NCBI RefSeq assembly: GCF_039545455.1 | Contig: NZ_CP154468.1 | Coordinates: 1,474,195-1,538,194 of the forward strand | Origin: Brucella sp. BE17 | GTDB lineage: Bacteria > Pseudomonadota > Alphaproteobacteria > Rhizobiales > Rhizobiaceae | Direction: 5' to 3' | DNA: 64,000 nucleotides | Shown: one piece after another, positions 1-64,000 of the stretch | Layout: the number at the start of each line of letters is the position of its first letter | Numbering within the stretch: the first letter of the stretch is position 1 | Program-made: the position numbers and the translations under genes | The notes under the pieces: model-generated | Databases searched by the model: none | What the model saw: the letters and a program-made list of their open reading frames with translations, nothing else | Told to the model about the DNA's origin: nothing

Positions 1-1032
1 CGCTGTGTCTGAAGCCATTCACCGAAGGCGGCGACCAGGGGCGCGGTGCGGGTCTGGCGGGCAGACAGGCGCTGGCCAGGTGAGATGCCGCGTATATCAG
101 CCTCGATAGCGTAGAACTCCGCAATCCGGCGCAGGCCTTCGGCGGCGATTTCAGAGCCGTCGCGGTCGAAGACCTCCTTCAGCTTGCGCCCAGCAATAGG
201 CCACCCGAATGGGACTGCCACCCTTTCGAGAAGGTTTGGTCAGCCGATTGTACCCCTGATAGCCATCGACCTGCAGAATGCCGTCAAAACCGCTCAGGAA
301 GACTTCGGCATTCTCGCCCGCGCGACCTGGGGCGTAGAAATAGACTACACCCGGCGGGTCCTCGCCGCCCCATGGCCTGTCATCGCGGGCCAGTGCCCAC
401 AAATATCCGTTCTTCGTTGTCCCACGCCCCGGATCCAGCACCGGGGCGGTGGTTTCATCCATAAACAGCTTGCCAGACCGCTTCAGATGAGCGGCCAGTC
501 GGTCGACCACCGGTTTCAGGTGGAACGCAGCCTTGCCGACCCAATCAGCCAGAACGGCGCGGTGCAGATCAAGGCCTGCCCGTGCCAGTATTTGGCTCTG
601 GCGATACAATGGCAAATGATCCGCATACTTGCTGACCAGGACATGGGCCAGCGTTGCTTCCGTGGGCAGACCACCGGAGATCAGGTGCGCCGAAGCACCA
701 GCCGTCAGACGAATGACCACTGCGCCTACCACGATTTCCGGGCGCGAGGGAACATCAACATCAATGCACGCTGACCTAGTGGTCGACCCAACCATTAAGG
801 TTGCAAACTCCACCGGATCCTCTGGCGCAGGCAACACAAGCTGCCCCTTTTTCGCAAGAGTCCGCCACGTCGATACATGATTTGCAAGCAAACCGTGCCA
901 ACGCGCAACAGAACTCACCGTAGCGCCAGGCAGCAGCGTCTCTGCTACAATCCGCGCCTTCACCTCATCCGGCCACTTTCGGTTCCCGCAGCTCCCGCCA
1001 CCAACTCGTAGAACCTCCAATGGAGTGTCCAT
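1..1032 (-). pseudogene. IS66-family transposase remnant (TnpA-TnpC fusion, frameshifted)
   Basis: Reading leftward from the ATG at 1032, the first ~100 residues resemble the small IS66 TnpA protein (KWPDEVKARIVAE, helix-turn-helix-like). The sequence then runs directly into the middle of the large TnpC transposase (AHVLVSKYADHLPLYRQSQI, DETTAPVLDPGRG, QVDGYQGYNRL). TnpB and the N-terminal zinc-binding part of TnpC are missing, so an internal deletion has fused the two genes in frame. After YCWA near 190 the frame breaks. The true TnpC frame continues as KLKEVFDRDGSEIAAEGLRR to the left edge of the window, where the element is cut off. It is a dead element; the deletion joint and the frameshift are read directly from the translation. 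Confidence 0.85.
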
Positions 1033-1154
1033 GGAGAAACTCCGTCCTAATTATCTCAAAAGACTAATGCGACAATCAGAACCGTAATTGGAAGGTGAGG
1101 ATCAGCGTACGCTTACCATCTTTGCATCAATGAAATCAGACTTATCGTCAGCAA

Positions 1155-2462
1155 TTACCTCTCTCTTCCTGCCTGGAGTTGTTCAAAGGCAATCTGCAAT
1201 TTCGCGCCGATCATCGAAAAGGGTTCGGGCGGTATCCAGCTAGGACCGGCCATACTCTGTCGGTCCGTGAGCAACTGAGATTCCACGCCTGAAGCCAGCT
1301 CTGCAAGGAGTCTCCCCTGGCTCGTACCACGAAGCACGCCGGCACCACCACAGCCGACCGAGACAAACATCCCTGGGCGTGCTTCACCAAAATAGAAACC
1401 ACCATTGTGTGTGACTGCTGTAAATCCGCCCCATACAAACTCAAATTCATGATTTCGCATATGGGGGAATCGATTTCGATAAAGATCAGTCAGCATTGCC
1501 CGCGCTTTTTTGGGGTCAAGCTCGTTCTCGTAAGAATCTCCGCTCCGAATGAGCAATCGTCTGTTCGTCTTTCTCATGGTGGTGCCCATACGGTGAGCGG
1601 GGAGTATGCCCCACTTGGGTTCTTCACCTAAGCGTGCCAACTCACTATCATCCAATTCAGGCGTGAAAGCGCCATATGTCAGGATGCCTATCATCCGGTT
1701 GCGAACAATCCCCAATTCCCGAGCGTGCAGGTTGTTCGTGATAAATACACGATCAGCAATGAAATCACCCTCGTTCGTCTGGACGCGGAACGGTGAACTC
1801 TTTGATACGGACTGAACGACGATGTTCTCAACCAAATGCACTGACGAGGGAAGATTGTCTGCCAGTCCTCTGTGCAACGCTGCGGGCTGGATAAGAACTT
1901 TCGTTAGTGACTCCAGCCCGTATCGATAGTAGTCGCTGCCAATAATGCTTGTCAGTTCGCTCTGCGAGTATTCCCGAGGGTTCATACCCCATTTAAGGTA
2001 GGTGGAAACTGTAGCCCGAGCGCTCTTTTCGACGCGCGGGGTCGCTGCAGCGGTGATTGCCAATGGGTTTTCGTCCCAATCGCAATTAATCGCGTAACGA
2101 TCAACGTGCATTTTCAGCTCATCCAGACCAGCCTGAACAATGTTCATCTGTCGTGCGGCCCAATCCTCGGCGAAACCCTCAGCATTTGCACTGGGTTCAC
2201 CCGGATTGATCAACAAGAAGCCAGAATTTCGGCCTGAAGCGCCCTCGCCAATAGTTGAGGCTTCCAGCAAGAGTATCGGCTCATCGGGATGAAGCTCAGC
2301 GAGACGCCGTGCGGTGGCAAGGCCAGTGTACCCAGCTCCGATAACGATGTTTCGAAACCGCCGGGAGGTTGGGAGAAGCGTTTTTGTGACTCTTGATGGC
2401 AAGAGCGCGTTCCAGCCTGATCCGGACTTGTATTTGGGTGCCATCTTCAACGTTTTCTCCAA
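1155..2462 (-). CDS. FAD-dependent amino-acid/amine oxidoreductase (DAO family)
   Basis: A 435-residue flavoprotein of the D-amino-acid-oxidase superfamily. An N-terminal dinucleotide fold (VIGAGYTGLATARRLAE, about residues 40-56) is followed by the acidic ribose-binding end of strand 2 (LLLEAS) and the family motif GASGRNSGF. The C-terminal FAD-contact segment is GCGGAGVLRGTSQGR. Family members related to gamma-glutamylputrescine oxidase and glycine/sarcosine oxidase oxidise a secondary or primary amine to an imine and pass electrons to oxygen or a quinone. It is the last gene of a leftward operon, 91 bp after the M20 gene, so it probably oxidises an amine or amino acid imported by the linked ABC transporter. 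Substrate is not readable from sequence. A homologous gene lies at 34926-36221. Confidence 0.85.
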   Translation of the reverse strand: MEKTLKMAPKYKSGSGWNALLPSRVTKTLLPTSRRFRNIVIGAGYTGLATARRLAELHPDEPILLLEASTIGEGASGRNSGFLLINPGEPSANAEGFAEDWAARQMNIVQAGLDELKMHVDRYAINCDWDENPLAITAAATPRVEKSARATVSTYLKWGMNPREYSQSELTSIIGSDYYRYGLESLTKVLIQPAALHRGLADNLPSSVHLVENIVVQSVSKSSPFRVQTNEGDFIADRVFITNNLHARELGIVRNRMIGILTYGAFTPELDDSELARLGEEPKWGILPAHRMGTTMRKTNRRLLIRSGDSYENELDPKKARAMLTDLYRNRFPHMRNHEFEFVWGGFTAVTHNGGFYFGEARPGMFVSVGCGGAGVLRGTSQGRLLAELASGVESQLLTDRQSMAGPSWIPPEPFSMIGAKLQIAFEQLQAGRER

Positions 2463-2553
2463 TATCTATGGCCGCAGGCATAATCAGACATGCCGAGCCA
2501 ATTCGGACGCTTGCTTGTCTGCAAATGGACGGTGTTCTTGTCTCGCTACACAA

Positions 2554-3708
2554 TCATCCGACAATGTTGCGGATGGTTTGCATAAAAATACGAGCGCCAA
2601 CGTCAATCAGTGCATCTGGATAGTCGTAATCCGGGTTATGCAGACCCGAATGCCCTTCCCCTGCCCCAAGGAAAAACATTGCTGACGGTGCCACGCTTCT
2701 GAAAAGACCAAAATCTTCTCCCGGTCGTATCGGAAGAATATCCTTCCTTTCACCATGCTCAATTCCAAGCTCATCCAACGCCTCACGGAGAGCCGCAACT
2801 GGCTCCGCTGCATTGAAACACTGGCGGAATATCTGATGGTATGACACGCGAGCCTCAAGAACTGCGGCCTTTGCCTGCTCCTGCACAAGCTCTTCGGTCG
2901 CCGCCATCAACTCATCCATTTTCTCGTCAGTCATGGTGCGCAGGGTGACCCAGATTTCACCATGGCCCGGACTGATCCCAAAATTTTCGTCGCCAATGAA
3001 AGCATGTGTGACCGTCGCCTGGCGGAAGTCCTCATTCACAACAGTTCCATTACCCACTGCGGACAGTGCGCCAAGCAGTCGTGCGATTGCCAACGTTGGT
3101 GCGATACCCTCCTCAGGCGACGCTGCGTGGGCTGTCTTACCCGAGAACGTAATTTTCATGCCGCGCGTTGCACAATTCACAGCACCATCCTTGAGCGCAA
3201 CAAACCCCAAAGGCAGTCCAGGAAAATTATGCTGCGAAAGCACCATATCGGGTGCGATGGATGCAAATTTTGGGTCAGCAATCACTGCCGCAGCACCTGC
3301 ACCGTTCTCCTCAGAAGGTTGAAACAGCAAAACAACCCGGCCCCGCGCAGGGCGGTTCTCACCAAGTCCAACGCCCAGTGCAACAAGAGTAGCGCTGTGC
3401 CCATCGTGACCGCAAAGATGGCCTTTTCCTGGGATTTCCGATCGGTAATGCAGTTCGGAAATTTCCTGTATAGGAAGCGCGTCCAGTTCTGAGCGGATCA
3501 TCACCGTCGGCCCCTCTTGCAGCCCTCGGTAAACTGCAGCTACACCGTGGCCACCCAACCCGGAAATTATTTCATCAGCACCGGTTTTCCTCAACTGTGA
3601 AACGATCGCGTCCGCTGTCTCAGCCTCCTCGCCTGAGACTTCAGGTCGGCGGTGCAACGCGTGGCGAAACGCAACAATATCGGATAACTGATCGGCATTT
3701 AAAAACAT
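2554..3708 (-). CDS. M20D-family amidohydrolase (hippurate/N-acyl-amino-acid hydrolase type)
   Basis: A 384-residue zinc/manganese amidohydrolase. It shows metal-ligand motifs of the M20D group: GHLCGHDGHSA near residue 95, QPSEENGAGA near 130 and LSQHNFPG near 155, plus the C-terminal HSGLHNPDYDYPD. Family members release an amino acid from an N-acyl conjugate (hippurate, IAA-amino acids, N-acetyl amino acids) in the cytoplasm. The start is placed at the ATG ending at 3708, because AGGGA lies 7-8 bases upstream; an ATG 33 bases further out has no better signal. It sits between the ABC ATPase gene and the FAD oxidase gene in one leftward operon, so it may deacylate the imported compound before oxidation. 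The acyl group and amino acid are unknown. Confidence 0.88.
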   Translation of the reverse strand: MFLNADQLSDIVAFRHALHRRPEVSGEEAETADAIVSQLRKTGADEIISGLGGHGVAAVYRGLQEGPTVMIRSELDALPIQEISELHYRSEIPGKGHLCGHDGHSATLVALGVGLGENRPARGRVVLLFQPSEENGAGAAAVIADPKFASIAPDMVLSQHNFPGLPLGFVALKDGAVNCATRGMKITFSGKTAHAASPEEGIAPTLAIARLLGALSAVGNGTVVNEDFRQATVTHAFIGDENFGISPGHGEIWVTLRTMTDEKMDELMAATEELVQEQAKAAVLEARVSYHQIFRQCFNAAEPVAALREALDELGIEHGERKDILPIRPGEDFGLFRSVAPSAMFFLGAGEGHSGLHNPDYDYPDALIDVGARIFMQTIRNIVG

Positions 3709-3774
3709 GATGGTTCCCTGCTTCAATGAAGCTGCATCCAAAAGTCGGACCGTGATGTGATGTTCGGGCGTCGT

Positions 3775-4539
3775 TTATTGCGACAAATGCTTACGCAAGA
3801 ACGATCGCGTTCGTTCCTCCAGCGGATCAGCAAGCACTTGAGCGGGAGGGCCTTGTTCCACCACAACCCCGCCGTCCATGAACATTACGTTATCTGAAAC
3901 CTCAGCTGCAAAACGCATCTCGTGGGTCACAATAAGCATTGTCATATGCTCGGCAGCAAGCTGCTTCATGACCAGGTTAACTTCATCGACGAGTTCCGGG
4001 TCCAGTGCCGATGTTGCTTCATCAAACAGCATGACTTTAGGCTGCATAGCAAGTGCACGCGCGATTGCGACACGCTGCTTCTGACCGCCTGACAAACGAG
4101 CGGGATAAGCGTTTCCCTTATCGGCAAGACCGACTTTTTCAAGGAGGTCGTTGGCACGGTCAAGCGCATCCGCCTTGCTCAAACCTTTGAGCCGCATCGG
4201 CCCTATGACGATATTCTGAAGAACGCTGAGATGAGGAAAGAGATTAAACTGCTGAAATACCATACCCATCTCCTGACGGATGTGATTGATATGTCTTTCA
4301 AAGGCGCGTCCCTTCAGGGGACGGTTTACCTGCGCTCCATCAAGCCATATTTCGCCGCCTGAGATTTCTTCAAGCATATTAATTGATCGCAGAAGCGTGC
4401 TCTTACCTGACCCACTTGGCCCGATAATGGATACGATCTTCCCGCGCGCGACGCTCAGGTCGATACCCTTGAGCACTTCATGCTGCCCGTAAGATTTGCG
4501 AATTTTCCGCAGTTCAATCATGGGAGTTTGCTGCTTCAT
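3775..4539 (-). CDS. Polar amino-acid ABC transporter, ATP-binding subunit
   Basis: A 254-residue ATPase of the HisP/GlnQ (PAAT) class. It has Walker A GPSGSGKST near residue 42, Q-loop FQQFNLFPHL, signature LSGGQKQRVAIARAL, Walker B VMLFDEATSALD and switch His in IVTHEM. It energises import at the inner membrane with the two permeases encoded just upstream. It overlaps the preceding permease gene by 4 bases (ATGA), which indicates translational coupling. Specificity is set by the binding protein at 5971-6744, not by this subunit. Confidence 0.95.
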   Translation of the reverse strand: MKQQTPMIELRKIRKSYGQHEVLKGIDLSVARGKIVSIIGPSGSGKSTLLRSINMLEEISGGEIWLDGAQVNRPLKGRAFERHINHIRQEMGMVFQQFNLFPHLSVLQNIVIGPMRLKGLSKADALDRANDLLEKVGLADKGNAYPARLSGGQKQRVAIARALAMQPKVMLFDEATSALDPELVDEVNLVMKQLAAEHMTMLIVTHEMRFAAEVSDNVMFMDGGVVVEQGPPAQVLADPLEERTRSFLRKHLSQ

Positions 4540-5192
4540 CGAATAGCTTCCGCTTTCTTGGCGACCCTGCTCAGTCCAAACTCCATTGCGAGGTTCACAA
4601 TGTAGTACAGAACGGCGGCGGCAAAGTAGAATTCAAATGGTCGATAGGTTTCACTGATACCGCGCTGGGCAGTAAGGACCAGTTCGGTGATTCCCAAAAC
4701 TGAGAGGACGGCTGTGTCTTTGAGAAGGATGATGCTGTTGTTACCGACCTGCGGCAAAGCAGTCAGAATAGCTTGAGGAACAATGAAGTGACGTAAAGTT
4801 GAAATTTTACCAAACCCAAGTGTCCGCGCCGCTTCCGTCTGGCCCGGATCAACACCCTGTAGGGATGCGCGGAAAATATCCGCATTATACGCGGCATAGT
4901 GTATGCCAAGACCAATGACTCCGGTCCAGAATGCTGGGAGCAGGATGCCAATTTGTGAGAGGCCATAATAGAGCAGGTAGAGCTGCAAAAGCAGCGGAGT
5001 TCCCATGAACAGAAACACAACGCCCCGAACCGGCAAGCCGACAATTTTTGGCGCATAAAGCGTCACAAGGGCGACCAGGATTCCCAGAACAATACTCAGC
5101 GTCCCCGCCAGAACGGTGATGAGAACAGTCCACATCAGCCCTGTGAACAATATGCCCCAATATGATGGGACGACGCCAAAATCGAGACTCAT
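4536..5192 (-). CDS. Polar amino-acid ABC transporter permease (HisM/GlnP type)
   Basis: A 218-residue inner-membrane permease with about five hydrophobic segments and the EAA coupling loop (GQTEAARTLGFGKISTLRHFIVPQA, given in parts) that contacts the ATPase. The N-terminal FTGLMWTVLITVLAGTLSIVLG segment is the first membrane helix. It overlaps the next permease gene upstream and the ATPase gene downstream by 4 bases each, so all three are probably translated as a unit. It forms the heterodimeric channel with the product of 5189-5851. Confidence 0.93.
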   Translation of the reverse strand: MSLDFGVVPSYWGILFTGLMWTVLITVLAGTLSIVLGILVALVTLYAPKIVGLPVRGVVFLFMGTPLLLQLYLLYYGLSQIGILLPAFWTGVIGLGIHYAAYNADIFRASLQGVDPGQTEAARTLGFGKISTLRHFIVPQAILTALPQVGNNSIILLKDTAVLSVLGITELVLTAQRGISETYRPFEFYFAAAVLYYIVNLAMEFGLSRVAKKAEAIR

Positions 5193-5851
5193 GCGTTCGC
5201 TCCTCGCTGTACATCAAATCTGCTTTCTGTAAAGCGGACGATGATTGAGATGAGAGCAATGATGATAAGGTATGCTGAGCCAGCGAGAGCAAATACCTCA
5301 AAAGGCTTATAAGTAGATGTGACGAACCGCTGTGCACTATAGGTCAGCTCCACCACACCGATCGTTGAAACCAATGCTGTTCCTTTAGCCAGAATGATGG
5401 TGTTGACGCCGAGTGACCGGATCATCAAAGGAGCAGCCTGAGGCAGGACAAACAATCTCATGGTATCAAAGCGACTGAACCCCAGAGACCGCGCCGCTTC
5501 ACTTTGGCCCCGCTCAACGGCGAGTATGGCGCCTTTCATACCTTCGGACATGTAAGCGCCAATGTTAAAGCCCATTGTCAGCACGGCGGCTAAGAAGGGA
5601 GACATTTCAAGGCCGATTTGCGGTCCGCCAAAAAACACGAGAAACAGCTGCACAAGAAGCGGTGTACCGCGTACGACACTGACATACGCAGTAGCAAACC
5701 ACCGGATCACGGAGGCCCCTGAAAATCGCGACCACGTCAGAAAGATAGCCACCGCCAGACCGATAAGCAGTGAAACGATTGTAAGACCAATCGTGACAAG
5801 GGCAGCTTCAGCTATGAACGGGAGTATCCGTCCAACCAGTGCAATATCCAT
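5189..5851 (-). CDS. Polar amino-acid ABC transporter permease
   Basis: A 220-residue PAAT-type permease. It shows multiple membrane segments (ALVTIGLTIVSLLIGLAVAI; VVRGTPLLVQLFLVFFG) and an EAA loop containing GQSEAARSLGFSRFDTM. The RGTPLLVQL motif is typical of amino-acid permeases of this class. It starts 119 bp after the binding-protein gene and overlaps the second permease gene by 4 bases. Confidence 0.93.
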   Translation of the reverse strand: MDIALVGRILPFIAEAALVTIGLTIVSLLIGLAVAIFLTWSRFSGASVIRWFATAYVSVVRGTPLLVQLFLVFFGGPQIGLEMSPFLAAVLTMGFNIGAYMSEGMKGAILAVERGQSEAARSLGFSRFDTMRLFVLPQAAPLMIRSLGVNTIILAKGTALVSTIGVVELTYSAQRFVTSTYKPFEVFALAGSAYLIIIALISIIVRFTESRFDVQRGANA

Positions 5852-5970
5852 TTACAGGCTTTCCCGATATGAGACGCGAACAGTATCGAACTTACGATCA
5901 TCGCACTACGCCTTCATATATTGCTGAAAGAAGGATCAGGGCGGCCCTAATCAGTCGCCCTGAATGCCGA

Positions 5971-6744
5971 TTATCGAATATCTCTACCGACCCATTTCTT
6001 CGCGATAGCATCATAAGTGCCATCAGCAACCATCTCGTCGAGCGCCTTTTTCATGGCAGCCGCGAGCTCCGGGTTATTCTTGCGAATAGCGAAGCCAACA
6101 TCGAAGCGAGGCAGGTTTTCGTCCTTGAGTTGCTCAACAGGCGCGTTGCTTTTGGAAATTGCCACGTACACTGGAATGTCATCGGCAACGATCGCTTCAA
6201 CCCGGCCAGCGCTCAGGTCAAGAAGCAGTTCGGGAAGACCTTTATACGTACGGATGTTGAACTTATTCTGCTCGCGAGCCCACTTCTCAGCGGCTTCGCC
6301 AAGCGTTACGCCGACAGTTTTTCCCTCAAGATCCGCTGCTTTGTTTGCCTCTGAACCTTTGCGAACGAATATACCCAGTCCCGTTCGATAGTAAGGTCCA
6401 ACGAAGTCAACTGCTTTCTTGCGCTCTTCTGTAATCCCCATCGAACCAATAACCGTGTCATATCGACCCGTGACCAGACCAGCGATAATTCCATCCCAAG
6501 ATGTCGTGATAGTATTGGCCTCTACATTCAGACGCCGTGCGATTTCCGCAGCGATATCAACGTCAAATCCAACCAGTGTATTCGTTTCATCCACAAAGCT
6601 GAACGGTGGGAACACACCAGATACAGCATTTGATAGTTTTCCCGAAGACTGAATTTTCTCAAGGTCATCAGCCTTTGCCGTGACGGAAGATAAAGCCAGA
6701 CCGATCGCCATAACCGATAGCGTGACAATTTTAGATATTCTCAT
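5971..6744 (-). CDS. Amino-acid ABC transporter periplasmic binding protein
   Basis: A 257-residue solute-binding protein of SBP family 3. A signal peptide spans about residues 1-25 (VMAIGLALSSVTAKA, cleavage before DDLEK). The mature protein has the family features FPPFSFVDETN, LVGFDVDIAAEIARRL and the YDTVIGSMGITEERKK hinge region. It delivers the ligand to the two permeases. It lies 76 bp downstream of the ornithine-cyclodeaminase-like gene in the same operon. Family 3 proteins bind polar amino acids, opines or betaine-like compounds; the ligand cannot be told from sequence. Confidence 0.93.
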   Translation of the reverse strand: MRISKIVTLSVMAIGLALSSVTAKADDLEKIQSSGKLSNAVSGVFPPFSFVDETNTLVGFDVDIAAEIARRLNVEANTITTSWDGIIAGLVTGRYDTVIGSMGITEERKKAVDFVGPYYRTGLGIFVRKGSEANKAADLEGKTVGVTLGEAAEKWAREQNKFNIRTYKGLPELLLDLSAGRVEAIVADDIPVYVAISKSNAPVEQLKDENLPRFDVGFAIRKNNPELAAAMKKALDEMVADGTYDAIAKKWVGRDIR

Positions 6745-6820
6745 TTCAACTTCCCCTTATTCGAGATCCGCACGATCTCTTTCTGTTAAATTTGGCTGAA
6801 TGTTTAAGCAGCTTGACTGG

Positions 6821-7804
6821 CTAGCAGCGATCATCAGAAGAACGGAATAGCTCATATGCCATACCCGCTGCGGCAAGATCGGCCAGAGCCGTTCCAACAG
6901 CCTTAAAGGTTGTAATTTGCGCGGGTGAGCTTCGCCCCTCCAACCGTCCGGCACATAGTTCTCTCAGGGGGCCTTTCAGGCTGGATGGCACAAAGGCACC
7001 ACTTGCTATTGGTTGCGTAAAGTCGCCAGCCTCATGCAAGGCCTCTTTTGTATCGACATAAACAGCTGAGCGTGCGAGCGTTTCGTCATCTGCCTCCCGC
7101 ATTGTTGGCGTAAAAGCACCGATCAGGTCAACGTGCGTGCCGGGTCGCAGCCACTCCCCCCGGATAAGCGGTGAAGTCGCCAAAGTTGCAGATGTTACAA
7201 TGTCGGCTTCACGGATGCCCCTCTCCAGATCAGATGCCACATAGGCGTCAAACCCAGCCTCCTGTAGCCGGCTAACCATTATCGCCGCACTTTCAGCATT
7301 GATATCCCAGACGCTTACACGCCGGATATTTCGCACCGCCGCATAAGCTTCTGGCAAGAGACTTGCTACACGGCCGGAACCGAGAACCAGTAAGTTATCT
7401 GCGTCCTCTCTCGCGAGATAAGATGCGGCCAATGCTGATACAGCAACAGTTCTCCGGGTTGTTATGGCATTGCCGTCGATCGTCGCGAGCTGAATTCCAC
7501 TACCGCTGTCAAACAGCAGATAGCAGGATGTGAGACCGGGAATCCCACGCCGAACATTGCCGGGAAACACCGTTACGATCTTAACACCGAGATAACCGTC
7601 ACAGCCTGAATTCTTTTGCCACGATGGCATCAAGAGCAATGTAGCGTCTGGTTCATCCTGAACCGAAATTGTATGATGATGTCTTTGCGGTGCTTCACAT
7701 CCGCGGACGAAAGCATTTCGCAAACGCTCAATCAACTCTGCCATCGGCAGTAAACGTGATGCCTCATCAAAAGGAATGTTCAATGGTGAAGAATTGGCCA
7801 TCAT
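6821..7804 (-). CDS. Ornithine cyclodeaminase/mu-crystallin family NAD(P)-dependent enzyme
   Basis: A 327-residue member of the OCD/mu-crystallin superfamily. It has the substrate-lysine segment YLGVKIVTVFPGN near residue 72, NAITTRRTVAVSALAA, the nucleotide-binding loop LGSGRVASLL near 140 and the catalytic-Asp region DLIGAFTPTMREADD near 225. The family includes ornithine cyclodeaminase, alanine dehydrogenase, 1-pyrroline-2-carboxylate and ketimine reductases. As first gene of an amino-acid uptake operon that also encodes an FAD oxidase, a ketimine or pyrroline-2-carboxylate reductase role is plausible (inference). Two adjacent ATGs (7804 and 7801) could start it. The 24-bp palindrome at 8009-8032 lies about 200 bp upstream. 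Confidence 0.88.
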   Translation of the reverse strand: MMANSSPLNIPFDEASRLLPMAELIERLRNAFVRGCEAPQRHHHTISVQDEPDATLLLMPSWQKNSGCDGYLGVKIVTVFPGNVRRGIPGLTSCYLLFDSGSGIQLATIDGNAITTRRTVAVSALAASYLAREDADNLLVLGSGRVASLLPEAYAAVRNIRRVSVWDINAESAAIMVSRLQEAGFDAYVASDLERGIREADIVTSATLATSPLIRGEWLRPGTHVDLIGAFTPTMREADDETLARSAVYVDTKEALHEAGDFTQPIASGAFVPSSLKGPLRELCAGRLEGRSSPAQITTFKAVGTALADLAAAGMAYELFRSSDDRC

Positions 7805-8008
7805 AATACAGCATCTCGCTATAATGTTTAATTTTTAGTAGAACCTGAAACGGCTGACCTTGAGCTCTGCGATGTTCATTCTTTTGTTTCACGCAGACTG
7901 AACCCGCAGCAAAACGCTCAGCGTTTACGACACGGATTTCGGTGTTTGATATGCCATTATGATACTCCCAGGCGCCTGCTTTTCGCTGTTCTTGATCAAC
8001 ACATATCC

Positions 8009-8032
8009 CTTATTGAAAATTTTTTCAATAAG
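8009..8032. promoter_or_regulatory. 24-bp perfect palindrome, candidate TetR/BetI operator
   Basis: Left arm CTTATTGAAAA (8009-8019), two-base centre TT, right arm TTTTCAATAAG (8022-8032): 11 of 11 bases pair. Size and symmetry fit the operator of a TetR-family dimer, and such a regulator is encoded immediately upstream at 8319-9035. The ATTGA...TCAAT half-sites resemble what is reported for BetI-type repressors, recalled from general knowledge and not checked. It lies about 205 bp upstream of the first operon gene. Confidence 0.6.
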
Positions 8033-8190
8033 AATTTACTGTTGCGCTTGCGGACACGCCTTCGTGGTAATACAGATCAGGATTATGTATATATTGCTCA
8101 TTAATTTCAGATATTTGGGTAGTTTATGACGATACCCAACGTTAAATAACGCAATATCCGAGGGAGATGGAGCCAATTGCCCGCTGCCTG

Positions 8191-8211
8191 GGTTCCCCCG
8201 AAAAGGGAACC
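8191..8211. terminator. Hairpin, possible terminator of the tetR transcript
   Basis: GGTTCCC (8191-8197) pairs with GGGAACC (8205-8211) around a 7-base loop. It lies about 107 bp beyond the end of the leftward tetR gene. There is no clear U-run, so a Rho-independent terminator is only possible. Confidence 0.35.
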
Positions 8212-8318
8212 TATCATTAAGCGTCAGCAGGGGTTGAGACAGGAAAGTTAGAGTGAAATTGAGCATTTTTTAGTTTGCCTCAGCTCACTCCGGAAACACG
8301 CCGGACGAAGCATAGCTG

Positions 8319-9035
8319 TCAGATCGATTTGTCTGCAGCTGCATCCTGAGACTGACTAACATCTTCGGAACCGGTTTTGCGGCTCATGGTTTGGCGGTTC
8401 AGTGGACCGAGTTGCGCTTCCAGAAGAGAATAGCACCCTTCTATGGCGTCCTCTCGTGAGACTGCCGTCGGATCTAGGCACCATTCGAGCCAAAGCCCAT
8501 CAAAAAGTGCAATAAAATTTATTGCAAGCTGCTCAGAATTAACATCGAGGACACGTTCAGTGGCAAGCGCAGCTATATCCAGCTGAAGCGCTTCACGATA
8601 TGCGCGCCACAGCTGCCGGTGCTGGGTTCTCAACGTTTCGTTCTTGTCGATTTCACCCCAAAGGGATAACCAGATGTGGAGGTTGTCCTTTGAAAAATGC
8701 TTCTCGGAAAACTGTGCCTGGATGAGAGCACACAGCCGCTGTTCAGGGTTGCTGGAGGCATTATCACGGCTCTCGCGGGCCTCAATTATCTGACGATGAA
8801 CATCATCATAGAGCGAAACCTGATAAACCTCGGAAAGGATTTCATCTTTTCCCGAAAAATGATGTGCCACAAGGCCAATAGAGACTTTTGCTTCCTTGCG
8901 GATATTATCTGTTGTTAACGCTGTAATTCCACCGCGGGCAAGGCAGCGTGTCGCAGCCTCGACCAGCATTCGCCGGCGTACAGCCGGCAACTCCCGACTG
9001 AACCGTGGCGCTCGTTTTTTTTTAATCTCATTCAT
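8319..9035 (-). CDS. TetR-family (BetI-like) transcriptional regulator
   Basis: A 238-residue protein. The N-terminal DNA-binding domain (about 20-65) shows RRRMLVEAATRCLARGGITA and the recognition-helix region VSIGLVAHHFSGKDEIL, the SxGxxxxxFxxK pattern typical of BetI-like members. The C-terminal part includes a BetI-type segment (LWLEWCLDPTAVSREDAIEGC). It is encoded upstream of and in the same direction as the seven-gene uptake/catabolism operon. It probably represses that operon, with inducer being the substrate or a product. The last ~30 residues are polar and likely disordered. BetI itself senses choline, but this gene is not next to bet genes, so the symbol is not given. Confidence 0.88.
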   Translation of the reverse strand: MNEIKKKRAPRFSRELPAVRRRMLVEAATRCLARGGITALTTDNIRKEAKVSIGLVAHHFSGKDEILSEVYQVSLYDDVHRQIIEARESRDNASSNPEQRLCALIQAQFSEKHFSKDNLHIWLSLWGEIDKNETLRTQHRQLWRAYREALQLDIAALATERVLDVNSEQLAINFIALFDGLWLEWCLDPTAVSREDAIEGCYSLLEAQLGPLNRQTMSRKTGSEDVSQSQDAAADKSI

Positions 9036-9038
9036 GCT

Positions 9039-9078
9039 CGGACCTCATAGTATACAACATCACGCAAACCGAGGTCCG
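9039..9078. promoter_or_regulatory. Inverted repeat in tetR promoter region
   Basis: CGGACCTC (9039-9046) and GAGGTCCG (9071-9078) are perfect inverted copies 24 bases apart, just upstream of the tetR start codon (9035). They could be a regulatory site or the base of an RNA hairpin in the tetR leader. No direct evidence chooses between these. Confidence 0.3.
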
Positions 9079-9410
9079 CGAATAGCAATTTGTTACCTTA
9101 TGACAAATACTTTCGTACTGGTCAGCCCCTGGGAGACTGCCTTGTGTCATTAAGCATGGAATAAGAACCCATTTCAGGGATTATCGGCGCCCAAACTGGC
9201 CCCTGATTCACAGGGCAACATGACCTTCGATTGCAATCGGAGATTTTCTATTGGACGCTTGTTGTGAGGACTATTTCGAAGGTATGAGATTTAGATGCGC
9301 TTCCATCCGACAACCGCAGCCAAAGCTTGGTCTCCGGCTTCACCATCTTGATAAAATGCTGCTAGTTATTGAGGCGGCTGTCATAGGTTTATTCAAGAAA
9401 GACCGGGCCT
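9079..9410. other. Unassigned intergenic stretch
   Basis: No gene recognised. A short leftward frame around 9270-9350 (reading KPETKLWLRLSDGSASKSHT) looks protein-like but matches nothing I know and is bounded by stops. It may be decayed coding or mobile-element DNA, since it adjoins the IS3 remnant. Confidence 0.4.
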
Positions 9411-9674
9411 TGCGCACATGCTCAGTATGACCATATCATCGCGCTGAGGTCGGCTGGCCAGCCGGCCCTTCCGGGCAAAATAGCCGCTCTGGCTGACGCT
9501 CACGACATTGTAAACACAATATACAGCGAATTCTTTCTTCGCCTGATTGATGAAACGAAACGTCATCAATTTTTCTCTCCAACGAAAAAATCCGTCACCT
9601 TCTTAAGGATATCCCTCTCGTGCAATCTCTCGTTTTCTCGACGGAGCCGTTTGAGCTCGGCAGTTTGTTGCGGC
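9411..9674 (-). mobile_element. IS3-family remnant (end of OrfA, start of OrfB)
   Basis: On the minus strand, AELKRLRRENERLHERDILKK followed by VTDFFVGEKN and a stop is the C-terminus of an IS3 OrfA (leucine-zipper region). Immediately after comes MTFRFINQAKKEF (ATG at 9564-9566) and SQSGYFARKGRLASRPQRDD, the N-terminus of OrfB. Similarity ends near 9420. Neither gene is complete and no end repeats are visible, so this is debris. Confidence 0.75.
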
Positions 9675-10386
9675 AAGCCAGATATCATCAAGAATAAACT
9701 CGAACCGCAGAATTCGCAGCTGTACCTGAATTCAAAGCTCCATGACTATTTCACCGATAAGGCAGCTAACTCACAAATCCGGAGAGCGACGTTATACGAC
9801 GACCCGAACGCGTTTATCGGCAGAAATTCGAACGGGGAGTGGAAATTGTGCGCTCCTGTAAAGAAGTTGGGGGTGGGTAGATATCTGGAGATTCTCGGAA
9901 AATCGAAACAGAACTGGCTGACTCTTTTCGGACCAAACGAAACACGCTCAGCATCACCGCACCGCACGTCTTGTCATTGAATCTCTTGCCTCGGATCGTT
10001 TCAGTGCTGATTGAAAACGATCCATCCTATGAGTTTCATCTAAAGGCGCAACGCTACGATCAAATGGTTCAGAGTATTCTGACGGGGGAAGCTGATATCG
10101 GAATCTCTCCCCTGCCTCTCGACGAGCGCTTCTTCGAGTGGGAGGTGGTGTCGAAAGCCAGCAGCGTCTGCGTACTGCGCACTGATCATCCCCTTGCCCG
10201 CAAACATGTGATCACCGTCGATGACATAGCAGGTCAGCCGATAGTCGCTTTGGAGCGTGATACGCATCGAGGAAAGGCGGCGTTTTGACATTTAGTCGCC
10301 GGGGGGTGTCGTTGAACTACAAGATCTATACCGAATCTATCGGCCTGGATGCTTCCTTTGTGGCACAAGGCATCGGTCTCGCACTA

Positions 10387-11438
10387 GAGCACGTCCATTG
10401 AACGCGGAATCGGGTTGAGGATTCCCCTGGCTTCCGAATTCTGATTCTATCGCTTCGACTGGTGATTTGGTCGGAGGCAATATGACCCGAGCTTTCAGTG
10501 ATGATTTGCGTAGCCGCGTTCTGGCTGCGTCACGCGATGGCATGTCGGCGAGATCGGCGGCAGCCAGATTTGGAATTGGCATTTCAACGGCCATCGCCTG
10601 GATTGCCAGCGCACGGGCGGCCCAGTTGACGCCTGCCAAGCAGGGCCGACGCGGTGGTTCACGCCTCGATGCTCACGAGGACTTCATCATCCGCATAATC
10701 GAAGAGGAAAAGGATATCACGCTCAACGAGATGGTTCTGCGATTGCGCGAGGACAGAGCCGTATCGATCGGCCGCAGCGCGCTTGACGTCTGGCTGCGAA
10801 AGCGCGGTTGGACTTTCAAAAAAAGACCGCGCATGCACTGGAGCAGGAGCGTCCTGACCTGCTGAAACGTCGTCAGGATTGGTTCGACGACCAACTCGAT
10901 CTCGATCCGGCGCGGCTCGTCTTCATCGATGAAACCGGCCTGAGCACGAAGATGTCCCGGCTTCGTGGACGGGCCCCTTGCGGAGATAGATGCCGCTCAC
11001 CGGTCCCGCACGGCCATTGGAAGACGACGACGTTTACCGGAGCCCTCAGGCTATCTGGAATGACCGCACCCATGGTTTTGGACGGCGCGATGAACGGGGT
11101 AGCATTCCAGGCCTATGTCCAGCAGGTTCTCATTCCAACCTTGGTGCCGGGCGACATCGTCATCATGGATAATCTGCCTGCACACAAAGCGGAAGGAGTA
11201 CGTCACGCAATCGAAGACGCCGGATGCCGGTTGCTTTACCTTCCTCCATACAGTCCCGACTTCAACCCAATCGAGAAGGCATTCGCGAAGCTCAAGGCCG
11301 TCTTGCGCGCAAAAGCCGAGCGAACGGTCGACGGCTTATGGAATACCGTTGGCCAAATCGTTACGCTGTTCGAACCACAAGAATGCGCCAATTACTTCAA
11401 ATCGTGCGGATATGACCCCCAGTAAAGCGGACACGCTC
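10387..11438 (+). mobile_element. IS630-family insertion sequence, intact, flanked by TA
   Basis: A 1052-bp element. Left end starts GAGCACGTCC (10387) and right end finishes GGACACGCTC (11438), imperfect terminal inverted repeats. TA at 10385-10386 and at 11439-11440 is the target duplication expected for IS630. Removing the element and one TA restores the LysR reading frame on both sides, which fixes the boundaries precisely. Confidence 0.9.
10482..11425 (+). CDS. IS630 transposase, two frames joined at an A7 run
   Basis: The first frame (10482-10865) starts MTRAFSDDLRSRVLAA with a strong ribosome site (CGGAGG) and encodes the paired helix-turn-helix region. The second frame (to 11425) encodes the DDE catalytic domain: FIDETG, IVIMDNLPAHK and NPIEKAFAKLK supply the D, D and E residues. 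The frames differ by -1 and meet at AAAAAAA (10818-10824), where TFKK continues as KTAHALEQERPDLLKRR. A programmed -1 ribosomal frameshift would give one full transposase, as known for several IS630 elements. A simple mutation is the alternative, but the element otherwise looks intact. Confidence 0.85.
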
Positions 11439-11814
11439 TAGACAATAGCTTTATAGCACAACACTACAGCATATTCGGCCTGATGATCATACCCTTCGTA
11501 CCTGACCTAACCTACGAATATGTCGTTTTCTGGCGGCGTGGAAGTGAACGGTTCTCCTCCCCATCAACTGCCGTGCGTACGTTTGTCGATGTCATTAGAA
11601 AGGCGCAGAAGGAGAAGTTCCAGAGCGAGTAGATTAATTCGGATTATCCTCGAAGACGCGTCACCTGTCGCTTTCAGAACTGTGTGCAATCGGTAGAAAC
11701 GAGACTGCTCGCTCGTTACGCAAGCACCCGATTGACCTTCAAATGCAGCAAGTCTGTCACACCGAAATGGTTGCTTTGCTAAAGTTATTTTATCTCGGGA
11801 TGTAATTATCCTCG

Positions 11815-12522
11815 TCGTCAATAGTGATCGAGGAGGCGGATACCGTCGTTGTCGCGCTAAAATCGCGCACCGTCACAACGACCGATGCCGTTACCCAGTC
11901 TCTTGCGGCGCTCCAGTGGCTGCAGGGCCATGGCGCGCGGCAGATATTCTTCAAATACTGCTCGACCTTCGATTCGACACCAGAGGGTAATATTGGGCCG
12001 GTCGCAGACGCCCTGAGCGATGCGCTCGGCGCGAAGGCGGTCATCGTCTGCCCTGCCTTTCCTGCCAATGGCCGTACCGTGTTCAACGGCCACCTCTTCG
12101 TCGGCCGGCAGTTGCTACAGGATTCGCCGATGAAGGATCATCCGCTGACGCCGATGCAATCGGTGATGCAGTTGCCGGCGACGGTGTGCATTATCGCGTG
12201 GTTGATGCCTCGTCGGAGGCGGACCTGCGTGCCATTGGTAAAGCTGCGGCCACACATCCGCTAATCACCGGCGGTTCAGCCGTCGCCATGGGCTTACCCT
12301 CCAACTTCGGCATCGCTCGCAATGACAAGGATACCGGCGAAACCGGCAAAGCCGCCGGCGTCCGCACCGCCATCCTGGCCGGCAGTTGCTCGGCAATCAC
12401 GCGCCAGCAGCTCGTCCGCGCCCGAACGCTCTGGCCGAACCTGCAGATCGATGTCGATGCCATCGCCGAAGGACGCGATGTCGTCGGCGAAGCCATCTCC
12501 TGGGCGAGAGGTCAGACCGCAA
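11815..12522 (+). pseudogene. otnK: 3-oxo-tetronate kinase-like (DUF1537) gene fragment
   Basis: Reads TVVVALKSRT, ALQWLQGHGARQIFFKYCST, DSTPEGNIGPVADAL and GRTVFNGHLFVGRQLL, typical of the four-carbon acid sugar kinase family. After DHPLTPM about 40 residues are missing and the frame shifts; it resumes as GDGVHYRVVDASSEADLRAI, THPLITGGSAVAMGLP, and then AGSCSAITRQQ. The 5' end is missing and the 3' end is replaced by IS21 copy 1 at 12523. Intact enzymes phosphorylate 3-oxo-tetronates in threonate/erythronate breakdown. This copy cannot be functional, and none of its usual operon partners is present here. Confidence 0.85.
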
Positions 12523-12645
12523 TGAGAACGGCGGTGCAAAATTAGTCCACGAAATCGGCGGAATATTTCTGTCGAGGACGGAGTAAAATCCGGCCACCTA
12601 TTTATCCTTCTGCGATGATTGCGGGAGGGTTAGAGGATTTACACC

Positions 12646-14143
12646 GTGGACTTATATTTGAAGGTTCGACTTGCTTGTTCTGAAGGGATGACCCGTCGGC
12701 AAGCAGCGAAGCATTTCAACCTTTCCCGCTCGACGGTTGATAAGATGATTTCCTATTCGGTTCCGCCAGGTTATCGTCGCAAAGCTGTGATCCGTCGTCC
12801 GAAGCTTGATGCCTTTACAGCGACGATTGATCACTGGCTTGATGAGGACGTGAAGGTTCCGCGCAAACAGCGCCATACGGCCAAACGTGTGTTCGAGCGT
12901 CTTCGCGCGGAATGCGGTTTCACCGGCGGCTACACGATTATCAAGGACTATATCCGCGAACGCGAGCAGCGCCGACAGGAGGTGTTTGTGCCTTTGCCGC
13001 ATGAGCCCTGCCATGCGCAAGCAGATTTCGGTGAGGCGATGGTGGAGATTGGTGGTGTTGAACAGAAGGCGCATTTCTTCGTGCTGGATTTACCACATAG
13101 CGACAGCGGCTACGTGCGGGCCTATCCGGCGGCCGTGGCGGAGGCTTGGGTCGATGGCCACATTCACGCCTTTGCTTTTTTCGGAGCTGTACCGCAGTCA
13201 ATTGTCTATGACAATGATCGTTGCCTGGTATCGAAGATATTGCCCGATGGCACGCGTCAGCGCGCGACGCTGTTCAGCGGCTTCCTGTCCCATTACTTAA
13301 TCCGGGATCGTTATGCGCGTCCGGGGAAAGGCAACGAAAAGGGGAACGTTGAGGGCCTTGTGGGTTATGCACGGCGGAACTTCATGGTTCCCATTCCGCA
13401 GTTTGCGACATGGGCTGCGTTCAACATCTGGCTGGAAGAGCAATGCCGCAAGCGTCAACAAGACAGGCTGCGCGGTGAGAATGAGACTATCGGTGAGCGA
13501 CTGCAACGGGATCTGGCTGCCATGCGTCCATTGCCGGCTTCGCCATTCGACACCTGTGATCAGGCCAGCGGCACAGTAACGGCTCAAGCTCTGGTTCGCT
13601 ACAAGACGAACGACTATTCCGTACCGGTTGCCTACGGCCACAGGCAGGTCTGGATACGGGGCTATGTCGATGAGGTGGTGATCAGCTGCGGCGGTGAGAC
13701 TATCGCGCGCCATGTGCGCAATTGGGGGCGGGAAGATGTCGTTTTTGATCCGCTACATTACCTGCCGCTGATTGAGAAGAAGATCAATGCGCTGGATCAG
13801 GCAGCTCCTCTTCAAGGATGGGCTCTGCCCGAAGAGTTCGCTACGTTGCGTCGGTTGATGGAAGGCCGCATGGCAAAGCATGGGAAACGGGAATATGTGC
13901 AGATATTGCGCCTGCTGGAAAGTTTCGATCTCGCCGACCTGCATGCAGCGGTGAAGCAGGCCCTGCAGCTTGGAGCCAATAGGCTTCGACGCTGTCAAAC
14001 ATCTTGTCCTGTGTCGGGTGGAGCGTCGGCCGCCACGGCTTGATCTGTCGATCTATCCTTACCTACCCAAAGCAACGGTCGAGAAGACGTCGGCGAAAGC
14101 CTACATGCGCCTCTTGTCGTCGGATGCAGGAGAAGCGGCATGA
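12646..14143 (+). pseudogene. istA: IS21 transposase IstA, copy 1 (C-terminal frameshift)
   Basis: GTG start at 12646. N-terminal helix-turn-helix (MTRRQAAKHFNLSRSTVDKM), then the DDE catalytic core with AQADFGEAMVEI, SIVYDNDRCLV and GNEKGNVEGLVGYARR. An extra A near 13978-13979 (gccaatagg) shifts the frame, so translation ends at 14043. The original frame continues as IGFDAVKHLVLCRVERRPPR to a stop at 14141-14143 that overlaps the istB start (ATGA). The lost ~55 residues are the family C-terminus, so the catalytic core is kept but the tail is altered. Confidence 0.88.
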
Positions 14144-14899
14144 ACATTGAAGCACCAGAGATCCTGCTGTCCCATTATCTCAAGACCTTGAAGCTGCCGA
14201 CCTTCCAGCGCGAGTACCAGAAGCTGGCCAGATTATGCGCCCCCCGAAGGGGTCGATCATGTCGGATATCTCAGTCGTCTTGCTGAACGCGAGATGATCG
14301 AGCGGGAGCGCCGCAAAGTCGAACGCCGCATCAGGGCAGCACGGTTCCCAACAGTCAAAAGTCTCGACAGCTTTGACTTCTCAGCCATCCCGAAGCTCAA
14401 TAAGATCCAGGTACTGGAACTGGCACGCTGCGAATGGATCGAACGGCGTGAGAACGTCATCGCGCTTGGTCCCAGTGGCACGGGCAAAACTCATGTGGCG
14501 CTTGGGCTTGGTTTGGCCGCATGCCAAAAGGGCCTATCCGTCGGTTTCAACACGGCAGCTGCCCTGGTCAGCGAGATGATGGAAGCGCGTGATAAACGGC
14601 GACTGTTGCGGTTCCAGAAGCAGATGGCGGCCTATAGGTTGCTGATCATTGCCGAACTGGGCTTCGTGCCGTTGTCAAAGACTGGAGCGGAATTGCTGTT
14701 CGAGCTGATCTCGCAACGCTATGAGCGAGGCGCAACTCTCATCACCAGCAATCTGCCATTTGACGAATGGACGGAAACACTCGGATCCGAGCGGTTGACC
14801 GCTACACAACTGGATCGCATCACCCACCACGTCAACATTCTTGAAATGAACGGCGACAGCTATCGCCTCGCTCAAAGCCGAGCCAAAAAGCACCGCTAA
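14140..14899 (+). pseudogene. istB: IS21 helper ATPase IstB, copy 1 (frameshift, Walker B change)
   Basis: The start MNIEAPEILLSHYLKTLKLP is followed near 14240-14245 by six Cs, one too many, which breaks the frame after KLARLC. The remaining frame (from about 14247) gives GVDHVGYLSRLAEREMIERE and the AAA+ ATPase with Walker A GPSGTGKTH. Walker B reads LLIIAELGFV, where IstB proteins have D in place of A (codon GCC at 14651-14653). That Asp positions Mg2+ and is normally essential for ATP hydrolysis. Downstream SKTGAELLFELISQRYERGA and LITSNLPFDEW are normal. Probably not functional as ATPase. Confidence 0.87.
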
Positions 14900-14991
14900 A
14901 ACACACACAAAATTATCGCCGCCGCAATCGGCTAACTCTGGTCGGGCTACGCCCTTCCGACGTTCCCCGATTGCGGCGTAAACTGGCCTAA

Positions 14992-15587
14992 TGACCTTGC
15001 CCCGTTGAAATAATTCATTTTGAAGTAAGCTCTGGCTCATTGAGAGGCCCAGAGAATGAAGCGCAACCGTTTTACAGACGAACAGATCATCGGCATTCTG
15101 AAGAAGCACGAGACGGGCACGCCTGTCGCGGAGCTTTGTCGCAAGCACGGCGTCAGCGATGCCAGTATCTATAAATGGAAAGCCAAGTTCGGCGGCATGG
15201 ACGTGTCCGAGGCAAAGCGGTTGAAGACGCTGGAAGACGAAAACACGAAGCTGAAACGGCTCCTGGCCGATGCGATGCTCGACAACGCCGCTTTGAAAGA
15301 CCTTTTGGGAAAGAAGTGGTGACGCCCGCAGCAAGGCGTAAAGCTGTCGCTCATGTGATGGATTACCACCAGATGAGCGAACGGCGGGCGTGTAAAGCCA
15401 TGGGCTTTTGCCGTATGACGATCCGTTACGAAACCAGGCGCAGCGATGACCATGACCTTCGCGAGCGGATGCGGTGCTGCGCAGCCGGAACGACTCCGCA
15501 CCCCAACCCGCCGCTACCGCCCCAAATACAGCAACCCAAAACCGCTGGAGCAAACTCAAAACTGAATAAAACTTGGGGGCAACGTCA
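14992..15587 (+). mobile_element. Internally deleted IS3-family element nested in IS21 copy 1
   Basis: Ends TGACCTTGCCCC (14992) and, inverted, TGACGTTGCCCC (to 15587). Both sides carry the target duplication CTAA (14988-14991 and 15588-15591). At 596 bp it is about half of a normal IS3 element. orfA is whole, but the middle and catalytic part of orfB is gone, while the last codons and the right end remain. This gives a compact derivative with both ends intact that a related full-length transposase could still move. Confidence 0.85.
15056..15322 (+). CDS. IS3-family OrfA
   Basis: An 88-residue protein with the standard OrfA layout: helix-turn-helix (DEQIIGILKKHETGTPVAEL then CRKHGVSDASIYKWKAKFGG) and a leucine-zipper tail (LKTLEDENTKLKRLLADAML). 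Normally produced with OrfB by frameshifting; here only the first ~50 residues of OrfB follow (TPAARRKAVAHVMDYHQMSE up to about DHDLRERM) before the deletion. It binds the element ends but cannot catalyse transposition alone. Confidence 0.85.
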   Translation: MKRNRFTDEQIIGILKKHETGTPVAELCRKHGVSDASIYKWKAKFGGMDVSEAKRLKTLEDENTKLKRLLADAMLDNAALKDLLGKKW

Positions 15588-15743
15588 CTAATTTTACGCC
15601 GCCATTTGGCCTGTTTTTAGTCCGCCGTTGACAGGAGCCCCATGTTTCTTATCCGGACACATCAGGGACTATCATTAAGGTCAAAACGTCATTGAAGGGG
15701 CTTGATCAGGCTCTGGCAGTGATCAACTGAACGGTAATCACAA

Positions 15744-16403
15744 ATGATTCGCAAATCCATATATGACAGGATCATGTCCCGTGAGGGGCATGAAGAAATG
15801 ACGCCTGAATCAGAAGAAGAGAAGAAGAAATTGAAGCGAATGAAATCTGCTATTCTGTTTTCAGGAGCGCTTGTCCTTTTGGCAATTGCCGGGTTCTCCA
15901 TATGGCAGTTGCCAATGATGCAAAGAGCTTTCTCATATTCTGTAAGTGCTCAGAAAGCATCTGATCCATCTCTTGAGCCAACGCTTTTTCTGGAACACAC
16001 CAAACAGGCGGGGCTGACGAAATGTTCGAATGTTTATCCTGTTTTGGGCCGAATCCTTACCAACAGTGCACACTAACAGGTTGCAAGCGAGTGGCGTCTT
16101 ACTCAACCGAACGAGCATTCAATTCAAGGTCTGGTAGGACTGCGCTATGAAACTCAGGATTTTACTGCTGATGCCGGAGGCGTTGTATTCGCTGTTCCTC
16201 AAGAAGAAACGTGCGAAGGTGCAATGGCACGGGTTGTCCCCATACAGCAATCCTGTTCGAGCACTCCTGATACATTGATCAAAGGCGCGGACTTGTCGGC
16301 AAACCTTGGCAATGTATCCTCGTTCACGCTTGCCAACAATGGTGGTCAGGTATTACTAGTGCCAGCCTCTAATGACAGTTGCGTTATTGTTTTCATTATA
16401 TAG
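15744..16403 (+). pseudogene. Unknown single-pass membrane protein with in-frame stop
   Basis: The frame from ATG 15744 encodes a charged N-terminus (PESEEEKKKLKRMKS), one membrane helix (AILFSGALVLLAIAGFSIWQ, about residues 33-52) and a periplasmic part. TAA at 16074-16076 interrupts it after ILTNSAH. The same frame continues without further stops for 109 codons (QVASEWRLTQPNEHSIQGL, GLRYETQDFTADAGGVVFAV, SCVIVFII) to TAG at 16401-16403. A single base change (for example CAA to TAA) would explain this. I do not recognise the family. The C-terminal half has several Cys, consistent with a periplasmic domain. Confidence 0.6.
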
Positions 16404-16488
16404 GCTAGAGGATAACGATGATAGCACGGACGTAGACAGTGATCTTGAAGACATGACAGCAGAAGGGGATGGCGACGTATTTGAGACG

Positions 16489-16829
16489 GCTCTGTCGCAA
16501 ATTTTCGTTTGAGGTAGAGTCGGCCTTAACTGTGGACGTCTTTATGCTGCAAGTTCAGCAAAGATCTTGAATGGCGAGCGATTGTTATTGGCGAACTGGT
16601 TCTTGCGGATCATATGGGTGGCCTCAACGCCAGCAATAGTGGCCGCCGCCGAATGAAATGCCTTGAAGCCCATCATTGGTCTTGTGAGACGTTTTATAAA
16701 GCGGTGATCCTGTTCAAGGATATTGTTGAGATATTTGATCTGCCGGATTTCAATGATCCTGCCCGTTCCGATGAATTTCAGGATCGTATTGACAGATTGC
16801 AAACCAGCCAGATTAGGATGCGGACTCAT
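16489..16829 (-). mobile_element. IS6-family remnant (C-terminal part of transposase, left copy)
   Basis: The terminal repeat GGCTCTGTCGCAAA at about 16490 is IS6-like. Leftward translation gives SVNTILKFIGTGRIIEIRQI, YLNNILEQDHRFIKRLTRPM (catalytic Glu in LEQDHR) and MIRKNQF, the end of an IS6/IS26-type transposase. The N-terminal two thirds are missing; the break joins the truncated end of the IS5 element. Confidence 0.8.
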
Positions 16830-17577
16830 TATCTGAGGCGATCCATATCCTCATGGCAGCAAGTTGAGAGCGGCGAGATTGCGCTGACGATAAACCCAAC
16901 GGCTGAAGCTGAAAGTCTTTTTACGATTGGTCTTCGCGGGGATGTTCGCCCAGCATTTGCGTTGATTGGCGAGGTTACGAATAGCATGGGTGTCATATGC
17001 CTTGTCGGCAAGGATCGTTGCTCCGGGCTGAACGTCACTCAGCAGCTTTTCAGCCATGGGGGCATCAGCAGCCTGACCTGCGGTTAATTCCAGGCGAACC
17101 GGCAAGCCATCAGCATCGACAAGTGCATGGATTTTGGTTGTCAGGCCGCCACACGAGCGTCCCATGCAAGGATCTGCAGATCACCCTTTTTAGCGTTGGC
17201 ACCGTGGTGGTGAACGCGGATACAGGATGAATCGATCATCACGATATCGCCGTCGTAACGCTTTGAAACGGCGTCTAGAAGGTGATCCCAGATACTTGCT
17301 TTGCACAAGCGGGAGAACCGATTGTAGAGCGTCGTGCGCGGTCCATAACGTTCCGGCACGTCGCGCCAGGACGATCCCGTTCTGAAGCGCCACAGGATGC
17401 CATTGATCACTCGGCGGTCGTCGACACGTTCAATCCCACGGGTATTGGTCGGCAGAAGTGGTGCGATGACGCCCCATTCTTCGTCGCTCAATTCATGACG
17501 GCGCATGACAATCTCCTTTCACGGAGATTGAATCACATACCTTCAAAAAGGTGAACCAAGTTTATGGGAACACTGCC
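16830..17577 (-). mobile_element. IS5-family (IS427 group) element, 3'-truncated
   Basis: Leftward. First frame 17141-17506: MRRHELSDEEWGVIAPLLPT, NGILWRFRTGSSWRDVPERY, then DGDIVMIDSSCIRVHHHG. A frame change near 17160 leads to the second frame: GRSCGGLTTKIHALVDADGL, ATILADKAYDTHAIRN. Two overlapping frames are normal for the IS427 group, which uses frameshifting. Translation stops being IS5-like after YRQRNLAAL near 16850, so the DDE Glu region and the downstream end are lost. The upstream end (ggcagtgttcc) is near 17577. A short 5'-end relic of a related element lies at 32808-32906. Confidence 0.8.
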
Positions 17578-17580
17578 TAG

Positions 17581-17995
17581 CTCCGCTCTTTCCGATGACA
17601 ACCCTCTCGGGAACGCCGTTGGCTGCGATGGTGTTCCGGACAAGGTCGTCATGGATAAAAGCGGGGCGAACCTGGCCGGTGCACAGGCTGTGAACATGAT
17701 CCTGAAAATCACTGGTGCCGGAAGAATGTTTGAAATCCTTCAGGTCAAGTATCTGAACAACATTCTTGAGCAAGACCATCGGTCCATCAAGAAGATCACC
17801 AAGCCAATGATGGGCTTCAAAGCGTTTCACTCCGCCTCAGCCGCCATTGCAGGCATCGAAGTAGCTAACATGATCCGTAAGAACCAATTCGTCAACGACA
17901 ACTGTTCGCCATTCCAGCTCTTTGCGGAGCTCGCACAATAATGGTGTCCAATGATAAGGCACACTTCACCAGCCCAGAATTTTGCGACAAAGCCG
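17581..17995 (+). mobile_element. IS6-family remnant (C-terminal part of transposase, right copy)
   Basis: Rightward translation gives VVMDKSGANLAGAQAVNMIL (second catalytic Asp), VKYLNNILEQDHRSIKKITK (catalytic Glu) and GIEVANMIRKNQF. An inverted IS6-like end (TTTTGCGACAAAGCC) lies at about 17981-17995. With the left copy at 16489-16829 in opposite orientation, it brackets the IS5 element. The N-terminal half of the transposase is missing. Confidence 0.8.
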
Positions 17996-18219
17996 GTTTA
18001 TCTCCACGCTTACAAGACCGTATCCGAAGCGCGTGCTGGCATCAGCTGGTATCTGAACTTGTACAACAGCCGACGCCCATATTCATCCCTTGACCAGCAG
18101 ACACCGGATCAGGCTTACTTCAATGCGCTGACACCAATGATAATGGCAGCATAATCGGTTAGAAATCCACTTCACGAAACACCAGAAACTGTTCAGAAAA
18201 ACCCAGCCACCTCAAAAAT
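17996..18219 (+). mobile_element. IS3-family OrfB C-terminal remnant
   Basis: VYLHAYKTVSEARAGISWYL then RRPYSSLDQQTPDQAYFNAL and a stop at 18152-18154: the end of an IS3 OrfB. The sequence that follows (ccagaaactgttcagaaaaa) is like the 3' untranslated end of such elements. It abuts the IS6 end, suggesting the IS6 element inserted in or next to it. Confidence 0.75.
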
Positions 18220-18341
18220 TAGCTGTTGCAATGAAATCTGTTTCATAACATGAGTAAGACAGTCAGGTAAAATGGTGCTGTTGCTAGTTGAACACCACAA
18301 TTGGATTGAGGCATCATAGATAACTTTTTTGAGTTTAGTAG

Positions 18342-18872
18342 ATGACCACGAGGAACGTGCAATCTGAGGCCTACAACGATCTGATGACAATTTATCTTTG
18401 TCACTGGAGAGGATTAGGGCATATTCTGAAAAAGCGGATTGGTTCGCATGAGCTTGCAGAAGACGCTTTACAAGAAACCTGGATTCGTCTCCAGACAAGT
18501 AAAACAGACATCGCAGTCATACGCGATAAGCAAGCGTTCATCCTTCGTGTGGCCAGCAATATAGCCACAGATCTTATCCGCAAGGAGCAACGCCATTCAT
18601 CTCGGTGCATCAGTGATGAAGCGGTGCTTGCCGCTGTTGCTGATGCTTATCCTTCTCCGGAGGCGGTTATCGTTGATCGTGACCATCTTCGCCATCTCGT
18701 CAGTGTTCTCGCCAAACTGCCTGTCAATCCGCGTGAAGCCCTTTTATTCAACCGGTGTGACGGCCTGACCCATGCTGAGATTGCTGAGCGTCTGAATGTT
18801 TCGGTAAGTACAGTGGCTTATTATCTGGCTCAGGCGCTTCGGCATTGCAGAGATCACTTTCAGCCTTTTTAA
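18342..18872 (+). CDS. fecI: FecI-type ECF sigma factor
   Basis: A 176-residue ECF sigma factor. Region 2 includes HELAEDALQETWIRLQ and FILRVASNIATDLIRKEQR; region 4 includes LPVNPREALLFNRCDGLTHA and EIAERLNVSVSTVAYYLAQAL. FecI sigma factors switch on a TonB receptor operon when the receptor signals ligand binding through FecR. fecR and a receptor with a signalling domain follow directly. A small dyad (ATGAAA...TTTCAT, 18231-18246) lies upstream; no convincing Fur box was identified by eye. Confidence 0.93.
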   Translation: MTTRNVQSEAYNDLMTIYLCHWRGLGHILKKRIGSHELAEDALQETWIRLQTSKTDIAVIRDKQAFILRVASNIATDLIRKEQRHSSRCISDEAVLAAVADAYPSPEAVIVDRDHLRHLVSVLAKLPVNPREALLFNRCDGLTHAEIAERLNVSVSTVAYYLAQALRHCRDHFQPF

Positions 18873-18986
18873 TTTTTAATTCCGGCTATAAGTCGTTCCT
18901 CGCCATTTGGTGTTGTAATTTGAATACTGAAGTCGCGGTTCGGTGCGAGTAGAGGCTCAGCGAAAATGATGAGGTAATGACGGGAA

Positions 18987-19934
18987 ATGAGGTCTGAGAA
19001 CACCGAGCATACAGACAAAATTGCCCTCAGTGATGAGGCGATCGGCTGGCTGGTAAAGCTTCATTCCGGCGTGGCTACTCCAGTAGATCACGATGCTTTT
19101 GCCGACTGGCGAACATTAAGTGATCAGCATGAAGCCGCGGCAAGAGATGCTGAAGCCGTCTGGAGCGGTATCGGTGTTGCAGGTCCGCAGTTCAGACGAA
19201 AAAACCGCGAGCTTACAGTTACACGCCGAGCAGCGTTGTGTGGCGGCATATTCTTGCTTGCGGGTGTTGTGTTGCAGCGAACCGGTTTTATCGGGCCACA
19301 GCTTTTTGCGGACTATGTTACTGGTATTGGCGAACAGCGTACAATCGCGCTTGCCGATGGTTCCTCTGTTTCTTTGAATGCAGATACAGCACTTTCGGTT
19401 GACATGCGTCCTGAAAAGCGGTCGCTGCAATTGTTCTATGGGCAGGCAACTTTTGATGTTGCACCGGATCGCGCGCGTCCTTTTGTTGTCAGCGCGGCGG
19501 CGGGGAAGATCGAAGCTATCGGAACGTCATTTGATATCGATATCCGCACCGAGAATGTCGCCGTTACGGTTCTGTCTGGGTTGGTCGAGGTCTCAACCGA
19601 TGCAGATCCTATCACAGCTGTAGAAGTGAGTGGGAATGAGCGCGTCTTATACGATCGTGCTGGAAGCGCTTTTTCGCCAGAGGTTGTGGACGCTGATATT
19701 GAAACCTCGTGGCGGCGCGGGCGTCTTATCTTTAACCAGCGGAAGCTCGGCGATGTCATCTCAGAGCTTGAGCGATATCGCCGGGGTAAAATCGTTATTG
19801 CGAATAATGAGCTTCGCGCCCTGAATGTCACGGGCGCTTTCGATCTCACCGCTCCAGAGACCATATTGGACACACTGGCAAGTACGCTTCCAATACGCAT
19901 CACTCATCTGCCTCTAGTGACAATAATCCGGTAA
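18987..19934 (+). CDS. fecR: FecR-type anti-sigma factor/signal transducer
   Basis: A 315-residue inner-membrane protein. The N-terminal cytoplasmic region (residues ~10-60, DEAIGWLVKLHSGVATP) is of the DUF4880 type that holds the sigma factor. One membrane segment follows (ALCGGIFLLAGVVLQ, near 85-100), then the periplasmic FecR domain (GIGEQRTIALADGSSVSLNA; FDVAPDRARPFVVSAAAG). The C-terminal part (ELERYRRGKIVIANNELRAL) contacts the receptor signalling domain in the family. It lies 114 bp after fecI. Confidence 0.92.
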   Translation: MRSENTEHTDKIALSDEAIGWLVKLHSGVATPVDHDAFADWRTLSDQHEAAARDAEAVWSGIGVAGPQFRRKNRELTVTRRAALCGGIFLLAGVVLQRTGFIGPQLFADYVTGIGEQRTIALADGSSVSLNADTALSVDMRPEKRSLQLFYGQATFDVAPDRARPFVVSAAAGKIEAIGTSFDIDIRTENVAVTVLSGLVEVSTDADPITAVEVSGNERVLYDRAGSAFSPEVVDADIETSWRRGRLIFNQRKLGDVISELERYRRGKIVIANNELRALNVTGAFDLTAPETILDTLASTLPIRITHLPLVTIIR

Positions 19935-20119
19935 TGGTTAGGGCTGGATGAAAATAATATCATTATAAATCAATTGATTGGTATTAATTTTATTATTTAT
20001 TGAATTTTATCCTATAAAGTTTTGCTTCTCATTTCGTCTCTCCTACAGAGGGCCAGCCAAACAACGCTAATTCTGCGAGCCACGCCCAAATATTTCTTAT
20101 GCTGGACGGAGCAGGTACT

Positions 20120-22936
20120 ATGCAGGACGAGGCGTTGAGAGCCGGGCAAAATTATACACATCGCAGACAGTCTTTGATGGCTTTGTTGTTGGCATCGACT
20201 GGGTTTGGCTTTGTTGTAGTTATAGGAGCACAGCAAACAGCTTACGCGCAGAGTGTGTCGGTGCAGACAGTTTCACTGAATATCCCGTCGCAAAATCTCA
20301 GTTCAGCACTGGCTGCATTTGCTGGCCGGACGGGTGTAAGAATGCTGATTCCGTCGAGCCTTGTTGCCGGAAAAAACAGTGTTGCTTTGGTGGGAAGCTA
20401 CACACGAGAGCAGGCAATGTCGCGTCTGCTGTCCGCAAGCAATCTGCATTACAGCTTCACCGATGCAAATACTGTAACCATTTTCGATCCGCCGAGTGGA
20501 GGGTCTGCCGCAGGTGACATCATAAATGGCGAAGATACGACCTTGCTTGATACGATTACCGTGACTGCTGGTCAGGGGGTTGGTCTGGCGGATCAGCCTT
20601 ATCAGACAGCCGGTTCGCAAACCTACATATCGGCTGATAAGATCGAACGCTTTCGCGGAACATCAGTTGGTGACATGTTGTCTGGCACACCGGGCGTATT
20701 GAATGCAGACAACCGCAATGGTGCAGCTCTTGACGTGAATATCCGCGGTATGCAGGGGCAGGGTCGCGTTCCCGTAAGTGTTGACGGAGCCATTCAGGAA
20801 ACGACAGTTTGGCGTGGCTATTCCGGCATTGCTGGAAGATCCTATGTCGACCCTGACTTTATAGGCGGGGTAATGGTCGAGAAAGGCCCCAGCTCCGGAG
20901 CCGACGGTGCAGGTGCGGTTGGCGGTATCGTGCGTATGAACACCATTTCCGCCGATGACATTCTACGTCCGGGCAAGGACTTTGGTATTCGCATTAAAGG
21001 TGGCTTCAATTCTAACAGCTCTTCTGTGCCTCCGGTCGATACAACTGGAGGACTGCACGGCGCAGGCACTTATCCCGATGGCCAGCTGCCAACATCTTTT
21101 GGCGGCCCGGAAGGTATGGATAGACCCTCATTCCTTGAGCCTGCCGGTGGCAATGGCAGTATAGCTGCAGCCTACAAGTCGGAATATGTTGAAGTATTGG
21201 CTGCCTATGCGCGGCGTAAAAACGGCAACTACTATGCGGGTACCCGTGGTAAGACTGTTGATAAGATCCTTTTCCCAAACTGCATGAGAATCAGTGCGGG
21301 AGAATGCTCGAGTGTGGCACCCGGATATACAAGCGTCGCTTTCGAAGGTCTCAATCGCTATCGCGGGGGCGAACAAGTTCTTAATACGTCTCAAGATAAC
21401 AAGTCTTTTCTTCTCAAGGGAGGCTTTCATCTCCCTTACGACCAAAAATTAGACTTGTCCTTCATGCGTTATGACAGCATCTATGGCGAAATCATGCCAT
21501 CACAAATTCTTTACGCTGAAGACTATGGTGCGTACCAAGCAAAGCTTAATCAAGTGAAGATGGATACCTATACCGCCAAATATTCGTGGAATCCTGAGGG
21601 TAATGATTTTTTTGCCTTAAAGGCAGGACTTTGGATGACAGATGCTGAACTTACCACGCCGTATCAATGGTATCAGTTTGATGATCCAATACTTCACAAT
21701 TACTACGGAACGAAAAACAAACGTTGGGGGTTCAACGCTGAAAATACCTCGGCATTTGATACTTCAATTGGAACAATATCGTTAAACTATGGTGGCAGCT
21801 ACACATACGAGACCATAAGTCCAGGCGATGGTGCCGATTTGATGAAGGGAAGAAGTGGTAACCGTCGTGAAGTAAGCCTGTTCACATCTGGGGAGTGGAA
21901 ACCAAATGACTGGCTGACGTTCAACGCGTCCGTCAGATATTCAGATTTTAAATCAAAAGATACACGACCTTGGGAGGTTGAAATCTATCCGTTACGTCAC
22001 GGAGATAAAGTTTTTAATTTTCACTCCGCCGCTGAACGCACCGCCCACCGCAAAGCCAATCCCGGATCTGTAAACATGCCGATGATCCAGGAGGTTAAAA
22101 CTGGAGTTTATAGAGCCTATGATGGAAATGGCTTGGCGCCAGTTTTATCAGCAACTATTGAACCAGTTGACGGTATACAGTTCTATGGAAAGTATGCTGA
22201 AGCGATCCGCCTTCCAAGTCTTTTTGAAACAACGCGCGGCTTTTCAACCGATGAATCTCCGTTCAATCTTAAGCCAGAACATGCACACAATTGGGAATTC
22301 GGCCTAAATGTATTAAAAGATGATATCTACTTTGACAGTGATAAGTTGCGCGTGAAAGCTAGTTACTTTAATAATAGAGTTGATGACTACTTGACCAGAA
22401 CATTTATAAAAGAAGTGGGGGCTCCAATCGTCAACATAGATAAGGCGGAGCTGCAAGGACTCGAACTTTCTGCTTCGTATGCCGCCGGTCGCTTTTTCGG
22501 TGATTTTTCCTATACCCACTACCTACGTACGCGGTTTTGCGCGAATCCAAGCGAGCTTTCAAACAGTCATGAACTTTGCAACGCGGGTGGAACAGATAAC
22601 AGTTATGTTATCAATCAACTACCACCGAGAAACAGTATGTCGCTCACCCTTGGTGCGCACGCGTTTGAGGATAAACTAACCGTTGGAAGTCGATTAACCT
22701 ACATTGGCAAGCGGACAGGTGATAGCGCCATTGCTGTCGGCGGTTCGATTGTAAATGTTGATTGGAAACCATACACCTTGGTAGATCTCTTCGCGAGTTA
22801 TAAGATCAACGATCACTTTCAAGTTGATGCTGCAATCGATAACGTAGCCGATGTCTATTATATGGATACCCTGACTCTTGGGCTCATGCCGTCACCAGGA
22901 CGAACATTCAGACTGAATATGACGTCTAAGTTCTAA
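20120..22936 (+). CDS. TonB-dependent receptor with N-terminal signalling (STN) domain
   Basis: About 938 residues. Start chosen at ATG 20120 because GGAG sits 8-9 bases upstream; an in-frame ATG at 20099 lacks a ribosome site. The signal peptide ends near QQTAYA. Then come a secretin/TonB STN domain (SLNIPSQNLSSALAAFAGRT), a plug domain (LSGTPGVLNADNRNGAALDV; NIRGMQGQGRVPVSVDGAIQ) and a 22-strand barrel ending in the expected aromatic residue (NMTSKF). It imports an iron complex across the outer membrane and signals through FecR/FecI. The barrel segment AEAIRLPSLFET followed by NLKPEHAHNWEFG recalls haem/haemophore receptors such as HasR, but the ligand is not certain. Confidence 0.9.
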   Translation: MQDEALRAGQNYTHRRQSLMALLLASTGFGFVVVIGAQQTAYAQSVSVQTVSLNIPSQNLSSALAAFAGRTGVRMLIPSSLVAGKNSVALVGSYTREQAMSRLLSASNLHYSFTDANTVTIFDPPSGGSAAGDIINGEDTTLLDTITVTAGQGVGLADQPYQTAGSQTYISADKIERFRGTSVGDMLSGTPGVLNADNRNGAALDVNIRGMQGQGRVPVSVDGAIQETTVWRGYSGIAGRSYVDPDFIGGVMVEKGPSSGADGAGAVGGIVRMNTISADDILRPGKDFGIRIKGGFNSNSSSVPPVDTTGGLHGAGTYPDGQLPTSFGGPEGMDRPSFLEPAGGNGSIAAAYKSEYVEVLAAYARRKNGNYYAGTRGKTVDKILFPNCMRISAGECSSVAPGYTSVAFEGLNRYRGGEQVLNTSQDNKSFLLKGGFHLPYDQKLDLSFMRYDSIYGEIMPSQILYAEDYGAYQAKLNQVKMDTYTAKYSWNPEGNDFFALKAGLWMTDAELTTPYQWYQFDDPILHNYYGTKNKRWGFNAENTSAFDTSIGTISLNYGGSYTYETISPGDGADLMKGRSGNRREVSLFTSGEWKPNDWLTFNASVRYSDFKSKDTRPWEVEIYPLRHGDKVFNFHSAAERTAHRKANPGSVNMPMIQEVKTGVYRAYDGNGLAPVLSATIEPVDGIQFYGKYAEAIRLPSLFETTRGFSTDESPFNLKPEHAHNWEFGLNVLKDDIYFDSDKLRVKASYFNNRVDDYLTRTFIKEVGAPIVNIDKAELQGLELSASYAAGRFFGDFSYTHYLRTRFCANPSELSNSHELCNAGGTDNSYVINQLPPRNSMSLTLGAHAFEDKLTVGSRLTYIGKRTGDSAIAVGGSIVNVDWKPYTLVDLFASYKINDHFQVDAAIDNVADVYYMDTLTLGLMPSPGRTFRLNMTSKF

Positions 22937-22999
22937 ATGACAAATGAAAGGGCAGGCTCTGCTTGCCCTTGTTTTGTTCCCGAATGACGAATCGTTCTG

Positions 23000-23700
23000 C
23001 TATGGCCGTACGACTGCTTGGGGTACAAGCAGCTTGTAGCCCAGTGATGAATGGGGCCGCCCGGTATTATAATGCTGTCTCCAGTTTTCGATAATTATCT
23101 TCGCCTCCTTGAGCGTGTAAAAGATTTTACCGTTGAGCAGTTCGTCGCGGAGCTTCGAGTTGAAGCTCTTGCAATAGCCGTTTTCTCATAGACTGCCCCG
23201 GCGTAATGTAGGCGGTTTTGGCAGCGACTGCTGCGATCTACTCCCGTAGCGCCTTGGCGAAGAATTCCGGACCATTGTCGGAACGAATATGGGTGGGGAT
23301 GAAGAGGTCGGAAAGCACGTCGATGACATCGACGGCCTTCAGCTTTCTCTCGACCCTGATGGCGATACTTTCTCGCGTGAACTCGTCGATCATGTTGAGC
23401 ATGCGGATTTTCCTGCCGTTATGCGTGCGATCCCCGACGAAGTCGTATGACCAGACATGGTTGGGATATTCCGACCGAAGCCGGATGCACGAACTGTCGT
23501 TCAACCACAGTCGGCCGCGTTTCGGTTTCTTGTGAGGCACTTTTAGCCGCTCCCGTCGCCAGATGCGCTCAACCCGCTTGACGTTCACGATCCAGCTAGC
23601 CTGATGCAGCATCGCCGGGATGCGGCGATAGCCATAGCGACCATACTGAGGGCGAGCGCCGTGGTGTCAGCGGTCAGTGCCGCCTCATCATCCGTGGTCT
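23000..23700 (-). pseudogene. IS3-family OrfB remnant with stop and frameshifts
   Basis: Leftward: RPQYGRYGYRRIPAMLH, then WSYDFVGDRTHNGRKIRMLN (first catalytic Asp), FIPTHIRSDNGPEFFAKALRE (second Asp). A TAG replaces the usual Trp codon right after. After another shift the end is readable: GYCKSFNSKLRDELLNGKIF, YTLKEAKIIIENWRQHYNTG, RPHSSLGYK, stop at 23000-23002. At least one shift also lies at the upstream side near 23650. Confidence 0.8.
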
Positions 23701-23759
23701 TGGCGATCTTGCGCTTTGTGGACGATGCTGACCGAGATTCCGGCACGCCCGTCTTTCGG

Positions 23760-23935
23760 ACACCTTCAGTTCATCGATCTATGGGCTTACGGCACAAGGT
23801 CAGACTGGCTTTCTCCCAGCCTGGAACACCAAGCCGACAATGCTCTTATTGAATCCTTCAATGGAACATAGCGTGACGAATTTTTGAATGTGAACTGGTT
23901 CAGCTCGGTCATGGAGGCTCGACAGCTCACACGTC
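23760..23935 (+). mobile_element. Second IS3-family OrfB fragment, opposite strand
   Basis: Rightward translation reads FIDLWAYGTRSDWLSPSLEH, QADNALIESFNGT, then TAG, then RDEFLNVNWFSSVMEARQL: the C-terminal third of an IS3 OrfB, with the catalytic Glu in ESFNG. It differs in sequence and orientation from the remnant to its left, so two IS3 elements decayed side by side. Confidence 0.65.
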
Positions 23936-24397
23936 AAACCGTCCATACACTAACTTTCCGAACGGATCCCCCCCTCGTTTCACGCCAAAATTAAATTGTA
24001 AGAACCAAAATAATGGTCCGTGAATAATTTCTATTTAATTACGTGTTTGGTGTAGAACTTATTTTTATAGCATAGCATGCAGTACACAGAGATCATGACG
24101 GTGTTCATATTCCCGGCACCAACCCTTCAACACATTCTCAATTGGATGGCCCCGCTGGAAAATAGTCGCTTTCGTGTGCCAGCGCAGCTTTATGTGAAGC
24201 GCAACTGCTCGCATCCGATCTTCGTAGGAATATATAAACTACAACCCTGATAGCCAAAGTTTTCGTCTGCACCGCCATCTGCGCCGTCTTAATCCAGCGG
24301 TCTGTTCATCCGTATTTGCAAAGTTCAGTTGTAAAAGTACATTCAATCCGGTTCACTAGCTCCTGAGCCATATAGTTATCGGTAATAAAGGCCTTCA
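23936..24397. other. Gene-free stretch upstream of LacI-type regulator
   Basis: No gene, IS end or clear repeat recognised in these ~460 bases. It probably contains decayed IS flank and the promoter of the lacI-type gene; AAGG 7 bases before 24398 is the likely ribosome site. Confidence 0.5.
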
Positions 24398-25468
24398 ATG
24401 CAGAATATGACGATCCCTACCGTTACTCAGGACCCCGTTGTCCGTGTTTCCGATAACGATAGTGAGCAGGTCCCACAGAATGGCAGACAGGTTCGTATCG
24501 AGGCCGTGGCAAAGCTGGCAGGGGTATCGGCGATCACTGTTTCGCGTGCATTGGGTAAGCCAGAAGTTGTCGCAGAAAAGACCCGAGTGAAAGTTGCTGA
24601 AGCTGTTCGTGCGACCGGGTTTAGCCTCAACCCCCATGCAAGTGCTTTGCGTTCAGGCCGTTCGAATGTTGTGGCGGTTTTCATTTCCTCAATGGCTAGT
24701 GAACAATTTCTGCAGGCTGCTGGTGCGTTTTCGGACGTAGTGGAAGCGCTCGGGTTCGAGGTCGTTCTTGCCCGCACGTCTTATTCCTACGAGCGTGAGG
24801 TGCGGTTGACGCGCAGTCTGTCGCAAATCCGGCCTGCCGGCGCTTTTATCACCGGTATGCTGGAACAAGAATTGAATCGTGATTTGTTTCGTCGCCTCAA
24901 AATCCCGATCGTCGAAAGTTGGGCGTACTGCGATACGCCGATTGATATGCTTGTGGGTATTTCAAATACCGATGGCGTGAGCGCCATGATTCAATATCTG
25001 GCGCAGCGTGGTTATCGGCGTCCGGCATTTATCGGTCGCGCGTACGGACGCGGACACATTCGTCATGTTGCATTTCAGAATGAATGCGCTCGTCTTGGTC
25101 TGGAAGCGTCCGGTGCCATACTCTTACCCACGGTTCGCTCAAAAGAAGATGGTCGAGTCGCTTTGTCTGAATTGTTACGCCAACATAGCCCGGATGTCGT
25201 CTTTTGTGCGAACGACCTTCTAGCCTGTGGCGCTCTGCTTGAAGCAAAGGCTCGTGGATTACGTGTGCCTGAAGATATCGCCATTTCAGGGTTTGGAGAC
25301 TGTGCATTGATGCAGGAGTTGCCGCCAGGAATTACGACTATTGCTGTAGACGCAATAGAGTTGGGGCGTTTGGCCGGCGAGATGCTTGCTGCTCGATTGA
25401 CTAAGGCTGGGTCCCAGAAAGACAGGGTGCTGCTTCCCCTTACCTTGATCCAGCGGGGGTCTTGCTGA
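24398..25468 (+). CDS. LacI-family transcriptional regulator
   Basis: A 356-residue protein. The N-terminal LacI helix-turn-helix is at about residues 30-55 (VRIEAVAKLAGVSAITVSRA) with the hinge (LNPHASALRSGRSNVVAVFI). A periplasmic-binding-protein-like effector domain follows (RAYGRGHIRHVAFQNEC; VFCANDLLACGALLEAKARG; VPEDIAISGFGDC). The ~25-residue N-terminal extension before the HTH is longer than usual. It precedes the M20 gene in the same direction and probably regulates the deacylase/dehydratase/transport genes to its right. Confidence 0.9.
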   Translation: MQNMTIPTVTQDPVVRVSDNDSEQVPQNGRQVRIEAVAKLAGVSAITVSRALGKPEVVAEKTRVKVAEAVRATGFSLNPHASALRSGRSNVVAVFISSMASEQFLQAAGAFSDVVEALGFEVVLARTSYSYEREVRLTRSLSQIRPAGAFITGMLEQELNRDLFRRLKIPIVESWAYCDTPIDMLVGISNTDGVSAMIQYLAQRGYRRPAFIGRAYGRGHIRHVAFQNECARLGLEASGAILLPTVRSKEDGRVALSELLRQHSPDVVFCANDLLACGALLEAKARGLRVPEDIAISGFGDCALMQELPPGITTIAVDAIELGRLAGEMLAARLTKAGSQKDRVLLPLTLIQRGSC

Positions 25469-25649
25469 TCTAACATTCATTGACCGTTCGATTCGACTGG
25501 ACGGAAGACTGCATGCGAATGGGAACACGTATCGTTCGCAAGCAATAGTCAAATTGGCAATCATTAAATTATTTAACCGAAGACGTAGCCAGAATGACTA
25601 TTAATCAGATATTGAATGTTAACGTTGTCACACATGCGAGATATATGCC

Positions 25650-26834
25650 ATGATGAAATATACCGGGATCAATCGGGAAGCCGTAATTTCTCTGCTTTCA
25701 AGCTTTATTACGATCCCCTCAATCAACCCTGCCTTTCAAACGGAGAATGACGAAGATGCTTCGCAATTTGGCGAACAGGCAGTCGCTGAAGCTCTATATG
25801 GATGGTTTCGGGCCGAGAATATTGATTGTGCAATTGACGAAGTGGCGCCGGGTCGGCCAAATCTCATAGCGCGGATAAAGGGGCGACAGGCGACAAAGAG
25901 GATGCTTTGGGAAGGGCATTTGGATACCGTGCAGGTTTCCGGTATGGCAGAGCCCTTTAATCCCCGAATAGAAGGAGACAAGATTTTTGGGCGTGGTGCT
26001 GTAGATGATGGCGCAAGCGTTGTGGCTTTTATGTTGGCAATGCGCGCATTGAAGGCGATGCCGCCACAATCGGATGTCGATTTTCTCGCTGCGATGGATG
26101 AGGAATTCAGTTACCAGGGAATATTGCATCATCTTGCCCGCGAAGAGCAGTATGATCTGGGAGTTGCGGGGGAGCCGACGTCACTACGGGTAGTCAGAGC
26201 CTGTAAGGGCACTGTCCGCTGGTGGGTGAATATCGAAGGTCGCAATGCGCATACAGGCAAGCCTGAGGAAGGAATTAACGGTATTACAATTGCTCGCCGG
26301 ATTTTGGACGCCTATGACGCTGAAATGGCCCGTCGAACCCACGTCCATCCACTGCTCGGTCCCGCGACACTGACTTGTACAGCAATTGAAGCTGGCATTG
26401 GCCCTAACACGGTTCCTGCTGTTTGCCGTTTGCGGTTCGATTATCGGTATTTACCGACAGAGTTGGGACTGGAAGTTCATGCAGATTTCAAGACTGTCGC
26501 CGAAGCGGTAGTGGCTGAATTTCCCGATGCATGTGTTGCGGTTGAAACGCCGTTCGTTGACTCTTCAGCTATGGACATTGCCCAGACGAGTGAGATTGTG
26601 GCTCGCATGAGCAGCGTTTGTGCCCGTTATGAAGTCAATCCTGAATCGATTGGTGTGCCATATGGGTCGGATGCAACAAAAATGGTCAACAATGCCGCTA
26701 TCCCAACTATTATTTTTGGACCCGGCAGTATTGATCAGGCCCATGCAATTGATGAGTTTGCTGAGATCGAGCCAATCATAAAAGCTGCGAAAATGCTTGT
26801 TGATTTAGCCCATGACCTAGAGACGCCTTTATGA
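25650..26834 (+). CDS. M20-family deacylase (ArgE/DapE/ACY1 type)
   Basis: A 394-residue metallo-amidohydrolase of a different branch from the enzyme at 2554-3708. Metal and catalytic motifs: GHLDTVQVSG near 92, GRGAVDDGASVVAF near 115, MDEEFSYQG (catalytic and metal-binding Glu pair) near 150, and GPGSIDQAHAIDEFAEI near the end. GEPTSLRVVRACKG and GRNAHTGKPEEGI belong to the lid/dimerisation domain. Family members remove N-acetyl or N-succinyl groups from amino acids. It faces the dehydratase gene tail to tail across a shared hairpin. Confidence 0.88.
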   Translation: MMKYTGINREAVISLLSSFITIPSINPAFQTENDEDASQFGEQAVAEALYGWFRAENIDCAIDEVAPGRPNLIARIKGRQATKRMLWEGHLDTVQVSGMAEPFNPRIEGDKIFGRGAVDDGASVVAFMLAMRALKAMPPQSDVDFLAAMDEEFSYQGILHHLAREEQYDLGVAGEPTSLRVVRACKGTVRWWVNIEGRNAHTGKPEEGINGITIARRILDAYDAEMARRTHVHPLLGPATLTCTAIEAGIGPNTVPAVCRLRFDYRYLPTELGLEVHADFKTVAEAVVAEFPDACVAVETPFVDSSAMDIAQTSEIVARMSSVCARYEVNPESIGVPYGSDATKMVNNAAIPTIIFGPGSIDQAHAIDEFAEIEPIIKAAKMLVDLAHDLETPL

Positions 26835-26848
26835 TCGTATCGCTGTCT

Positions 26849-26889
26849 CCCTGCCTGTTCACCGGTCATTAGATCGATGACGGGCAGGG
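26849..26889. terminator. Bidirectional hairpin between convergent genes
   Basis: CCCTGCC (26849-26855) pairs with GGCAGGG (26883-26889), with an inner stem GTCAT/ATGAC. It lies between the ends of the M20 gene (26834) and the opposing dehydratase gene (26978). No T-run is present, so this is a transcript-end hairpin by position and symmetry only. Confidence 0.45.
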
Positions 26890-26977
26890 GCGTTAGGAAT
26901 GAAGATGATGGCTCATCCTCTTGTTGCCAGGGATGTCGGCTCTCTCCTGAAAGCAAACAATTATGCTGAGGAGCGTA

Positions 26978-27910
26978 TCAGGATGGTAATCCGGCACCGC
27001 AAACGGTAACAGTGATTTTTTCTCCAGCTTGTGGCTTATAAGCACCGGATAAAAGCGCCGCAACGGCTGCCGCACCGGCTGGGTCAGCCGCAATGCCCAT
27101 TTCAAACCAGAGCCATTGTGCGGCTTGAGCCATATGGTCGTCCTCTATCAGAACATATTCATCGACCACCTTGGAAAGCTGTGCAAAGAGCTTTTCATCG
27201 GTGCGACGACAGGACATCGTGGGGATGGCGCTTTTAATCTCGCTTAGCGTAACCACTTCTCCTGCGGCGGCAGAGTCATGCAGTGTGGGTGAGCCGTAAG
27301 GTTCGACGACGACGACTTTAATATTAGAATTCAATGCTTTAATTGCAGTTCCGGCGCCTGTGACGAAACCGCCTCCGCCTGCTGCGATAATGACTGTTTC
27401 GGTTTCAGGGCGATCCTCCAATATTTCAAGTGCTACGGTCCCCTGACCTGCGACGACAAACGGGTCTGCAAAAGGATGAACATATATGGCTTTATCCTTC
27501 ATGGCCAAGTCGTTCGCGAGGGTGTTACAATGATCGAAGTCTGCCCCGCCGATAACAGTTTTTGCACCCCAGGCCTGCATTTTAGCTACTTTTTCTGCCG
27601 CAACAGATTGAGGTAAGAAAATGGTAGCTGGCACCTTTGCGATAAAACCGCATCTTGCGACTGCTAGTCCATGATTCCCACCAGAGGCCGCAACAAGTCC
27701 ATGAGCACGCACGTCAGAAGGAAGCGACATGACGCGATTGGCGGCACCTCGTGCCTTGAATGAACCGGAAACCTGAAGACATTCAAGCTTGAGCGAAAGA
27801 ATTCCTTGTGTGATTGGTGATTTTATTTGATCGGCCGCCAAAAGTGGTGTTCTTCGTACATATGGTTTGATCCGCTGTGCGGCCGCCTGAATGTCACCCA
27901 AAGAAATCAT
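26978..27910 (-). CDS. PLP-dependent threonine/serine dehydratase-like enzyme
   Basis: About 310 residues of the fold-type II PLP family. PLP lysine motif SGSFKARGAANRV near residue 45; glycine loop GGGGFVTGAG near 175; ASGGNHGLAVARC near 75. There is no C-terminal ACT regulatory domain, so it is the short catabolic form (threonine/serine dehydratase or serine racemase-like). Start placed at the ATG ending at 27910, where AAGGA lies 7 bases upstream; an ATG 14 codons further out has no such site. It is divergent from the D-serine-dehydratase-like gene. Reactions of this type release an enamine that RidA (32335-32721) hydrolyses. Confidence 0.85.
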   Translation of the reverse strand: MISLGDIQAAAQRIKPYVRRTPLLAADQIKSPITQGILSLKLECLQVSGSFKARGAANRVMSLPSDVRAHGLVAASGGNHGLAVARCGFIAKVPATIFLPQSVAAEKVAKMQAWGAKTVIGGADFDHCNTLANDLAMKDKAIYVHPFADPFVVAGQGTVALEILEDRPETETVIIAAGGGGFVTGAGTAIKALNSNIKVVVVEPYGSPTLHDSAAAGEVVTLSEIKSAIPTMSCRRTDEKLFAQLSKVVDEYVLIEDDHMAQAAQWLWFEMGIAADPAGAAAVAALLSGAYKPQAGEKITVTVCGAGLPS

Positions 27911-28072
27911 AGCCTTATCCTTTATATTTGAGTTTTTTTTCTTCGCATTCATGAATCTGCTTGACGTCGTGGAGCTATTCCGTCCAGATTATGGTAACGT
28001 TATCATTGACGGTGTAAAAGCAGTTTCTGCGCAAGAGCTGCAAATGATGCCAAGGGGAAGGGTTAAAGGCTG

Positions 28073-29344
28073 ATGGCGACTGATCTTATGAGTGGCGCAG
28101 TTCGTGGTTACCCTGCCGATCATGCAGCGGTGCAAGTCCAAGAGTTAGGTAGTCTGGGCATCGATCCTCGCGATGGATCGGCACAGCTTCCACTTTTGAC
28201 GTTCGACCCTTCCGCTTGGGAGCAGAACTGCGATGCAATGTTTACCTATGTACGGGCCGTTGGTGCAAAAATAGCACCGCACGCCAAAACGCCGATGTCA
28301 CCAGAACTTGCTCATGATTTGATGAAGCGTGGCGCAATGGCGCTGACGGTGGCAGATATCCGTCAGGCTGCTGTCATGCTGGAAAATGGCTTAAACCAGC
28401 TTATCCTTGCCAATCAGATCGGGGGTGTCTCCAGCGGCGCGCGGCTTGGCCGGTTGTTGGCGCAATATCCGTCGGCGCAGATCACCCTTTATGTCGATAG
28501 TCTGGCTGCGTTGATGACCGCTGCGGAAGTGGCAGAGGCTGCTGGTCGTCAAATCGATTTCCTAATTGAGGTTGGTGGCGGTCGGGCAGGGGCGAGAACC
28601 ATTGAAGCCGTATCAGCTATACTGGATGCACTGGTTTCATTTCCCCAGCTTCGCGCGGTCGGAATTGCTGCTTATGAAGGAGCGTCTGCAAGCAGTGATC
28701 CGCAAGAGACGCGCCGGGCGATTGCCTCTCTCCATGAACTGGCGTCTGCAGCTTTTGCTCAGTTGCGCGCCTTTAGACCGCATGATCATCTCGTCCTTTC
28801 TTCTGGCGGCTCGAGTTTCTTCGATCTGGTTGTCGAAGATCTTGGGCCTCTCGTCAAAGCTGATGGAAACGCCGATCTGGTTTTGCGTTCCGGCGCGATC
28901 TTCTTTTGCGACCATGGTGTTTATGCACGACGGCTAGTTGATCTCGACCGGCGCAATGGCTTTGCTGCTGCGGGAATGGGGTTGGCGAGCGACGCTTTTA
29001 GACCGGCACTTCTTGTTTACGCCGAAGTTCTTTCCCTGCCTGAGCCCGGGCTTGCGATCTGCGGCATGGGAATGAGGGATGTTTCTTTCGATCAAGGGCT
29101 TCCTGTTCCAGTGTCATGCTATCGTAACGGAAAAGCCGTGCACTTGCCCGAATGGCCTGTGGTAACAAAGCTGAACGATCAACACGCCTTTCTGGAACTC
29201 CCGGTAGCGACCGCTCTTTCGGTTGGCGACATCCTCGGTTTCGGGATTTCGCATCCTTGTACAGCGCTTGATCGATGGTCGTGGATATTTGTCACTAATT
29301 CTGATGGCAAGGTTGCAAAAGCCTTGCCGACATACTTCGGGTAG
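28073..29344 (+). CDS. D-serine dehydratase-like / D-threonine aldolase-like PLP enzyme
   Basis: A 423-residue fold-type III protein (alanine-racemase-like N-terminal barrel). PLP lysine segment KIAPHAKTPMSPELAHDLM near residue 72; phosphate-binding region LSSGGSSFF; C-terminal metal pair His-x-Cys in SHPCTALDRW as in zinc-dependent D-serine dehydratases. Family members deaminate D-serine or D-threonine, or cleave D-threonine. It begins an operon with two permease genes, an ATPase gene, a binding-protein gene and ridA, so the imported compound is likely a beta-hydroxy D-amino acid or its derivative (inference). Its start overlaps a 40-codon frame (27951-28073) by one base. Confidence 0.85.
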   Translation: MATDLMSGAVRGYPADHAAVQVQELGSLGIDPRDGSAQLPLLTFDPSAWEQNCDAMFTYVRAVGAKIAPHAKTPMSPELAHDLMKRGAMALTVADIRQAAVMLENGLNQLILANQIGGVSSGARLGRLLAQYPSAQITLYVDSLAALMTAAEVAEAAGRQIDFLIEVGGGRAGARTIEAVSAILDALVSFPQLRAVGIAAYEGASASSDPQETRRAIASLHELASAAFAQLRAFRPHDHLVLSSGGSSFFDLVVEDLGPLVKADGNADLVLRSGAIFFCDHGVYARRLVDLDRRNGFAAAGMGLASDAFRPALLVYAEVLSLPEPGLAICGMGMRDVSFDQGLPVPVSCYRNGKAVHLPEWPVVTKLNDQHAFLELPVATALSVGDILGFGISHPCTALDRWSWIFVTNSDGKVAKALPTYFG

Positions 29345-29348
29345 GCCG

Positions 29349-30017
29349 ATGTCTTCTTTGAACTTTCGTCCCTTATGGCGCTACGAGGATACTTTCATTG
29401 AAGGTATTTTTGTAACCCTGAAGCTTGCGCTTATGGCGGGAGCGGTAGGGCTTGTACTTGGCCTTGTGTTCGCGCTTTTGATGGGACGGGGCAATCGGTA
29501 TCTTGGTTTTCTGATCCGCGCCTATATTGAAGTGATCCGCAATACGCCACCCGTTTTGCAGATATTCATTATCTTTTTCGTCATGCCGCAGGTGGGGTTG
29601 CGGTTACCGCCATTCGAGGCGGCTGTGGTTGCGTTGACGCTTTATTTTGCGGCTTTTGTGGCGGAGATCATAAGGTCGGGTTTGAATTCGATCCCCAAGG
29701 CACAAATTGAGGCTGGCCATTGTCTTGGGCTGACAGGTATACAGGTGTTCAATCACGTCGTGCTCTTGCCGGCCTTGCGCAATATCTATCCCTCACTCAC
29801 CAGCCAGTTCATTCTGCTGTTGTTGGGAACATCGATTGCCTCGTTCATTTCGACAGAGGAATTGTTCCACACCGCAGCTTTCGTTGAAAGCCGCACCTTC
29901 CGCAGTTTTGAAGTCTATGCCCTCATCTCGGGCATCTATGTGATGATGGTCCTGGCATTTCGGCTTTTCTTCCTTGCTCTCGGAAAGCTCGCTTTCCGTT
30001 GGCCTGTAGCACGATAG
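29349..30017 (+). CDS. Polar amino-acid ABC transporter permease
   Basis: About 222 residues; start at the ATG 4 bases after the previous stop, since the longer frame extends into that gene. First helix FIEGIFVTLKLALMAGAVGL, conserved EVIRNTPPVLQIFIIFFVMP, EAA loop near KAQIEAGHCLGLTGIQVFN. Pairs with the next permease. Confidence 0.92.
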   Translation: MSSLNFRPLWRYEDTFIEGIFVTLKLALMAGAVGLVLGLVFALLMGRGNRYLGFLIRAYIEVIRNTPPVLQIFIIFFVMPQVGLRLPPFEAAVVALTLYFAAFVAEIIRSGLNSIPKAQIEAGHCLGLTGIQVFNHVVLLPALRNIYPSLTSQFILLLLGTSIASFISTEELFHTAAFVESRTFRSFEVYALISGIYVMMVLAFRLFFLALGKLAFRWPVAR

Positions 30018-30026
30018 GAGAGAACG

Positions 30027-30677
30027 ATGCGTCCTTTGGGAATGATTGATGTAATCTCCTTTGCGACTGCTTTCCAGTACACTGTTTTGCTGGTGCTGCT
30101 TGCTTTGGTGATTGGTGGGCCACTAGCGTTGCTCTTTGCAATGATGCGAGTGTCTCAGATTGCTCCACTGCGCTGGTTCTCGGCATTGATCCTTCAGTTG
30201 ATGCAAGGTGTGCCACTGCTGGCTTTGCTTATGTTTGTTTATTTCGGCTTGCCGGTTTTCCTCGGCATTCGACTACCGCCGCTTCTGGCCGTGACAGCGG
30301 CTTTCACGATTTATACGGCGGTTTTTCTGGGCGAGATATGGCGTGGCGGAATCGAAGCAGTCAAAAAAACCCAATGGGAGGCTGCGGCTTGTCTGGGGCT
30401 CAGCAGATGGCAGCAATTTATCCATATTATTGCGCCTCAGGCTCTTAAGATAGCACTTCCTGCCAGCGTCGGGTTTCTTGTTCAGCTCATCAAGGGAACC
30501 TCCCTTGCCGCCGTTGTCGGCTTCATCGAATTAACACGTGCAGGTCAACTATCAGCAGCAGCGACACTGCAACCGCTGCCCGTTTATATCAGTATAGCTG
30601 CGATTTATTTCGCTATCTGTTCCCCGCTGACGTTTTTGTCGCGCAAATTGGAGACACGTCTGCATGGCGCTCGTTGA
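30027..30677 (+). CDS. Polar amino-acid ABC transporter permease
   Basis: A 216-residue PAAT permease with FQYTVLLVLLALVIGGPLAL, MQGVPLLALLMFVYFGLPVF and the EAA loop KKTQWEAAACLGLSRWQQF. Preceded by AGGAGAG. Overlaps the ATPase gene by 14 bases. Confidence 0.92.
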   Translation: MRPLGMIDVISFATAFQYTVLLVLLALVIGGPLALLFAMMRVSQIAPLRWFSALILQLMQGVPLLALLMFVYFGLPVFLGIRLPPLLAVTAAFTIYTAVFLGEIWRGGIEAVKKTQWEAAACLGLSRWQQFIHIIAPQALKIALPASVGFLVQLIKGTSLAAVVGFIELTRAGQLSAAATLQPLPVYISIAAIYFAICSPLTFLSRKLETRLHGAR

Positions 30678-31389
30678 GATCAAGAACCTGCGGAAATCCT
30701 TTGGTACTCTGGAAGTTCTCAAGGATGTGACGCTCATCGTCGAAAAAGGCGACATCGTCGCACTTATCGGTCGCTCCGGCTCCGGCAAGTCCACTTTGTT
30801 GCGCTGTATTAACGGATTGGAGGAAACGCAAGGCGGCTCGATTACGGTCGCTGGACAAGCCATCAGCGCACGAATGGCAGGCCTGAAAGAATATCGCCAG
30901 CGGGTTGGAATAGTCTTCCAGCAGTTCAACCTGTTCCCGCATATGAACGTATTAAAGAATATAACGCTGGCGCCGATCCTGACACGCAAAATTGCCAAGT
31001 CCGACGCGCGTGCTCTGGCGGAGGCCTGCTTGACCAAGGTCGGGTTGCTGGAAAAAATCGAAGCGTGGCCCGAGCAGCTTTCAGGTGGGCAGCAGCAGCG
31101 TGTCGCTATTGCCCGTTGTCTAGCGATGGCGCCGGAACTGATGCTGTTTGACGAGGTGACCTCCGCGCTTGACCCTGAACTTGTCGGTGAAGTGCTCAAG
31201 GTCATGGAGGATATGGCGCATCAGGGCATGACAATGGTTCTGGTCACCCATGAAATGACCTTTGCCCGCAATGTCGCAAACAAGGTGGTTTTCATGCACG
31301 AAGGTCGGATCTGGGAGGAAGGTCATCCCGACGATCTGTTCGTTAATCCGCAAACACCTGAACTTCAGGCTTTTATACGGCGATCATAA
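30664..31389 (+). CDS. Polar amino-acid ABC transporter ATP-binding subunit
   Basis: A 241-residue ATPase: Walker A GRSGSGKST, Q-loop FQQFNLFPHM, signature LSGGQQQRVAIARCL, Walker B LMLFDEVTSALD, switch LVTHEM. The first Walker A position is R rather than P (GRSGSGKS), which is tolerated in the family. Begins within the end of the permease gene. Confidence 0.95.
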   Translation: MALVEIKNLRKSFGTLEVLKDVTLIVEKGDIVALIGRSGSGKSTLLRCINGLEETQGGSITVAGQAISARMAGLKEYRQRVGIVFQQFNLFPHMNVLKNITLAPILTRKIAKSDARALAEACLTKVGLLEKIEAWPEQLSGGQQQRVAIARCLAMAPELMLFDEVTSALDPELVGEVLKVMEDMAHQGMTMVLVTHEMTFARNVANKVVFMHEGRIWEEGHPDDLFVNPQTPELQAFIRRS

Positions 31390-31422
31390 AATTAACCCAA
31401 CCAATAAAAAGGGAGAAATCAA

Positions 31423-32214
31423 ATGGGATTGAAAGCATTTTTTGCATCTCTGAGCATAGCGGCAACTTTGCTTGCTCCGGTGACGGCATATGCAGATAAA
31501 TTGCAGGATATTCTTAACAGCGGTAAGGTTCGAGTGGGTATCTTGCTCGACGTGCCACCATGGGGCATGAACGATGCAGAAGGGAAGCCGACAGGTCTGG
31601 ACGTGGAAGTGGCGCAGCTCTTGGCACAGGAACTCTCTGTGGATCTCGAGATCGTGCAGGTAACCGGAACAAACAGAATTCCCAACCTGTTGTCAGATCA
31701 AACTGATATCATCATTGCCGCCATGGGAGCGACCTCTGAACGTGCCCAACAGGTCATGTTCTCGCAGCCTTATACGGCGGTGCAACTGGGTGTCTTCGGC
31801 TCTTCTGATATCGGAGCTTCGGAAGACATTTCGGTTCTGGACGGTCATACGATTGCTGTCGCGCGTGGTACTACACTGGATCTGTGGTTGACCGACAATG
31901 TTCCCTCCGGAACCAAACTGGCACGCTTTGACGATGTGCCGGGGGCAATGGCGGCCTATCTTGCAGGACAGGCCGATATGTTGGCTGAAAATAGCGCTAT
32001 CATTAGCAATCTGCGCCGGGACCGTCCTGACACCAAGATCGAGCCGGTCTTTGAGATCCGTCAGTCACCGGCGCATATCGGTGTCGCGATGGGCGAACAC
32101 AATCTTCTGCAATGGGTAAACACCTTTATTTTCACCAATGTGATCAATGGAAAGTTGCCCGCCCTGCAGGAAAAGTGGTTCGGGACCAAACGCGAACAGT
32201 TGCCAGCTCTGTAA
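31423..32214 (+). CDS. Amino-acid ABC transporter periplasmic binding protein
   Basis: A 263-residue SBP family 3 protein with signal peptide (FFASLSIAATLLAPVTAYA, cleavage before DKLQD). The mature part has GKVRVGILLDVPPWGMNDAE, PTGLDVEVAQLLAQELSVDL and the hinge QTDIIIAAMGATSERAQQVM. GGGAG lies upstream of the start. Placed after the ATPase gene, unlike module A where it precedes the permeases. Confidence 0.93.
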   Translation: MGLKAFFASLSIAATLLAPVTAYADKLQDILNSGKVRVGILLDVPPWGMNDAEGKPTGLDVEVAQLLAQELSVDLEIVQVTGTNRIPNLLSDQTDIIIAAMGATSERAQQVMFSQPYTAVQLGVFGSSDIGASEDISVLDGHTIAVARGTTLDLWLTDNVPSGTKLARFDDVPGAMAAYLAGQADMLAENSAIISNLRRDRPDTKIEPVFEIRQSPAHIGVAMGEHNLLQWVNTFIFTNVINGKLPALQEKWFGTKREQLPAL

Positions 32215-32334
32215 CCATAAGCCGGGCGTCCAGACAGGCGTACGCCCGGCCTACTCTTCTCTCCCTCGTCAGGAGAATAACGCCGCGATGCCGCGCGCAT
32301 TGTAAATGTCCTCACAACGCCCAAGGAAAATATC

Positions 32335-32721
32335 ATGACTATCGTGCGCCACGGAATTGGCACGGGTAAAGGCTCAGGCCAGCGTTCGCTTCCATTTGCT
32401 AAAGCCACTGAAGCAGATGGATGGCTCTATGTTTCGGGGCAGACACCGATGCGTGATGGCGAGATTGTTGGTCATGGCATCGTTGAACAATCACGCATCG
32501 CCATCGAAAATATGCTTCAGATCGTGCGCGACGCAGGTTACGGCGCAGAAGATATTATGCGCATTGGTGTCTGGCTCGATGATCCACGCGATTTCTGGAG
32601 CTTCAATGGTGTTTTTGAAACATTTTTTGGAGAGAACCCGCCCGCTCGTGCTTGCGTGCAGTCCAGTATGGTGGTGGATTGTAAGGTCGAAGTGGACTGC
32701 ATTGCTTATAAACGCAAATAA
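32335..32721 (+). CDS. ridA: RidA family enamine/imine deaminase
   Basis: A 128-residue protein of the YjgF/YER057c/UK114 fold. The catalytic Arg and nearby Cys are in PPARACVQSS and the Glu in CKVEVDCIAY, so the active-site residues of hydrolytic RidA members are kept; the loop between them is one residue shorter than in E. coli RidA. Such proteins hydrolyse reactive 2-aminoacrylate/2-aminocrotonate released by PLP dehydratases. It ends an operon that contains one PLP dehydratase and faces another, fitting that role exactly. Confidence 0.88.
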   Translation: MTIVRHGIGTGKGSGQRSLPFAKATEADGWLYVSGQTPMRDGEIVGHGIVEQSRIAIENMLQIVRDAGYGAEDIMRIGVWLDDPRDFWSFNGVFETFFGENPPARACVQSSMVVDCKVEVDCIAYKRK

Positions 32722-32807
32722 TTGCGCTCTTAAAAACTTTTCCCTTTTGGAGGCCGTTCCAAAATGGGCTTGCCCCAATTTGGTCGAGAGCTCGCTGCAC
32801 TAGGCTG

Positions 32808-32906
32808 TGTCCCCATAAGCGTGGTTCCTCTTCGTAATGGTGTGTGATTCACTTTCGTTGAAAGGAGATTGCCATGCGCCGTCACGAATTGATCGACGCG
32901 CAGACA
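32808..32906 (+). mobile_element. 5'-end relic of an IS427-group (IS5) element
   Basis: Starts TAGGCTGTGTCCCCATAA and runs to the transposase start MRRHELIDA. It aligns base for base, with scattered changes, to the upstream end of the IS5 element at 16830-17577 (read on the opposite strand). Similarity stops after about 99 bp. Confidence 0.7.
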
Positions 32907-33155
32907 ACTACCTTGCGGCGCTCAAGCTCGCTGCGACAAGAATATGGATCGCATCAATTAATGAGTCTGCTTCCTAGTTGCTGAGAGTCCACTCTCGCTA
33001 CAAGCTGCTCTTCCTTTCTGTCGCCAACGATTTGCGCGGCACCCAGTCACACGAGCGCATGTTTCGCGGAAAAACATGCTTTCGACAACGAAAGCGGAGT
33101 TTTCACATCAACTGACATGAGGGCGCTATCGTGGTTCCCGCCACGTGTTCTAATC
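32907..33155. other. Non-coding gap after IS relic
   Basis: No gene recognised between the IS relic and the end of the leftward LysR gene. It may include decayed IS flank. Confidence 0.5.
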
Positions 33156-34085
33156 TCAAAATTCGTGGATCAGTCCTTCGTATACTTTGTTAATCTCCCT
33201 CACGTCCCGTCGATATTCGTCGATGATCCATTCGCAAATATCATGAATTATCCATTCATTCGGTTTGATCGAAGCCACCAGATCACAGCGCCTGCCTGTC
33301 GAAACGACAACCGGATGCGATGGAACGAGCGAGCCTTTGGCGAGCAACGTAGACACCACGCTTAGCCAGCCAATAGCGTTGCCTTGCCCCATAAGTGCCG
33401 CCTGCACAACGACATTGTAATCCGAAAACTGAAGTTCCCGAGCTATCTCTTTCAGCGCATCGACGGAATATAAATCAGCCCACCTGAACTGCGACCCACT
33501 AAGGGTGATCACCTGGTTCAAACCCGGCTGAGACTGTATCGAATTGCAGTCGAAAGCAGGAGATCGTACAGGTAAAAGAAGCTCTGGCATGAGCGGATAA
33601 ACTCGATACCGGTCATCCACTTTCGGATCAAACCGCATCGCAATATCAGCATCGTTTACCGGACAATCAAGCCGCCCAATGATCAATTGCCACTCGATGT
33701 CGACATCTGGAAACAGTGCCTGAAATGTGTTCATGCGCGGCATAAACCAATGCGTAGCAAAGGCCCCCGAGACTGATATTCGCAACGTTCGTCGCTTCGT
33801 TTTCGCATTTTGCGTTAGTCCAGCCAAAACACGTTCAATATTTGAAAAACTCTTCGAGACTTCTTCGAAAAGATCGCCCCCATGTTCCGTTAGTTCAGCT
33901 CCCGTTGGCGTTCGCTTGAAAAGCTGCATTCCCAAATGAAGCTCCAGCCGCCCGATTGTCCGACTGACCGCGGGACTTGTTACCCCCAGTTCGCGGGCTG
34001 CGTTTGCAAATGTTCCGCACCTGACCGCCGCTTCGAAAGCGACGAGTGCGTTAAGCGAGGGAAGGAGCCGCCGAATTTGTGACAT
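33156..34085 (-). CDS. LysR-family regulator (GcvA-like)
   Basis: About 309 residues. N-terminal winged helix (LLPSLNALVAFEAAVRCGTF, ANAARELGVTSPAVSRTIGR, LELHLGMQLFKRTPTGAELT), then an effector domain (SGAFATHWFMPRMNTFQALF; DIAMRFDPKVDDRYRVYP). Start set at the ATG ending at 34085; six codons further out is another ATG. A dyad TTACA-AAA-TGTAA overlaps this start, and the HAD gene diverges from it. Probably controls the HAD/FAD-oxidase pair and represses itself. Confidence 0.9.
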   Translation of the reverse strand: MSQIRRLLPSLNALVAFEAAVRCGTFANAARELGVTSPAVSRTIGRLELHLGMQLFKRTPTGAELTEHGGDLFEEVSKSFSNIERVLAGLTQNAKTKRRTLRISVSGAFATHWFMPRMNTFQALFPDVDIEWQLIIGRLDCPVNDADIAMRFDPKVDDRYRVYPLMPELLLPVRSPAFDCNSIQSQPGLNQVITLSGSQFRWADLYSVDALKEIARELQFSDYNVVVQAALMGQGNAIGWLSVVSTLLAKGSLVPSHPVVVSTGRRCDLVASIKPNEWIIHDICEWIIDEYRRDVREINKVYEGLIHEF

Positions 34086-34097
34086 TACAAAATGTAA
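34085..34097. promoter_or_regulatory. Candidate LysR box (T-N11-A dyad) at lysR start
   Basis: TTACAAAATGTAA at 34085-34097: TTACA and TGTAA are inverted copies around AAA and satisfy the T-N11-A rule for LysR sites. It touches the start codon of the LysR gene and lies in the divergent promoter region with the HAD gene (34193). Confidence 0.45.
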
Positions 34098-34192
34098 CCC
34101 CATAGGTGATTATTATTGGAATTGATGGATGGGTCCTCAGTATTCCAGAGTAGCTGGACAAGCTTTTGCTCGAAACAGGAGAGAAAATTTTC

Positions 34193-34897
34193 ATGGCCTT
34201 CGAAAACTTCAAAGTTTTGACTTTTGATATCGTCGGAACCTGTATCGACTTCGAGAAGGGTATTCTGGATGGGTTCCGTGCTGCAGGCGGAGAGGCCGCC
34301 AAGACACTGACTGACGATCAGATTTTCCAGCCCTATCTGCAAGCAAGGGTTAAATTTCCAGGTCGTGCCAGTGAGGTCATGCGCGATGTTTACCTGTACG
34401 CAGCAAAGGGACTTGGGCTGCCGGACGACAGCGCCGCGGGTGACAAATTTCATAGCCACTTCTTTGACTTCCCCGCATTCGAGGATTCTGCTGAAGCACT
34501 CAGACGATTGCGCAGGCATTTCAGATTGGTTGCCATGACCAATTACGATCGCGTTGGTTTCAGCGCTAATTCGAATAAACTCGGCAACCCGTTTCACGAC
34601 AGCGTCACAGCTGACGATGCCCAGTATCCGAAACCAGATCCACGCTTCTTTTCCTACAATCTTGGACGCCAATCGGCATTTGGTTTCGTGCAAGATGAAA
34701 TCCTGCATGTTGCCCAGAGCCAATACCACGATATTGGCGTCGCTAGAGAGCTCGGGTACAAAGTCTGCTGGATCGAGCGCCGAAAGGGCCTCAAGGGTTT
34801 CGGCGGAACGCCTGTTCCCAAAGAAGTCACGACGCCGGACTTCCATTTTTCGACCTTGCGAGAACTCGCCGATGCTGTCGAAAACGAGAGAAAATAA
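34193..34897 (+). CDS. HAD-superfamily hydrolase (2-haloacid dehalogenase type)
   Basis: About 234 residues. HAD motif I is VLTFDIVGTCIDF: the first Asp nucleophile (D of TFD) is kept but the usual second Asp of DxDGT is V, the pattern seen in dehalogenase-type members. Motif II MTNYDR, motif III YPKPDPRFF, motif IV region LHVAQSQYHDIGVARELG. Start at ATG 34193 with AGGAGAG upstream. Paired with an FAD oxidase gene 28 bp downstream. Dehalogenation is not proven; similar genes often accompany DAO-type oxidases in amino-acid catabolic loci. Confidence 0.82.
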   Translation: MAFENFKVLTFDIVGTCIDFEKGILDGFRAAGGEAAKTLTDDQIFQPYLQARVKFPGRASEVMRDVYLYAAKGLGLPDDSAAGDKFHSHFFDFPAFEDSAEALRRLRRHFRLVAMTNYDRVGFSANSNKLGNPFHDSVTADDAQYPKPDPRFFSYNLGRQSAFGFVQDEILHVAQSQYHDIGVARELGYKVCWIERRKGLKGFGGTPVPKEVTTPDFHFSTLRELADAVENERK

Positions 34898-34925
34898 CTT
34901 GTAATCAAGCTCAGGTATTTTCCCG

Positions 34926-36221
34926 ATGCCAAAACTCAACCTACCCCGATCTTTGTGGCGTGAGAGTGCAACGCCACCTCTGAACTGCGCGACATTGGAG
35001 GACGACATTGATGCCGATGTGGTCATCATCGGTGGTGGGTATACCGGCTTATCGGCCGCCATAAGAGCAATTGAACTTGGTTTGAAACCTGTTGTTCTCG
35101 AAGCAGAAGAAGTCGGCTTCGGTGCCTCTGGAAGAAATGGCGGCGTTGTATCGACGAAGTATCGCGTATCGCTAAGTGCCATGGCGCAAACTCACGGCAG
35201 GCAAGTCGCTCAACGCATGAACGAGCTTGGTCACGCAGCGATGGATTGTGTTGAAAGCTATGTCGAGCGGTTTCAGATCCGAGACGCGAATCTGACGAAA
35301 ACCGGGAACATTCGCTGTGCGCATAACGAGACCGCATTTGCAGCGCTCGTGGAGGAAGCGAAGACGATCAAGGAGGTATTCGGCGATACGAGCATCGCAG
35401 TGCTTGGGGCTGATGAGATTGCGGCAGAGACCGGAAGTACGCGCTTCTTCGGAGGTGTTTTGAATTCCCATGCTGGCACCATTCATCCGCTCAGTTACTG
35501 CCGGGGTTTGGCCAATGCCGTGCTTTTGGCTGGAGACCTCATTTACGAGAATAGCCCCGTCCTTCGCATCTTGACAGAAGGCTCGGAAAAACTCGTTCGT
35601 ACAAAATCCGGATCGATCAGGTGCAAACAGATTTTGTTCGCAACGAACGCCTATTCCGACATCACGCCTGCCACCAGTAAAGTACGTAAGACCATCATAC
35701 CGTTCAGGAGTGCGATCATCTCGACAGAAGCCCTGCCCAGTTCTGTTTTTGATGAAATTCTTTGCAACAATCGAAGCTACAGCGAGACGCGAAGAATGAT
35801 GCGTTGGTTCCGACGTAGCGGAGACTGTTTGCTTTTTGGTGGCAGGGGCGCTTACGGCAAGAACGACTCCGCGTCCGCCTATGCGACCCTTGAAAGAGCA
35901 ATGTTTGATATCTTCCCGCAGTTGATAGGCTACAGGATAGCCCATCGCTGGTCGGGCCTTGTTGCCATGACGATAGACAGTCTTCCACAAATCGGGTTGA
36001 TCGATAATAATATTGGGTTTTCGCTCGGCTACAATGGAACAGGAATCGCGATGTCGAGCCTTCTCGGACGCTATGCGGTTGACCTTTTGCAAGGCGAAAA
36101 GCCTGATCTGGCGCTGATCCAGCGCCAGAAACCAGAAGATATTCCATTTTTTGCGATGAGAGCGCCAGCCGTCCGTACTGTAGCAGCATGGTATCAGCTG
36201 TTGGATAAATTCGGACGCTGA
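34926..36221 (+). CDS. FAD-dependent amino-acid/amine oxidoreductase (DAO family)
   Basis: A 431-residue flavoprotein: VVIIGGGYTGLSAAIRAIEL near residue 32, LEAEEVGFGASGRNGG (family motif), C-terminal LGYNGTGIAMSSLLGRYAVD. Similar in architecture to the product of 1155-2462. Oxidises an amine to an imine with FAD. Converges with the OYE-type gene, whose end is only 17 bp away, so the two operons meet tail to tail. Confidence 0.86.
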   Translation: MPKLNLPRSLWRESATPPLNCATLEDDIDADVVIIGGGYTGLSAAIRAIELGLKPVVLEAEEVGFGASGRNGGVVSTKYRVSLSAMAQTHGRQVAQRMNELGHAAMDCVESYVERFQIRDANLTKTGNIRCAHNETAFAALVEEAKTIKEVFGDTSIAVLGADEIAAETGSTRFFGGVLNSHAGTIHPLSYCRGLANAVLLAGDLIYENSPVLRILTEGSEKLVRTKSGSIRCKQILFATNAYSDITPATSKVRKTIIPFRSAIISTEALPSSVFDEILCNNRSYSETRRMMRWFRRSGDCLLFGGRGAYGKNDSASAYATLERAMFDIFPQLIGYRIAHRWSGLVAMTIDSLPQIGLIDNNIGFSLGYNGTGIAMSSLLGRYAVDLLQGEKPDLALIQRQKPEDIPFFAMRAPAVRTVAAWYQLLDKFGR

Positions 36222-36238
36222 ATACGCTCCCAAAATCC

Positions 36239-38284
36239 TCAAAGCGAGCTGCATATTCTTATTGCATCCAACATCGCGGAGTGAATGTTTCGACTGGCAA
36301 GAGCATCTCCTATCCGGTGAAGCTCAAATCCCGGTCTTTCGCGGATAGGCTGTGGTCTGGCCTCGACCATAGCCTGTAGATCGGTCACACCGTCGTTTGA
36401 AGAATTGGATCGAAGCGCTTCAAAAACGTCATTGGACGGAACACTCCCCTGCTCCACAACAACATGATCGACCACCACTGTTTCTTTTTCTCGGGTAATA
36501 TCGTTCACAAGCGTTGCGATCAGGCGGTTATCCTGGCGGTGGACTGAAGTTAAATGCGTTTCAGTTTTGGGATACAAGCCGAATTTCAAAAAGAGCTTTT
36601 TCCAGCGTACCCGTTCGGCATAAGTCAATTCTTCACAGATTTGGGCATCTATCGTGACGAATTGGACCTTAGCTCCAAAACCAACGGCCTTCTCGGCCGC
36701 TAACGGAGCTGGATGTCGTCCGGTACCATCAACGACGAGAACTTCACCCGATAGCTTGAATTGACCAGCTAGGATATCCCATGTCGAAACGCATAGATCA
36801 CCGCCATGCAGAAGATCAATTTGCGGCATGCCGCCAGTTGCGAGCAATACAACATCAGGATTAAGTGCGAGGATTTCATCTTCTTCAAGATAGGCATTCG
36901 TTTGAAGCGACACACCGAGACGATTGAGTTCAGCTACCCGCCACTCAACAATGCCGATGAGGTCACTGCGCCAAGATCCCTTCGCGCCGAGAAGTAGCTG
37001 ACCGCCGAAATCGGATGCCGCTTCAAATAACGAAACCTCATGACCCCGTTCCGCACATATTCTGGCAGCCTCAAGACCTGCAGGCCCTCCACCGACCACG
37101 ACGACCTTACGTTTGCCACTTTCGGTTTTCGTAAATACCTGCGGCAGAACTGTCTCTCTCCCGGTTGCTGGATTATGCAGGCACGCCGGACGATGCGGCG
37201 ACTGACAATGTGTAGCACCTACGCATGGCCGAATTTCGCTTTCTCGTCCCGAAGCTATTTTACTTGCAAGGTATGGATCAGCGATCTGCGCTCTGGTCAT
37301 GCCCGCCATATCCATTTTTCCTTCGCGGATAGCGTATCGGGCGGAAGCAGCATCGGAAATACGTGCGGCATGGAATACTGGAATATTTAGCTCCTGGCGG
37401 AAGCGTCCGATCGGCTCGACCCAGGGTGCAAGCGGCGATCCCATTCCGGGCATAGCGTCTTCCGCGAGGCCACGGGTCGTGTCCATCATGCCATAAATCG
37501 CATTGAAGAAATCGATCCCGCCACTATCGCTAAGTGCTTGCGCAACCTTTAGAGATTCTTCGAAATCCATGCCGCCATCGGGCCCTTCATCCACTGCCAT
37601 GCGGATACCCACGACGAAATCATCACCGACAGCCTTTCTAATCGCCTCATGCACCATTAGTGGAAAACGCATTCGGTTTTCGAGCGATCCGCCAAATCGA
37701 TCAGTTCTGCGGTTGGAAATCGGTGATAGGAATTGCCCAATCATGTGACCACCAGAATGCGTTTCGATGCCGTCTAATCCTCCCTCCTTGCATCGTAGCG
37801 CCGCAGCGGCAAACGCCTTCACAACACGATCAATATCATGGTCATCCATCTCTCTGGGTATGCTACGATGAAGCGTCTCGCGGAGGGGTGACGGTGCAAT
37901 CATCGCCAGCCTATCGCCACCATAACTTTCGCCGCGTCGACCCAGATGGGTTATCTGACACATGAGTGCCGCGCCGTGGCGGTGCATACGATCGGCAAAC
38001 TGCTGAAAATGTGGAATAATTTCGTCCGTCCCAACATTTAGTTGCCGAAAGACATTCGGAGAATCAATATCAATATTTGAGGACCCACCGAACATCGACA
38101 GGGCTATTCCCCCCTTGGCCTTCTCTTCATGATACCGTTGATAGGCTTCAAGCGGCAGCCCATTGACCTCCAGTCCACACGCGTGACTGGTGCTCATGAT
38201 GCGATTGCGAAGTTCAAGATGCTTGATTTGCAACGGCTGCAGCAGTGGGTCCTTTTTGACACCGTTGGAGGCTTGCTGGTACAT
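36239..38284 (-). CDS. OYE/TMADH-family flavin oxidoreductase (two-domain)
   Basis: A 681-residue protein. Residues ~1-380 are a TIM-barrel FMN domain (LELRNRIMSTSHACGLEVNG; THLGRRGESYGG; GIETHSGGHMIGQFLSPISN; RTDRFGGSLENRMRFPL). Residues ~390-681 are an FAD/NAD domain (KVVVVGGGPAGLEAARICAE). The linker Cys cluster is CVGATHC then PACLHNPATG: three Cys with unusual spacing instead of the four-Cys 4Fe-4S pattern of 2,4-dienoyl-CoA reductase and TMADH. I recall a CVGA-type cluster in proteins annotated N-methylproline demethylase, so N-demethylation of an N-methylated amino acid is a reasoned guess. Last gene of the leftward module-E operon. Confidence 0.82.
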   Translation of the reverse strand: MYQQASNGVKKDPLLQPLQIKHLELRNRIMSTSHACGLEVNGLPLEAYQRYHEEKAKGGIALSMFGGSSNIDIDSPNVFRQLNVGTDEIIPHFQQFADRMHRHGAALMCQITHLGRRGESYGGDRLAMIAPSPLRETLHRSIPREMDDHDIDRVVKAFAAAALRCKEGGLDGIETHSGGHMIGQFLSPISNRRTDRFGGSLENRMRFPLMVHEAIRKAVGDDFVVGIRMAVDEGPDGGMDFEESLKVAQALSDSGGIDFFNAIYGMMDTTRGLAEDAMPGMGSPLAPWVEPIGRFRQELNIPVFHAARISDAASARYAIREGKMDMAGMTRAQIADPYLASKIASGRESEIRPCVGATHCQSPHRPACLHNPATGRETVLPQVFTKTESGKRKVVVVGGGPAGLEAARICAERGHEVSLFEAASDFGGQLLLGAKGSWRSDLIGIVEWRVAELNRLGVSLQTNAYLEEDEILALNPDVVLLATGGMPQIDLLHGGDLCVSTWDILAGQFKLSGEVLVVDGTGRHPAPLAAEKAVGFGAKVQFVTIDAQICEELTYAERVRWKKLFLKFGLYPKTETHLTSVHRQDNRLIATLVNDITREKETVVVDHVVVEQGSVPSNDVFEALRSNSSNDGVTDLQAMVEARPQPIRERPGFELHRIGDALASRNIHSAMLDAIRICSSL

Positions 38285-38378
38285 CGCTCTTTCCTTTAGA
38301 ATATAGAAACCCGTTCACACCTGGCGCTCGGCCTGGCATGTTCCTGATGCTACTGATGATTTTCGTGTCGTTATTCGG

Positions 38379-39134
38379 CTAGAATATCTGACTTAAGAAC
38401 TGCTGGGTCCGAGGATCCTTGGCTGAGGTAAAGAACTCTTTGGGTGCAGCGTGTTCGACGATTACACCTCGGTCCGTGAAGTAGATGTGATCAGCCACCT
38501 CACGTGCAAAGCCCATTTCATGGGTAACCAGAATGCAGGTCATTCCGTCCGACGCGAGTTCCTTTATCGTCGCCAATACTTCCTTGACGGTCTCAGGATC
38601 GAGCGCTGCTGTGACTTCATCGAAAAGCATAACATCCGGACGCATGGCCAGACTTCGTGCGATTGCGACGCGCTGCTGCTGGCCACCTGACAACTGACCC
38701 GGGTACTGGTTTTCCTTGCCGGTAAGCTTAACTTTTGCGATCAGAGCGCGGGCTCTTTCCTCAACTTCCCGTTTTGGCTCACGCAGTACTTTGATGGGTG
38801 CCATCATGACGTTCTGCAAAACCGTCTTATGCGGAAACAGATTGTACTGCTGAAAGACTATTCCGACCTTTCGCCGCAATGCAAGCTTGTCGAGCTTGGG
38901 ATCATTCACCTCTAGCCCGTCGACGATTATCGAGCCCTTCTGCACCGGGCTTAGACCATTGATGCAACGAATGAGAGTCGACTTGCCCGAACCTGATGGG
39001 CCGATGATGCAGATCACCTCGCCCTTGCGAACATCAAGACTGATCCCTTTAATAACTTCCAGATCACCGTACGCCTTGTGCACATCCTTTAGAGAAACCA
39101 GAGGGCGCGCGTCGATATTGTCTTTAGGCAGCAT
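38379..39134 (-). CDS. Polar amino-acid ABC transporter ATP-binding subunit
   Basis: A 251-residue ATPase: Walker A GPSGSGKST, Q-loop FQQYNLFPHK, signature LSGGQQQRVAIARSL, Walker B VMLFDEVTAALD, switch LVTHEM. It overlaps the upstream permease gene by 11 bases. Followed after 94 bp by the OYE-type flavoenzyme gene. Confidence 0.95.
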   Translation of the reverse strand: MLPKDNIDARPLVSLKDVHKAYGDLEVIKGISLDVRKGEVICIIGPSGSGKSTLIRCINGLSPVQKGSIIVDGLEVNDPKLDKLALRRKVGIVFQQYNLFPHKTVLQNVMMAPIKVLREPKREVEERARALIAKVKLTGKENQYPGQLSGGQQQRVAIARSLAMRPDVMLFDEVTAALDPETVKEVLATIKELASDGMTCILVTHEMGFAREVADHIYFTDRGVIVEHAAPKEFFTSAKDPRTQQFLSQIF

Positions 39135-39960
39135 ATCTTTTCTCCAGTTTTCTTGTCAGAAGCGCGATTGGATAGATGTACGCAAAGAAAAGACAGAGAA
39201 GGAACAGATAGAACGGAAAGAGAAATTCCGGTCGTCCGCCCGACGCTTCCATTGCAGCCTGTGCATTGGCAACAGACTCTCTGACGCTGAAAATCGATGC
39301 CATCGGAGTGGAAAGCGTAAGTAGCGCATACCAGTTCATCCATGGTGGTATCGAACGCCGGAGGCTCTGTGGCAATATGACGTTCCAAAGTGTCTGAACA
39401 CGGGTAAAGCCAAGACTTTCGGCCGATTCCCACTGCCCCGACGGAATGGAACGAACCGATCCACGGACGATCTCGCTTATGTTGCCCATGACGGGCAGTG
39501 CAAAAGCGACCGTTGCTTTCATCCAGCCAGGGAACGGTATCACAACCCCACCCGGAAGACGAAAATTCTCTGGCATCATATACATGGCGATGAAGAGAAT
39601 AACGAGCCAAGGCGAGTTTCTCAGCAGATGCGTCACCAGACGCGCGATGCCTCTTACCGGCCAAAACAAACTGATCTGCATGAGACCAAGTGAAACTCCC
39701 AGAACCGTCGCCAACGCCATCGCTAAAAAACTCATATAGAGGTTCAACACAAAGCCACGCAGGATAAATGGAATCCACCCGAAAAGTGTCTCGACTGCAG
39801 TCGGCGTTCCGGCATTCATTGTTTGCGCATAAGCAACACACAATGACCCGAAGAACAGTGCAATGAGAACTAATCCGTGTCGTAACGACAGAGCGGTAGA
39901 GAATGCCGCTATGCCATAGCGCGAAGGAACGATTGTAAAAGCGCGCTTATTCATGTCCAT
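39124..39960 (-). CDS. Polar amino-acid ABC transporter permease (long form)
   Basis: About 278 residues, longer than the 220 typical because of an N-terminal extension with an extra hydrophobic segment (HGLVLIALFFGSLCVAYA). Core: FVLNLYMSFLAMALATVLGV, LRNSPWLVILFIAMYMMPEN, EAA loop SGQWESAESLGFTRVQTLW. Two candidate ATGs (39960 and 39954) overlap the end of the other permease gene; the second gives an ATGA overlap. Confidence 0.9.
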   Translation of the reverse strand: MDMNKRAFTIVPSRYGIAAFSTALSLRHGLVLIALFFGSLCVAYAQTMNAGTPTAVETLFGWIPFILRGFVLNLYMSFLAMALATVLGVSLGLMQISLFWPVRGIARLVTHLLRNSPWLVILFIAMYMMPENFRLPGGVVIPFPGWMKATVAFALPVMGNISEIVRGSVRSIPSGQWESAESLGFTRVQTLWNVILPQSLRRSIPPWMNWYALLTLSTPMASIFSVRESVANAQAAMEASGGRPEFLFPFYLFLLCLFFAYIYPIALLTRKLEKRYAA

Positions 39961-40699
39961 ACCCCGGTAGTGCCAAACGGCGTTCAAGGGCGTGGAGGCT
40001 CCAAGCGAGAATACTCACAACTGCGACATAGAACACGAACAGCACGAGGATCATCTCAGGCACGTTGATGTTATCCGACCAAACCTGATTGAGGATATAG
40101 GTCATCTCTGGAACGGCGATAACATAAGCAAGCGAGGTTGTTTTGGCCAAACTCACCAGGTTATTCGTCAAGGCTGGTAGGCTAATGCGAAACGCCAGTG
40201 GAAGTGTCACATACATATAGATTTGCCAGTTCGAAAAGCTGAGGCTTTCAGCGGCTTCTTTTGTCGTTTCAGGCACGGCTTCCAGACCGGCCCGGAATAT
40301 CTCGACATTGAACGCCCCGCCAAAAATACCAAGTGAGATTACAGCCCAACCAAAAGAAGAGATGATGGGCTCGTAATACCCCCCCATGTCCACGGCCGGC
40401 GTGAACGCGCCCAGGCCGAAGTAGAAGAACAAAAGTTGGATCATCGGAGGGGTATTTCGAAATGCCTGGATATATGCGTCGACCGCCACGCGAATTATCG
40501 CAATTTTTGACGTTTGCGCCCAAGCTCCCAACACGCCGATGACCAGCGACAGCAAGATAGAGAACGCCATCAGCCGCAGTGAAATCAACGCCCCTTCGAG
40601 AAAGCGGCTAAACTCGTACTCGTCGTAGAAGACGATAAAGTTCAAGCCCGCGGTCTCGTTCAGATTGAGGAAGAAACTTGATATATGTTCGATCATCAT
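39947..40699 (-). CDS. Polar amino-acid ABC transporter permease
   Basis: A 250-residue permease: FLEGALISLRLMAFSILLSL, IQAFRNTPPMIQLLFFYFGL, EAA loop TTKEAAESLSFSNWQIYMYV. Starts 35 bp after the binding-protein gene. Its pair partner is the long-form permease. Confidence 0.92.
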   Translation of the reverse strand: MMIEHISSFFLNLNETAGLNFIVFYDEYEFSRFLEGALISLRLMAFSILLSLVIGVLGAWAQTSKIAIIRVAVDAYIQAFRNTPPMIQLLFFYFGLGAFTPAVDMGGYYEPIISSFGWAVISLGIFGGAFNVEIFRAGLEAVPETTKEAAESLSFSNWQIYMYVTLPLAFRISLPALTNNLVSLAKTTSLAYVIAVPEMTYILNQVWSDNINVPEMILVLFVFYVAVVSILAWSLHALERRLALPGYGHE

Positions 40700-40734
40700 A
40701 ACTCCGAGCTACCACTGATCAGAAAGCACCGGCC

Positions 40735-41595
40735 TCACTCTTTCGGCTCAAGGTAGGCGGTGTCCCAATGGAGCTTCTTATTCTGCTCGGTGAACCAGTT
40801 AGACGGTGCTACGTTCCATTTCTTGGCGAGTTCAATCAGCGTACCATCAGCTTGCCAGCGGTAGGCCATACCGGCCATGAATGCGCCCCAGCCCTTATCG
40901 CGCTCTTCAAGTGGGACGGCAGCAGCCCACGGGTTATTATAAAGGACCGCAACTGGCATCTCGTAATCTTGCCACTCCGGTGTCTCGAGGTCAGCCATTA
41001 TGCTGACGTCATCATAGACCCAGGCAATGCAACGTCCAGCACGCAGAGCTTCTTTACCTTCAGAGTTTCCTGTAAATGCAATCAGCTTTGCTTTCAGTTG
41101 GCGCTCAACTTGTTGATTATAGTAGTTACCCTGCTTTCCGCATACCGGCTTTCCGGCAATGTCGTCCCAGCTTTTGATAACGCCCTTCTTAGCTAGCAAG
41201 GTCGGTCCCGAAGCCCAGTAAGCGGGTTCAATGATACCGATCACCTTACGACGTTCCGCAGTATCATACATACCGCCAACAATAAGATCGATCCGGTTCT
41301 GTTGGAGGAACTGCATGCGGTTCGCAGATGTAATAATGACAGGCTCTAGTTTGACACCCAGCGCATCTGAGACGCTCTTGGCGAGATCAACTTCAATGCC
41401 TTGAAGATTGCCATCTGCCGCGGGGAAAGACCAAGGCTTGAAGGCCCCTTGCAAACCAACACGGAGAGTACCCCGCTCCAAGATTTCCTTCAGTCGCTCG
41501 CCATCAGCACGGGCTTGGCTGGCAAAAAGCGAAATCGCCATTGCAAGCGTGGAAACTGCTACCAAAGCAAGATTTTTCTGTCTGCGCATATCCAT
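40735..41595 (-). CDS. Amino-acid ABC transporter periplasmic binding protein
   Basis: A 286-residue SBP family 3 protein; signal peptide about residues 1-30 (LVAVSTLAMAISLFASQARA, cleavage before DGERL). Mature part: GTLRVGLQGAFKPWSFPAAD, LQGIEVDLAKSVSDALGVKL, RIDLIVGGMYDTAERRKVIG. Two Cys (GKPVCGKQG and AGRCIAWVYD) in the second lobe could form a disulfide. Lies 28 bp after the GlpD-like gene. Confidence 0.92.
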   Translation of the reverse strand: MDMRRQKNLALVAVSTLAMAISLFASQARADGERLKEILERGTLRVGLQGAFKPWSFPAADGNLQGIEVDLAKSVSDALGVKLEPVIITSANRMQFLQQNRIDLIVGGMYDTAERRKVIGIIEPAYWASGPTLLAKKGVIKSWDDIAGKPVCGKQGNYYNQQVERQLKAKLIAFTGNSEGKEALRAGRCIAWVYDDVSIMADLETPEWQDYEMPVAVLYNNPWAAAVPLEERDKGWGAFMAGMAYRWQADGTLIELAKKWNVAPSNWFTEQNKKLHWDTAYLEPKE

Positions 41596-41623
41596 TTCAG
41601 TTCACTCCTCTTTTTTTGTTTCG

Positions 41624-43144
41624 TTAGGACCTTGCAAGCTCTCCCGAACGATAGATTTCCCGTTGGTGCTCAAGAAAGCTGTCTACTTCCTGCTCGATCT
41701 GCCCTGGCTCCCATCCAAGCAGATCGGCGATTTCATTGGCTGCATGAGTGGCGGTGGCTCGGTCTATATGCCGCCCCCAACCTATGCCGCTACGGGTATA
41801 GAATATACCTTTCAGATCCTGGGCGTGTTCCCGCGAGACATAATGCCGAAACGACGGGGCGCCTTTGCCAGCCCCCAACGTCGTATTCGTCTGTTGCATT
41901 TCGCTCCCTTGCCGATCACGTCGCATTGGGATGTTTGCATCTACCGTTGCCAGCAGCTCCCTACCTGCACTCATATGGCTCATGACTGGTCCGGCGGTCA
42001 TCGCGAAAATTCCTGAATGGCCTTTGTCCTTCAAATCATGGATTTGGCGAACTCTGTCGCCATCAGGGTTTTTGGCATTGAAGGTCAACGGTCGCACGCC
42101 AGCCCAAGTGAACTCGACATTCCGTTTTGTCAGTTTGAGCACAGGGAGAAGAAAATTGATTTCGCCGAGTAGGAACTCAATATCGGTATCATCGGTCCTA
42201 ACGTTACTGGCATCACCGTCGAAAGAGGTTTCGGTCGGGCCAATATGATACAGGTCATCCTTGAACGGCAGACAATAAATAGGCATTCCCAATCGGTTAA
42301 GCGCCGCAATCCCGTGGCCACGATAATAATCTGGAAGTCGAACGACTATATGCGCGCCTTTTGTCCCATGAATCAGACGATCATCTCGCTTCCTGAAAAC
42401 GGACTGTAGAACATCATCTATCCAAGTCCCGGCAAGATTGAGAATGACCGGTGCGAACGCACTGCTCATTCCACGATCTGAAGAGCTGAGATCGACCTGC
42501 CACAACCCTTCAGAGTTTTTCTCTCTGATGCTCGCACTGGTGAACAAACGGATATCGGCACCGAGCTTTTCAGCTTCGATGGCCGCATCGACGCAAAGCC
42601 TGTCGGGCCAGTCTATGATGTATTCGCGGTACGTCGCTATGGACTTTAGTTGGTTCCGATCTCGCAGGTCCTTTGCCAGAGGCACGGAATTATCAAAGTT
42701 GTGCTTGTGCCGTTGGTACTCCAGCGGCAGTCGACCCGATCCAAGACGGTTCAAGAGCGAAAGCCCAATATCCAGGTGCCATCCACGCAGATCATCCGCT
42801 TGGTATAAAGGAAAGCACATTTTGAAAGGCTTGCATCGCATTGGCTGGAGACGCACCAGCTCTTCCCGGGCGTTCATAGCGGCACGCGCCATCGCAATCG
42901 CGTTCTTCAACTTCAAAGGCGACGATGCGAACGTACGGACCGGATGCCTCGTCTCAAAATATCTAAGACCGCAGTGCAATATCCTGGATGATCTGCCCGA
43001 TGCGCCGTTTGCGAAATCACCTTTTTCAACAAGAAGGGTTTTATATCCAGCGGCGCAGAGTTCGCGGACAGCGCTGGTACCGTTGATACCACCGCCGATG
43101 ACGATCACATCGTAACTTTCGTTCCGCGCAGCCTCCATACTCAT
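41624..43144 (-). CDS. GlpD-like FAD-dependent dehydrogenase
   Basis: A 506-residue flavoprotein of the glycerol-3-phosphate-dehydrogenase/DAO type: DVIVIGGGINGTSAVRELCA near residue 11, FANGASGRSSRILHCGLRYF near 45, C-terminal FAD contact near WAGVRPLTFN and GIFAMTAGPVMSH. GlpD oxidises glycerol-3-phosphate and feeds quinones. As first gene of an amino-acid ABC operon, this paralogue more likely acts on a different hydroxy or amino substrate (inference). A 27-bp palindrome lies 68 bp upstream of its start. Confidence 0.85.
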   Translation of the reverse strand: MSMEAARNESYDVIVIGGGINGTSAVRELCAAGYKTLLVEKGDFANGASGRSSRILHCGLRYFETRHPVRTFASSPLKLKNAIAMARAAMNAREELVRLQPMRCKPFKMCFPLYQADDLRGWHLDIGLSLLNRLGSGRLPLEYQRHKHNFDNSVPLAKDLRDRNQLKSIATYREYIIDWPDRLCVDAAIEAEKLGADIRLFTSASIREKNSEGLWQVDLSSSDRGMSSAFAPVILNLAGTWIDDVLQSVFRKRDDRLIHGTKGAHIVVRLPDYYRGHGIAALNRLGMPIYCLPFKDDLYHIGPTETSFDGDASNVRTDDTDIEFLLGEINFLLPVLKLTKRNVEFTWAGVRPLTFNAKNPDGDRVRQIHDLKDKGHSGIFAMTAGPVMSHMSAGRELLATVDANIPMRRDRQGSEMQQTNTTLGAGKGAPSFRHYVSREHAQDLKGIFYTRSGIGWGRHIDRATATHAANEIADLLGWEPGQIEQEVDSFLEHQREIYRSGELARS

Positions 43145-43211
43145 TTCCCTTTCCTCGGCGTTGGGCGAGTACAGCAGCTAATTCGGAATGCTCAAAATAA
43201 AAAAAATGGCC

Positions 43212-43238
43212 TCCATTATGCATTAAATGCATAATGGA
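43212..43238. promoter_or_regulatory. 27-bp perfect palindrome, candidate operator of module E
   Basis: Arms TCCATTATGCATT (43212-43224) and AATGCATAATGGA (43226-43238) around a single A; all 13 bases pair. It contains T-N11-A (TGCATTAAATGCA), the LysR consensus shape. It lies 68 bp upstream of the GlpD-like gene and 42 bp beyond the end of the LysR gene at 43280, so it most likely controls the leftward operon. Confidence 0.6.
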
Positions 43239-43279
43239 TTAGGAGCAGGAAATTTAGGCAACTTACCTATTCTTATCAG

Positions 43280-44224
43280 TTAAAAATGCGGTAACTTCGC
43301 CAACGCCGCGTCGCGTTCGCTGAACAAAAGATCCAGAAGCGCCTCCGACACGCGACTTTGCGGACGGGAATAAGGGCGAAGAAGCGCCACGTTGAACGGT
43401 ATTTTAGGCAGGAACGGCACCAGTTTCACGCGATCATCAAGTTGATGAATGGCTGTATAAGGGTCTATAAGCGCGATCCCCAGACCAATTTTGGCAAATT
43501 CATATGCCGCAGCGGAAATCGTTGTTTCATAAGCTGGGTCCAGTTTTTCACCCGCCGCGCGGAATGCCTGCGCGACGACCGGACCAGCTGGGGTAAATGA
43601 GGCAAATGATACGAAGGGTACATTTCGAAGATCCGGCGGCTCAATTTTGTGGCGGCTCGCGAGAGGGTGGTCGCGCGGCACAGCAGCAATATAAGGGGCG
43701 TCGCTGAAAACTTCCGTTTGAAAGCCAGATCTGCGGAACGGGAGCTCAGCAAGACCAAAATCCAGTTGTTGTGACGCAGCCCATTCTTCGATCTTGGCAG
43801 AAAGTCGTATATTCAGCTGCACACGTGTTTGGGGCCAGCTTTCTTTAAACTTCTTTAGCGCCTGAGGCATGAAACTTATCCCAAGAGCGGGCATAGCAGC
43901 CGCAGTAACGCGACTGGTCTCACCTTCGGCAACAGTTGCCGCAAAGTTTCGCAAAGAATCGAGAGATGTATACGCTCGATCGATTTCATCCAGAAGAAGG
44001 TGGGCAACCGATGTCGGTGTGATCAACCCTTTTCTGCGCTCAAAAAGAGTAACGCCCAATTCGGTTTCAAGCTTATTCAAAAGCCGACTGACGGCGGGTT
44101 GGCTTCGCCCTATGAGTTCAGCAGCGGCACTCACCGTTCCTGTTAGCATTACTGCCCGGAAGGCTGAGAAGTAGATGAGGTTCATCCCTACTTCCCAGTT
44201 CTGTTTCCCTGGCTTTTTCATCAA
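43280..44224 (-). CDS. LysR-family regulator
   Basis: A 314-residue frame; the conserved helix-turn-helix begins at residue 14 (MNLIYFSAFRAVMLTGTVSA, AAELIGRSQPAVSRLLNKLE), so the real start may be the ATG ending at 44185. The effector domain carries AAMPALGISFMPQALKKF and YIAAVPRDHPLASRHK. Directly upstream of, and in the same direction as, the GlpD-like/ABC operon. Candidate binder of the 27-bp palindrome. Confidence 0.9.
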   Translation of the reverse strand: MMKKPGKQNWEVGMNLIYFSAFRAVMLTGTVSAAAELIGRSQPAVSRLLNKLETELGVTLFERRKGLITPTSVAHLLLDEIDRAYTSLDSLRNFAATVAEGETSRVTAAAMPALGISFMPQALKKFKESWPQTRVQLNIRLSAKIEEWAASQQLDFGLAELPFRRSGFQTEVFSDAPYIAAVPRDHPLASRHKIEPPDLRNVPFVSFASFTPAGPVVAQAFRAAGEKLDPAYETTISAAAYEFAKIGLGIALIDPYTAIHQLDDRVKLVPFLPKIPFNVALLRPYSRPQSRVSEALLDLLFSERDAALAKLPHF

Positions 44225-44346
44225 ATATCATCCCAGTGCGTCAGTTGTGGCACACACTCGCCTACAACAGTGCCGAGGGCAAATGAAAATAGCGGACAAT
44301 AGTGATGTTAGATTGCAATTCACCCAACAGTATGAAGTAACGGCGT

Positions 44347-45507
44347 TTATTGGATAACAGCCCAAAGATGGTCCTTCACGACAGTCTCATTCAGCTCGAC
44401 ACCAAACCCAATTCGTTCTGAGATCGGAAGGTGTCCATTCTGGACTTTTTCCTCAAAGGGTGCGGTCGCTACTTCAATATAGCCGGGGATGTCAGCCCAA
44501 TATGGGAAATGTTCTTGAATATAAAAGTTGGGCAAACACGCGCCCATATGGGTCGCGATGGTAGCTGCGACAGAACTTCCACAGACATGCGGCTGCACCT
44601 TCAAACCGTATGCGTCAGCCATCGCTGAAATTTTATGGACCTCGGCGAAACCACCAGCATTGCCTATATCCGGCTGCAATATGCTGATCACGCGCCTCTC
44701 CAGAAGGTCGCGAAAACCTTGTCTGAGATAGTGCCGCTCCCCCGTCGCAATCGGAATATCAATCGACGAACCGACTTGAGACAAAGCACCGAGGTCGCCC
44801 GGATCGGTGATTTCCTCAACAAACTCGATATCGTATTCTTTGATACGCTCACAAAACCGCATGGTGTCTGCGGTAGAAATGCCGCCACCGAAATCGAGCA
44901 TGAGTCTGATATCCGGCCCAATCGCTTGCCGCACGCCACGCACGAGTTCGATCCCAGCTGTGACCGCATCGAGATTGTCAGAATATCGTCCAGCTGGATG
45001 CCGCAATGTTCCATTTGGCTGAATCTGTGCCAGCGGATACATCTTCAGAGCATAATGGCCGTCATCAACTGCGTCAGCAGCCTTTTTGATCAGGTCCGAT
45101 GTGGATTTCGCTCCGAAGTACCACCCATTCGCATAGTAGTTTAATTCATCACGAATTTTACCGCCGAAGAGATCATATACCGGCACATTCAATGCTCTGG
45201 CACGAATATCCCACAAGGCCTGCTCGATGGCACTTAAGCCTGCGCAAGCAATTCCGCCGGGATTCTTTAACCAAAAAGCCTGGTCATATATATCCGAAAT
45301 GATCCGATTGATGGACAGCGGATCAGCTCCGAGCAAGAACCGTTCGCTCAGATCTTTAATCATACCAGCTGCGGCAGTACCCCCGCTTCCATAGGAAATA
45401 GCGGCCTCACCCAATCCTGATATACCTTCATCCGTCTGAATTTTCACGAGAACGGGCTTCAGACCCTGTCCGCGCACATAGTAAACGTTGACGGCCACAA
45501 TTTTCAT
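44347..45507 (-). CDS. Enolase-superfamily enzyme (mandelate racemase/sugar-acid dehydratase subgroup)
   Basis: A 386-residue protein. Capping domain residues ~1-115, then the barrel with YALKMYP (catalytic Lys area), metal ligands in LMLDFGGGIS, FVEEITDPGD and IATGERHY, and the late catalytic His in LKVQPHVCGSS. This layout belongs to the mandelate-racemase branch (DgoD/RspA-like), which abstracts a proton alpha to a carboxylate for dehydration or epimerisation. It follows an 84- to 121-residue unknown gene by 30 bp. It lies beside an amino-acid operon, so an amino-acid or betaine epimerase is as plausible as a sugar-acid dehydratase. Confidence 0.85.
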   Translation of the reverse strand: MKIVAVNVYYVRGQGLKPVLVKIQTDEGISGLGEAAISYGSGGTAAAGMIKDLSERFLLGADPLSINRIISDIYDQAFWLKNPGGIACAGLSAIEQALWDIRARALNVPVYDLFGGKIRDELNYYANGWYFGAKSTSDLIKKAADAVDDGHYALKMYPLAQIQPNGTLRHPAGRYSDNLDAVTAGIELVRGVRQAIGPDIRLMLDFGGGISTADTMRFCERIKEYDIEFVEEITDPGDLGALSQVGSSIDIPIATGERHYLRQGFRDLLERRVISILQPDIGNAGGFAEVHKISAMADAYGLKVQPHVCGSSVAATIATHMGACLPNFYIQEHFPYWADIPGYIEVATAPFEEKVQNGHLPISERIGFGVELNETVVKDHLWAVIQ

Positions 45508-45536
45508 TTTCCATACCCACTGTGCAGAAGAAACAA

Positions 45537-45902
45537 TTACACCGCCGCGACACCCACCTGAAGCAGTTTCAATCTCAAATCCTCAAGCGTTCCTTTATAC
45601 TCCCAAGTCTGAACGGTGTTGTGAGGGCACTCAATAAAAATATAATCTTCGGTAACCGACAAAATTCTGGAGACCTTGATAAGTTTCTTTACAAATACAC
45701 CTACGTCAAGATCATCGACGACTGCTTTCCGAGCCTCATCGTATCCATGATATACTTTCGAAGCTCGAATTTCTGCAGTTATGTATGCCATATCTTCATG
45801 TTCCCTGGGTTTTGTTGCAGTCGATGAATGATCCATCCTTATACGAAGGGAGCACCGGAAACCGAAATCGAAAGTAAGCTGATCGGTATGCCGATTTTGC
45901 AT
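45537..45902 (-). CDS. Small protein of unknown function
   Basis: The frame gives up to 121 residues, but the compact domain begins at MAYITAEIRASKVYHGYDEA (ATG ending at 45791), giving 84 residues. Further sequence: DDLDVGVFVKKLIKVSRILS and TEDYIFIECPHNTVQTWEYK. There is no signal peptide or membrane segment. The pattern is an alternating alpha/beta small domain. I do not recognise the family. Thirty bp separate it from the enolase-superfamily gene downstream, so they are probably co-transcribed. Confidence 0.55.
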   Translation of the reverse strand: MQNRHTDQLTFDFGFRCSLRIRMDHSSTATKPREHEDMAYITAEIRASKVYHGYDEARKAVVDDLDVGVFVKKLIKVSRILSVTEDYIFIECPHNTVQTWEYKGTLEDLRLKLLQVGVAAV

Positions 45903-46471
45903 ACCTAAAGGTTGGCGGAAAGCCGTTGATGGGGTGCAGTTAAATAAAGCAATATCTCAACTGGAATTGTCATTTAACACGGTTCCGTTGAAAAAATTCG
46001 CTTGGTACGGATGGTGGCTTACCGTTGGGCGCAATTCGGCGCGACCGTCCGCCAGCAGACCCTCGCGATTGTAAGTATAGCCGAACGTGGCGAAGCTGAA
46101 CAAGGTCCTCGAGCCTATGGAGAAGCCCTGCCCTCAGCACCTTCTTCTTCCAGTTGCGGAAGGGATCGAAGACAGTAACAGCCGTCACGATTCGCAACCT
46201 TGTATAATTTATCCTTCGCTTCAGCGCTGGCGCCATACAAAGCACCGTAACAAAAAGCGCACTCTGACCACCAGAGTTTCTCTTCAAGTCTGTTCGAAAA
46301 GCATTGTCCCGTTCAAAAAATGCTCTGGCGTCCATTGAGCGAGATTGGAAACCCTAAGCCGGTTCTCCACGTGGGGAGAAGACGCAACCCTAAGAAAAGC
46401 ATGCTGCCGGACATATTAGCACGTTTCGTCTGGCACGCGGCCTACATCAACGTGCGCCTCGACTAAACCCA
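45903..46471. other. Gene-free stretch, probable decayed DNA
   Basis: No recognised gene. Protein-like pieces on the minus strand (YTYNREGLLADGRAELRP near 46030-46080) and plus strand (LPDILARFVWHAAYINVRLD near 46400-46463) are bounded by stops. Hairpin TTCTCC/GGAGAA occurs at about 46356-46373. Possibly remnant coding or mobile DNA. Confidence 0.4.
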
Positions 46472-47287
46472 TCACAGCAGCCCTTCCTGCGCTGCCTGAT
46501 AAACTGTCCGCACCTCCGGTTGAAAACCCAGCTTGCGTGCAAGCGCACCATCCATATGAAGAAACCAAGGATCGGTTAGCGGCTCGGCGGAGTCTTCCAT
46601 GGCACCGTCGACCAGGCGGACCAATTCACATACGGTGGTCGGCGCTTCATCGGAAATGTTGACAATTTGACCATCAAACCTCCCCTCCAGGGCCAAACGC
46701 ATAGCGGTTGCGACATCGCGATGGTGAACCGTGCTCATTCGGTGAGCAGGATGGAAGCCGAACGGCTTGACGTATCTGGGAAGAGCCTGCAGATGTCCGT
46801 CGCCATCCCCATAGACGAACGGAAGCCGCACAATCGACCAGTTGAGTTCGCTTTCCCTTAACAGCTTCTCGGCCGCTATCTTGCTCGCGGGATACGCTTG
46901 CTCTGGATGAACTTCGTCGTCCTCGCGACTGGGATGCGTGCAATTCCTGTCGTAAACATTTCCCGTGCTGGCCATGATGAAGCGGGCCTGAGGGGCGTGT
47001 TGGCTAGCAGCGCCAATCAGATTACGCGTTCCTTCCAGATTGCTCTTCCAGATCAGATCCGTGTCATGCGTGCGGAACACGGCAGCGAGGTGAATGACAG
47101 CAGAAACCTCTCGAAGAGCCGTAGCCAATGATGCGAGATCGAAAAGATCGCCCTCTACACCGTCCACACTCGCAGGCACTGGCTTACCAGCGCGAACCAA
47201 TGCCCGACACGATTGCCCTGTCTCAGCAAGACGCTTCAGCAGACGCGCGCCTACGAGGCCGGTCGCGCCAGTAATCAGAATTGTCAT
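46472..47287 (-). CDS. NAD(P)-dependent epimerase/dehydratase-family protein (extended SDR)
   Basis: A 271-residue extended short-chain dehydrogenase: N-terminal ITGATGLVGARLLKRLAETG, then VEGDLFD, VIHLAAVFRTHD, and the active-site YPASK (Tyr and Lys). Possible nucleotide-sugar epimerase, dihydroflavonol reductase-like or NmrA-like; the substrate is unknown. Its start overlaps the end of the marR gene by 4 bases, so they form one transcript. Confidence 0.85.
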   Translation of the reverse strand: MTILITGATGLVGARLLKRLAETGQSCRALVRAGKPVPASVDGVEGDLFDLASLATALREVSAVIHLAAVFRTHDTDLIWKSNLEGTRNLIGAASQHAPQARFIMASTGNVYDRNCTHPSREDDEVHPEQAYPASKIAAEKLLRESELNWSIVRLPFVYGDGDGHLQALPRYVKPFGFHPAHRMSTVHHRDVATAMRLALEGRFDGQIVNISDEAPTTVCELVRLVDGAMEDSAEPLTDPWFLHMDGALARKLGFQPEVRTVYQAAQEGLL

Positions 47288-47757
47288 GCGATGTTCCCTT
47301 TCTTCAAAAGCCTGTCCAGCTGTTCAGTAGCTTGACTAAGGACGCGTAAGGTTGTCGCGAGGTCATCCGCGTCGATACCGTCGAAGGCCTGCGTTACTAC
47401 AGGACGGAGGTCGGGAAGTTCGCCCCAGAGCTTCGTTCCAGCCGCAGTCATGCGTAGGCACTTCTGCCGTTGATCATCAGCAGCTTGAACCTGGTTGATC
47501 AGCCCTTTGCGCTGCAACGTGGCCACCACACCACTCATTGAGGCTCGCTCGATATGCAGGGAGCGAAGCAGGTCGCTCTGTCGAGTCGACCCCTCATTCG
47601 CGAGATGATAGAGGACATACCATTGCGTAGAGCCCAAACCATAAGGACGTAGCGTAGCATCCATAACAGCTCGACCGGCGAAGTAGCATCGCTTTGCCCA
47701 ACCGCCGACAGTGTCGTGTCGGCCCGATTCCATTTGTGTCGACAAGTAAAACTCCAT
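47284..47757 (-). CDS. MarR-family transcriptional regulator
   Basis: About 157 residues; winged helix with TRQSDLLRSLHIERASMSGV, VATLQRKGLINQVQAADDQR and QKCLRMTAAG. Start placed at the ATG ending at 47757. A TTG 13 codons upstream (47796) is also open but lies inside the palindrome, so it is less likely. Co-transcribed with the SDR gene. It probably represses its own operon through the palindrome at 47757-47797. Confidence 0.88.
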   Translation of the reverse strand: MEFYLSTQMESGRHDTVGGWAKRCYFAGRAVMDATLRPYGLGSTQWYVLYHLANEGSTRQSDLLRSLHIERASMSGVVATLQRKGLINQVQAADDQRQKCLRMTAAGTKLWGELPDLRPVVTQAFDGIDADDLATTLRVLSQATEQLDRLLKKGNIA

Positions 47758-47797
47758 TTGTTCGGCACCTTGCAATATATGATAGGTGCCGAACAAA
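47757..47797 (-). promoter_or_regulatory. MarR operator overlapping promoter
   Basis: TTTGTTCGGCACC (47757-47769) and GGTGCCGAACAAA (47785-47797) are perfect 13-bp inverted copies separated by 15 bases. Read leftward, a promoter-like TTGATT, 18 bases, TATATT overlaps the repeat, so a bound dimer would block RNA polymerase. The IS21 copy 2 edge is only 29 bp upstream (47827). Confidence 0.65.
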
Positions 47798-47883
47798 AAT
47801 CAATAGGAGTTTGAAACAGGCACACCTATCAACGGCGGACTAAAAACAGGCCAAATTGCGGCGGCGATAATTTTGTGTGTGTT

Positions 47884-48643
47884 TTAGCGGTGCTTTTTGG
47901 CTCGGCTTTGAGCGAGGCGATAGCTGTCGCCGTTCATTTCAAGAATGTTGACGTGGTGGGTGATGCGATCCAGTTGTGTAGCGGTCAACCGCTCGGATCC
48001 GAGTGTTTCCGTCCATTCGTCAAATGGCAGATTGCTGGTGATGAGAGTTGCGCCTCGCTCATAGCGTTGCGAGATCAGCTCGAACAGCAATTCCGCTCCA
48101 GTCTTTGACAACGGCACGAAGCCCAGTTCGGCAATGATCAGCAACCTATAGGCCGCCATCTGCTTCTGGAACCGCAACAGTCGCCGTTTATCACGCGCTT
48201 CCATCATCTCGCTGACCAGGGCAGCTGCCGTGTTGAAACCGACGGATAGGCCCTTTTGGCATGCGGCCAAACCAAGCCCAAGCGCCACATGAGTTTTGCC
48301 CGTGCCACTGGGACCAAGCGCGATGACGTTCTCACGCCGTTCGATCCATTCGCAGCGTGCCAGTTCCAGTACCTGGATCTTATTGAGCTTCGGGATGGCT
48401 GAGAAGTCAAAGCTGTCGAGACTTTTGACTGTTGGGAACCGTGCTGCCCTGATGCGGCGTTCGACTTTGCGGCGCTCCCGCTCGATCATCTCGCGTTCAG
48501 CAAGACGACTGAGATATCCGACATGATCGACCCCTTCGGGGGGCGCATAATCTGGCCAGCTTCTGGTACTCGCGCTGGAAGGTCGGCAGCTTCAAGGTCT
48601 TGAGATAATGGGACAGCAGGATCTCTGGTGCTTCAATGTTCAT
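47884..48643 (-). pseudogene. istB: IS21 helper ATPase IstB, copy 2
   Basis: Same translation as copy 1 (14140-14899), including the extra C that breaks the frame after KLARLC and the Walker-B change LLIIAELGFV. Walker A GPSGTGKTH is intact. Unlikely to hydrolyse ATP normally. Confidence 0.87.
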
Positions 48644-50137
48644 GCCGCTTCTCCTGCATCCGACGACAAGAGGCGCATGTAGGCTTTCGCCGACGTCTTC
48701 TCGACCGTTGCTTTGGGTAGGTAAGGATAGATCGACAGATCAAGCCGTGGCGGCCGACGCTCCACCCGACACAGGACAAGATGTTTGACAGCGTCGAAGC
48801 CTATTGGCTCCAAGCTGCAGGGCCTGCTTCACCGCTGCATGCAGGTCGGCGAGATCGAAACTTTCCAGCAGGCGCAATATCTGCACATATTCCCGTTTCC
48901 CATGCTTTGCCATGCGGCCTTCCATCAACCGACGCAACGTAGCGAACTCTTCGGGCAGAGCCCATCCTTGAAGAGGAGCTGCCTGATCCAGCGCATTGAT
49001 CTTCTTCTCAATCAGCGGCAGGTAATGTAGCGGATCAAAAACGACATCTTCCCGCCCCCAATTGCGCACATGGCGCGCGATAGTCTCACCGCCGCAGCTG
49101 ATCACCACCTCATCGACATAGCCCCGTATCCAGACCTGCCTGTGGCCGTAGGCAACCGGTACGGAATAGTCGTTCGTCTTGTAGCGAACCAGAGCTTGAG
49201 CCGTTACTGTGCCGCTGGCCTGATCACAGGTGTCGAATGGCGAAGCCGGCAATGGACGCATGGCAGCCAGATCCCGTTGCAGTCGCTCACCGATAGTCTC
49301 ATTCTCACCGCGCAGCCTGTCTTGTTGACGCTTGCGGCATTGCTCTTCCAGCCAGATGTTGAACGCAGCCCATGTCGCAAACTGCGGAATGGGAACCATG
49401 AAGTTCCGCCGTGCATAACCCACAAGGCCCTCAACGTTCCCCTTTTCGTTGCCTTTCCCCGGACGCGCATAACGATCCCGGATTAAGTAATGGGACAGGA
49501 AGCCGCTGAACAGCGTCGCGCGCTGACGCGTGCCATCGGGCAATATCTTCGATACCAGGCAACGATCATTGTCATAGACAATTGACTGCGGTACAGCTCC
49601 GAAAAAAGCAAAGGCGTGAATGTGGCCATCGACCCAAGCCTCCGCCACGGCCGCCGGATAGGCCCGCACGTAGCCGCTGTCGCTATGTGGTAAATCCAGC
49701 ACGAAGAAATGCGCCTTCTGTTCAACACCACCAATCTCCACCATCGCCTCACCGAAATCTGCTTGCGCATGGCAGGGCTCATGCGGCAAAGGCACAAACA
49801 CCTCCTGTCGGCGCTGCTCGCGTTCGCGGATATAGTCCTTGATAATCGTGTAGCCGCCGGTGAAACCGCATTCCGCGCGAAGACGCTCGAACACACGTTT
49901 GGCCGTATGGCGCTGTTTGCGCGGAACCTTCACGTCCTCATCAAGCCAGTGATCAATCGTCGCTGTAAAGGCATCAAGCTTCGGACGACGGATCACAGCT
50001 TTGCGACGATAACCTGGCGGAACCGAATAGGAAATCATCTTATCAACCGTCGAGCGGGAAAGGTTGAAATGCTTCGCTGCTTGCCGACGGGTCATCCCTT
50101 CAGAACAAGCAAGTCGAACCTTCAAATATAAGTCCAC
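48640..50137 (-). pseudogene. istA: IS21 transposase IstA, copy 2
   Basis: Same translation as copy 1 (12646-14143): GTG start, helix-turn-helix, DDE core with DFGEAM, VYDND and GNVEGLV, then the same inserted base after ALQLGA that replaces the last ~55 residues and gives an early stop at 48740. The shared lesion shows common descent of the two copies. Confidence 0.88.
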
Positions 50138-50357
50138 GGTGTAAATCCTCTAACCCTCCCGCAATCATCGCAGAAGGATAAATAGGTGGCCGGATTTTAC
50201 TCCGTCCTCGACAGAAATATTCCGCCGATTTCGTGGACTAATTTTGCACCGCCGTTCTCAGACATCTCCAGTGCTTCGTTTCCATTTATGACCCGGTCGC
50301 CAATTTCTTCAACATTCTACGCCATGATATTCCGTCCGATCAGCATCGCGAAATGCG

Positions 50358-50378
50358 CGCATCTGCCTGGCAGATGCG
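50358..50378. promoter_or_regulatory. 21-bp perfect palindrome next to IS21 copy 2
   Basis: CGCATCTGCC, one T, GGCAGATGCG. It lies 90 bp past the end of the leftward IalB-type gene and 97 bp from the IS21 edge. It could be a transcript-end hairpin (no T-run) or an operator orphaned when IS21 removed the neighbouring gene. Confidence 0.35.
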
Positions 50379-50468
50379 GAAAGAAAGCGCACGTCTACAA
50401 GCCTTATAAGCAAAACCAAACGGCTAAATTTTCAAGCGCTGTCCGTGAAGTTTACGATGCCGATCACA

Positions 50469-51014
50469 TTATTGTCTTACGTCTTCCAACGGCTTGATAT
50501 GATCAAAAGCTTCGCCAAATCCTTTAAGGGACACGGCAATACTTTTTTTCTGTCCGTCTGCTGTGGTTTCAAAACTGACAGTGAGTTTTTCTGCTTTCTT
50601 CAACCCCTCCACCGCCTGGGGGCCAAATTCAAGCGGCACCAGGCAACCTGCAGGCAGACATGTTTTGAACGGCAACGACGATCCGTTGGCATCTGCGCCT
50701 GTCAGGCTCAGGGATACACCTTTGCTCACATCGATGCCGAAGGGTAAAATCATCGTTCCGATTGCAGAGGTTCCCGCACGTATTATCTCCAATGCTATTA
50801 TGCGCTGGCGTGCGTCTGGTTTTCCTTCAATCGAACCAGCCACTTGCTGGATTGCGGCACAGAGTTGGCGTCCGTCCTGAGATTTACAGGCAACCTGCCA
50901 ATCTCCAAAGCTTTCATTGACGGCTTTTGGCGTATCAGAGGCAGCAAAACCATGCCCAGTCATAACAGCCACGATACCAAAGTTTATCAAAACGGATTTG
51001 AATATGGGGTTCAT
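50469..51014 (-). CDS. Invasion-associated locus B (IalB) family protein
   Basis: 181 residues: signal peptide (FGIVAVMTGHGFA, cleavage before ASDTP), then the IalB-family pattern ESFGDWQVACKSQDGRQLCA, MILPFGIDVSKGVSLSLTGA and PFKTCLPAGCLVPLEF, with four Cys likely paired. IalB of Bartonella is linked to erythrocyte invasion; in free-living relatives the family is a common periplasmic or outer-membrane-associated protein of unknown job. It lies just downstream of the autotransporter gene in the same direction (gap 68 bp), so co-expression is possible. Confidence 0.85.
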   Translation of the reverse strand: MNPIFKSVLINFGIVAVMTGHGFAASDTPKAVNESFGDWQVACKSQDGRQLCAAIQQVAGSIEGKPDARQRIIALEIIRAGTSAIGTMILPFGIDVSKGVSLSLTGADANGSSLPFKTCLPAGCLVPLEFGPQAVEGLKKAEKLTVSFETTADGQKKSIAVSLKGFGEAFDHIKPLEDVRQ

Positions 51015-51082
51015 AATAACTCCGAGAAAAAAGTACCGGAGATGATTATCCCCAGCACTTATATATCAGAATAGGGCGTTCT

Positions 51083-54000
51083 TTAGAACTTCCACTGCAA
51101 TTGGGCTTTAGCTCCGTGATCCTGCGAGCCATTTCCGATCTGGCCGGAGTAGGAAACACCGATACTCAATCCATCGGTGAACTTGCGATCAAGGCCTAAT
51201 TCCAGAACAGCCAGATTCTTTGCAACCGGAACTCCACCTGTTGAGAACGCACTTCCACCTGACGCAAAGCTCAAACGACTGTCGGGCGTCAAATCATTGT
51301 AAGCATGACGCCAGGCTGCAGAACCGTAGAGCTTTGTCGCACCATCTTCAGAAACAACAGTGCTTGCGCGCAAGCCGATCGTTGAAAACAAAGTCCCGGA
51401 ATTGTCACTGGCCCCTTTCAAAGCAGCTGCGCCACCGTCTTCCGTAAAGCTTCCGCTATGCAGATGGACATAGGCAAGATTTGCAAATGGCTCCAACGCC
51501 ACGCCCTGAACATCAAATTGATGCGATGCTTCACCAAATATCTGCGTGACCTGATTACGGTAACTCGCAGACAGAGAATCCGAAAACCCGGTAAAGCTTA
51601 CGGAACGTGCCGTATCGATGTCCTGCCAGCTATAAGCTGCGCCCAGTTTTACATCGATGACACCAGCCTTGCCGCCGCCATAGAGCCCAACATGATAGCT
51701 TGTCGCTTTACCGCTTGAATTCAACCAGCGCGTATCGAAGTTGGAATGGCTGTAACCAGCAAGTGCACCAATACGCCAAGCATCACCGACCACGGTGTCG
51801 ACACCCGCAAATCCGCCGGCAATGGTGCGATCCAGATCAGAAGCGCCGTTGTTTGACGTATTCTCAAAACGACCATCTGAACCAAAGCCATGGCTCCACC
51901 ATGAAAGCCCGCTATCGGCAACGGTATCTGCGGCACTACCGCCGGAAACGCCACCCATGATGGTACGAAGGCGACCTAGGGCTGCGTCACGGACGAACCG
52001 GCTATCTTCAAGCGTTACTGCGTGAGCAGACGCATGAATCTCACCGGATAATTGCGTGAAAGCGCTCTTGGCCTCGTTCTCGTCATTCAAATAGCTGATT
52101 GCCTGATAAAGCGGATTGTCTATGCCAAGCGATTGCAGAGCACCCGCAACAGCGTTCTGGTTTTTATTCAAGCCGCTGAGCTGATCAAATTGGCGGCTCT
52201 GGGCAACGCGCAGGACAACAGAATTCGGATCGCTATAATCAGCGATTAGACCATAAAATGTCGAAATATAAGTATCGCCCGCCAGCGTATAAGTTCCAGA
52301 GACGCCGTTCTGTGCGCTCAGAACCGTGAATGTATCATCAAGCGCGTATCTTACGCCTGTAACATTTGCAACGTTGAGAACCACGCCGTCTTCAATTGTG
52401 ACTGTTCCACCGGCAACGAGGCTATCATTGATGCCTGACTGCGCCAGTTCGACGTTCCAAAATGAACCGTTCTGCTGCACAACATTCCCGGCAACAGTCA
52501 GTGTGCCTATACTGTTACCCGTTGCGAGAGTTGATCCTTTTCTTAGAGTAAGGCTACCCAATCCGCCGGTGCCGCTCAAAAGAGCACCGCTGCCAATTTG
52601 AAAATCGCCGTGAACCAGTTGGGAATTCACAGCCAAGCTTCCCTCTTCGACATAAAATGTGCCGTTGAAATCACCGCTACTGGAAAGCTCGAGCGCATTC
52701 GTTCCCACCTTAACGAATGAACCTGCACCAGTCAGAGCGTTGGCGAGATTACCGATCTGTTGCTGGTTGAAAACAACCACGCCATTGTTGCTGATCTGCC
52801 CTGTGCCAAAGCTTGACGCCGATCCCCAGACAACGCTGTTGGCAACCGTCGTTCCACCACTATAGAGGTTGTTATCTGCAAGCTGAGTGGTCCCGCCACC
52901 TGCAAGCACAACAGAACCTGCACCGCTAATATTACCAGCAAAATCCACTCTATCCGAACGGTTGATTACCAATGTTCCGTCGTTGACGACATCGCCGGTT
53001 ATAGAACCGGCGGTGCCGCCATTGCCGACAACCAAAATCCCATTCTGTATTGTCGTGCCACCGCTGTAATTGTTGGTGTTGGTCAAGGTGACTGTGCCTG
53101 ATCCCGTCTTGGTCAGCGCAGCCGATCCATTGAGCACGCCATCAACCTGTCCGGCACTGACAGCAATAGACTGTGAAGCATCGATAGTCGCATTGCTGGC
53201 TAGTGTGCCGCCGGACAGCGTGTAATCAACAACGCTGACGCCACCATTCTGGACCGTGCCGTCTGTTTGCACGAGAGCGCGCTGCGTCTGATCGGTACCG
53301 CCGAGTTCCAGCGTGCCGCCGTTGACCGTGGTCGTGTTGCTGTTCGCACCAAGCGTACCATTGCCAGAAAGCGCAAGCGTGCCTGCATCAAGGCTGGTGC
53401 CCCCCGTATAGCCATTGCCATTGGTCAATGTGACTGTACCTGATCCCGACTTGGTCAGCGCGGCCGATCCATTAAGCACGCCATCAACTTGTCCGGCACT
53501 GACAGCAATAGACTGTGAAGCATTGATAGTCGCATTGCTGGCAAGTGTGCCACCGGAAAGTGTGTAATCAAAAACACTCACGCTACCGTTCTGGACCGTG
53601 CCATCTGTTTGCACGAGAGCGCGCTGCGTCTGGCCGGTACCACCGAGTTCCAGCACACCGCCATTGACTGTGGTCGTGTTGCTGTTCGCACCAAGCGTAC
53701 CATTGCCTGAAAGCGCAAGCGTGCCTTCATCGAGGCTGGTGCCCCCCGTATAGCCATTGCCATTGGTCAATGTGACTGTACCTGATCCCGACTTGGTCAG
53801 CGCGGCCGATCCATTAAGCACGCCATCAACCTGCCCGGCACTGACAGCGATCAAATGTGAGGCATCGATAGTCGCATTTCTGGCAAGTGTGCCACCGGAA
53901 AGCGTGTAATCAAAAACACTCACGCTACCGTTCTGGACCGTGCCATCTGTTTGCACGAGAGCGCGCTGCGTCTGATCGGTACCCCCGAGTTCCAGCGTGC

Positions 54001-55048
54001 CGCCGTTGACCGTGGTTGTGTTGCTGTTCGCACCAAGCGTACCATTACCAGAAAGCGCAAGCGTGCCACTGTTGAGCATAGTGCCACCGGTATGGGTGTT
54101 CTCACCAGTGAGCGTGACTTTCCCGTTACCGTTTGCAGAACTGTCCGCAAAAGTTATTTTTCCAGGCTGTGCCGAATCCACATCCGAGAACGTACCAGTA
54201 AAGGTCGTGATGTTTCCGTTTGCATCAATAGTGTTCGATGCAGAAGAATCGAGCGTAAAATTATTCGAATGAGTTTGATTGTTCTGATCGGCGACCAGTG
54301 TCCCACCTGTGAAGACCGAATTAACACTATCGCCCAGATTGCTGGCATCATAGGACGTGCCAGCACCAGCAATATCGGTTGCGGTCGATGGTGCACCCGG
54401 AACTTCGATCCCACCATCGGCCGTGATAATAAACGTACCTTTACTAATAGCATTACCAGCGGGACGCCAAACGTCCGAGAGCTGGCCAGGCGCGTAATTG
54501 AAGGTATAAGTTCCTGGTGTCAGGTCAATAAAGTAAGCAGATTGGAAATTATAGACGCCGCTTGAGTGCGGAGTGGTCGTTAACGACTCCCCATCTTGGC
54601 TGGCGTAAAAATAATTCGTTCCTACGGTTAAATCATCTGGAAGAGTGCCATTGCTCACATTTGCTAGATAGATACTAAAAACTTCTGTTTTAATTTTAGT
54701 ACCGTCTTTCGATAAGTCAGCCGATCCTTCTGGGTTTACTGTTCCACTATGCCAGCTACCGTAAACGATTCTCGCATTATAGAGCCCCTCTGCACTGCCG
54801 GGGGTCAAGATATAACCAAGAGAATCCGTGTGCGCTTGCGCGGCAATGGGAGCAGCCAGCACACCCAGCGCCACCAATCCAACCTTGTTAAGAGTCCTGT
54901 ATTGCAGATTTAGCTGGCCAACCGCGGCAAGGATATTCAGTGAAACGGATGCAAGGAGATTTTTTCTACGATGTGTAGCTGCAATCTCGTATCCCTTGCG
55001 AACCAATGTGTTTTTCGCGATTACAGTCTTGTCATTTTTTACAGACAT
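51083..55048 (-). CDS. Type V autotransporter adhesin-like protein with PATR repeats
   Basis: 1321 residues. An extended signal region (~72 residues, ending IAAQA) carries a basic stretch THRRKN before the hydrophobic core. The passenger is rich in G, N, T and S and has passenger-associated transport repeats of the form SGSGTVTLTNGNGYTGGT. Three nearly identical 114-residue units sit at about 53060-54110. The last ~270 residues form the outer-membrane beta-barrel (SWWSHGFGSDGRFENTSN; GLDRKFTDGLSIGVSYSGQI) ending in QWKF, with terminal Phe. It probably displays a beta-helical passenger on the surface. No protease triad or RGD noted. A two-component system and CGTTACA repeats lie just upstream. 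Confidence 0.92.
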   Translation of the reverse strand: MSVKNDKTVIAKNTLVRKGYEIAATHRRKNLLASVSLNILAAVGQLNLQYRTLNKVGLVALGVLAAPIAAQAHTDSLGYILTPGSAEGLYNARIVYGSWHSGTVNPEGSADLSKDGTKIKTEVFSIYLANVSNGTLPDDLTVGTNYFYASQDGESLTTTPHSSGVYNFQSAYFIDLTPGTYTFNYAPGQLSDVWRPAGNAISKGTFIITADGGIEVPGAPSTATDIAGAGTSYDASNLGDSVNSVFTGGTLVADQNNQTHSNNFTLDSSASNTIDANGNITTFTGTFSDVDSAQPGKITFADSSANGNGKVTLTGENTHTGGTMLNSGTLALSGNGTLGANSNTTTVNGGTLELGGTDQTQRALVQTDGTVQNGSVSVFDYTLSGGTLARNATIDASHLIAVSAGQVDGVLNGSAALTKSGSGTVTLTNGNGYTGGTSLDEGTLALSGNGTLGANSNTTTVNGGVLELGGTGQTQRALVQTDGTVQNGSVSVFDYTLSGGTLASNATINASQSIAVSAGQVDGVLNGSAALTKSGSGTVTLTNGNGYTGGTSLDAGTLALSGNGTLGANSNTTTVNGGTLELGGTDQTQRALVQTDGTVQNGGVSVVDYTLSGGTLASNATIDASQSIAVSAGQVDGVLNGSAALTKTGSGTVTLTNTNNYSGGTTIQNGILVVGNGGTAGSITGDVVNDGTLVINRSDRVDFAGNISGAGSVVLAGGGTTQLADNNLYSGGTTVANSVVWGSASSFGTGQISNNGVVVFNQQQIGNLANALTGAGSFVKVGTNALELSSSGDFNGTFYVEEGSLAVNSQLVHGDFQIGSGALLSGTGGLGSLTLRKGSTLATGNSIGTLTVAGNVVQQNGSFWNVELAQSGINDSLVAGGTVTIEDGVVLNVANVTGVRYALDDTFTVLSAQNGVSGTYTLAGDTYISTFYGLIADYSDPNSVVLRVAQSRQFDQLSGLNKNQNAVAGALQSLGIDNPLYQAISYLNDENEAKSAFTQLSGEIHASAHAVTLEDSRFVRDAALGRLRTIMGGVSGGSAADTVADSGLSWWSHGFGSDGRFENTSNNGASDLDRTIAGGFAGVDTVVGDAWRIGALAGYSHSNFDTRWLNSSGKATSYHVGLYGGGKAGVIDVKLGAAYSWQDIDTARSVSFTGFSDSLSASYRNQVTQIFGEASHQFDVQGVALEPFANLAYVHLHSGSFTEDGGAAALKGASDNSGTLFSTIGLRASTVVSEDGATKLYGSAAWRHAYNDLTPDSRLSFASGGSAFSTGGVPVAKNLAVLELGLDRKFTDGLSIGVSYSGQIGNGSQDHGAKAQLQWKF
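53060..54110 (-). repeat. Tandem 342-bp repeat (three units) in autotransporter passenger
   Basis: The landmark gacagcaata occurs at 53159 and 53501 and its variant gacagcga at 53843: exactly 342 bp (114 codons) apart. Units encode LALSGNGTLGANSNTTTVNG, ELGGTDQTQRALVQTDGTVQ, NGSVSVFDYTLSGGTLA and VSAGQVDGVLNGSAALTK with few changes. In-frame unit length permits gain or loss by slipped recombination. Confidence 0.9.
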
Positions 55049-55142
55049 TTAATTTCCCCACCGCCGCATTATCAGTTGCCAGCCAAAAGTTGATACTGGC
55101 TGCTGTCTAGCGGGAGGGAAAAAGACTAACAATACAAGCAAA

Positions 55143-55178
55143 TGTAACGGTTTTTATTCTATGTAACGCAATGTAACG
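55143..55178 (-). promoter_or_regulatory. Three CGTTACA direct repeats upstream of autotransporter
   Basis: TGTAACG on the plus strand at 55143-55149, 55162-55168 and 55172-55178 (CGTTACA in the gene direction), spaced 19 and 10 bases. Direct repeats near one or two helical turns are how OmpR/PhoB-class regulators bind, and such a regulator is encoded 2.2 kb away at 57387-58115. The repeats lie 95-130 bp upstream of the autotransporter start. Confidence 0.55.
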
Positions 55179-55206
55179 AAAGCTGTGTCATCCGTGATAC
55201 AGTGGC

Positions 55207-57306
55207 TTAGGAATTTGAAATTAGCTTAGATATAGGAAGGAGCAGACTGATCCGCGTACCGTATCCAGGGCTACTTTCCGCTTCAACGGCGCCGCCATGA
55301 ATCTCTGTGATTTTGGCAACGAGAAACAAGCCCAACCCCGAGCCTTCAATCGTTTCCGCATTGCTGCCCCGCATGAGTTTATCGAATATATAGGGAAGTT
55401 CTTCTGAAGGAATACCAGGCCCCGTATCGGAAACTTCTATCATGACATGCGGCTCTCTTAAAGAGAGCGATAAAGTAATCGCTCCCCTGCTCGCGCTGTA
55501 TTTCACTGCATTATCAAGCAGATTAATGATTGCCAGATCCAGCATGCCTGAATCCGCATTTATTTTTACGGCCTGCGCATCGTCGTCAACATTAAATACA
55601 ATTTCTGCTCCGTGAAGGTCTTTGGCTCTCAAATAAGCCCTCTCCACGATTGACGCGGCCTCACGGATTTTCATCTTCGGCTTATAGGACGGGCCTTGCA
55701 GCCGACTTCTGACCAGATTGGCTTCCAGCAATTCGACCAGACGCGATATAGAGCGACGAATACGGGATATGCGGCTGCGATTATCATCATCGCCCTCGGG
55801 CAACGCCAGTTCAATACTATCGACGCTCGAACGGATTGCCGCCAACGGCGTGCGATATTGATGAGAAACAACTTCCAAAAATCTCACTTGTGAAAGCTGT
55901 GATTGAATTTCAGCGCGCAAGGCATCCTCCGCAGCCCTGCGCGCGTCAACGAGTTCTTTGGTTCTTTCTTCGACGAGATGCGCCGCAATGCGTTCAGCCG
56001 TCCTTGACTGTCGCAAGGCATCTTTATGCATTTTCCAGTTTCTGATTTCGAGATCACGCAATCGAACGACAAGGGATCCTGTCAGCAAAAGCGTCTGGAA
56101 AAGAATTGCCGCTCCATAGGCATGAAATGTCCAATGAGGAAGCCAGGACAAACCCAGTCTTTGCAACATGGTCAAGGTCGCACCCACCCCCATGATAAAA
56201 AATGCTGCCGCTCGCAGCCTGCTCGCGCTACCTTCCGTATTGATCTGTCGCAAACTTAGGAAAACGGTGACAAATACACCTACAATACTGAGCATCGAGC
56301 CATAGGGTCCGAACTGTGCTGTCTTGCCCGTCAAGGCAAAACCAACGCCCACCAAGCCTGAGAACGCAGTAAACAAATAAAACCAGCGCATTTTAGGCGC
56401 ATAACGTCTCAGATTGAGAATATGCATATAAGCAAGGGCGCTGGCGGCGAGCCCTGACCATGCATTAACCCCGATAAAGGCATCGTTACCGGCACCAAAT
56501 CCCCGAAACAGATAAACGTGGCTTAGCCCCAGATTGCCAAAATAGATCATAATGACGCCCAGAGTACTGAGTGCCAATAAAGGATATTCAGCTTTACGAG
56601 AAAAGAAGAAGAAAACGAGTTGGGTGAGGAATAAAGTACCCATTCCACCAAACCACACGCCGTAAAGAAGGCCGCCCGTTACAAGTTGGCGGCCATGGTT
56701 GTTTTCTTCTTCCAAACGCAGGCTAAGTTGCGTAACGGAATTATGGTTCACGACATGAATATAAACGGTTGTCGTCTTTCCTGCGGAAAACGTCAGCGCA
56801 ACGGCATCATCGATCCCGGAAATGCCGCTTGACAGAACCGGACGGTGATCACCAGCCTCGTATTTGATAAAATCGGAAACCTTCGCGGCTTTCCCAGGCG
56901 CACCAACATAGATGTCAACGGTATCAAGAAAATTAGGCATGAACGACAAAACGCCGTTCCCGTTCATGTCACTCGGTATTGAAACTTTTATCCAAACGGC
57001 AGTCTTCGCGAAACCATAATTAAAACTCGCAGTCGGGCTTGGATAAAAGTCCTTTTGATGCTCAGCACGCAATACTTCTGAAATCGTCAACCCGAAAGTA
57101 CTGTCTGTTAAAGCTGACACGTTCCCATCTAACTTAGGAAAAACCGTTATTTCTGCAGCATACACCTTGCCCGGAAGGACAATGTGTAATAGCAAAAGCA
57201 AAAAACACATAAAAAAATGAAACCGGCTAGCAAAATCCCTTATCAGGCTTTTGGTTTTCTTCCGGTGCACTGGGCAGGGGTTGCGGCGTTCCGCTTTCAT
57301 TTCCAT
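55207..57306 (-). CDS. Sensor histidine kinase with 7TMR-DISM sensor
   Basis: About 699 residues; start chosen at the ATG ending at 57306 (GGAG 5 bases upstream), because the longer frame would run across the divergent promoter into the regulator gene. N-terminal signal/membrane segment (FFMCFLLLLLHIVLPGKVYA), then a periplasmic DISM extracellular domain (AVWIKVSIPSDMNGNGVLSF; VDIYVGAPGKAAKVSDFIKY), about seven membrane helices, and a coiled linker. The HisKA phospho-acceptor is in EVVSHQYRTPLAAI (near residue 480), the ATPase domain in NLLDNAVKYSAS, DTGPGIP and GSGLGLFL. DISM sensors in other bacteria often sense carbohydrates or small outside ligands. Confidence 0.9.
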   Translation of the reverse strand: MEMKAERRNPCPVHRKKTKSLIRDFASRFHFFMCFLLLLLHIVLPGKVYAAEITVFPKLDGNVSALTDSTFGLTISEVLRAEHQKDFYPSPTASFNYGFAKTAVWIKVSIPSDMNGNGVLSFMPNFLDTVDIYVGAPGKAAKVSDFIKYEAGDHRPVLSSGISGIDDAVALTFSAGKTTTVYIHVVNHNSVTQLSLRLEEENNHGRQLVTGGLLYGVWFGGMGTLFLTQLVFFFFSRKAEYPLLALSTLGVIMIYFGNLGLSHVYLFRGFGAGNDAFIGVNAWSGLAASALAYMHILNLRRYAPKMRWFYLFTAFSGLVGVGFALTGKTAQFGPYGSMLSIVGVFVTVFLSLRQINTEGSASRLRAAAFFIMGVGATLTMLQRLGLSWLPHWTFHAYGAAILFQTLLLTGSLVVRLRDLEIRNWKMHKDALRQSRTAERIAAHLVEERTKELVDARRAAEDALRAEIQSQLSQVRFLEVVSHQYRTPLAAIRSSVDSIELALPEGDDDNRSRISRIRRSISRLVELLEANLVRSRLQGPSYKPKMKIREAASIVERAYLRAKDLHGAEIVFNVDDDAQAVKINADSGMLDLAIINLLDNAVKYSASRGAITLSLSLREPHVMIEVSDTGPGIPSEELPYIFDKLMRGSNAETIEGSGLGLFLVAKITEIHGGAVEAESSPGYGTRISLLLPISKLISNS

Positions 57307-57386
57307 AAGAACTCCGGCATTAGCATCAGAAAAACTGTCCAGCCTTAAGGTTTTGATAGGTGTAATAGTCAGACCAAAACAGGCCC

Positions 57387-58115
57387 ATGACAAATATATC
57401 CCCTAAAATAGAGCCTACCCGCGTTCTTCTCGTCGAGGACGACAATGATTTGCGCCAAAGTCTTGCGGACTATTTGCGGCTACGCAAAATGTCTGTGAAA
57501 GAAGCGGTCTCAGGCTTGGAGTTTTACAGAGCTTTGAGTCAGCAGACATTCGATGTTGCCGTGCTGGATGTAAATTTGCCTGACACCTCAGGCTTTGAAT
57601 TGGTGACAGAACTTTCTGCAAAAAACAATATGGGAATTATCATGCTGACCGCGCGCACCGGCCGTGAGGACCGTTTACGCGGTTATAGCGAGGGTGCAGA
57701 TTTATATATGACCAAGCCTGTTGATAGCGAGGAACTGGCCCTTGCCATCAACAATCTTGTAAAGCGAACGCGAAAAAACGAGACCGAAAAACCATCTATA
57801 CTCCCACCTAAAGAAACAGTTCTTTGGCTTAATTTGCAAAAGCGAGTTTTGCTCACCTCAAATCAGCAGCAAGTGAAGCTATCAACCCGCGAGTTACTTC
57901 TTTTTGAACACCTGATTGAGAACCCGGGAAAAACAATCAAGCGCGATGCGGTTATAAAACTTTTCACCGACGCAGAACCCGATCCGGATAGCCGCCGCCT
58001 TGATGCCGCTCTGGCTCGACTTAGAGCAAAGTTTCAAGTGGCCGAAATTCCGTTCCCAGTGCAGATCGTCCATGGGTTGGGACTCCGCTTAAATATAAGC
58101 ATACAGATTGTTTAA
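57387..58115 (+). CDS. OmpR-family response regulator
   Basis: 242 residues. Receiver domain: VLLVEDDNDLRQSLADYLRL (acidic pair), phosphorylation Asp in VAVLDVNLPDTSGF, Thr in MLTARTG, Lys in YMTKPVDSEE. The C-terminal winged helix (LSTRELLLFEHLIENPGKTI; DSRRLDAALARLRAKF) binds DNA. Divergent from the kinase with an 80-bp shared promoter region. Likely target: the autotransporter promoter (inference from the repeats at 55143-55178). Confidence 0.92.
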   Translation: MTNISPKIEPTRVLLVEDDNDLRQSLADYLRLRKMSVKEAVSGLEFYRALSQQTFDVAVLDVNLPDTSGFELVTELSAKNNMGIIMLTARTGREDRLRGYSEGADLYMTKPVDSEELALAINNLVKRTRKNETEKPSILPPKETVLWLNLQKRVLLTSNQQQVKLSTRELLLFEHLIENPGKTIKRDAVIKLFTDAEPDPDSRRLDAALARLRAKFQVAEIPFPVQIVHGLGLRLNISIQIV

Positions 58116-58592
58116 CTCTGCGTTGTCCCCATGAAAGGGGAACAGAGAATAGTAACGGTAATCTTCGAGCATACGTAAGGGGTATTACCAAATTAGATTA
58201 AAAGGATTTCAGAAACGCGAGATCTTTCCGCTCGTTAAAGCGGGGAAGAAAATTCTTTCATACCTCTTATAGCCTCAAACGATTATGCTTGGATTAACTT
58301 AGCAATGCGGTGTCGACACACCAAGAGGCGAACGATGTGCTCGCCGTCTCACGTTGAAAGTTGTTGATCGGTCTCAAGCGCGCCTTCGAAGAGCCTGTGG
58401 ACGCAGAGCCGCCCATGGGGGTGGGCATAACCTCGACGATCGCCTCTGATTTCAGGTGGGGAGCGGCACGTCGTTCCCGTTCTCTAGCTGGCGCGCCCTA
58501 TGCGCGGCCTTAGATCCTGGTTAAGTAGAAAAGGCTGAATTTCAGGCCATTATAACCACCGAAATGTGCTCCTTGGTTTTCCCTGTTATCAC
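58116..58592. other. Gene-free stretch after response regulator
   Basis: About 480 bases with no recognised gene. A region near 58310-58500 is GC-richer than its surroundings and could hold an RNA or relic, but no structure I recognise. Confidence 0.4.
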
Positions 58593-58624
58593 GCTTCCCT
58601 CGCCTGTAGCAGCGTTAGGGAAGC
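58593..58624. terminator. Hairpin downstream of GST gene
   Basis: GCTTCCCT (58593-58600) pairs with AGGGAAGC (58617-58624), inner pairs CGC/GCG. It lies 43 bp after the stop of the leftward GST gene. No T-run, so termination is only suggested. Confidence 0.4.
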
Positions 58625-58666
58625 TTGCTCTCTTTGCCGTTTGGGAAACCCGGGGTTTTATTTGGA

Positions 58667-59335
58667 TCAGCCGCGCCAATGTGGCGGATAGGCGGAGTCA
58701 TAACCTGGTATGGTCTCCATGCGTGCTAACCAAGCGCTGATAGCCGGTAGACTGACAGCAAAGTCATCGAGGCCCAATTTCATCTTGATTGCTTCCTCTC
58801 GACGACCAACGCGCGCAAGCATCTGCATATTGGGCAGAGCCACTATATCGGCGGCCGAAACGGTATCGCCTGCCAGATACTCATCACGCTGCAGAGCTTT
58901 CTCCATCCACCCTAGCGCATCAAGCGCTGATGATGCAGACGCGCGCATTCCGTCCGGATCGTTGTGAGCAAGCCCCCTGAGAAGGGGCCTCACAATTCCG
59001 TCAGAAAGTTGATCGCGTATATAGTTTTCAAACTCGAAAATCGTCTCCCATGTACGGGCGGTCTCAATTGGACTTCTCCCAAATAGCACAGGTTCCGGAT
59101 GCGCTTCTTCGAGAAACGCCATGATCGCAACCGACTCTGTTATCGGCGATGCGTTGGCTGTAAAGGTCGGCACCTGTCCGCGGGGGTTGAGAAGCAGATA
59201 GTCGGCGCTTTTATGTTCCTTCGTCGAAGAATCGATGCGATGCGATACGTAGGGGATACCTTTGTATCCAAGGGTAAGCATAACCCGCCATGAATAAGGG
59301 CTGCCGCTAATCCAATAAAGCTCGTATTCCATCAA
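58667..59335 (-). CDS. Glutathione S-transferase family protein
   Basis: 222 residues. N-terminal thioredoxin-like domain: ELYWISGSPYSWRVMLTLGY (candidate catalytic Ser/Tyr region), NPRGQVPTFTANASPITESV (cis-Pro and glutathione-binding ES). Helical C-terminal domain: YLAGDTVSAADIVALPNMQM. Likely conjugates or reduces electrophiles with glutathione in the cytosol. Last gene of the glutathione cluster. Confidence 0.88.
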   Translation of the reverse strand: MMEYELYWISGSPYSWRVMLTLGYKGIPYVSHRIDSSTKEHKSADYLLLNPRGQVPTFTANASPITESVAIMAFLEEAHPEPVLFGRSPIETARTWETIFEFENYIRDQLSDGIVRPLLRGLAHNDPDGMRASASSALDALGWMEKALQRDEYLAGDTVSAADIVALPNMQMLARVGRREEAIKMKLGLDDFAVSLPAISAWLARMETIPGYDSAYPPHWRG

Positions 59336-59354
59336 AATCTCTCTCTGTTTCGTT

Positions 59355-59917
59355 TCAATTCTGATTGAACGACCAACGTCGCCATCCTTTGCGGCATGAT
59401 GTGGCTACTCGTTTACTCGCGCCAGCGGCATCCGCTAACAAATTGACATAAGCGCTATCGTCAGACGTAAGAAACAGCGCTGCTCCGGCTACATCCACAG
59501 GCGTCCCCATTCGACCGGCCGGGATATTTGCGGCCATATTTGCCACATCTTCTTCGGTTGCAAGCGCGTCGAAGCCCGGTGTCGAAATGTGGCCCGGACT
59601 CAGCACATTGATGCGCAGTGGTCGATCCTTCGAGTCACGAACCATTCTCGCACCAGATTACGCAGTGCCGCCTTTGTCGATGAATAGACAGACATTTCTG
59701 GAATGCCGATGGAGTCTGCGATCGAACCAGTCAGGATAATGGATGCGCCATCGCGCCATGGCCGATTTCGGCGACGACCTGTGATATACATCGAAGCTCC
59801 CTCTTGGGCGAAACGCTTCGTAATGCCAAAGCCTATGCCCGAACTTCCGCCGGTAAAGACCGCTACTTTACTCGTGAGTCTGTTTCCCATTGCGGCGCAG
59901 ATCCTCCTAGAATTCAT
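59355..59917 (-). pseudogene. Short-chain dehydrogenase gene, deleted and frameshifted
   Basis: The N-terminal half reads KVAVFTGGSSGIGFGITKRF (NAD-binding) then, after RRRNR, jumps to DGASIILTGSIADSIG and the active-site YSSTKAALRNLV; the ~45 residues usually between, including the NNAG motif, are missing. A frameshift follows at REWF; the other frame continues KDRPLRINVLSPGHISTPGF and GTPVDVAGAALFLTSDDSAY. The C-terminus is also altered after YVN (the usual DGG tail is absent). Not functional. Confidence 0.82.
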
Positions 59918-60033
59918 CCTTTAGGTTTGTCGCGGCAACGAAGCCGCAGCTTGGGCGTTGAACAGGATTTAGGATTTACCACCCAGTCACGGGTAGAAGC
60001 GTGATCAGCATATTAATTATTCCAGATTTGAAT

Positions 60034-60750
60034 TTATGTTCGGCAATCAGGACATGTTTCTGACCGCCCTTCCCTTTCATCACGCATCAAAGTACGGCTC
60101 AGAGCCTTATCGCGAATGCCATGATGCACCAGGCTTTCATGTGTACGCTGCACATAATCCAGATTGGATCCCCAAATGCCGGAGGCGGTCGCAACGCGTC
60201 GAGAGACCTCATCGTCGCTTAGGCGTCCCGCATAGTGCGGGCTTGTGCGATTTGCCACGAAGCACAGTGCCCGAATTGGGCCAGAATTCGTTTTTGCATC
60301 GAGCCATTTGGGAAGATATGCTCCGGACATCATTTCTCGCCGCCAAAGCAGCTTAAGCTCGGAACTCACGTCACCACCGATCCGCATGATGATCCCGTTG
60401 CAGGCACCCCCGGCGTCCAGCGCAAGCATGGCGCCTGGGTTGTCGATGGAACCACGCCCACGAACGGAATTCATGCACAGCGACCTGTGATAGCCATGGA
60501 TGAGGGCCCGCCGCGCCTCTGCAACCGGAAAGATGGGGTTCCAGATCAGCGAGCCGTAAGCGAATACCCATACGTCATGGGCAGACGACGTGCTCTCGAT
60601 CATTTGTGCCAGAGAGCGATCGAGTTCATCCTCAGTCAGAAACAGTCCCCGTTCCCTTGGGTCAATATCCTCTTGCATCTGCGGTAATGCAGACAAGTGC
60701 TCTCTGGTTAGAAGGGGCGCCTCGCGACGATTCAACGGCTCAATGGACAT
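60034..60750 (-). CDS. chaC: ChaC-type glutathione-specific gamma-glutamylcyclotransferase
   Basis: About 238 residues from the ATG ending at 60750 (MSIEPLNRREAPLL). Family signature VWVFAYGSLIWNP near residue 65 (substrate-binding YGSL), catalytic Glu region LLWRREMMSGAYLPKW, and the late HYAGRLSDDEVSRRVA with GSNLDYVQRTHESL. The reaction is glutathione to 5-oxoproline plus Cys-Gly. Its place between two GST genes suggests turnover of glutathione or glutathione conjugates. Confidence 0.9.
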   Translation of the reverse strand: MSIEPLNRREAPLLTREHLSALPQMQEDIDPRERGLFLTEDELDRSLAQMIESTSSAHDVWVFAYGSLIWNPIFPVAEARRALIHGYHRSLCMNSVRGRGSIDNPGAMLALDAGGACNGIIMRIGGDVSSELKLLWRREMMSGAYLPKWLDAKTNSGPIRALCFVANRTSPHYAGRLSDDEVSRRVATASGIWGSNLDYVQRTHESLVHHGIRDKALSRTLMRDEREGRSETCPDCRT

Positions 60751-60920
60751 GCGGAAGCTTCGGTTTGTGTATGTGAACAGGGGATAATGGCGCGTCCAGT
60801 AACTGGAACACAATCGACTGCTCCCAACTTAGAATGGAAAACCGGCTCGCCCAAAGGCGTGATAAAGCGCAATTGGTAGCGAGGCGAATGCAGGGCACAC
60901 ACCTCACTACATTTCATGCG

Positions 60921-61589
60921 TCAGAACGTCAGGCCGATGGAAGCGAAGAACGTGTCCATGCGCTCGTCAAGATCGCGCTTGGTTTCCGCCCATGCGGGAA
61001 CAGTATCCAGAAGGCGCTGTTGCCACGCTGAAATATTCGGGAATTCGTTAAGGGGCGGCTTGGATCGAGCGATCTGTGAGAACGGTGCTGCGATATCGAT
61101 GTCAGCCAAAGTCAGTTCGTTGCCCACGATAAACTTTCGGTCAGCCAGATGAGCATCGAGTACAGAGGCCGCATCGCGGATCTTGCGCAGGGCGAGTTCG
61201 ATAACCGCTTCGTTTTGCGGCTTGCCCATTGCGCGCGCTCCCACGCGCTCATCAAACAGAAGCACAAAGAAGATTCGCCACTGCTCACCGGACCAGAACA
61301 TCCACTGCAACACTTCGTGACGTTCACTTGGGGTTTTACCGACGAGCGACGAGTTCACCTTTTCCGCAAGATAGAGATTGATTGCGGATGACTCCCAAAT
61401 GATGGTGTCACCATCCTGTAGCACGGGCGTCAGTCCGTGAGGATTGAGCTTCAGAAATTCCGGCGTATGACTTTCGCCCTTGAAAAGGTCAACATTCACA
61501 CGCTCATACTCGACGCCCATGATCTTGGCTGCAGCAGCGACGCGGCGGTAGCTACCAGAGCCGAGGTCACTATAAATCTTGATTGACAT
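60921..61589 (-). CDS. Glutathione S-transferase family protein
   Basis: 222 residues. KIYSDLGSGSYRRVAAAAKI (N-terminal strand and active-site turn with Ser), LNPHGLTPVLQDGDTIIWES (cis-Pro and ES glutathione site), C-terminal FIVGNELTLADIDIAAPFSQ. About as distant from the first GST as family members usually are, so not a recent duplicate. Its ribosome site TAGGAG is part of an inverted repeat (61592-61663). Directly follows the LysR gene. Confidence 0.88.
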   Translation of the reverse strand: MSIKIYSDLGSGSYRRVAAAAKIMGVEYERVNVDLFKGESHTPEFLKLNPHGLTPVLQDGDTIIWESSAINLYLAEKVNSSLVGKTPSERHEVLQWMFWSGEQWRIFFVLLFDERVGARAMGKPQNEAVIELALRKIRDAASVLDAHLADRKFIVGNELTLADIDIAAPFSQIARSKPPLNEFPNISAWQQRLLDTVPAWAETKRDLDERMDTFFASIGLTF

Positions 61590-61591
61590 TA

Positions 61592-61663
61592 TAATCTCCT
61601 AAGTGGGTCGCCATCCCGACGACAGCGTTCGCACTAAGTAAATTATTCCACATTAGGAGATTA
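61592..61663. promoter_or_regulatory. Inverted repeat covering the GST ribosome-binding site
   Basis: TAATCTCCTAA (61592-61602) and TTAGGAGATTA (61653-61663) pair perfectly over 11 bases with a 50-base spacer. On the leftward transcript the downstream arm contains the GST ribosome site, so folding would hide it. Alternatively both arms are regulator half-sites. Two TTCGAA-centred motifs (61673-61678 and 61695-61700), 22 bp apart, lie next to it. Confidence 0.4.
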
Positions 61664-61702
61664 GAGGGGGAATTCGAATAAAATTTATTCCTATTTCGAA
61701 TA

Positions 61703-62605
61703 TCACTCGATGCCGAATTTCGTAGCCCTGATTTGCTCTTCAATGAACGCAACCAACGCCCGTACTTTTGCGCTGGTGCGCCGCCCGGCAGGCATCACGG
61801 CCCACAGATCGAGATCCGGCAGGGTCCATTGCTCAAGAACTTCGCATACGACACCGCTGTTCAGTTCGGCTTCAAACATCCACTCGGTAGCCACAGTAAG
61901 GCCTGCACCATTCAGAACAGCCGACCGAACACCTTCTGTAGCATTAATCCGTAATTTAGGCCTGACCGATATCGTTTTGGTCCCGTGCGGCCCCTTGAAT
62001 TCAAAACGATCACCGCCCTCCCCCTGGGAGAAAACAACGGTCGAATGATCAAGCAGATCATCAGGTGTTGTTGGTGCCGGGTGAGCGGCAAGATAGGTCG
62101 TAGCGCCTACCACGATGCGTCTGCAACGCCCTATTCGTTTTGCAACAAGACCAGAATCGTCAAGTTGCCCCATGCGGAGCGAAACATCGATCCCTTGCTC
62201 GATCAGGCCTACGTTCCTGTCGTCCAGTTGGACAGATATTTCGACGCCCGGATGCTCATCCAGAAAGTGCGGAAGCTTCGGAATAATATATTGGCACATA
62301 AAAGTAAGTGTCCCGCTAATGCGGATCTGACCGGAGAAACTCTGCGCCTTCGTTCCGACCGCCGAAACCGCCGCGTCTGCGTCCTCCACGACTTTGACTG
62401 CATGTTCGTTAAATATTCGGCCGGGCTCTGTTGGCGTAAGCTGCCGCGTCGATCTCAGGAACAACGATACTTCGAGTTTTTTCTCAAGATAGGCGATGGC
62501 TTTGGAAACGGTTGATTGCCCGACATCGAAAGATTTTGCCGCAGCGCTTAATGAGTTCGTGTCGTATACGCGAATGAAGTAACGCATGGACGTGAAAAGG
62601 TCCAA
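61703..62605 (-). CDS. LysR-family transcriptional regulator
   Basis: 300 residues: MRYFIRVYDTNSLSAAAKSF, DVGQSTVSKAIAYLEKKLEV (helix-turn-helix), effector domain with ISGTLTFMCQYIIPKLPHFL and GQLDDSGLVAKRIG. Starts at TTG (62605) with a full AGGAGG site 6 bases upstream, which decides the start. First gene of a leftward cluster with GST, chaC, SDR relic and GST; probably their regulator. Confidence 0.92.
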   Translation of the reverse strand: MDLFTSMRYFIRVYDTNSLSAAAKSFDVGQSTVSKAIAYLEKKLEVSLFLRSTRQLTPTEPGRIFNEHAVKVVEDADAAVSAVGTKAQSFSGQIRISGTLTFMCQYIIPKLPHFLDEHPGVEISVQLDDRNVGLIEQGIDVSLRMGQLDDSGLVAKRIGRCRRIVVGATTYLAAHPAPTTPDDLLDHSTVVFSQGEGGDRFEFKGPHGTKTISVRPKLRINATEGVRSAVLNGAGLTVATEWMFEAELNSGVVCEVLEQWTLPDLDLWAVMPAGRRTSAKVRALVAFIEEQIRATKFGIE

Positions 62606-64000
62606 CTTCCGCCTCCTGAAAACTATTCGACATGCAATTTACGTTTTCAATACCGCTGAAATATATCAGAAATAAAAGCGATATAAGGAGAAAATTAGTT
62701 CACTGATAGCACACGGCCGCGCCAAGAATTGGAACTTTCACAATATTATGTCGCCTGCATTGGCGCTTATCATAGTTGAAAAAGCTTCTTATAGCCTTTC
62801 CCGTGACGCACGGCATTTACAATGCCGAAATCGGACTCATCTAAAAATCGAATTATGCAATTATGTTTCTCGTAATAATCGTCATTGACGGTCCACATTA
62901 CAGGGAATCGCAACAACATAAAAATATGGATACTTTTCGCCTTAACAAAAGTAAAACCCCTCTTCAGTTTTGCCAGAGAGACTAAGATCGACGCGCTTTT
63001 GAAGGAAATCTGGAAAAACTAAAAGTGCGGTTGATAGGCGGTTGAACAGCTGCCCAAGCACTTAATAACCCTACCGCAATTTCCCCGAAAAATCCAGCCC
63101 CTTACGCATATTTTTCGGCGCAACGTGATTATCTAGACAGACAGAAGCAGCTAAACGCTTAACGCAACAGAGATCGCCGCGAGCCGATATATATGAAGGC
63201 TGCCAATCTTGTCTTTGTATCCCTACAGCAACCAACCTTAGGTTCCCCGGCTTCACTTGGCGGACAGAAGACATATGCACGCTTTTTTATCCACTCATTA
63301 TGGCGTCAGCCTAACTGCTCGAAATAGAACTATCCTACGTTTCTACATTCAGGTTTTGGATCTCGTTATAAACGAGACCGTCCAACTTCAGAGACACGGC
63401 TTACGTTCCAGAGCACCTGCAAAAAGGCGTCGCAAGACCAAATAAGCGAGTTGAGCATCTAGCCCGGCTGAATTTGACAAGGCTAGAATTAAATAAAACT
63501 TGGCGCATCTTCCGTCCGAAAATGATAAAATCTTGTATGCCATTCACAGCAGCGCGGAGTTCCGTACAGCCCGGCTACGAAATGCGAGCCACGCCCCAAA
63601 TTAAAGTTGCTGTCGACTTATTTCGAAACTCCGCTCGCGGCAAAGAAAAACGGAGAGGTTACTGCCACCTACTCAGCAAACCAACAATTGTCGCCCCCGA
63701 CAATTGTTTGATTCGCGCTTGGTACCAGTGACAACAGAGAGCGGATTGTTATATACAACCACCGCCATGATACAGCACGTCGCCAGATGTTTTTTGATAG
63801 ACTGCCGTCTAATTCCAATATTAGCGTTTAAAAACAACAAGATCGATCGAAATTGATTCTTATCTGCAAAATATCTTGGCCTGCGCACTCCTCGCTAACG
63901 ATTTGTTAATCGGCTCGCCCCTTGCGATAGAAAAAGAATCGGACATAATGACGGTATTCAGACGACATCAGTGCTGATGCCGTCATTAAGGGCCTGGGAA
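62606..64000. other. 1.4-kb region without convincing genes
   Basis: AT-richer DNA with several 60- to 85-codon frames (63071-63280, 63257-63445, 63474-63731, 63673-63888) that show no protein-family features or ribosome sites. It carries three clear dyads: 63361-63377 (TCTCGTT/AACGAGA), 63683-63708 (11-bp arms) and 63947-63987 (AATGACGG/CCGTCATT). It may hold small RNAs or the control region of a gene beyond the window. Confidence 0.5.
63683..63708. terminator. Strong hairpin in orphan region
   Basis: AACAATTGTCG (63683-63693), loop CCCC, CGACAATTGTT (63698-63708), followed by T. Eleven perfect pairs with a four-base loop make this the most stable-looking hairpin in the window. It could end a small transcript on the plus strand; no gene precedes it. 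Confidence 0.4.

What the first reader, a model, noticed from the sequence alone, without database searches (positions are those of the whole stretch)
33156..45902. Module E: three flavoenzymes of different classes plus importer and enolase-superfamily enzyme
A DAO-type oxidase, a GlpD-like dehydrogenase and an OYE/TMADH-like two-domain enzyme surround one amino-acid ABC transporter, with two LysR regulators, a HAD hydrolase and a mandelate-racemase-type enzyme. N-methylated amino acid or betaine breakdown would need epimerisation and stepwise oxidation/demethylation, which this set could supply. The pathway is not one I can name.
Basis: inference. Interest (0 to 1): 0.7.

Follow-up and report, generated by a model that had tools for sequence, protein, structure and literature searches.

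The report
Importer-enzyme operon for unusual amino acid
A block of about ten genes, kept together in a range of soil, plant-associated and marine bacteria, seems to import and dismantle an unidentified nitrogen compound, and one of its enzymes resembles the one that breaks open the rare four-membered ring of azetidine-2-carboxylate, which suggests a plant metal-binder of the nicotianamine type as its food.

Summary
Confirmed and extended. Window 33156-45507 holds LysR1, a HAD hydrolase, a DAO-type oxidase, an OYE/TMADH-like flavoenzyme, a four-gene PAAT importer, a GlpD-like dehydrogenase, LysR2 and an acid-sugar-dehydratase-like enolase. It is not a chance neighbourhood: of 80 HAD-anchored loci, 16 carry HAD+OYE+GlpD-like+importer, and from a GlpD-like anchor OYE is nearby in 20 of 34 regions. 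The quaternary-betaine reading is weakened: a Rieske demethylase was found in 0 of 63 loci, and the genome has a betaine-type set elsewhere. The HAD is the informative gene. Its best solved relative is L-azetidine-2-carboxylate hydrolase (152 bits; 37% identity); classical L-2-haloacid dehalogenases score about 42, but three entries deposited as (S)-2-haloacid dehalogenase score 120-124. HAD-DAO pairs recur, in part beside SSADH and tartrate/D-malate dehydrogenase. Best model (inferred): N-dealkylation of an N-substituted azetidine-2-carboxylate, ring opening by HAD, C-N cleavage by DAO to malate semialdehyde, then D-malate and pyruvate. Nicotianamine or a phytosiderophore is the leading natural candidate. 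The substrate is unproven; gene content, conservation and linkage are what is shown.

The parts
33156..34103 (-). LysR1, GcvA-type regulator, divergent from HAD (89 bp gap)
   Evidence: in the locus in 14 of 20 type A and 51 of 52 type B loci
34193..34897 (+). HAD hydrolase, azetidine-2-carboxylate-hydrolase-like
   Evidence: best PDB hit 3smv/8ywo/9v14 at 152 bits, next distinct protein 8hp5 at 124; 37% identity to 3smv; TIGR01428 102 bits, below cut-off 125.4
34926..36221 (+). DAO-family FAD oxidase (best model L-pipecolate oxidase, below cut-off)
   Evidence: PF01266 190 bits; NF050086 209.5 against cut-off 600; in 19 of 20 type A and 49 of 52 type B loci
36239..38284 (-). OYE/TMADH-like two-domain flavoenzyme, named N-methylproline demethylase in some homologues
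   Evidence: 44% identical to own paralogue in the betaine-type set
38379..39134 (-). PAAT importer ATP-binding subunit
   Evidence: best model GlnQ NF007027 301.6 bits, below cut-off 379
39124..39987 (-). PAAT importer permease 2 (true start probably near 39960)
   Evidence: annotated permeases in the same place in L001
39947..40699 (-). PAAT importer permease 1
   Evidence: annotated permeases in the same place in L001
40735..41595 (-). PAAT substrate-binding protein, family 3
   Evidence: PF00497 83 bits; T-A-E-R (112-115) and YDD (194-196) located, their role as amino-acid ligands recalled
41624..43144 (-). GlpD-like FAD dehydrogenase, diverged from glycerol-3-phosphate dehydrogenase
   Evidence: PF01266 133 bits; GlpD model 160 against cut-off 352; Pro at the GGK lysine in 7 of 7
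43212..43238 (.). 27-nt perfect palindrome between LysR2 and GlpD-like: operator or LysR2 terminator
   Evidence: related palindromes in 3 of 18 intergenic stretches (L021, L028, L037), none of 8 or more arms in L022 and L023
43280..44224 (-). LysR2 regulator, beside GlpD-like
   Evidence: in 19 of 20 type A loci
44347..45507 (-). MR/MLE enolase-superfamily enzyme, acid-sugar-dehydratase-like
   Evidence: PF13378 178 bits; 2poz 390 bits; 88-91% in 5 of 5 same-genus copies examined; in 10 of 20 type A loci by tblastn, 6 of 20 by ORF match
45537..45791 (-). small conserved gene of about 84 aa, function unknown (inside ORF 45537-45902)
   Evidence: 74-88% identity in 5 of 5 same-genus copies examined; no family

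Best explanation
A catabolic module imports an amino-acid-like compound through a PAAT ABC importer and dismantles it oxidatively. The compound most likely carries an N-substituted azetidine-2-carboxylate ring, with nicotianamine or a mugineic-acid-type phytosiderophore as the leading natural candidate. OYE/TMADH-like enzyme and GlpD-like dehydrogenase oxidise the N-alkyl or hydroxyl part. HAD opens the four-membered ring by attack of its Asp on the ring carbon next to the carboxylate, giving a 4-amino-2-hydroxy acid. DAO cleaves the C-N bond to malate semialdehyde, which an SSADH and a tartrate/D-malate dehydrogenase (elsewhere in this genome) turn into D-malate and pyruvate. The enolase dehydrates a hydroxylated variant or fragment. 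Shown: gene content, conservation, linkage, family placement. Inferred: every substrate and reaction step, and regulation by the two LysR proteins.
For: HAD's best solved relative is L-azetidine-2-carboxylate hydrolase (152 bits; classical L-2-haloacid dehalogenases 1zrm/1jud about 41-42); 37% identity over 226 columns with the Asp nucleophile, NxDR, K and SxxHD regions shared, against 25% to the genome's own type II HAD. HAD and DAO are paired across two otherwise different clusters: 19 of 20 type A, 49 of 52 type B. SSADH is in 3 of 20 A and 17 of 52 B, TDH in 3 of 20 A and 7 of 52 B; both together in 10 of the 80 loci. HAD-DAO-TDH are contiguous in L011 and L073. The own genome has a second HAD-DAO pair beside TTC (578 bits, cut-off 470) and SSADH (684, cut-off 646). 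Ring opening to 2-hydroxy-4-aminobutyrate by the Pseudomonas enzyme: passage of PMC8016842. Nicotianamine holds this ring: passage of PMC11794875. Replacing the azetidine ring of deoxymugineic acid by proline is said to slow its microbial degradation: passage of PMC12364333. Phytosiderophores are degraded by microbes: passages of PMC5605604 and PMC7786132.
Against: Three entries deposited as (S)-2-haloacid dehalogenase (8hp5-8hp7) score 120-124 bits, not far below 3smv, and 3smv itself also carries that name; 8hp5 shares the SxxHD region, so that motif is not specific. 37% identity does not fix a substrate, and HAD has Val (position 14) where the hydrolase has Tyr. The Pseudomonas enzyme is described as periplasmic; the window HAD begins without an evident signal peptide (by eye). 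SSADH and TDH lie near type A clusters in only 3 of 20 loci, and in 1 and 0 of 34 GlpD-anchored regions. HAD is missing from 27 of 34 GlpD-anchored regions, so the OYE/GlpD-like core also serves something that needs no HAD. Several hosts are marine by name or source, where azetidines are little known (recalled). Type B has alcohol-oxidising genes (GMC, ALDH) that nicotianamine gives no work. In P. [quoted passage not shown] No ligand, activity or expression data; no structure prediction.
Confidence: 0.3

Rival explanations
1. The module degrades N-methylated, possibly hydroxylated, proline-type imino acids (tertiary or secondary amines, not betaines): OYE N-demethylates, the enolase dehydrates, an imine reductase finishes in relatives. 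HAD and DAO handle a side product.
For: Three of the 120 listed OYE homologues bear the name N-methylproline demethylase, as does one plasmid hit; StcD is so described in a passage of PMC12239276. OCD-family or P5CR-like imine reductases are in 5 and 2 of 34 GlpD-anchored regions, the enolase in 6 of 34.
Against: The window enolase matches the cis-3-hydroxyproline dehydratase model only weakly (35 bits against cut-off 500). The genome's OYE paralogue sits elsewhere with Rieske and betaine-type ABC genes. No StcD sequence was compared here. It leaves the HAD unexplained.
Confidence: 0.22
2. The substrate is an opine or sugar-amino-acid conjugate (polyhydroxylated N-alkyl amino acid): GlpD-like oxidises a polyol hydroxyl, OYE or DAO cleaves the C-N bond, the enolase dehydrates the released sugar acid.
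For: Enolase is acid-sugar-dehydratase-like; GlpD-like is of an alcohol-oxidising family; peptide/nickel/opine-class importers replace PAAT in relatives; threonate-pathway genes follow HAD-DAO-TDH in L011; a set that looks like opine oxidase (recalled) lies in L016.
Against: The enolase is absent from many copies (found in 10 of 20 type A, 6 of 34 GlpD-anchored). The ring-hydrolase-like HAD has no role.
Confidence: 0.2
3. HAD is a 2-haloacid dehalogenase and the module breaks down or detoxifies a halogenated amino acid.
For: 8hp5-8hp7, deposited as (S)-2-haloacid dehalogenase, are the next-best solved relatives (120-124 bits); TIGR01428 102 bits.
Against: Below the 125.4 cut-off; classical dehalogenases score about 42; constant pairing with an amine oxidase.
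Confidence: 0.08
4. Quaternary betaine (stachydrine, hydroxyproline betaine) breakdown.
For: OYE relatives named N-methylproline demethylase; an enolase acts as an epimerase in hydroxyproline betaine breakdown (recalled).
Against: Rieske found in 0 of 63 loci; PAAT importer; own betaine-type set elsewhere.
Confidence: 0.06

Closest known systems
L-azetidine-2-carboxylate hydrolase (Pseudomonas A2C; PDB 3smv/8ywo/9v14; fungal AzhA)
   Same: Closest solved relative of the HAD; 37% identity; Asp nucleophile, NxDR, K and SxxHD regions shared
   Different: Tyr to Val two residues after the nucleophile; the known enzyme is described as periplasmic and as acting on the free imino acid, here it is fixed in a flavoenzyme cluster
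8hp5-8hp7, deposited as (S)-2-haloacid dehalogenase
   Same: Second-closest solved relative of the HAD, 120-124 bits
   Different: D-C-Y-G-T and N-x-D-N in place of D-I-V-G-T and N-x-D-R (alignment printed)
StcD / N-methylproline demethylase (stachydrine catabolism, Sinorhizobium)
   Same: Family name shared by some OYE homologues; own paralogue in the betaine-type set 44% identical
   Different: No Rieske enzyme found nearby (0 of 63), different importer, linked to GlpD-like; StcD itself not compared
Trimethylamine dehydrogenase / histamine dehydrogenase / 2,4-dienoyl-CoA reductase
   Same: FMN barrel plus Rossmann domain
   Different: Second cluster cysteine is Ala in 32 of 32 readable rows (duplicates included); catalytic Tyr/His of TMADH (roles recalled) not matched
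GlpD glycerol-3-phosphate dehydrogenase
   Same: Same DAO-fold family; GLRY and GVRPL segments kept
   Different: 160 bits against cut-off 352; Lys of GGK(L/I)T is Pro in 7 of 7
Acid-sugar dehydratases of the enolase superfamily (2poz, a putative dehydratase; galactonate dehydratase)
   Same: 390 bits to 2poz over the whole length; Asp-His and acidic metal-ligand segments present (positions, roles recalled)
   Different: Below the galactonate dehydratase cut-off (233 of 311); context is amine catabolism
Opine uptake and oxidation systems of agrobacteria
   Same: Importer for an N-alkyl amino acid plus flavin C-N oxidation (recalled)
   Different: Different flavoenzymes; HAD and OYE are not part of them (recalled)

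Membership tests
L-azetidine-2-carboxylate hydrolase | Sequence closest to the known hydrolase among solved HADs | tested here: met
   152 bits; next 8hp5-8hp7 120-124 (named dehalogenase), classical dehalogenases about 42
L-azetidine-2-carboxylate hydrolase | Same residues around the nucleophile (D-C-Y-G-T) | tested here: not met
   D-I-V-G-T in the window; D-[IV]-V-G-T in 11 of 11 rows of A3
L-azetidine-2-carboxylate hydrolase | Hydrolyses azetidine-2-carboxylate | not testable with these tools
   needs enzyme assay
Haloacid dehalogenase type II (TIGR01428) | Curated score | tested here: not met
   102 against 125.4
Stachydrine/hydroxyproline betaine pathway | Rieske N-demethylase in the cluster | tested here: not met
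   0 of 63 loci by tblastn with the L121 protein; two pairs of the 63 are the same record
Stachydrine/hydroxyproline betaine pathway | Betaine epimerase-type enolase (HpbD) | tested here: inconclusive
   not recognised among the 60 best of 160 PDB hits shown
TMADH family | FMN (Oxidored_FMN) plus pyridine-nucleotide-disulphide-like domain | tested here: met
   PF00724 and PF07992 over their cut-offs
TMADH family | Four cysteines of the 4Fe-4S cluster | tested here: not met
   three of four; Ala at the second in 12 of 12 and 32 of 32 readable rows
GlpD glycerol-3-phosphate dehydrogenase | Curated score and active-site Lys | tested here: not met
   160 against 352; Pro in 7 of 7; role of the Lys recalled
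L-pipecolate oxidase AmaA | Curated score | tested here: not met
   209.5 against 600
Galactonate dehydratase (NF010624) | Curated score | tested here: not met
   233.5 against 311
Enolase superfamily, MR/MLE group | N- and C-terminal Pfam domains | tested here: met
   PF02746 and PF13378 above cut-offs
PAAT (family 3) amino acid ABC importer | SBP_bac_3 binding protein, two permeases, GlnQ-like ATPase | tested here: met
   PF00497 over cut-off; ATPase closest to GlnQ; permeases by position and annotated homologues, not scanned by profile
Nicotianamine/phytosiderophore catabolism | Growth or induction on nicotianamine or deoxymugineic acid | not testable with these tools
   needs culture work

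The most novel reading that the evidence does not exclude
This is a dedicated bacterial pathway that eats azetidine-ring plant chelators (nicotianamine or phytosiderophores): an importer, two N-dealkylating flavoenzymes and an azetidine-ring hydrolase that together turn a metal chelator into D-malate and amino acids. It would give a full enzyme set to a soil process known mainly as an activity.
Probability: 0.2. Interest if true: 0.8.

Novelty: new variant of a known kind. Interest (0 to 1): 0.5.

Why it matters
If the ring assignment holds, the HAD family here marks azetidine catabolism across many Alpha- and Betaproteobacteria and links it to flavoenzyme N-dealkylation. Microbial loss of phytosiderophores is reported to induce iron deficiency in grasses (passage of PMC5605604), and exchanging their azetidine ring for proline is said to slow microbial degradation (passage of PMC12364333), so the ring may be a point of attack. 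Candidate genes have been proposed for P. fluorescens SBW25 (porin, transporter, monooxygenase; passages of PMC7786132); a gene set like this one was not seen in the listings (titles and abstract starts, open-licence library only). Even if the substrate proves different, the module is a well-bounded, repeatedly conserved unknown pathway with a short list of testable substrates, and the betaine reading is corrected.

Tried and rejected
Stachydrine/betaine pathway: set aside because no Rieske gene was found (0 of 63) and the genome has a separate set. Haloacid dehalogenase: kept as a minor rival; score below cut-off and poor match to classical enzymes, but 8hp5-8hp7 speak for it. Unusual Fe-S loss in this OYE as a special feature: rejected, because the own paralogue and all 32 readable rows share it. 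Glycerol-3-phosphate dehydrogenase: model and lysine tests failed. A generic palindrome pattern (TGTTC-N5-GAACA, one mismatch) gave no excess (3 found, 2.17 expected), and promoter-like sites were not in excess (11 found, 11.5 expected); terminator-like sites were 21 against 14.2 expected. Rhizosphere transcriptomics (PMC3333776, passages) and PMC4136779 (passage) gave no clear link to this gene set. PMC12184663 (passages) only says that some HAD clusters were assigned to azetidine hydrolysis. The J Bacteriol 2008 azetidine paper (PMC2447002) and PMC2898465 are not held; nothing was read from them.

Rows dropped and overlaps: four rows (L107, L109, L110, L112) were read in a wrong frame because those loci are not turned to the match strand, so their places in that tree mean nothing; rebuilt the tree without them and without L105 and L106 (duplicates of L033, L034). 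Of 44 GlpD-like places besides the own one, 35 were fetched in 34 regions; 9 were not (G161:C483; G756:C52 and C88; G920:C18 and C10; G654:C44 and C2; G830:C441; G845:C123). Of six other window-type HAD copies in the genus, five were examined for the enolase; G122 was not. L003/L045 and L039/L131 are the same records, and L030/L073 lie on one contig. The own OYE paralogue joins L015 by long branches, flagged unsafe by the tree tool. P. fluorescens SBW25 was not searched for this module.


Full report
What is there. The window lies at 1,474,195-1,538,194 of the second contig of a 3.89 Mb two-contig genome. Its nearest named relatives seen are Ochrobactrum/Brucella in the broad sense: HAD 97% in Ochrobactrum sp. 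RH2CCR150 and 92% in Brucella pecoris, OYE 95% in a Brucella anthropi protein. Between 33156 and 45507 are two LysR regulators, a HAD hydrolase and a DAO oxidase on the plus strand, and on the minus strand an OYE/TMADH-like flavoenzyme, a complete PAAT importer, a GlpD-like dehydrogenase and an enolase-superfamily enzyme. Gaps within the minus-strand block from GlpD-like to OYE run from -41 to 94 bp.

It is one module. A scan of one genome per species with a HAD alignment found 462 relatives, of which the best 80 were kept. Of these 80, 20 carry the PAAT binding protein and/or OYE (type A): OYE in 18, GlpD-like in 16, LysR2 in 19, DAO in 19; HAD+OYE+GlpD-like+binding protein together in 16, with DAO and LysR2 as well in 15. 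Another 52 carry a different set around the same LysR1-HAD-DAO core (type B): a PotABCD-like importer, often with a GMC dehydrogenase (37) and an ALDH (23). Eight carry neither. The anchor was then changed to the GlpD-like protein. It is rare: 20 of 397 genomes of the order and 15 of 385 of the class, own genome counted in both. In 34 fetched regions OYE is nearby in 20, enolase in 6, an OCD-family imine reductase in 5, a P5CR-like one in 2, and HAD in 7; all 7 with HAD also have OYE and the PAAT binding protein, while an eighth region with that binding protein (L147) has none of HAD, DAO or OYE in its 19.9 kb. The core is therefore GlpD-like plus OYE, with enolase and imine reductase as accessories, PAAT or Opp importers as alternatives, and HAD-DAO added in the window type. 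The enolase is in place in the 5 same-genus window-type copies examined, at 88-91% identity, and in 10 of 20 type A loci. Within the genus the HAD is patchy: 16 of 35 genomes, 7 at 93-100% (one of them a partial copy with a stop) and 9 at 62-64%.

The HAD is the clue. Its closest solved relative is L-azetidine-2-carboxylate hydrolase (3smv, 8ywo, 9v14; 152 bits). Classical L-2-haloacid dehalogenases (1zrm, 1jud) score about 41-42, but 8hp5-8hp7, deposited as (S)-2-haloacid dehalogenase, score 120-124, and 3smv carries that name too. The subfamily is therefore clear but the reaction is not. Identity to 3smv is 37% over 226 columns, and the Asp nucleophile, NxDR, K and SxxHD regions agree; the genome's own type II HAD is 25% identical and lacks NxDR and SxxHD. 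8hp5 has the SxxHD region but N-x-D-N in place of NxDR (alignment). Against the assignment, the residue two after the nucleophile is Val, not Tyr. In passages of PMC8016842 the Pseudomonas enzyme is said to convert azetidine-2-carboxylate to 2-hydroxy-4-aminobutyrate in the periplasm. The same text gives 44.5% identity for the fungal enzyme, so 37% is a step further away.

What HAD and DAO probably do together. The pair recurs, in part, with an SSADH and a tartrate/D-malate dehydrogenase. Both are present in 3 of 20 type A loci; in type B, SSADH is in 17 of 52 and TDH in 7 of 52; both together in 10 of 80. HAD-DAO-TDH are contiguous in Aminobacter (L011) and in L073. The own genome has a second HAD-DAO pair, with a type II HAD, directly beside SSADH (684, cut-off 646) and TTC (578 bits, cut-off 470), and with a class III aminotransferase, an M20 deacylase and an Opp-type binding protein in the same stretch. 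Inference: ring opening gives R-NH-CH2-CH2-CH(OH)-COOH, DAO cleaves it to malate semialdehyde, SSADH makes malate and TTC makes pyruvate. Inversion to the D form is expected by analogy with L-2-haloacid dehalogenases (recalled). None of these steps has been shown, and SSADH/TDH linkage to the window type is thin.

The other enzymes. Three of the 120 OYE homologues listed are named N-methylproline demethylase; StcD is so described in a passage of PMC12239276, but no StcD sequence was compared. OYE lacks one of the four Fe-S cysteines of trimethylamine dehydrogenase, but so do all 32 rows that were readable, the own paralogue included, so this is a family trait. GlpD-like fails the GlpD model (160 of 352) and has Pro for the GGK lysine in 7 of 7. 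DAO fails the pipecolate oxidase cut-off. The enolase is closest to 2poz and to acid-sugar dehydratases. The binding protein is a family 3 amino-acid binder.

Why probably not a betaine. Degradation of quaternary betaines starts with a Rieske demethylase (recalled for stachydrine and hydroxyproline betaine). None was found in 63 loci (20 type A, 9 plasmid, 34 GlpD-anchored; two pairs are the same record), using the Rieske protein of L121 as the one tblastn query, so a distant one could be missed. L121 is the own genome's set of a Rieske GbcA-like enzyme (492 bits, cut-off 670), betaine-type ABC genes (proV model 333, cut-off 327) and an OYE 44% identical to the window's. The window module therefore probably serves something else.

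Which substrate. Azetidine-2-carboxylate occurs free in some plants and inside nicotianamine, which plants assemble from three aminocarboxypropyl units (passage of PMC11794875). Nicotianamine is an N-alkyl amino acid with a free amino-acid end, which suits a PAAT importer and two N-dealkylating flavoenzymes. Mugineic-type compounds add hydroxyls, which could explain an optional dehydratase. Microbial breakdown of phytosiderophores is reported (passages of PMC5605604, and PMC7786132), and replacing the azetidine ring by proline is said to slow it (passage of PMC12364333). Against it: marine hosts, the alcohol chemistry implied by type B, the many GlpD-like/OYE clusters without HAD, and the different candidate genes proposed in P. 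fluorescens SBW25. I put 0.30 on an N-substituted azetidine ring and 0.2 on the chelators specifically.

Small features. A 27-nt perfect palindrome at 43212-43238 lies between LysR2 and GlpD-like. Of 18 intergenic stretches compared, L021 has a near copy, and L028 and L037 have altered sequences that stay palindromic; L022 and L023, close relatives, show none of eight or more arms. A T-run follows it, so it may be an operator or the LysR2 terminator. The ORF at 45537-45902 contains a conserved gene of about 84 aa.

Limits. No structure prediction was possible. The key 2008 azetidine paper is not held. All function claims rest on homology and context.

Noticed in passing
G000:C2:517001-537000 (L120): Own-genome cluster with a second HAD-DAO pair (type II HAD), TTC, SSADH, class III aminotransferase, M20 deacylase, GhrA-like and an Opp/NikA-like binding protein: another catabolic cluster of unassigned substrate.
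   Followed up: partly
G000:C2:418001-438000 (L121): Own-genome set of Rieske GbcA-like enzyme, betaine/choline-type ABC genes, LysR and an OYE paralogue, possibly the real stachydrine or N-methylproline system.
   Followed up: partly
52 of the loci L041-L100, e.g. L010:7877-16989: Type B cluster LysR-potA-HAD-DAO-SBP-permeases-GMC-ALDH in rhizobia, Bosea, Brucella-group and Burkholderiaceae: a widespread pathway sharing HAD-DAO, substrate unknown.
   Followed up: partly
L011:9001-15781: HAD-DAO-TDH followed by genes annotated L-threonate dehydrogenase, 3-oxo-tetronate kinase and aldolase in Aminobacter: suggests a C4 hydroxy acid as product.
   Followed up: no
window 43212-43238: 27-nt perfect palindrome before the GlpD-like gene; L028 and L037 have altered but still palindromic versions, L022 and L023 have none of eight or more arms.
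   Followed up: partly
window 45537-45902: Small conserved gene (about 84 aa from an inner Met), no family.
   Followed up: partly
window 45970-46335: ORF of 121 aa with no Pfam hit and no match in five same-genus copies of the region; probably not a gene.
   Followed up: partly
window 28073-32214: D-serine-dehydratase/alanine-racemase-like protein (PF14031, PF01168) followed by what looks like a second amino-acid ABC set (ORFs, not scanned).
   Followed up: no
window 47884-50137 and 12646-14043: IS21-like istB/istA pair by appearance, and an ORF of the same 465 aa length at the other end of the window (family by recall).
   Followed up: no
OYE family, rows: The second Fe-S cysteine of TMADH is Ala in 32 of 32 readable rows (duplicates included), so the family may hold a modified or absent cluster.
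   Followed up: partly
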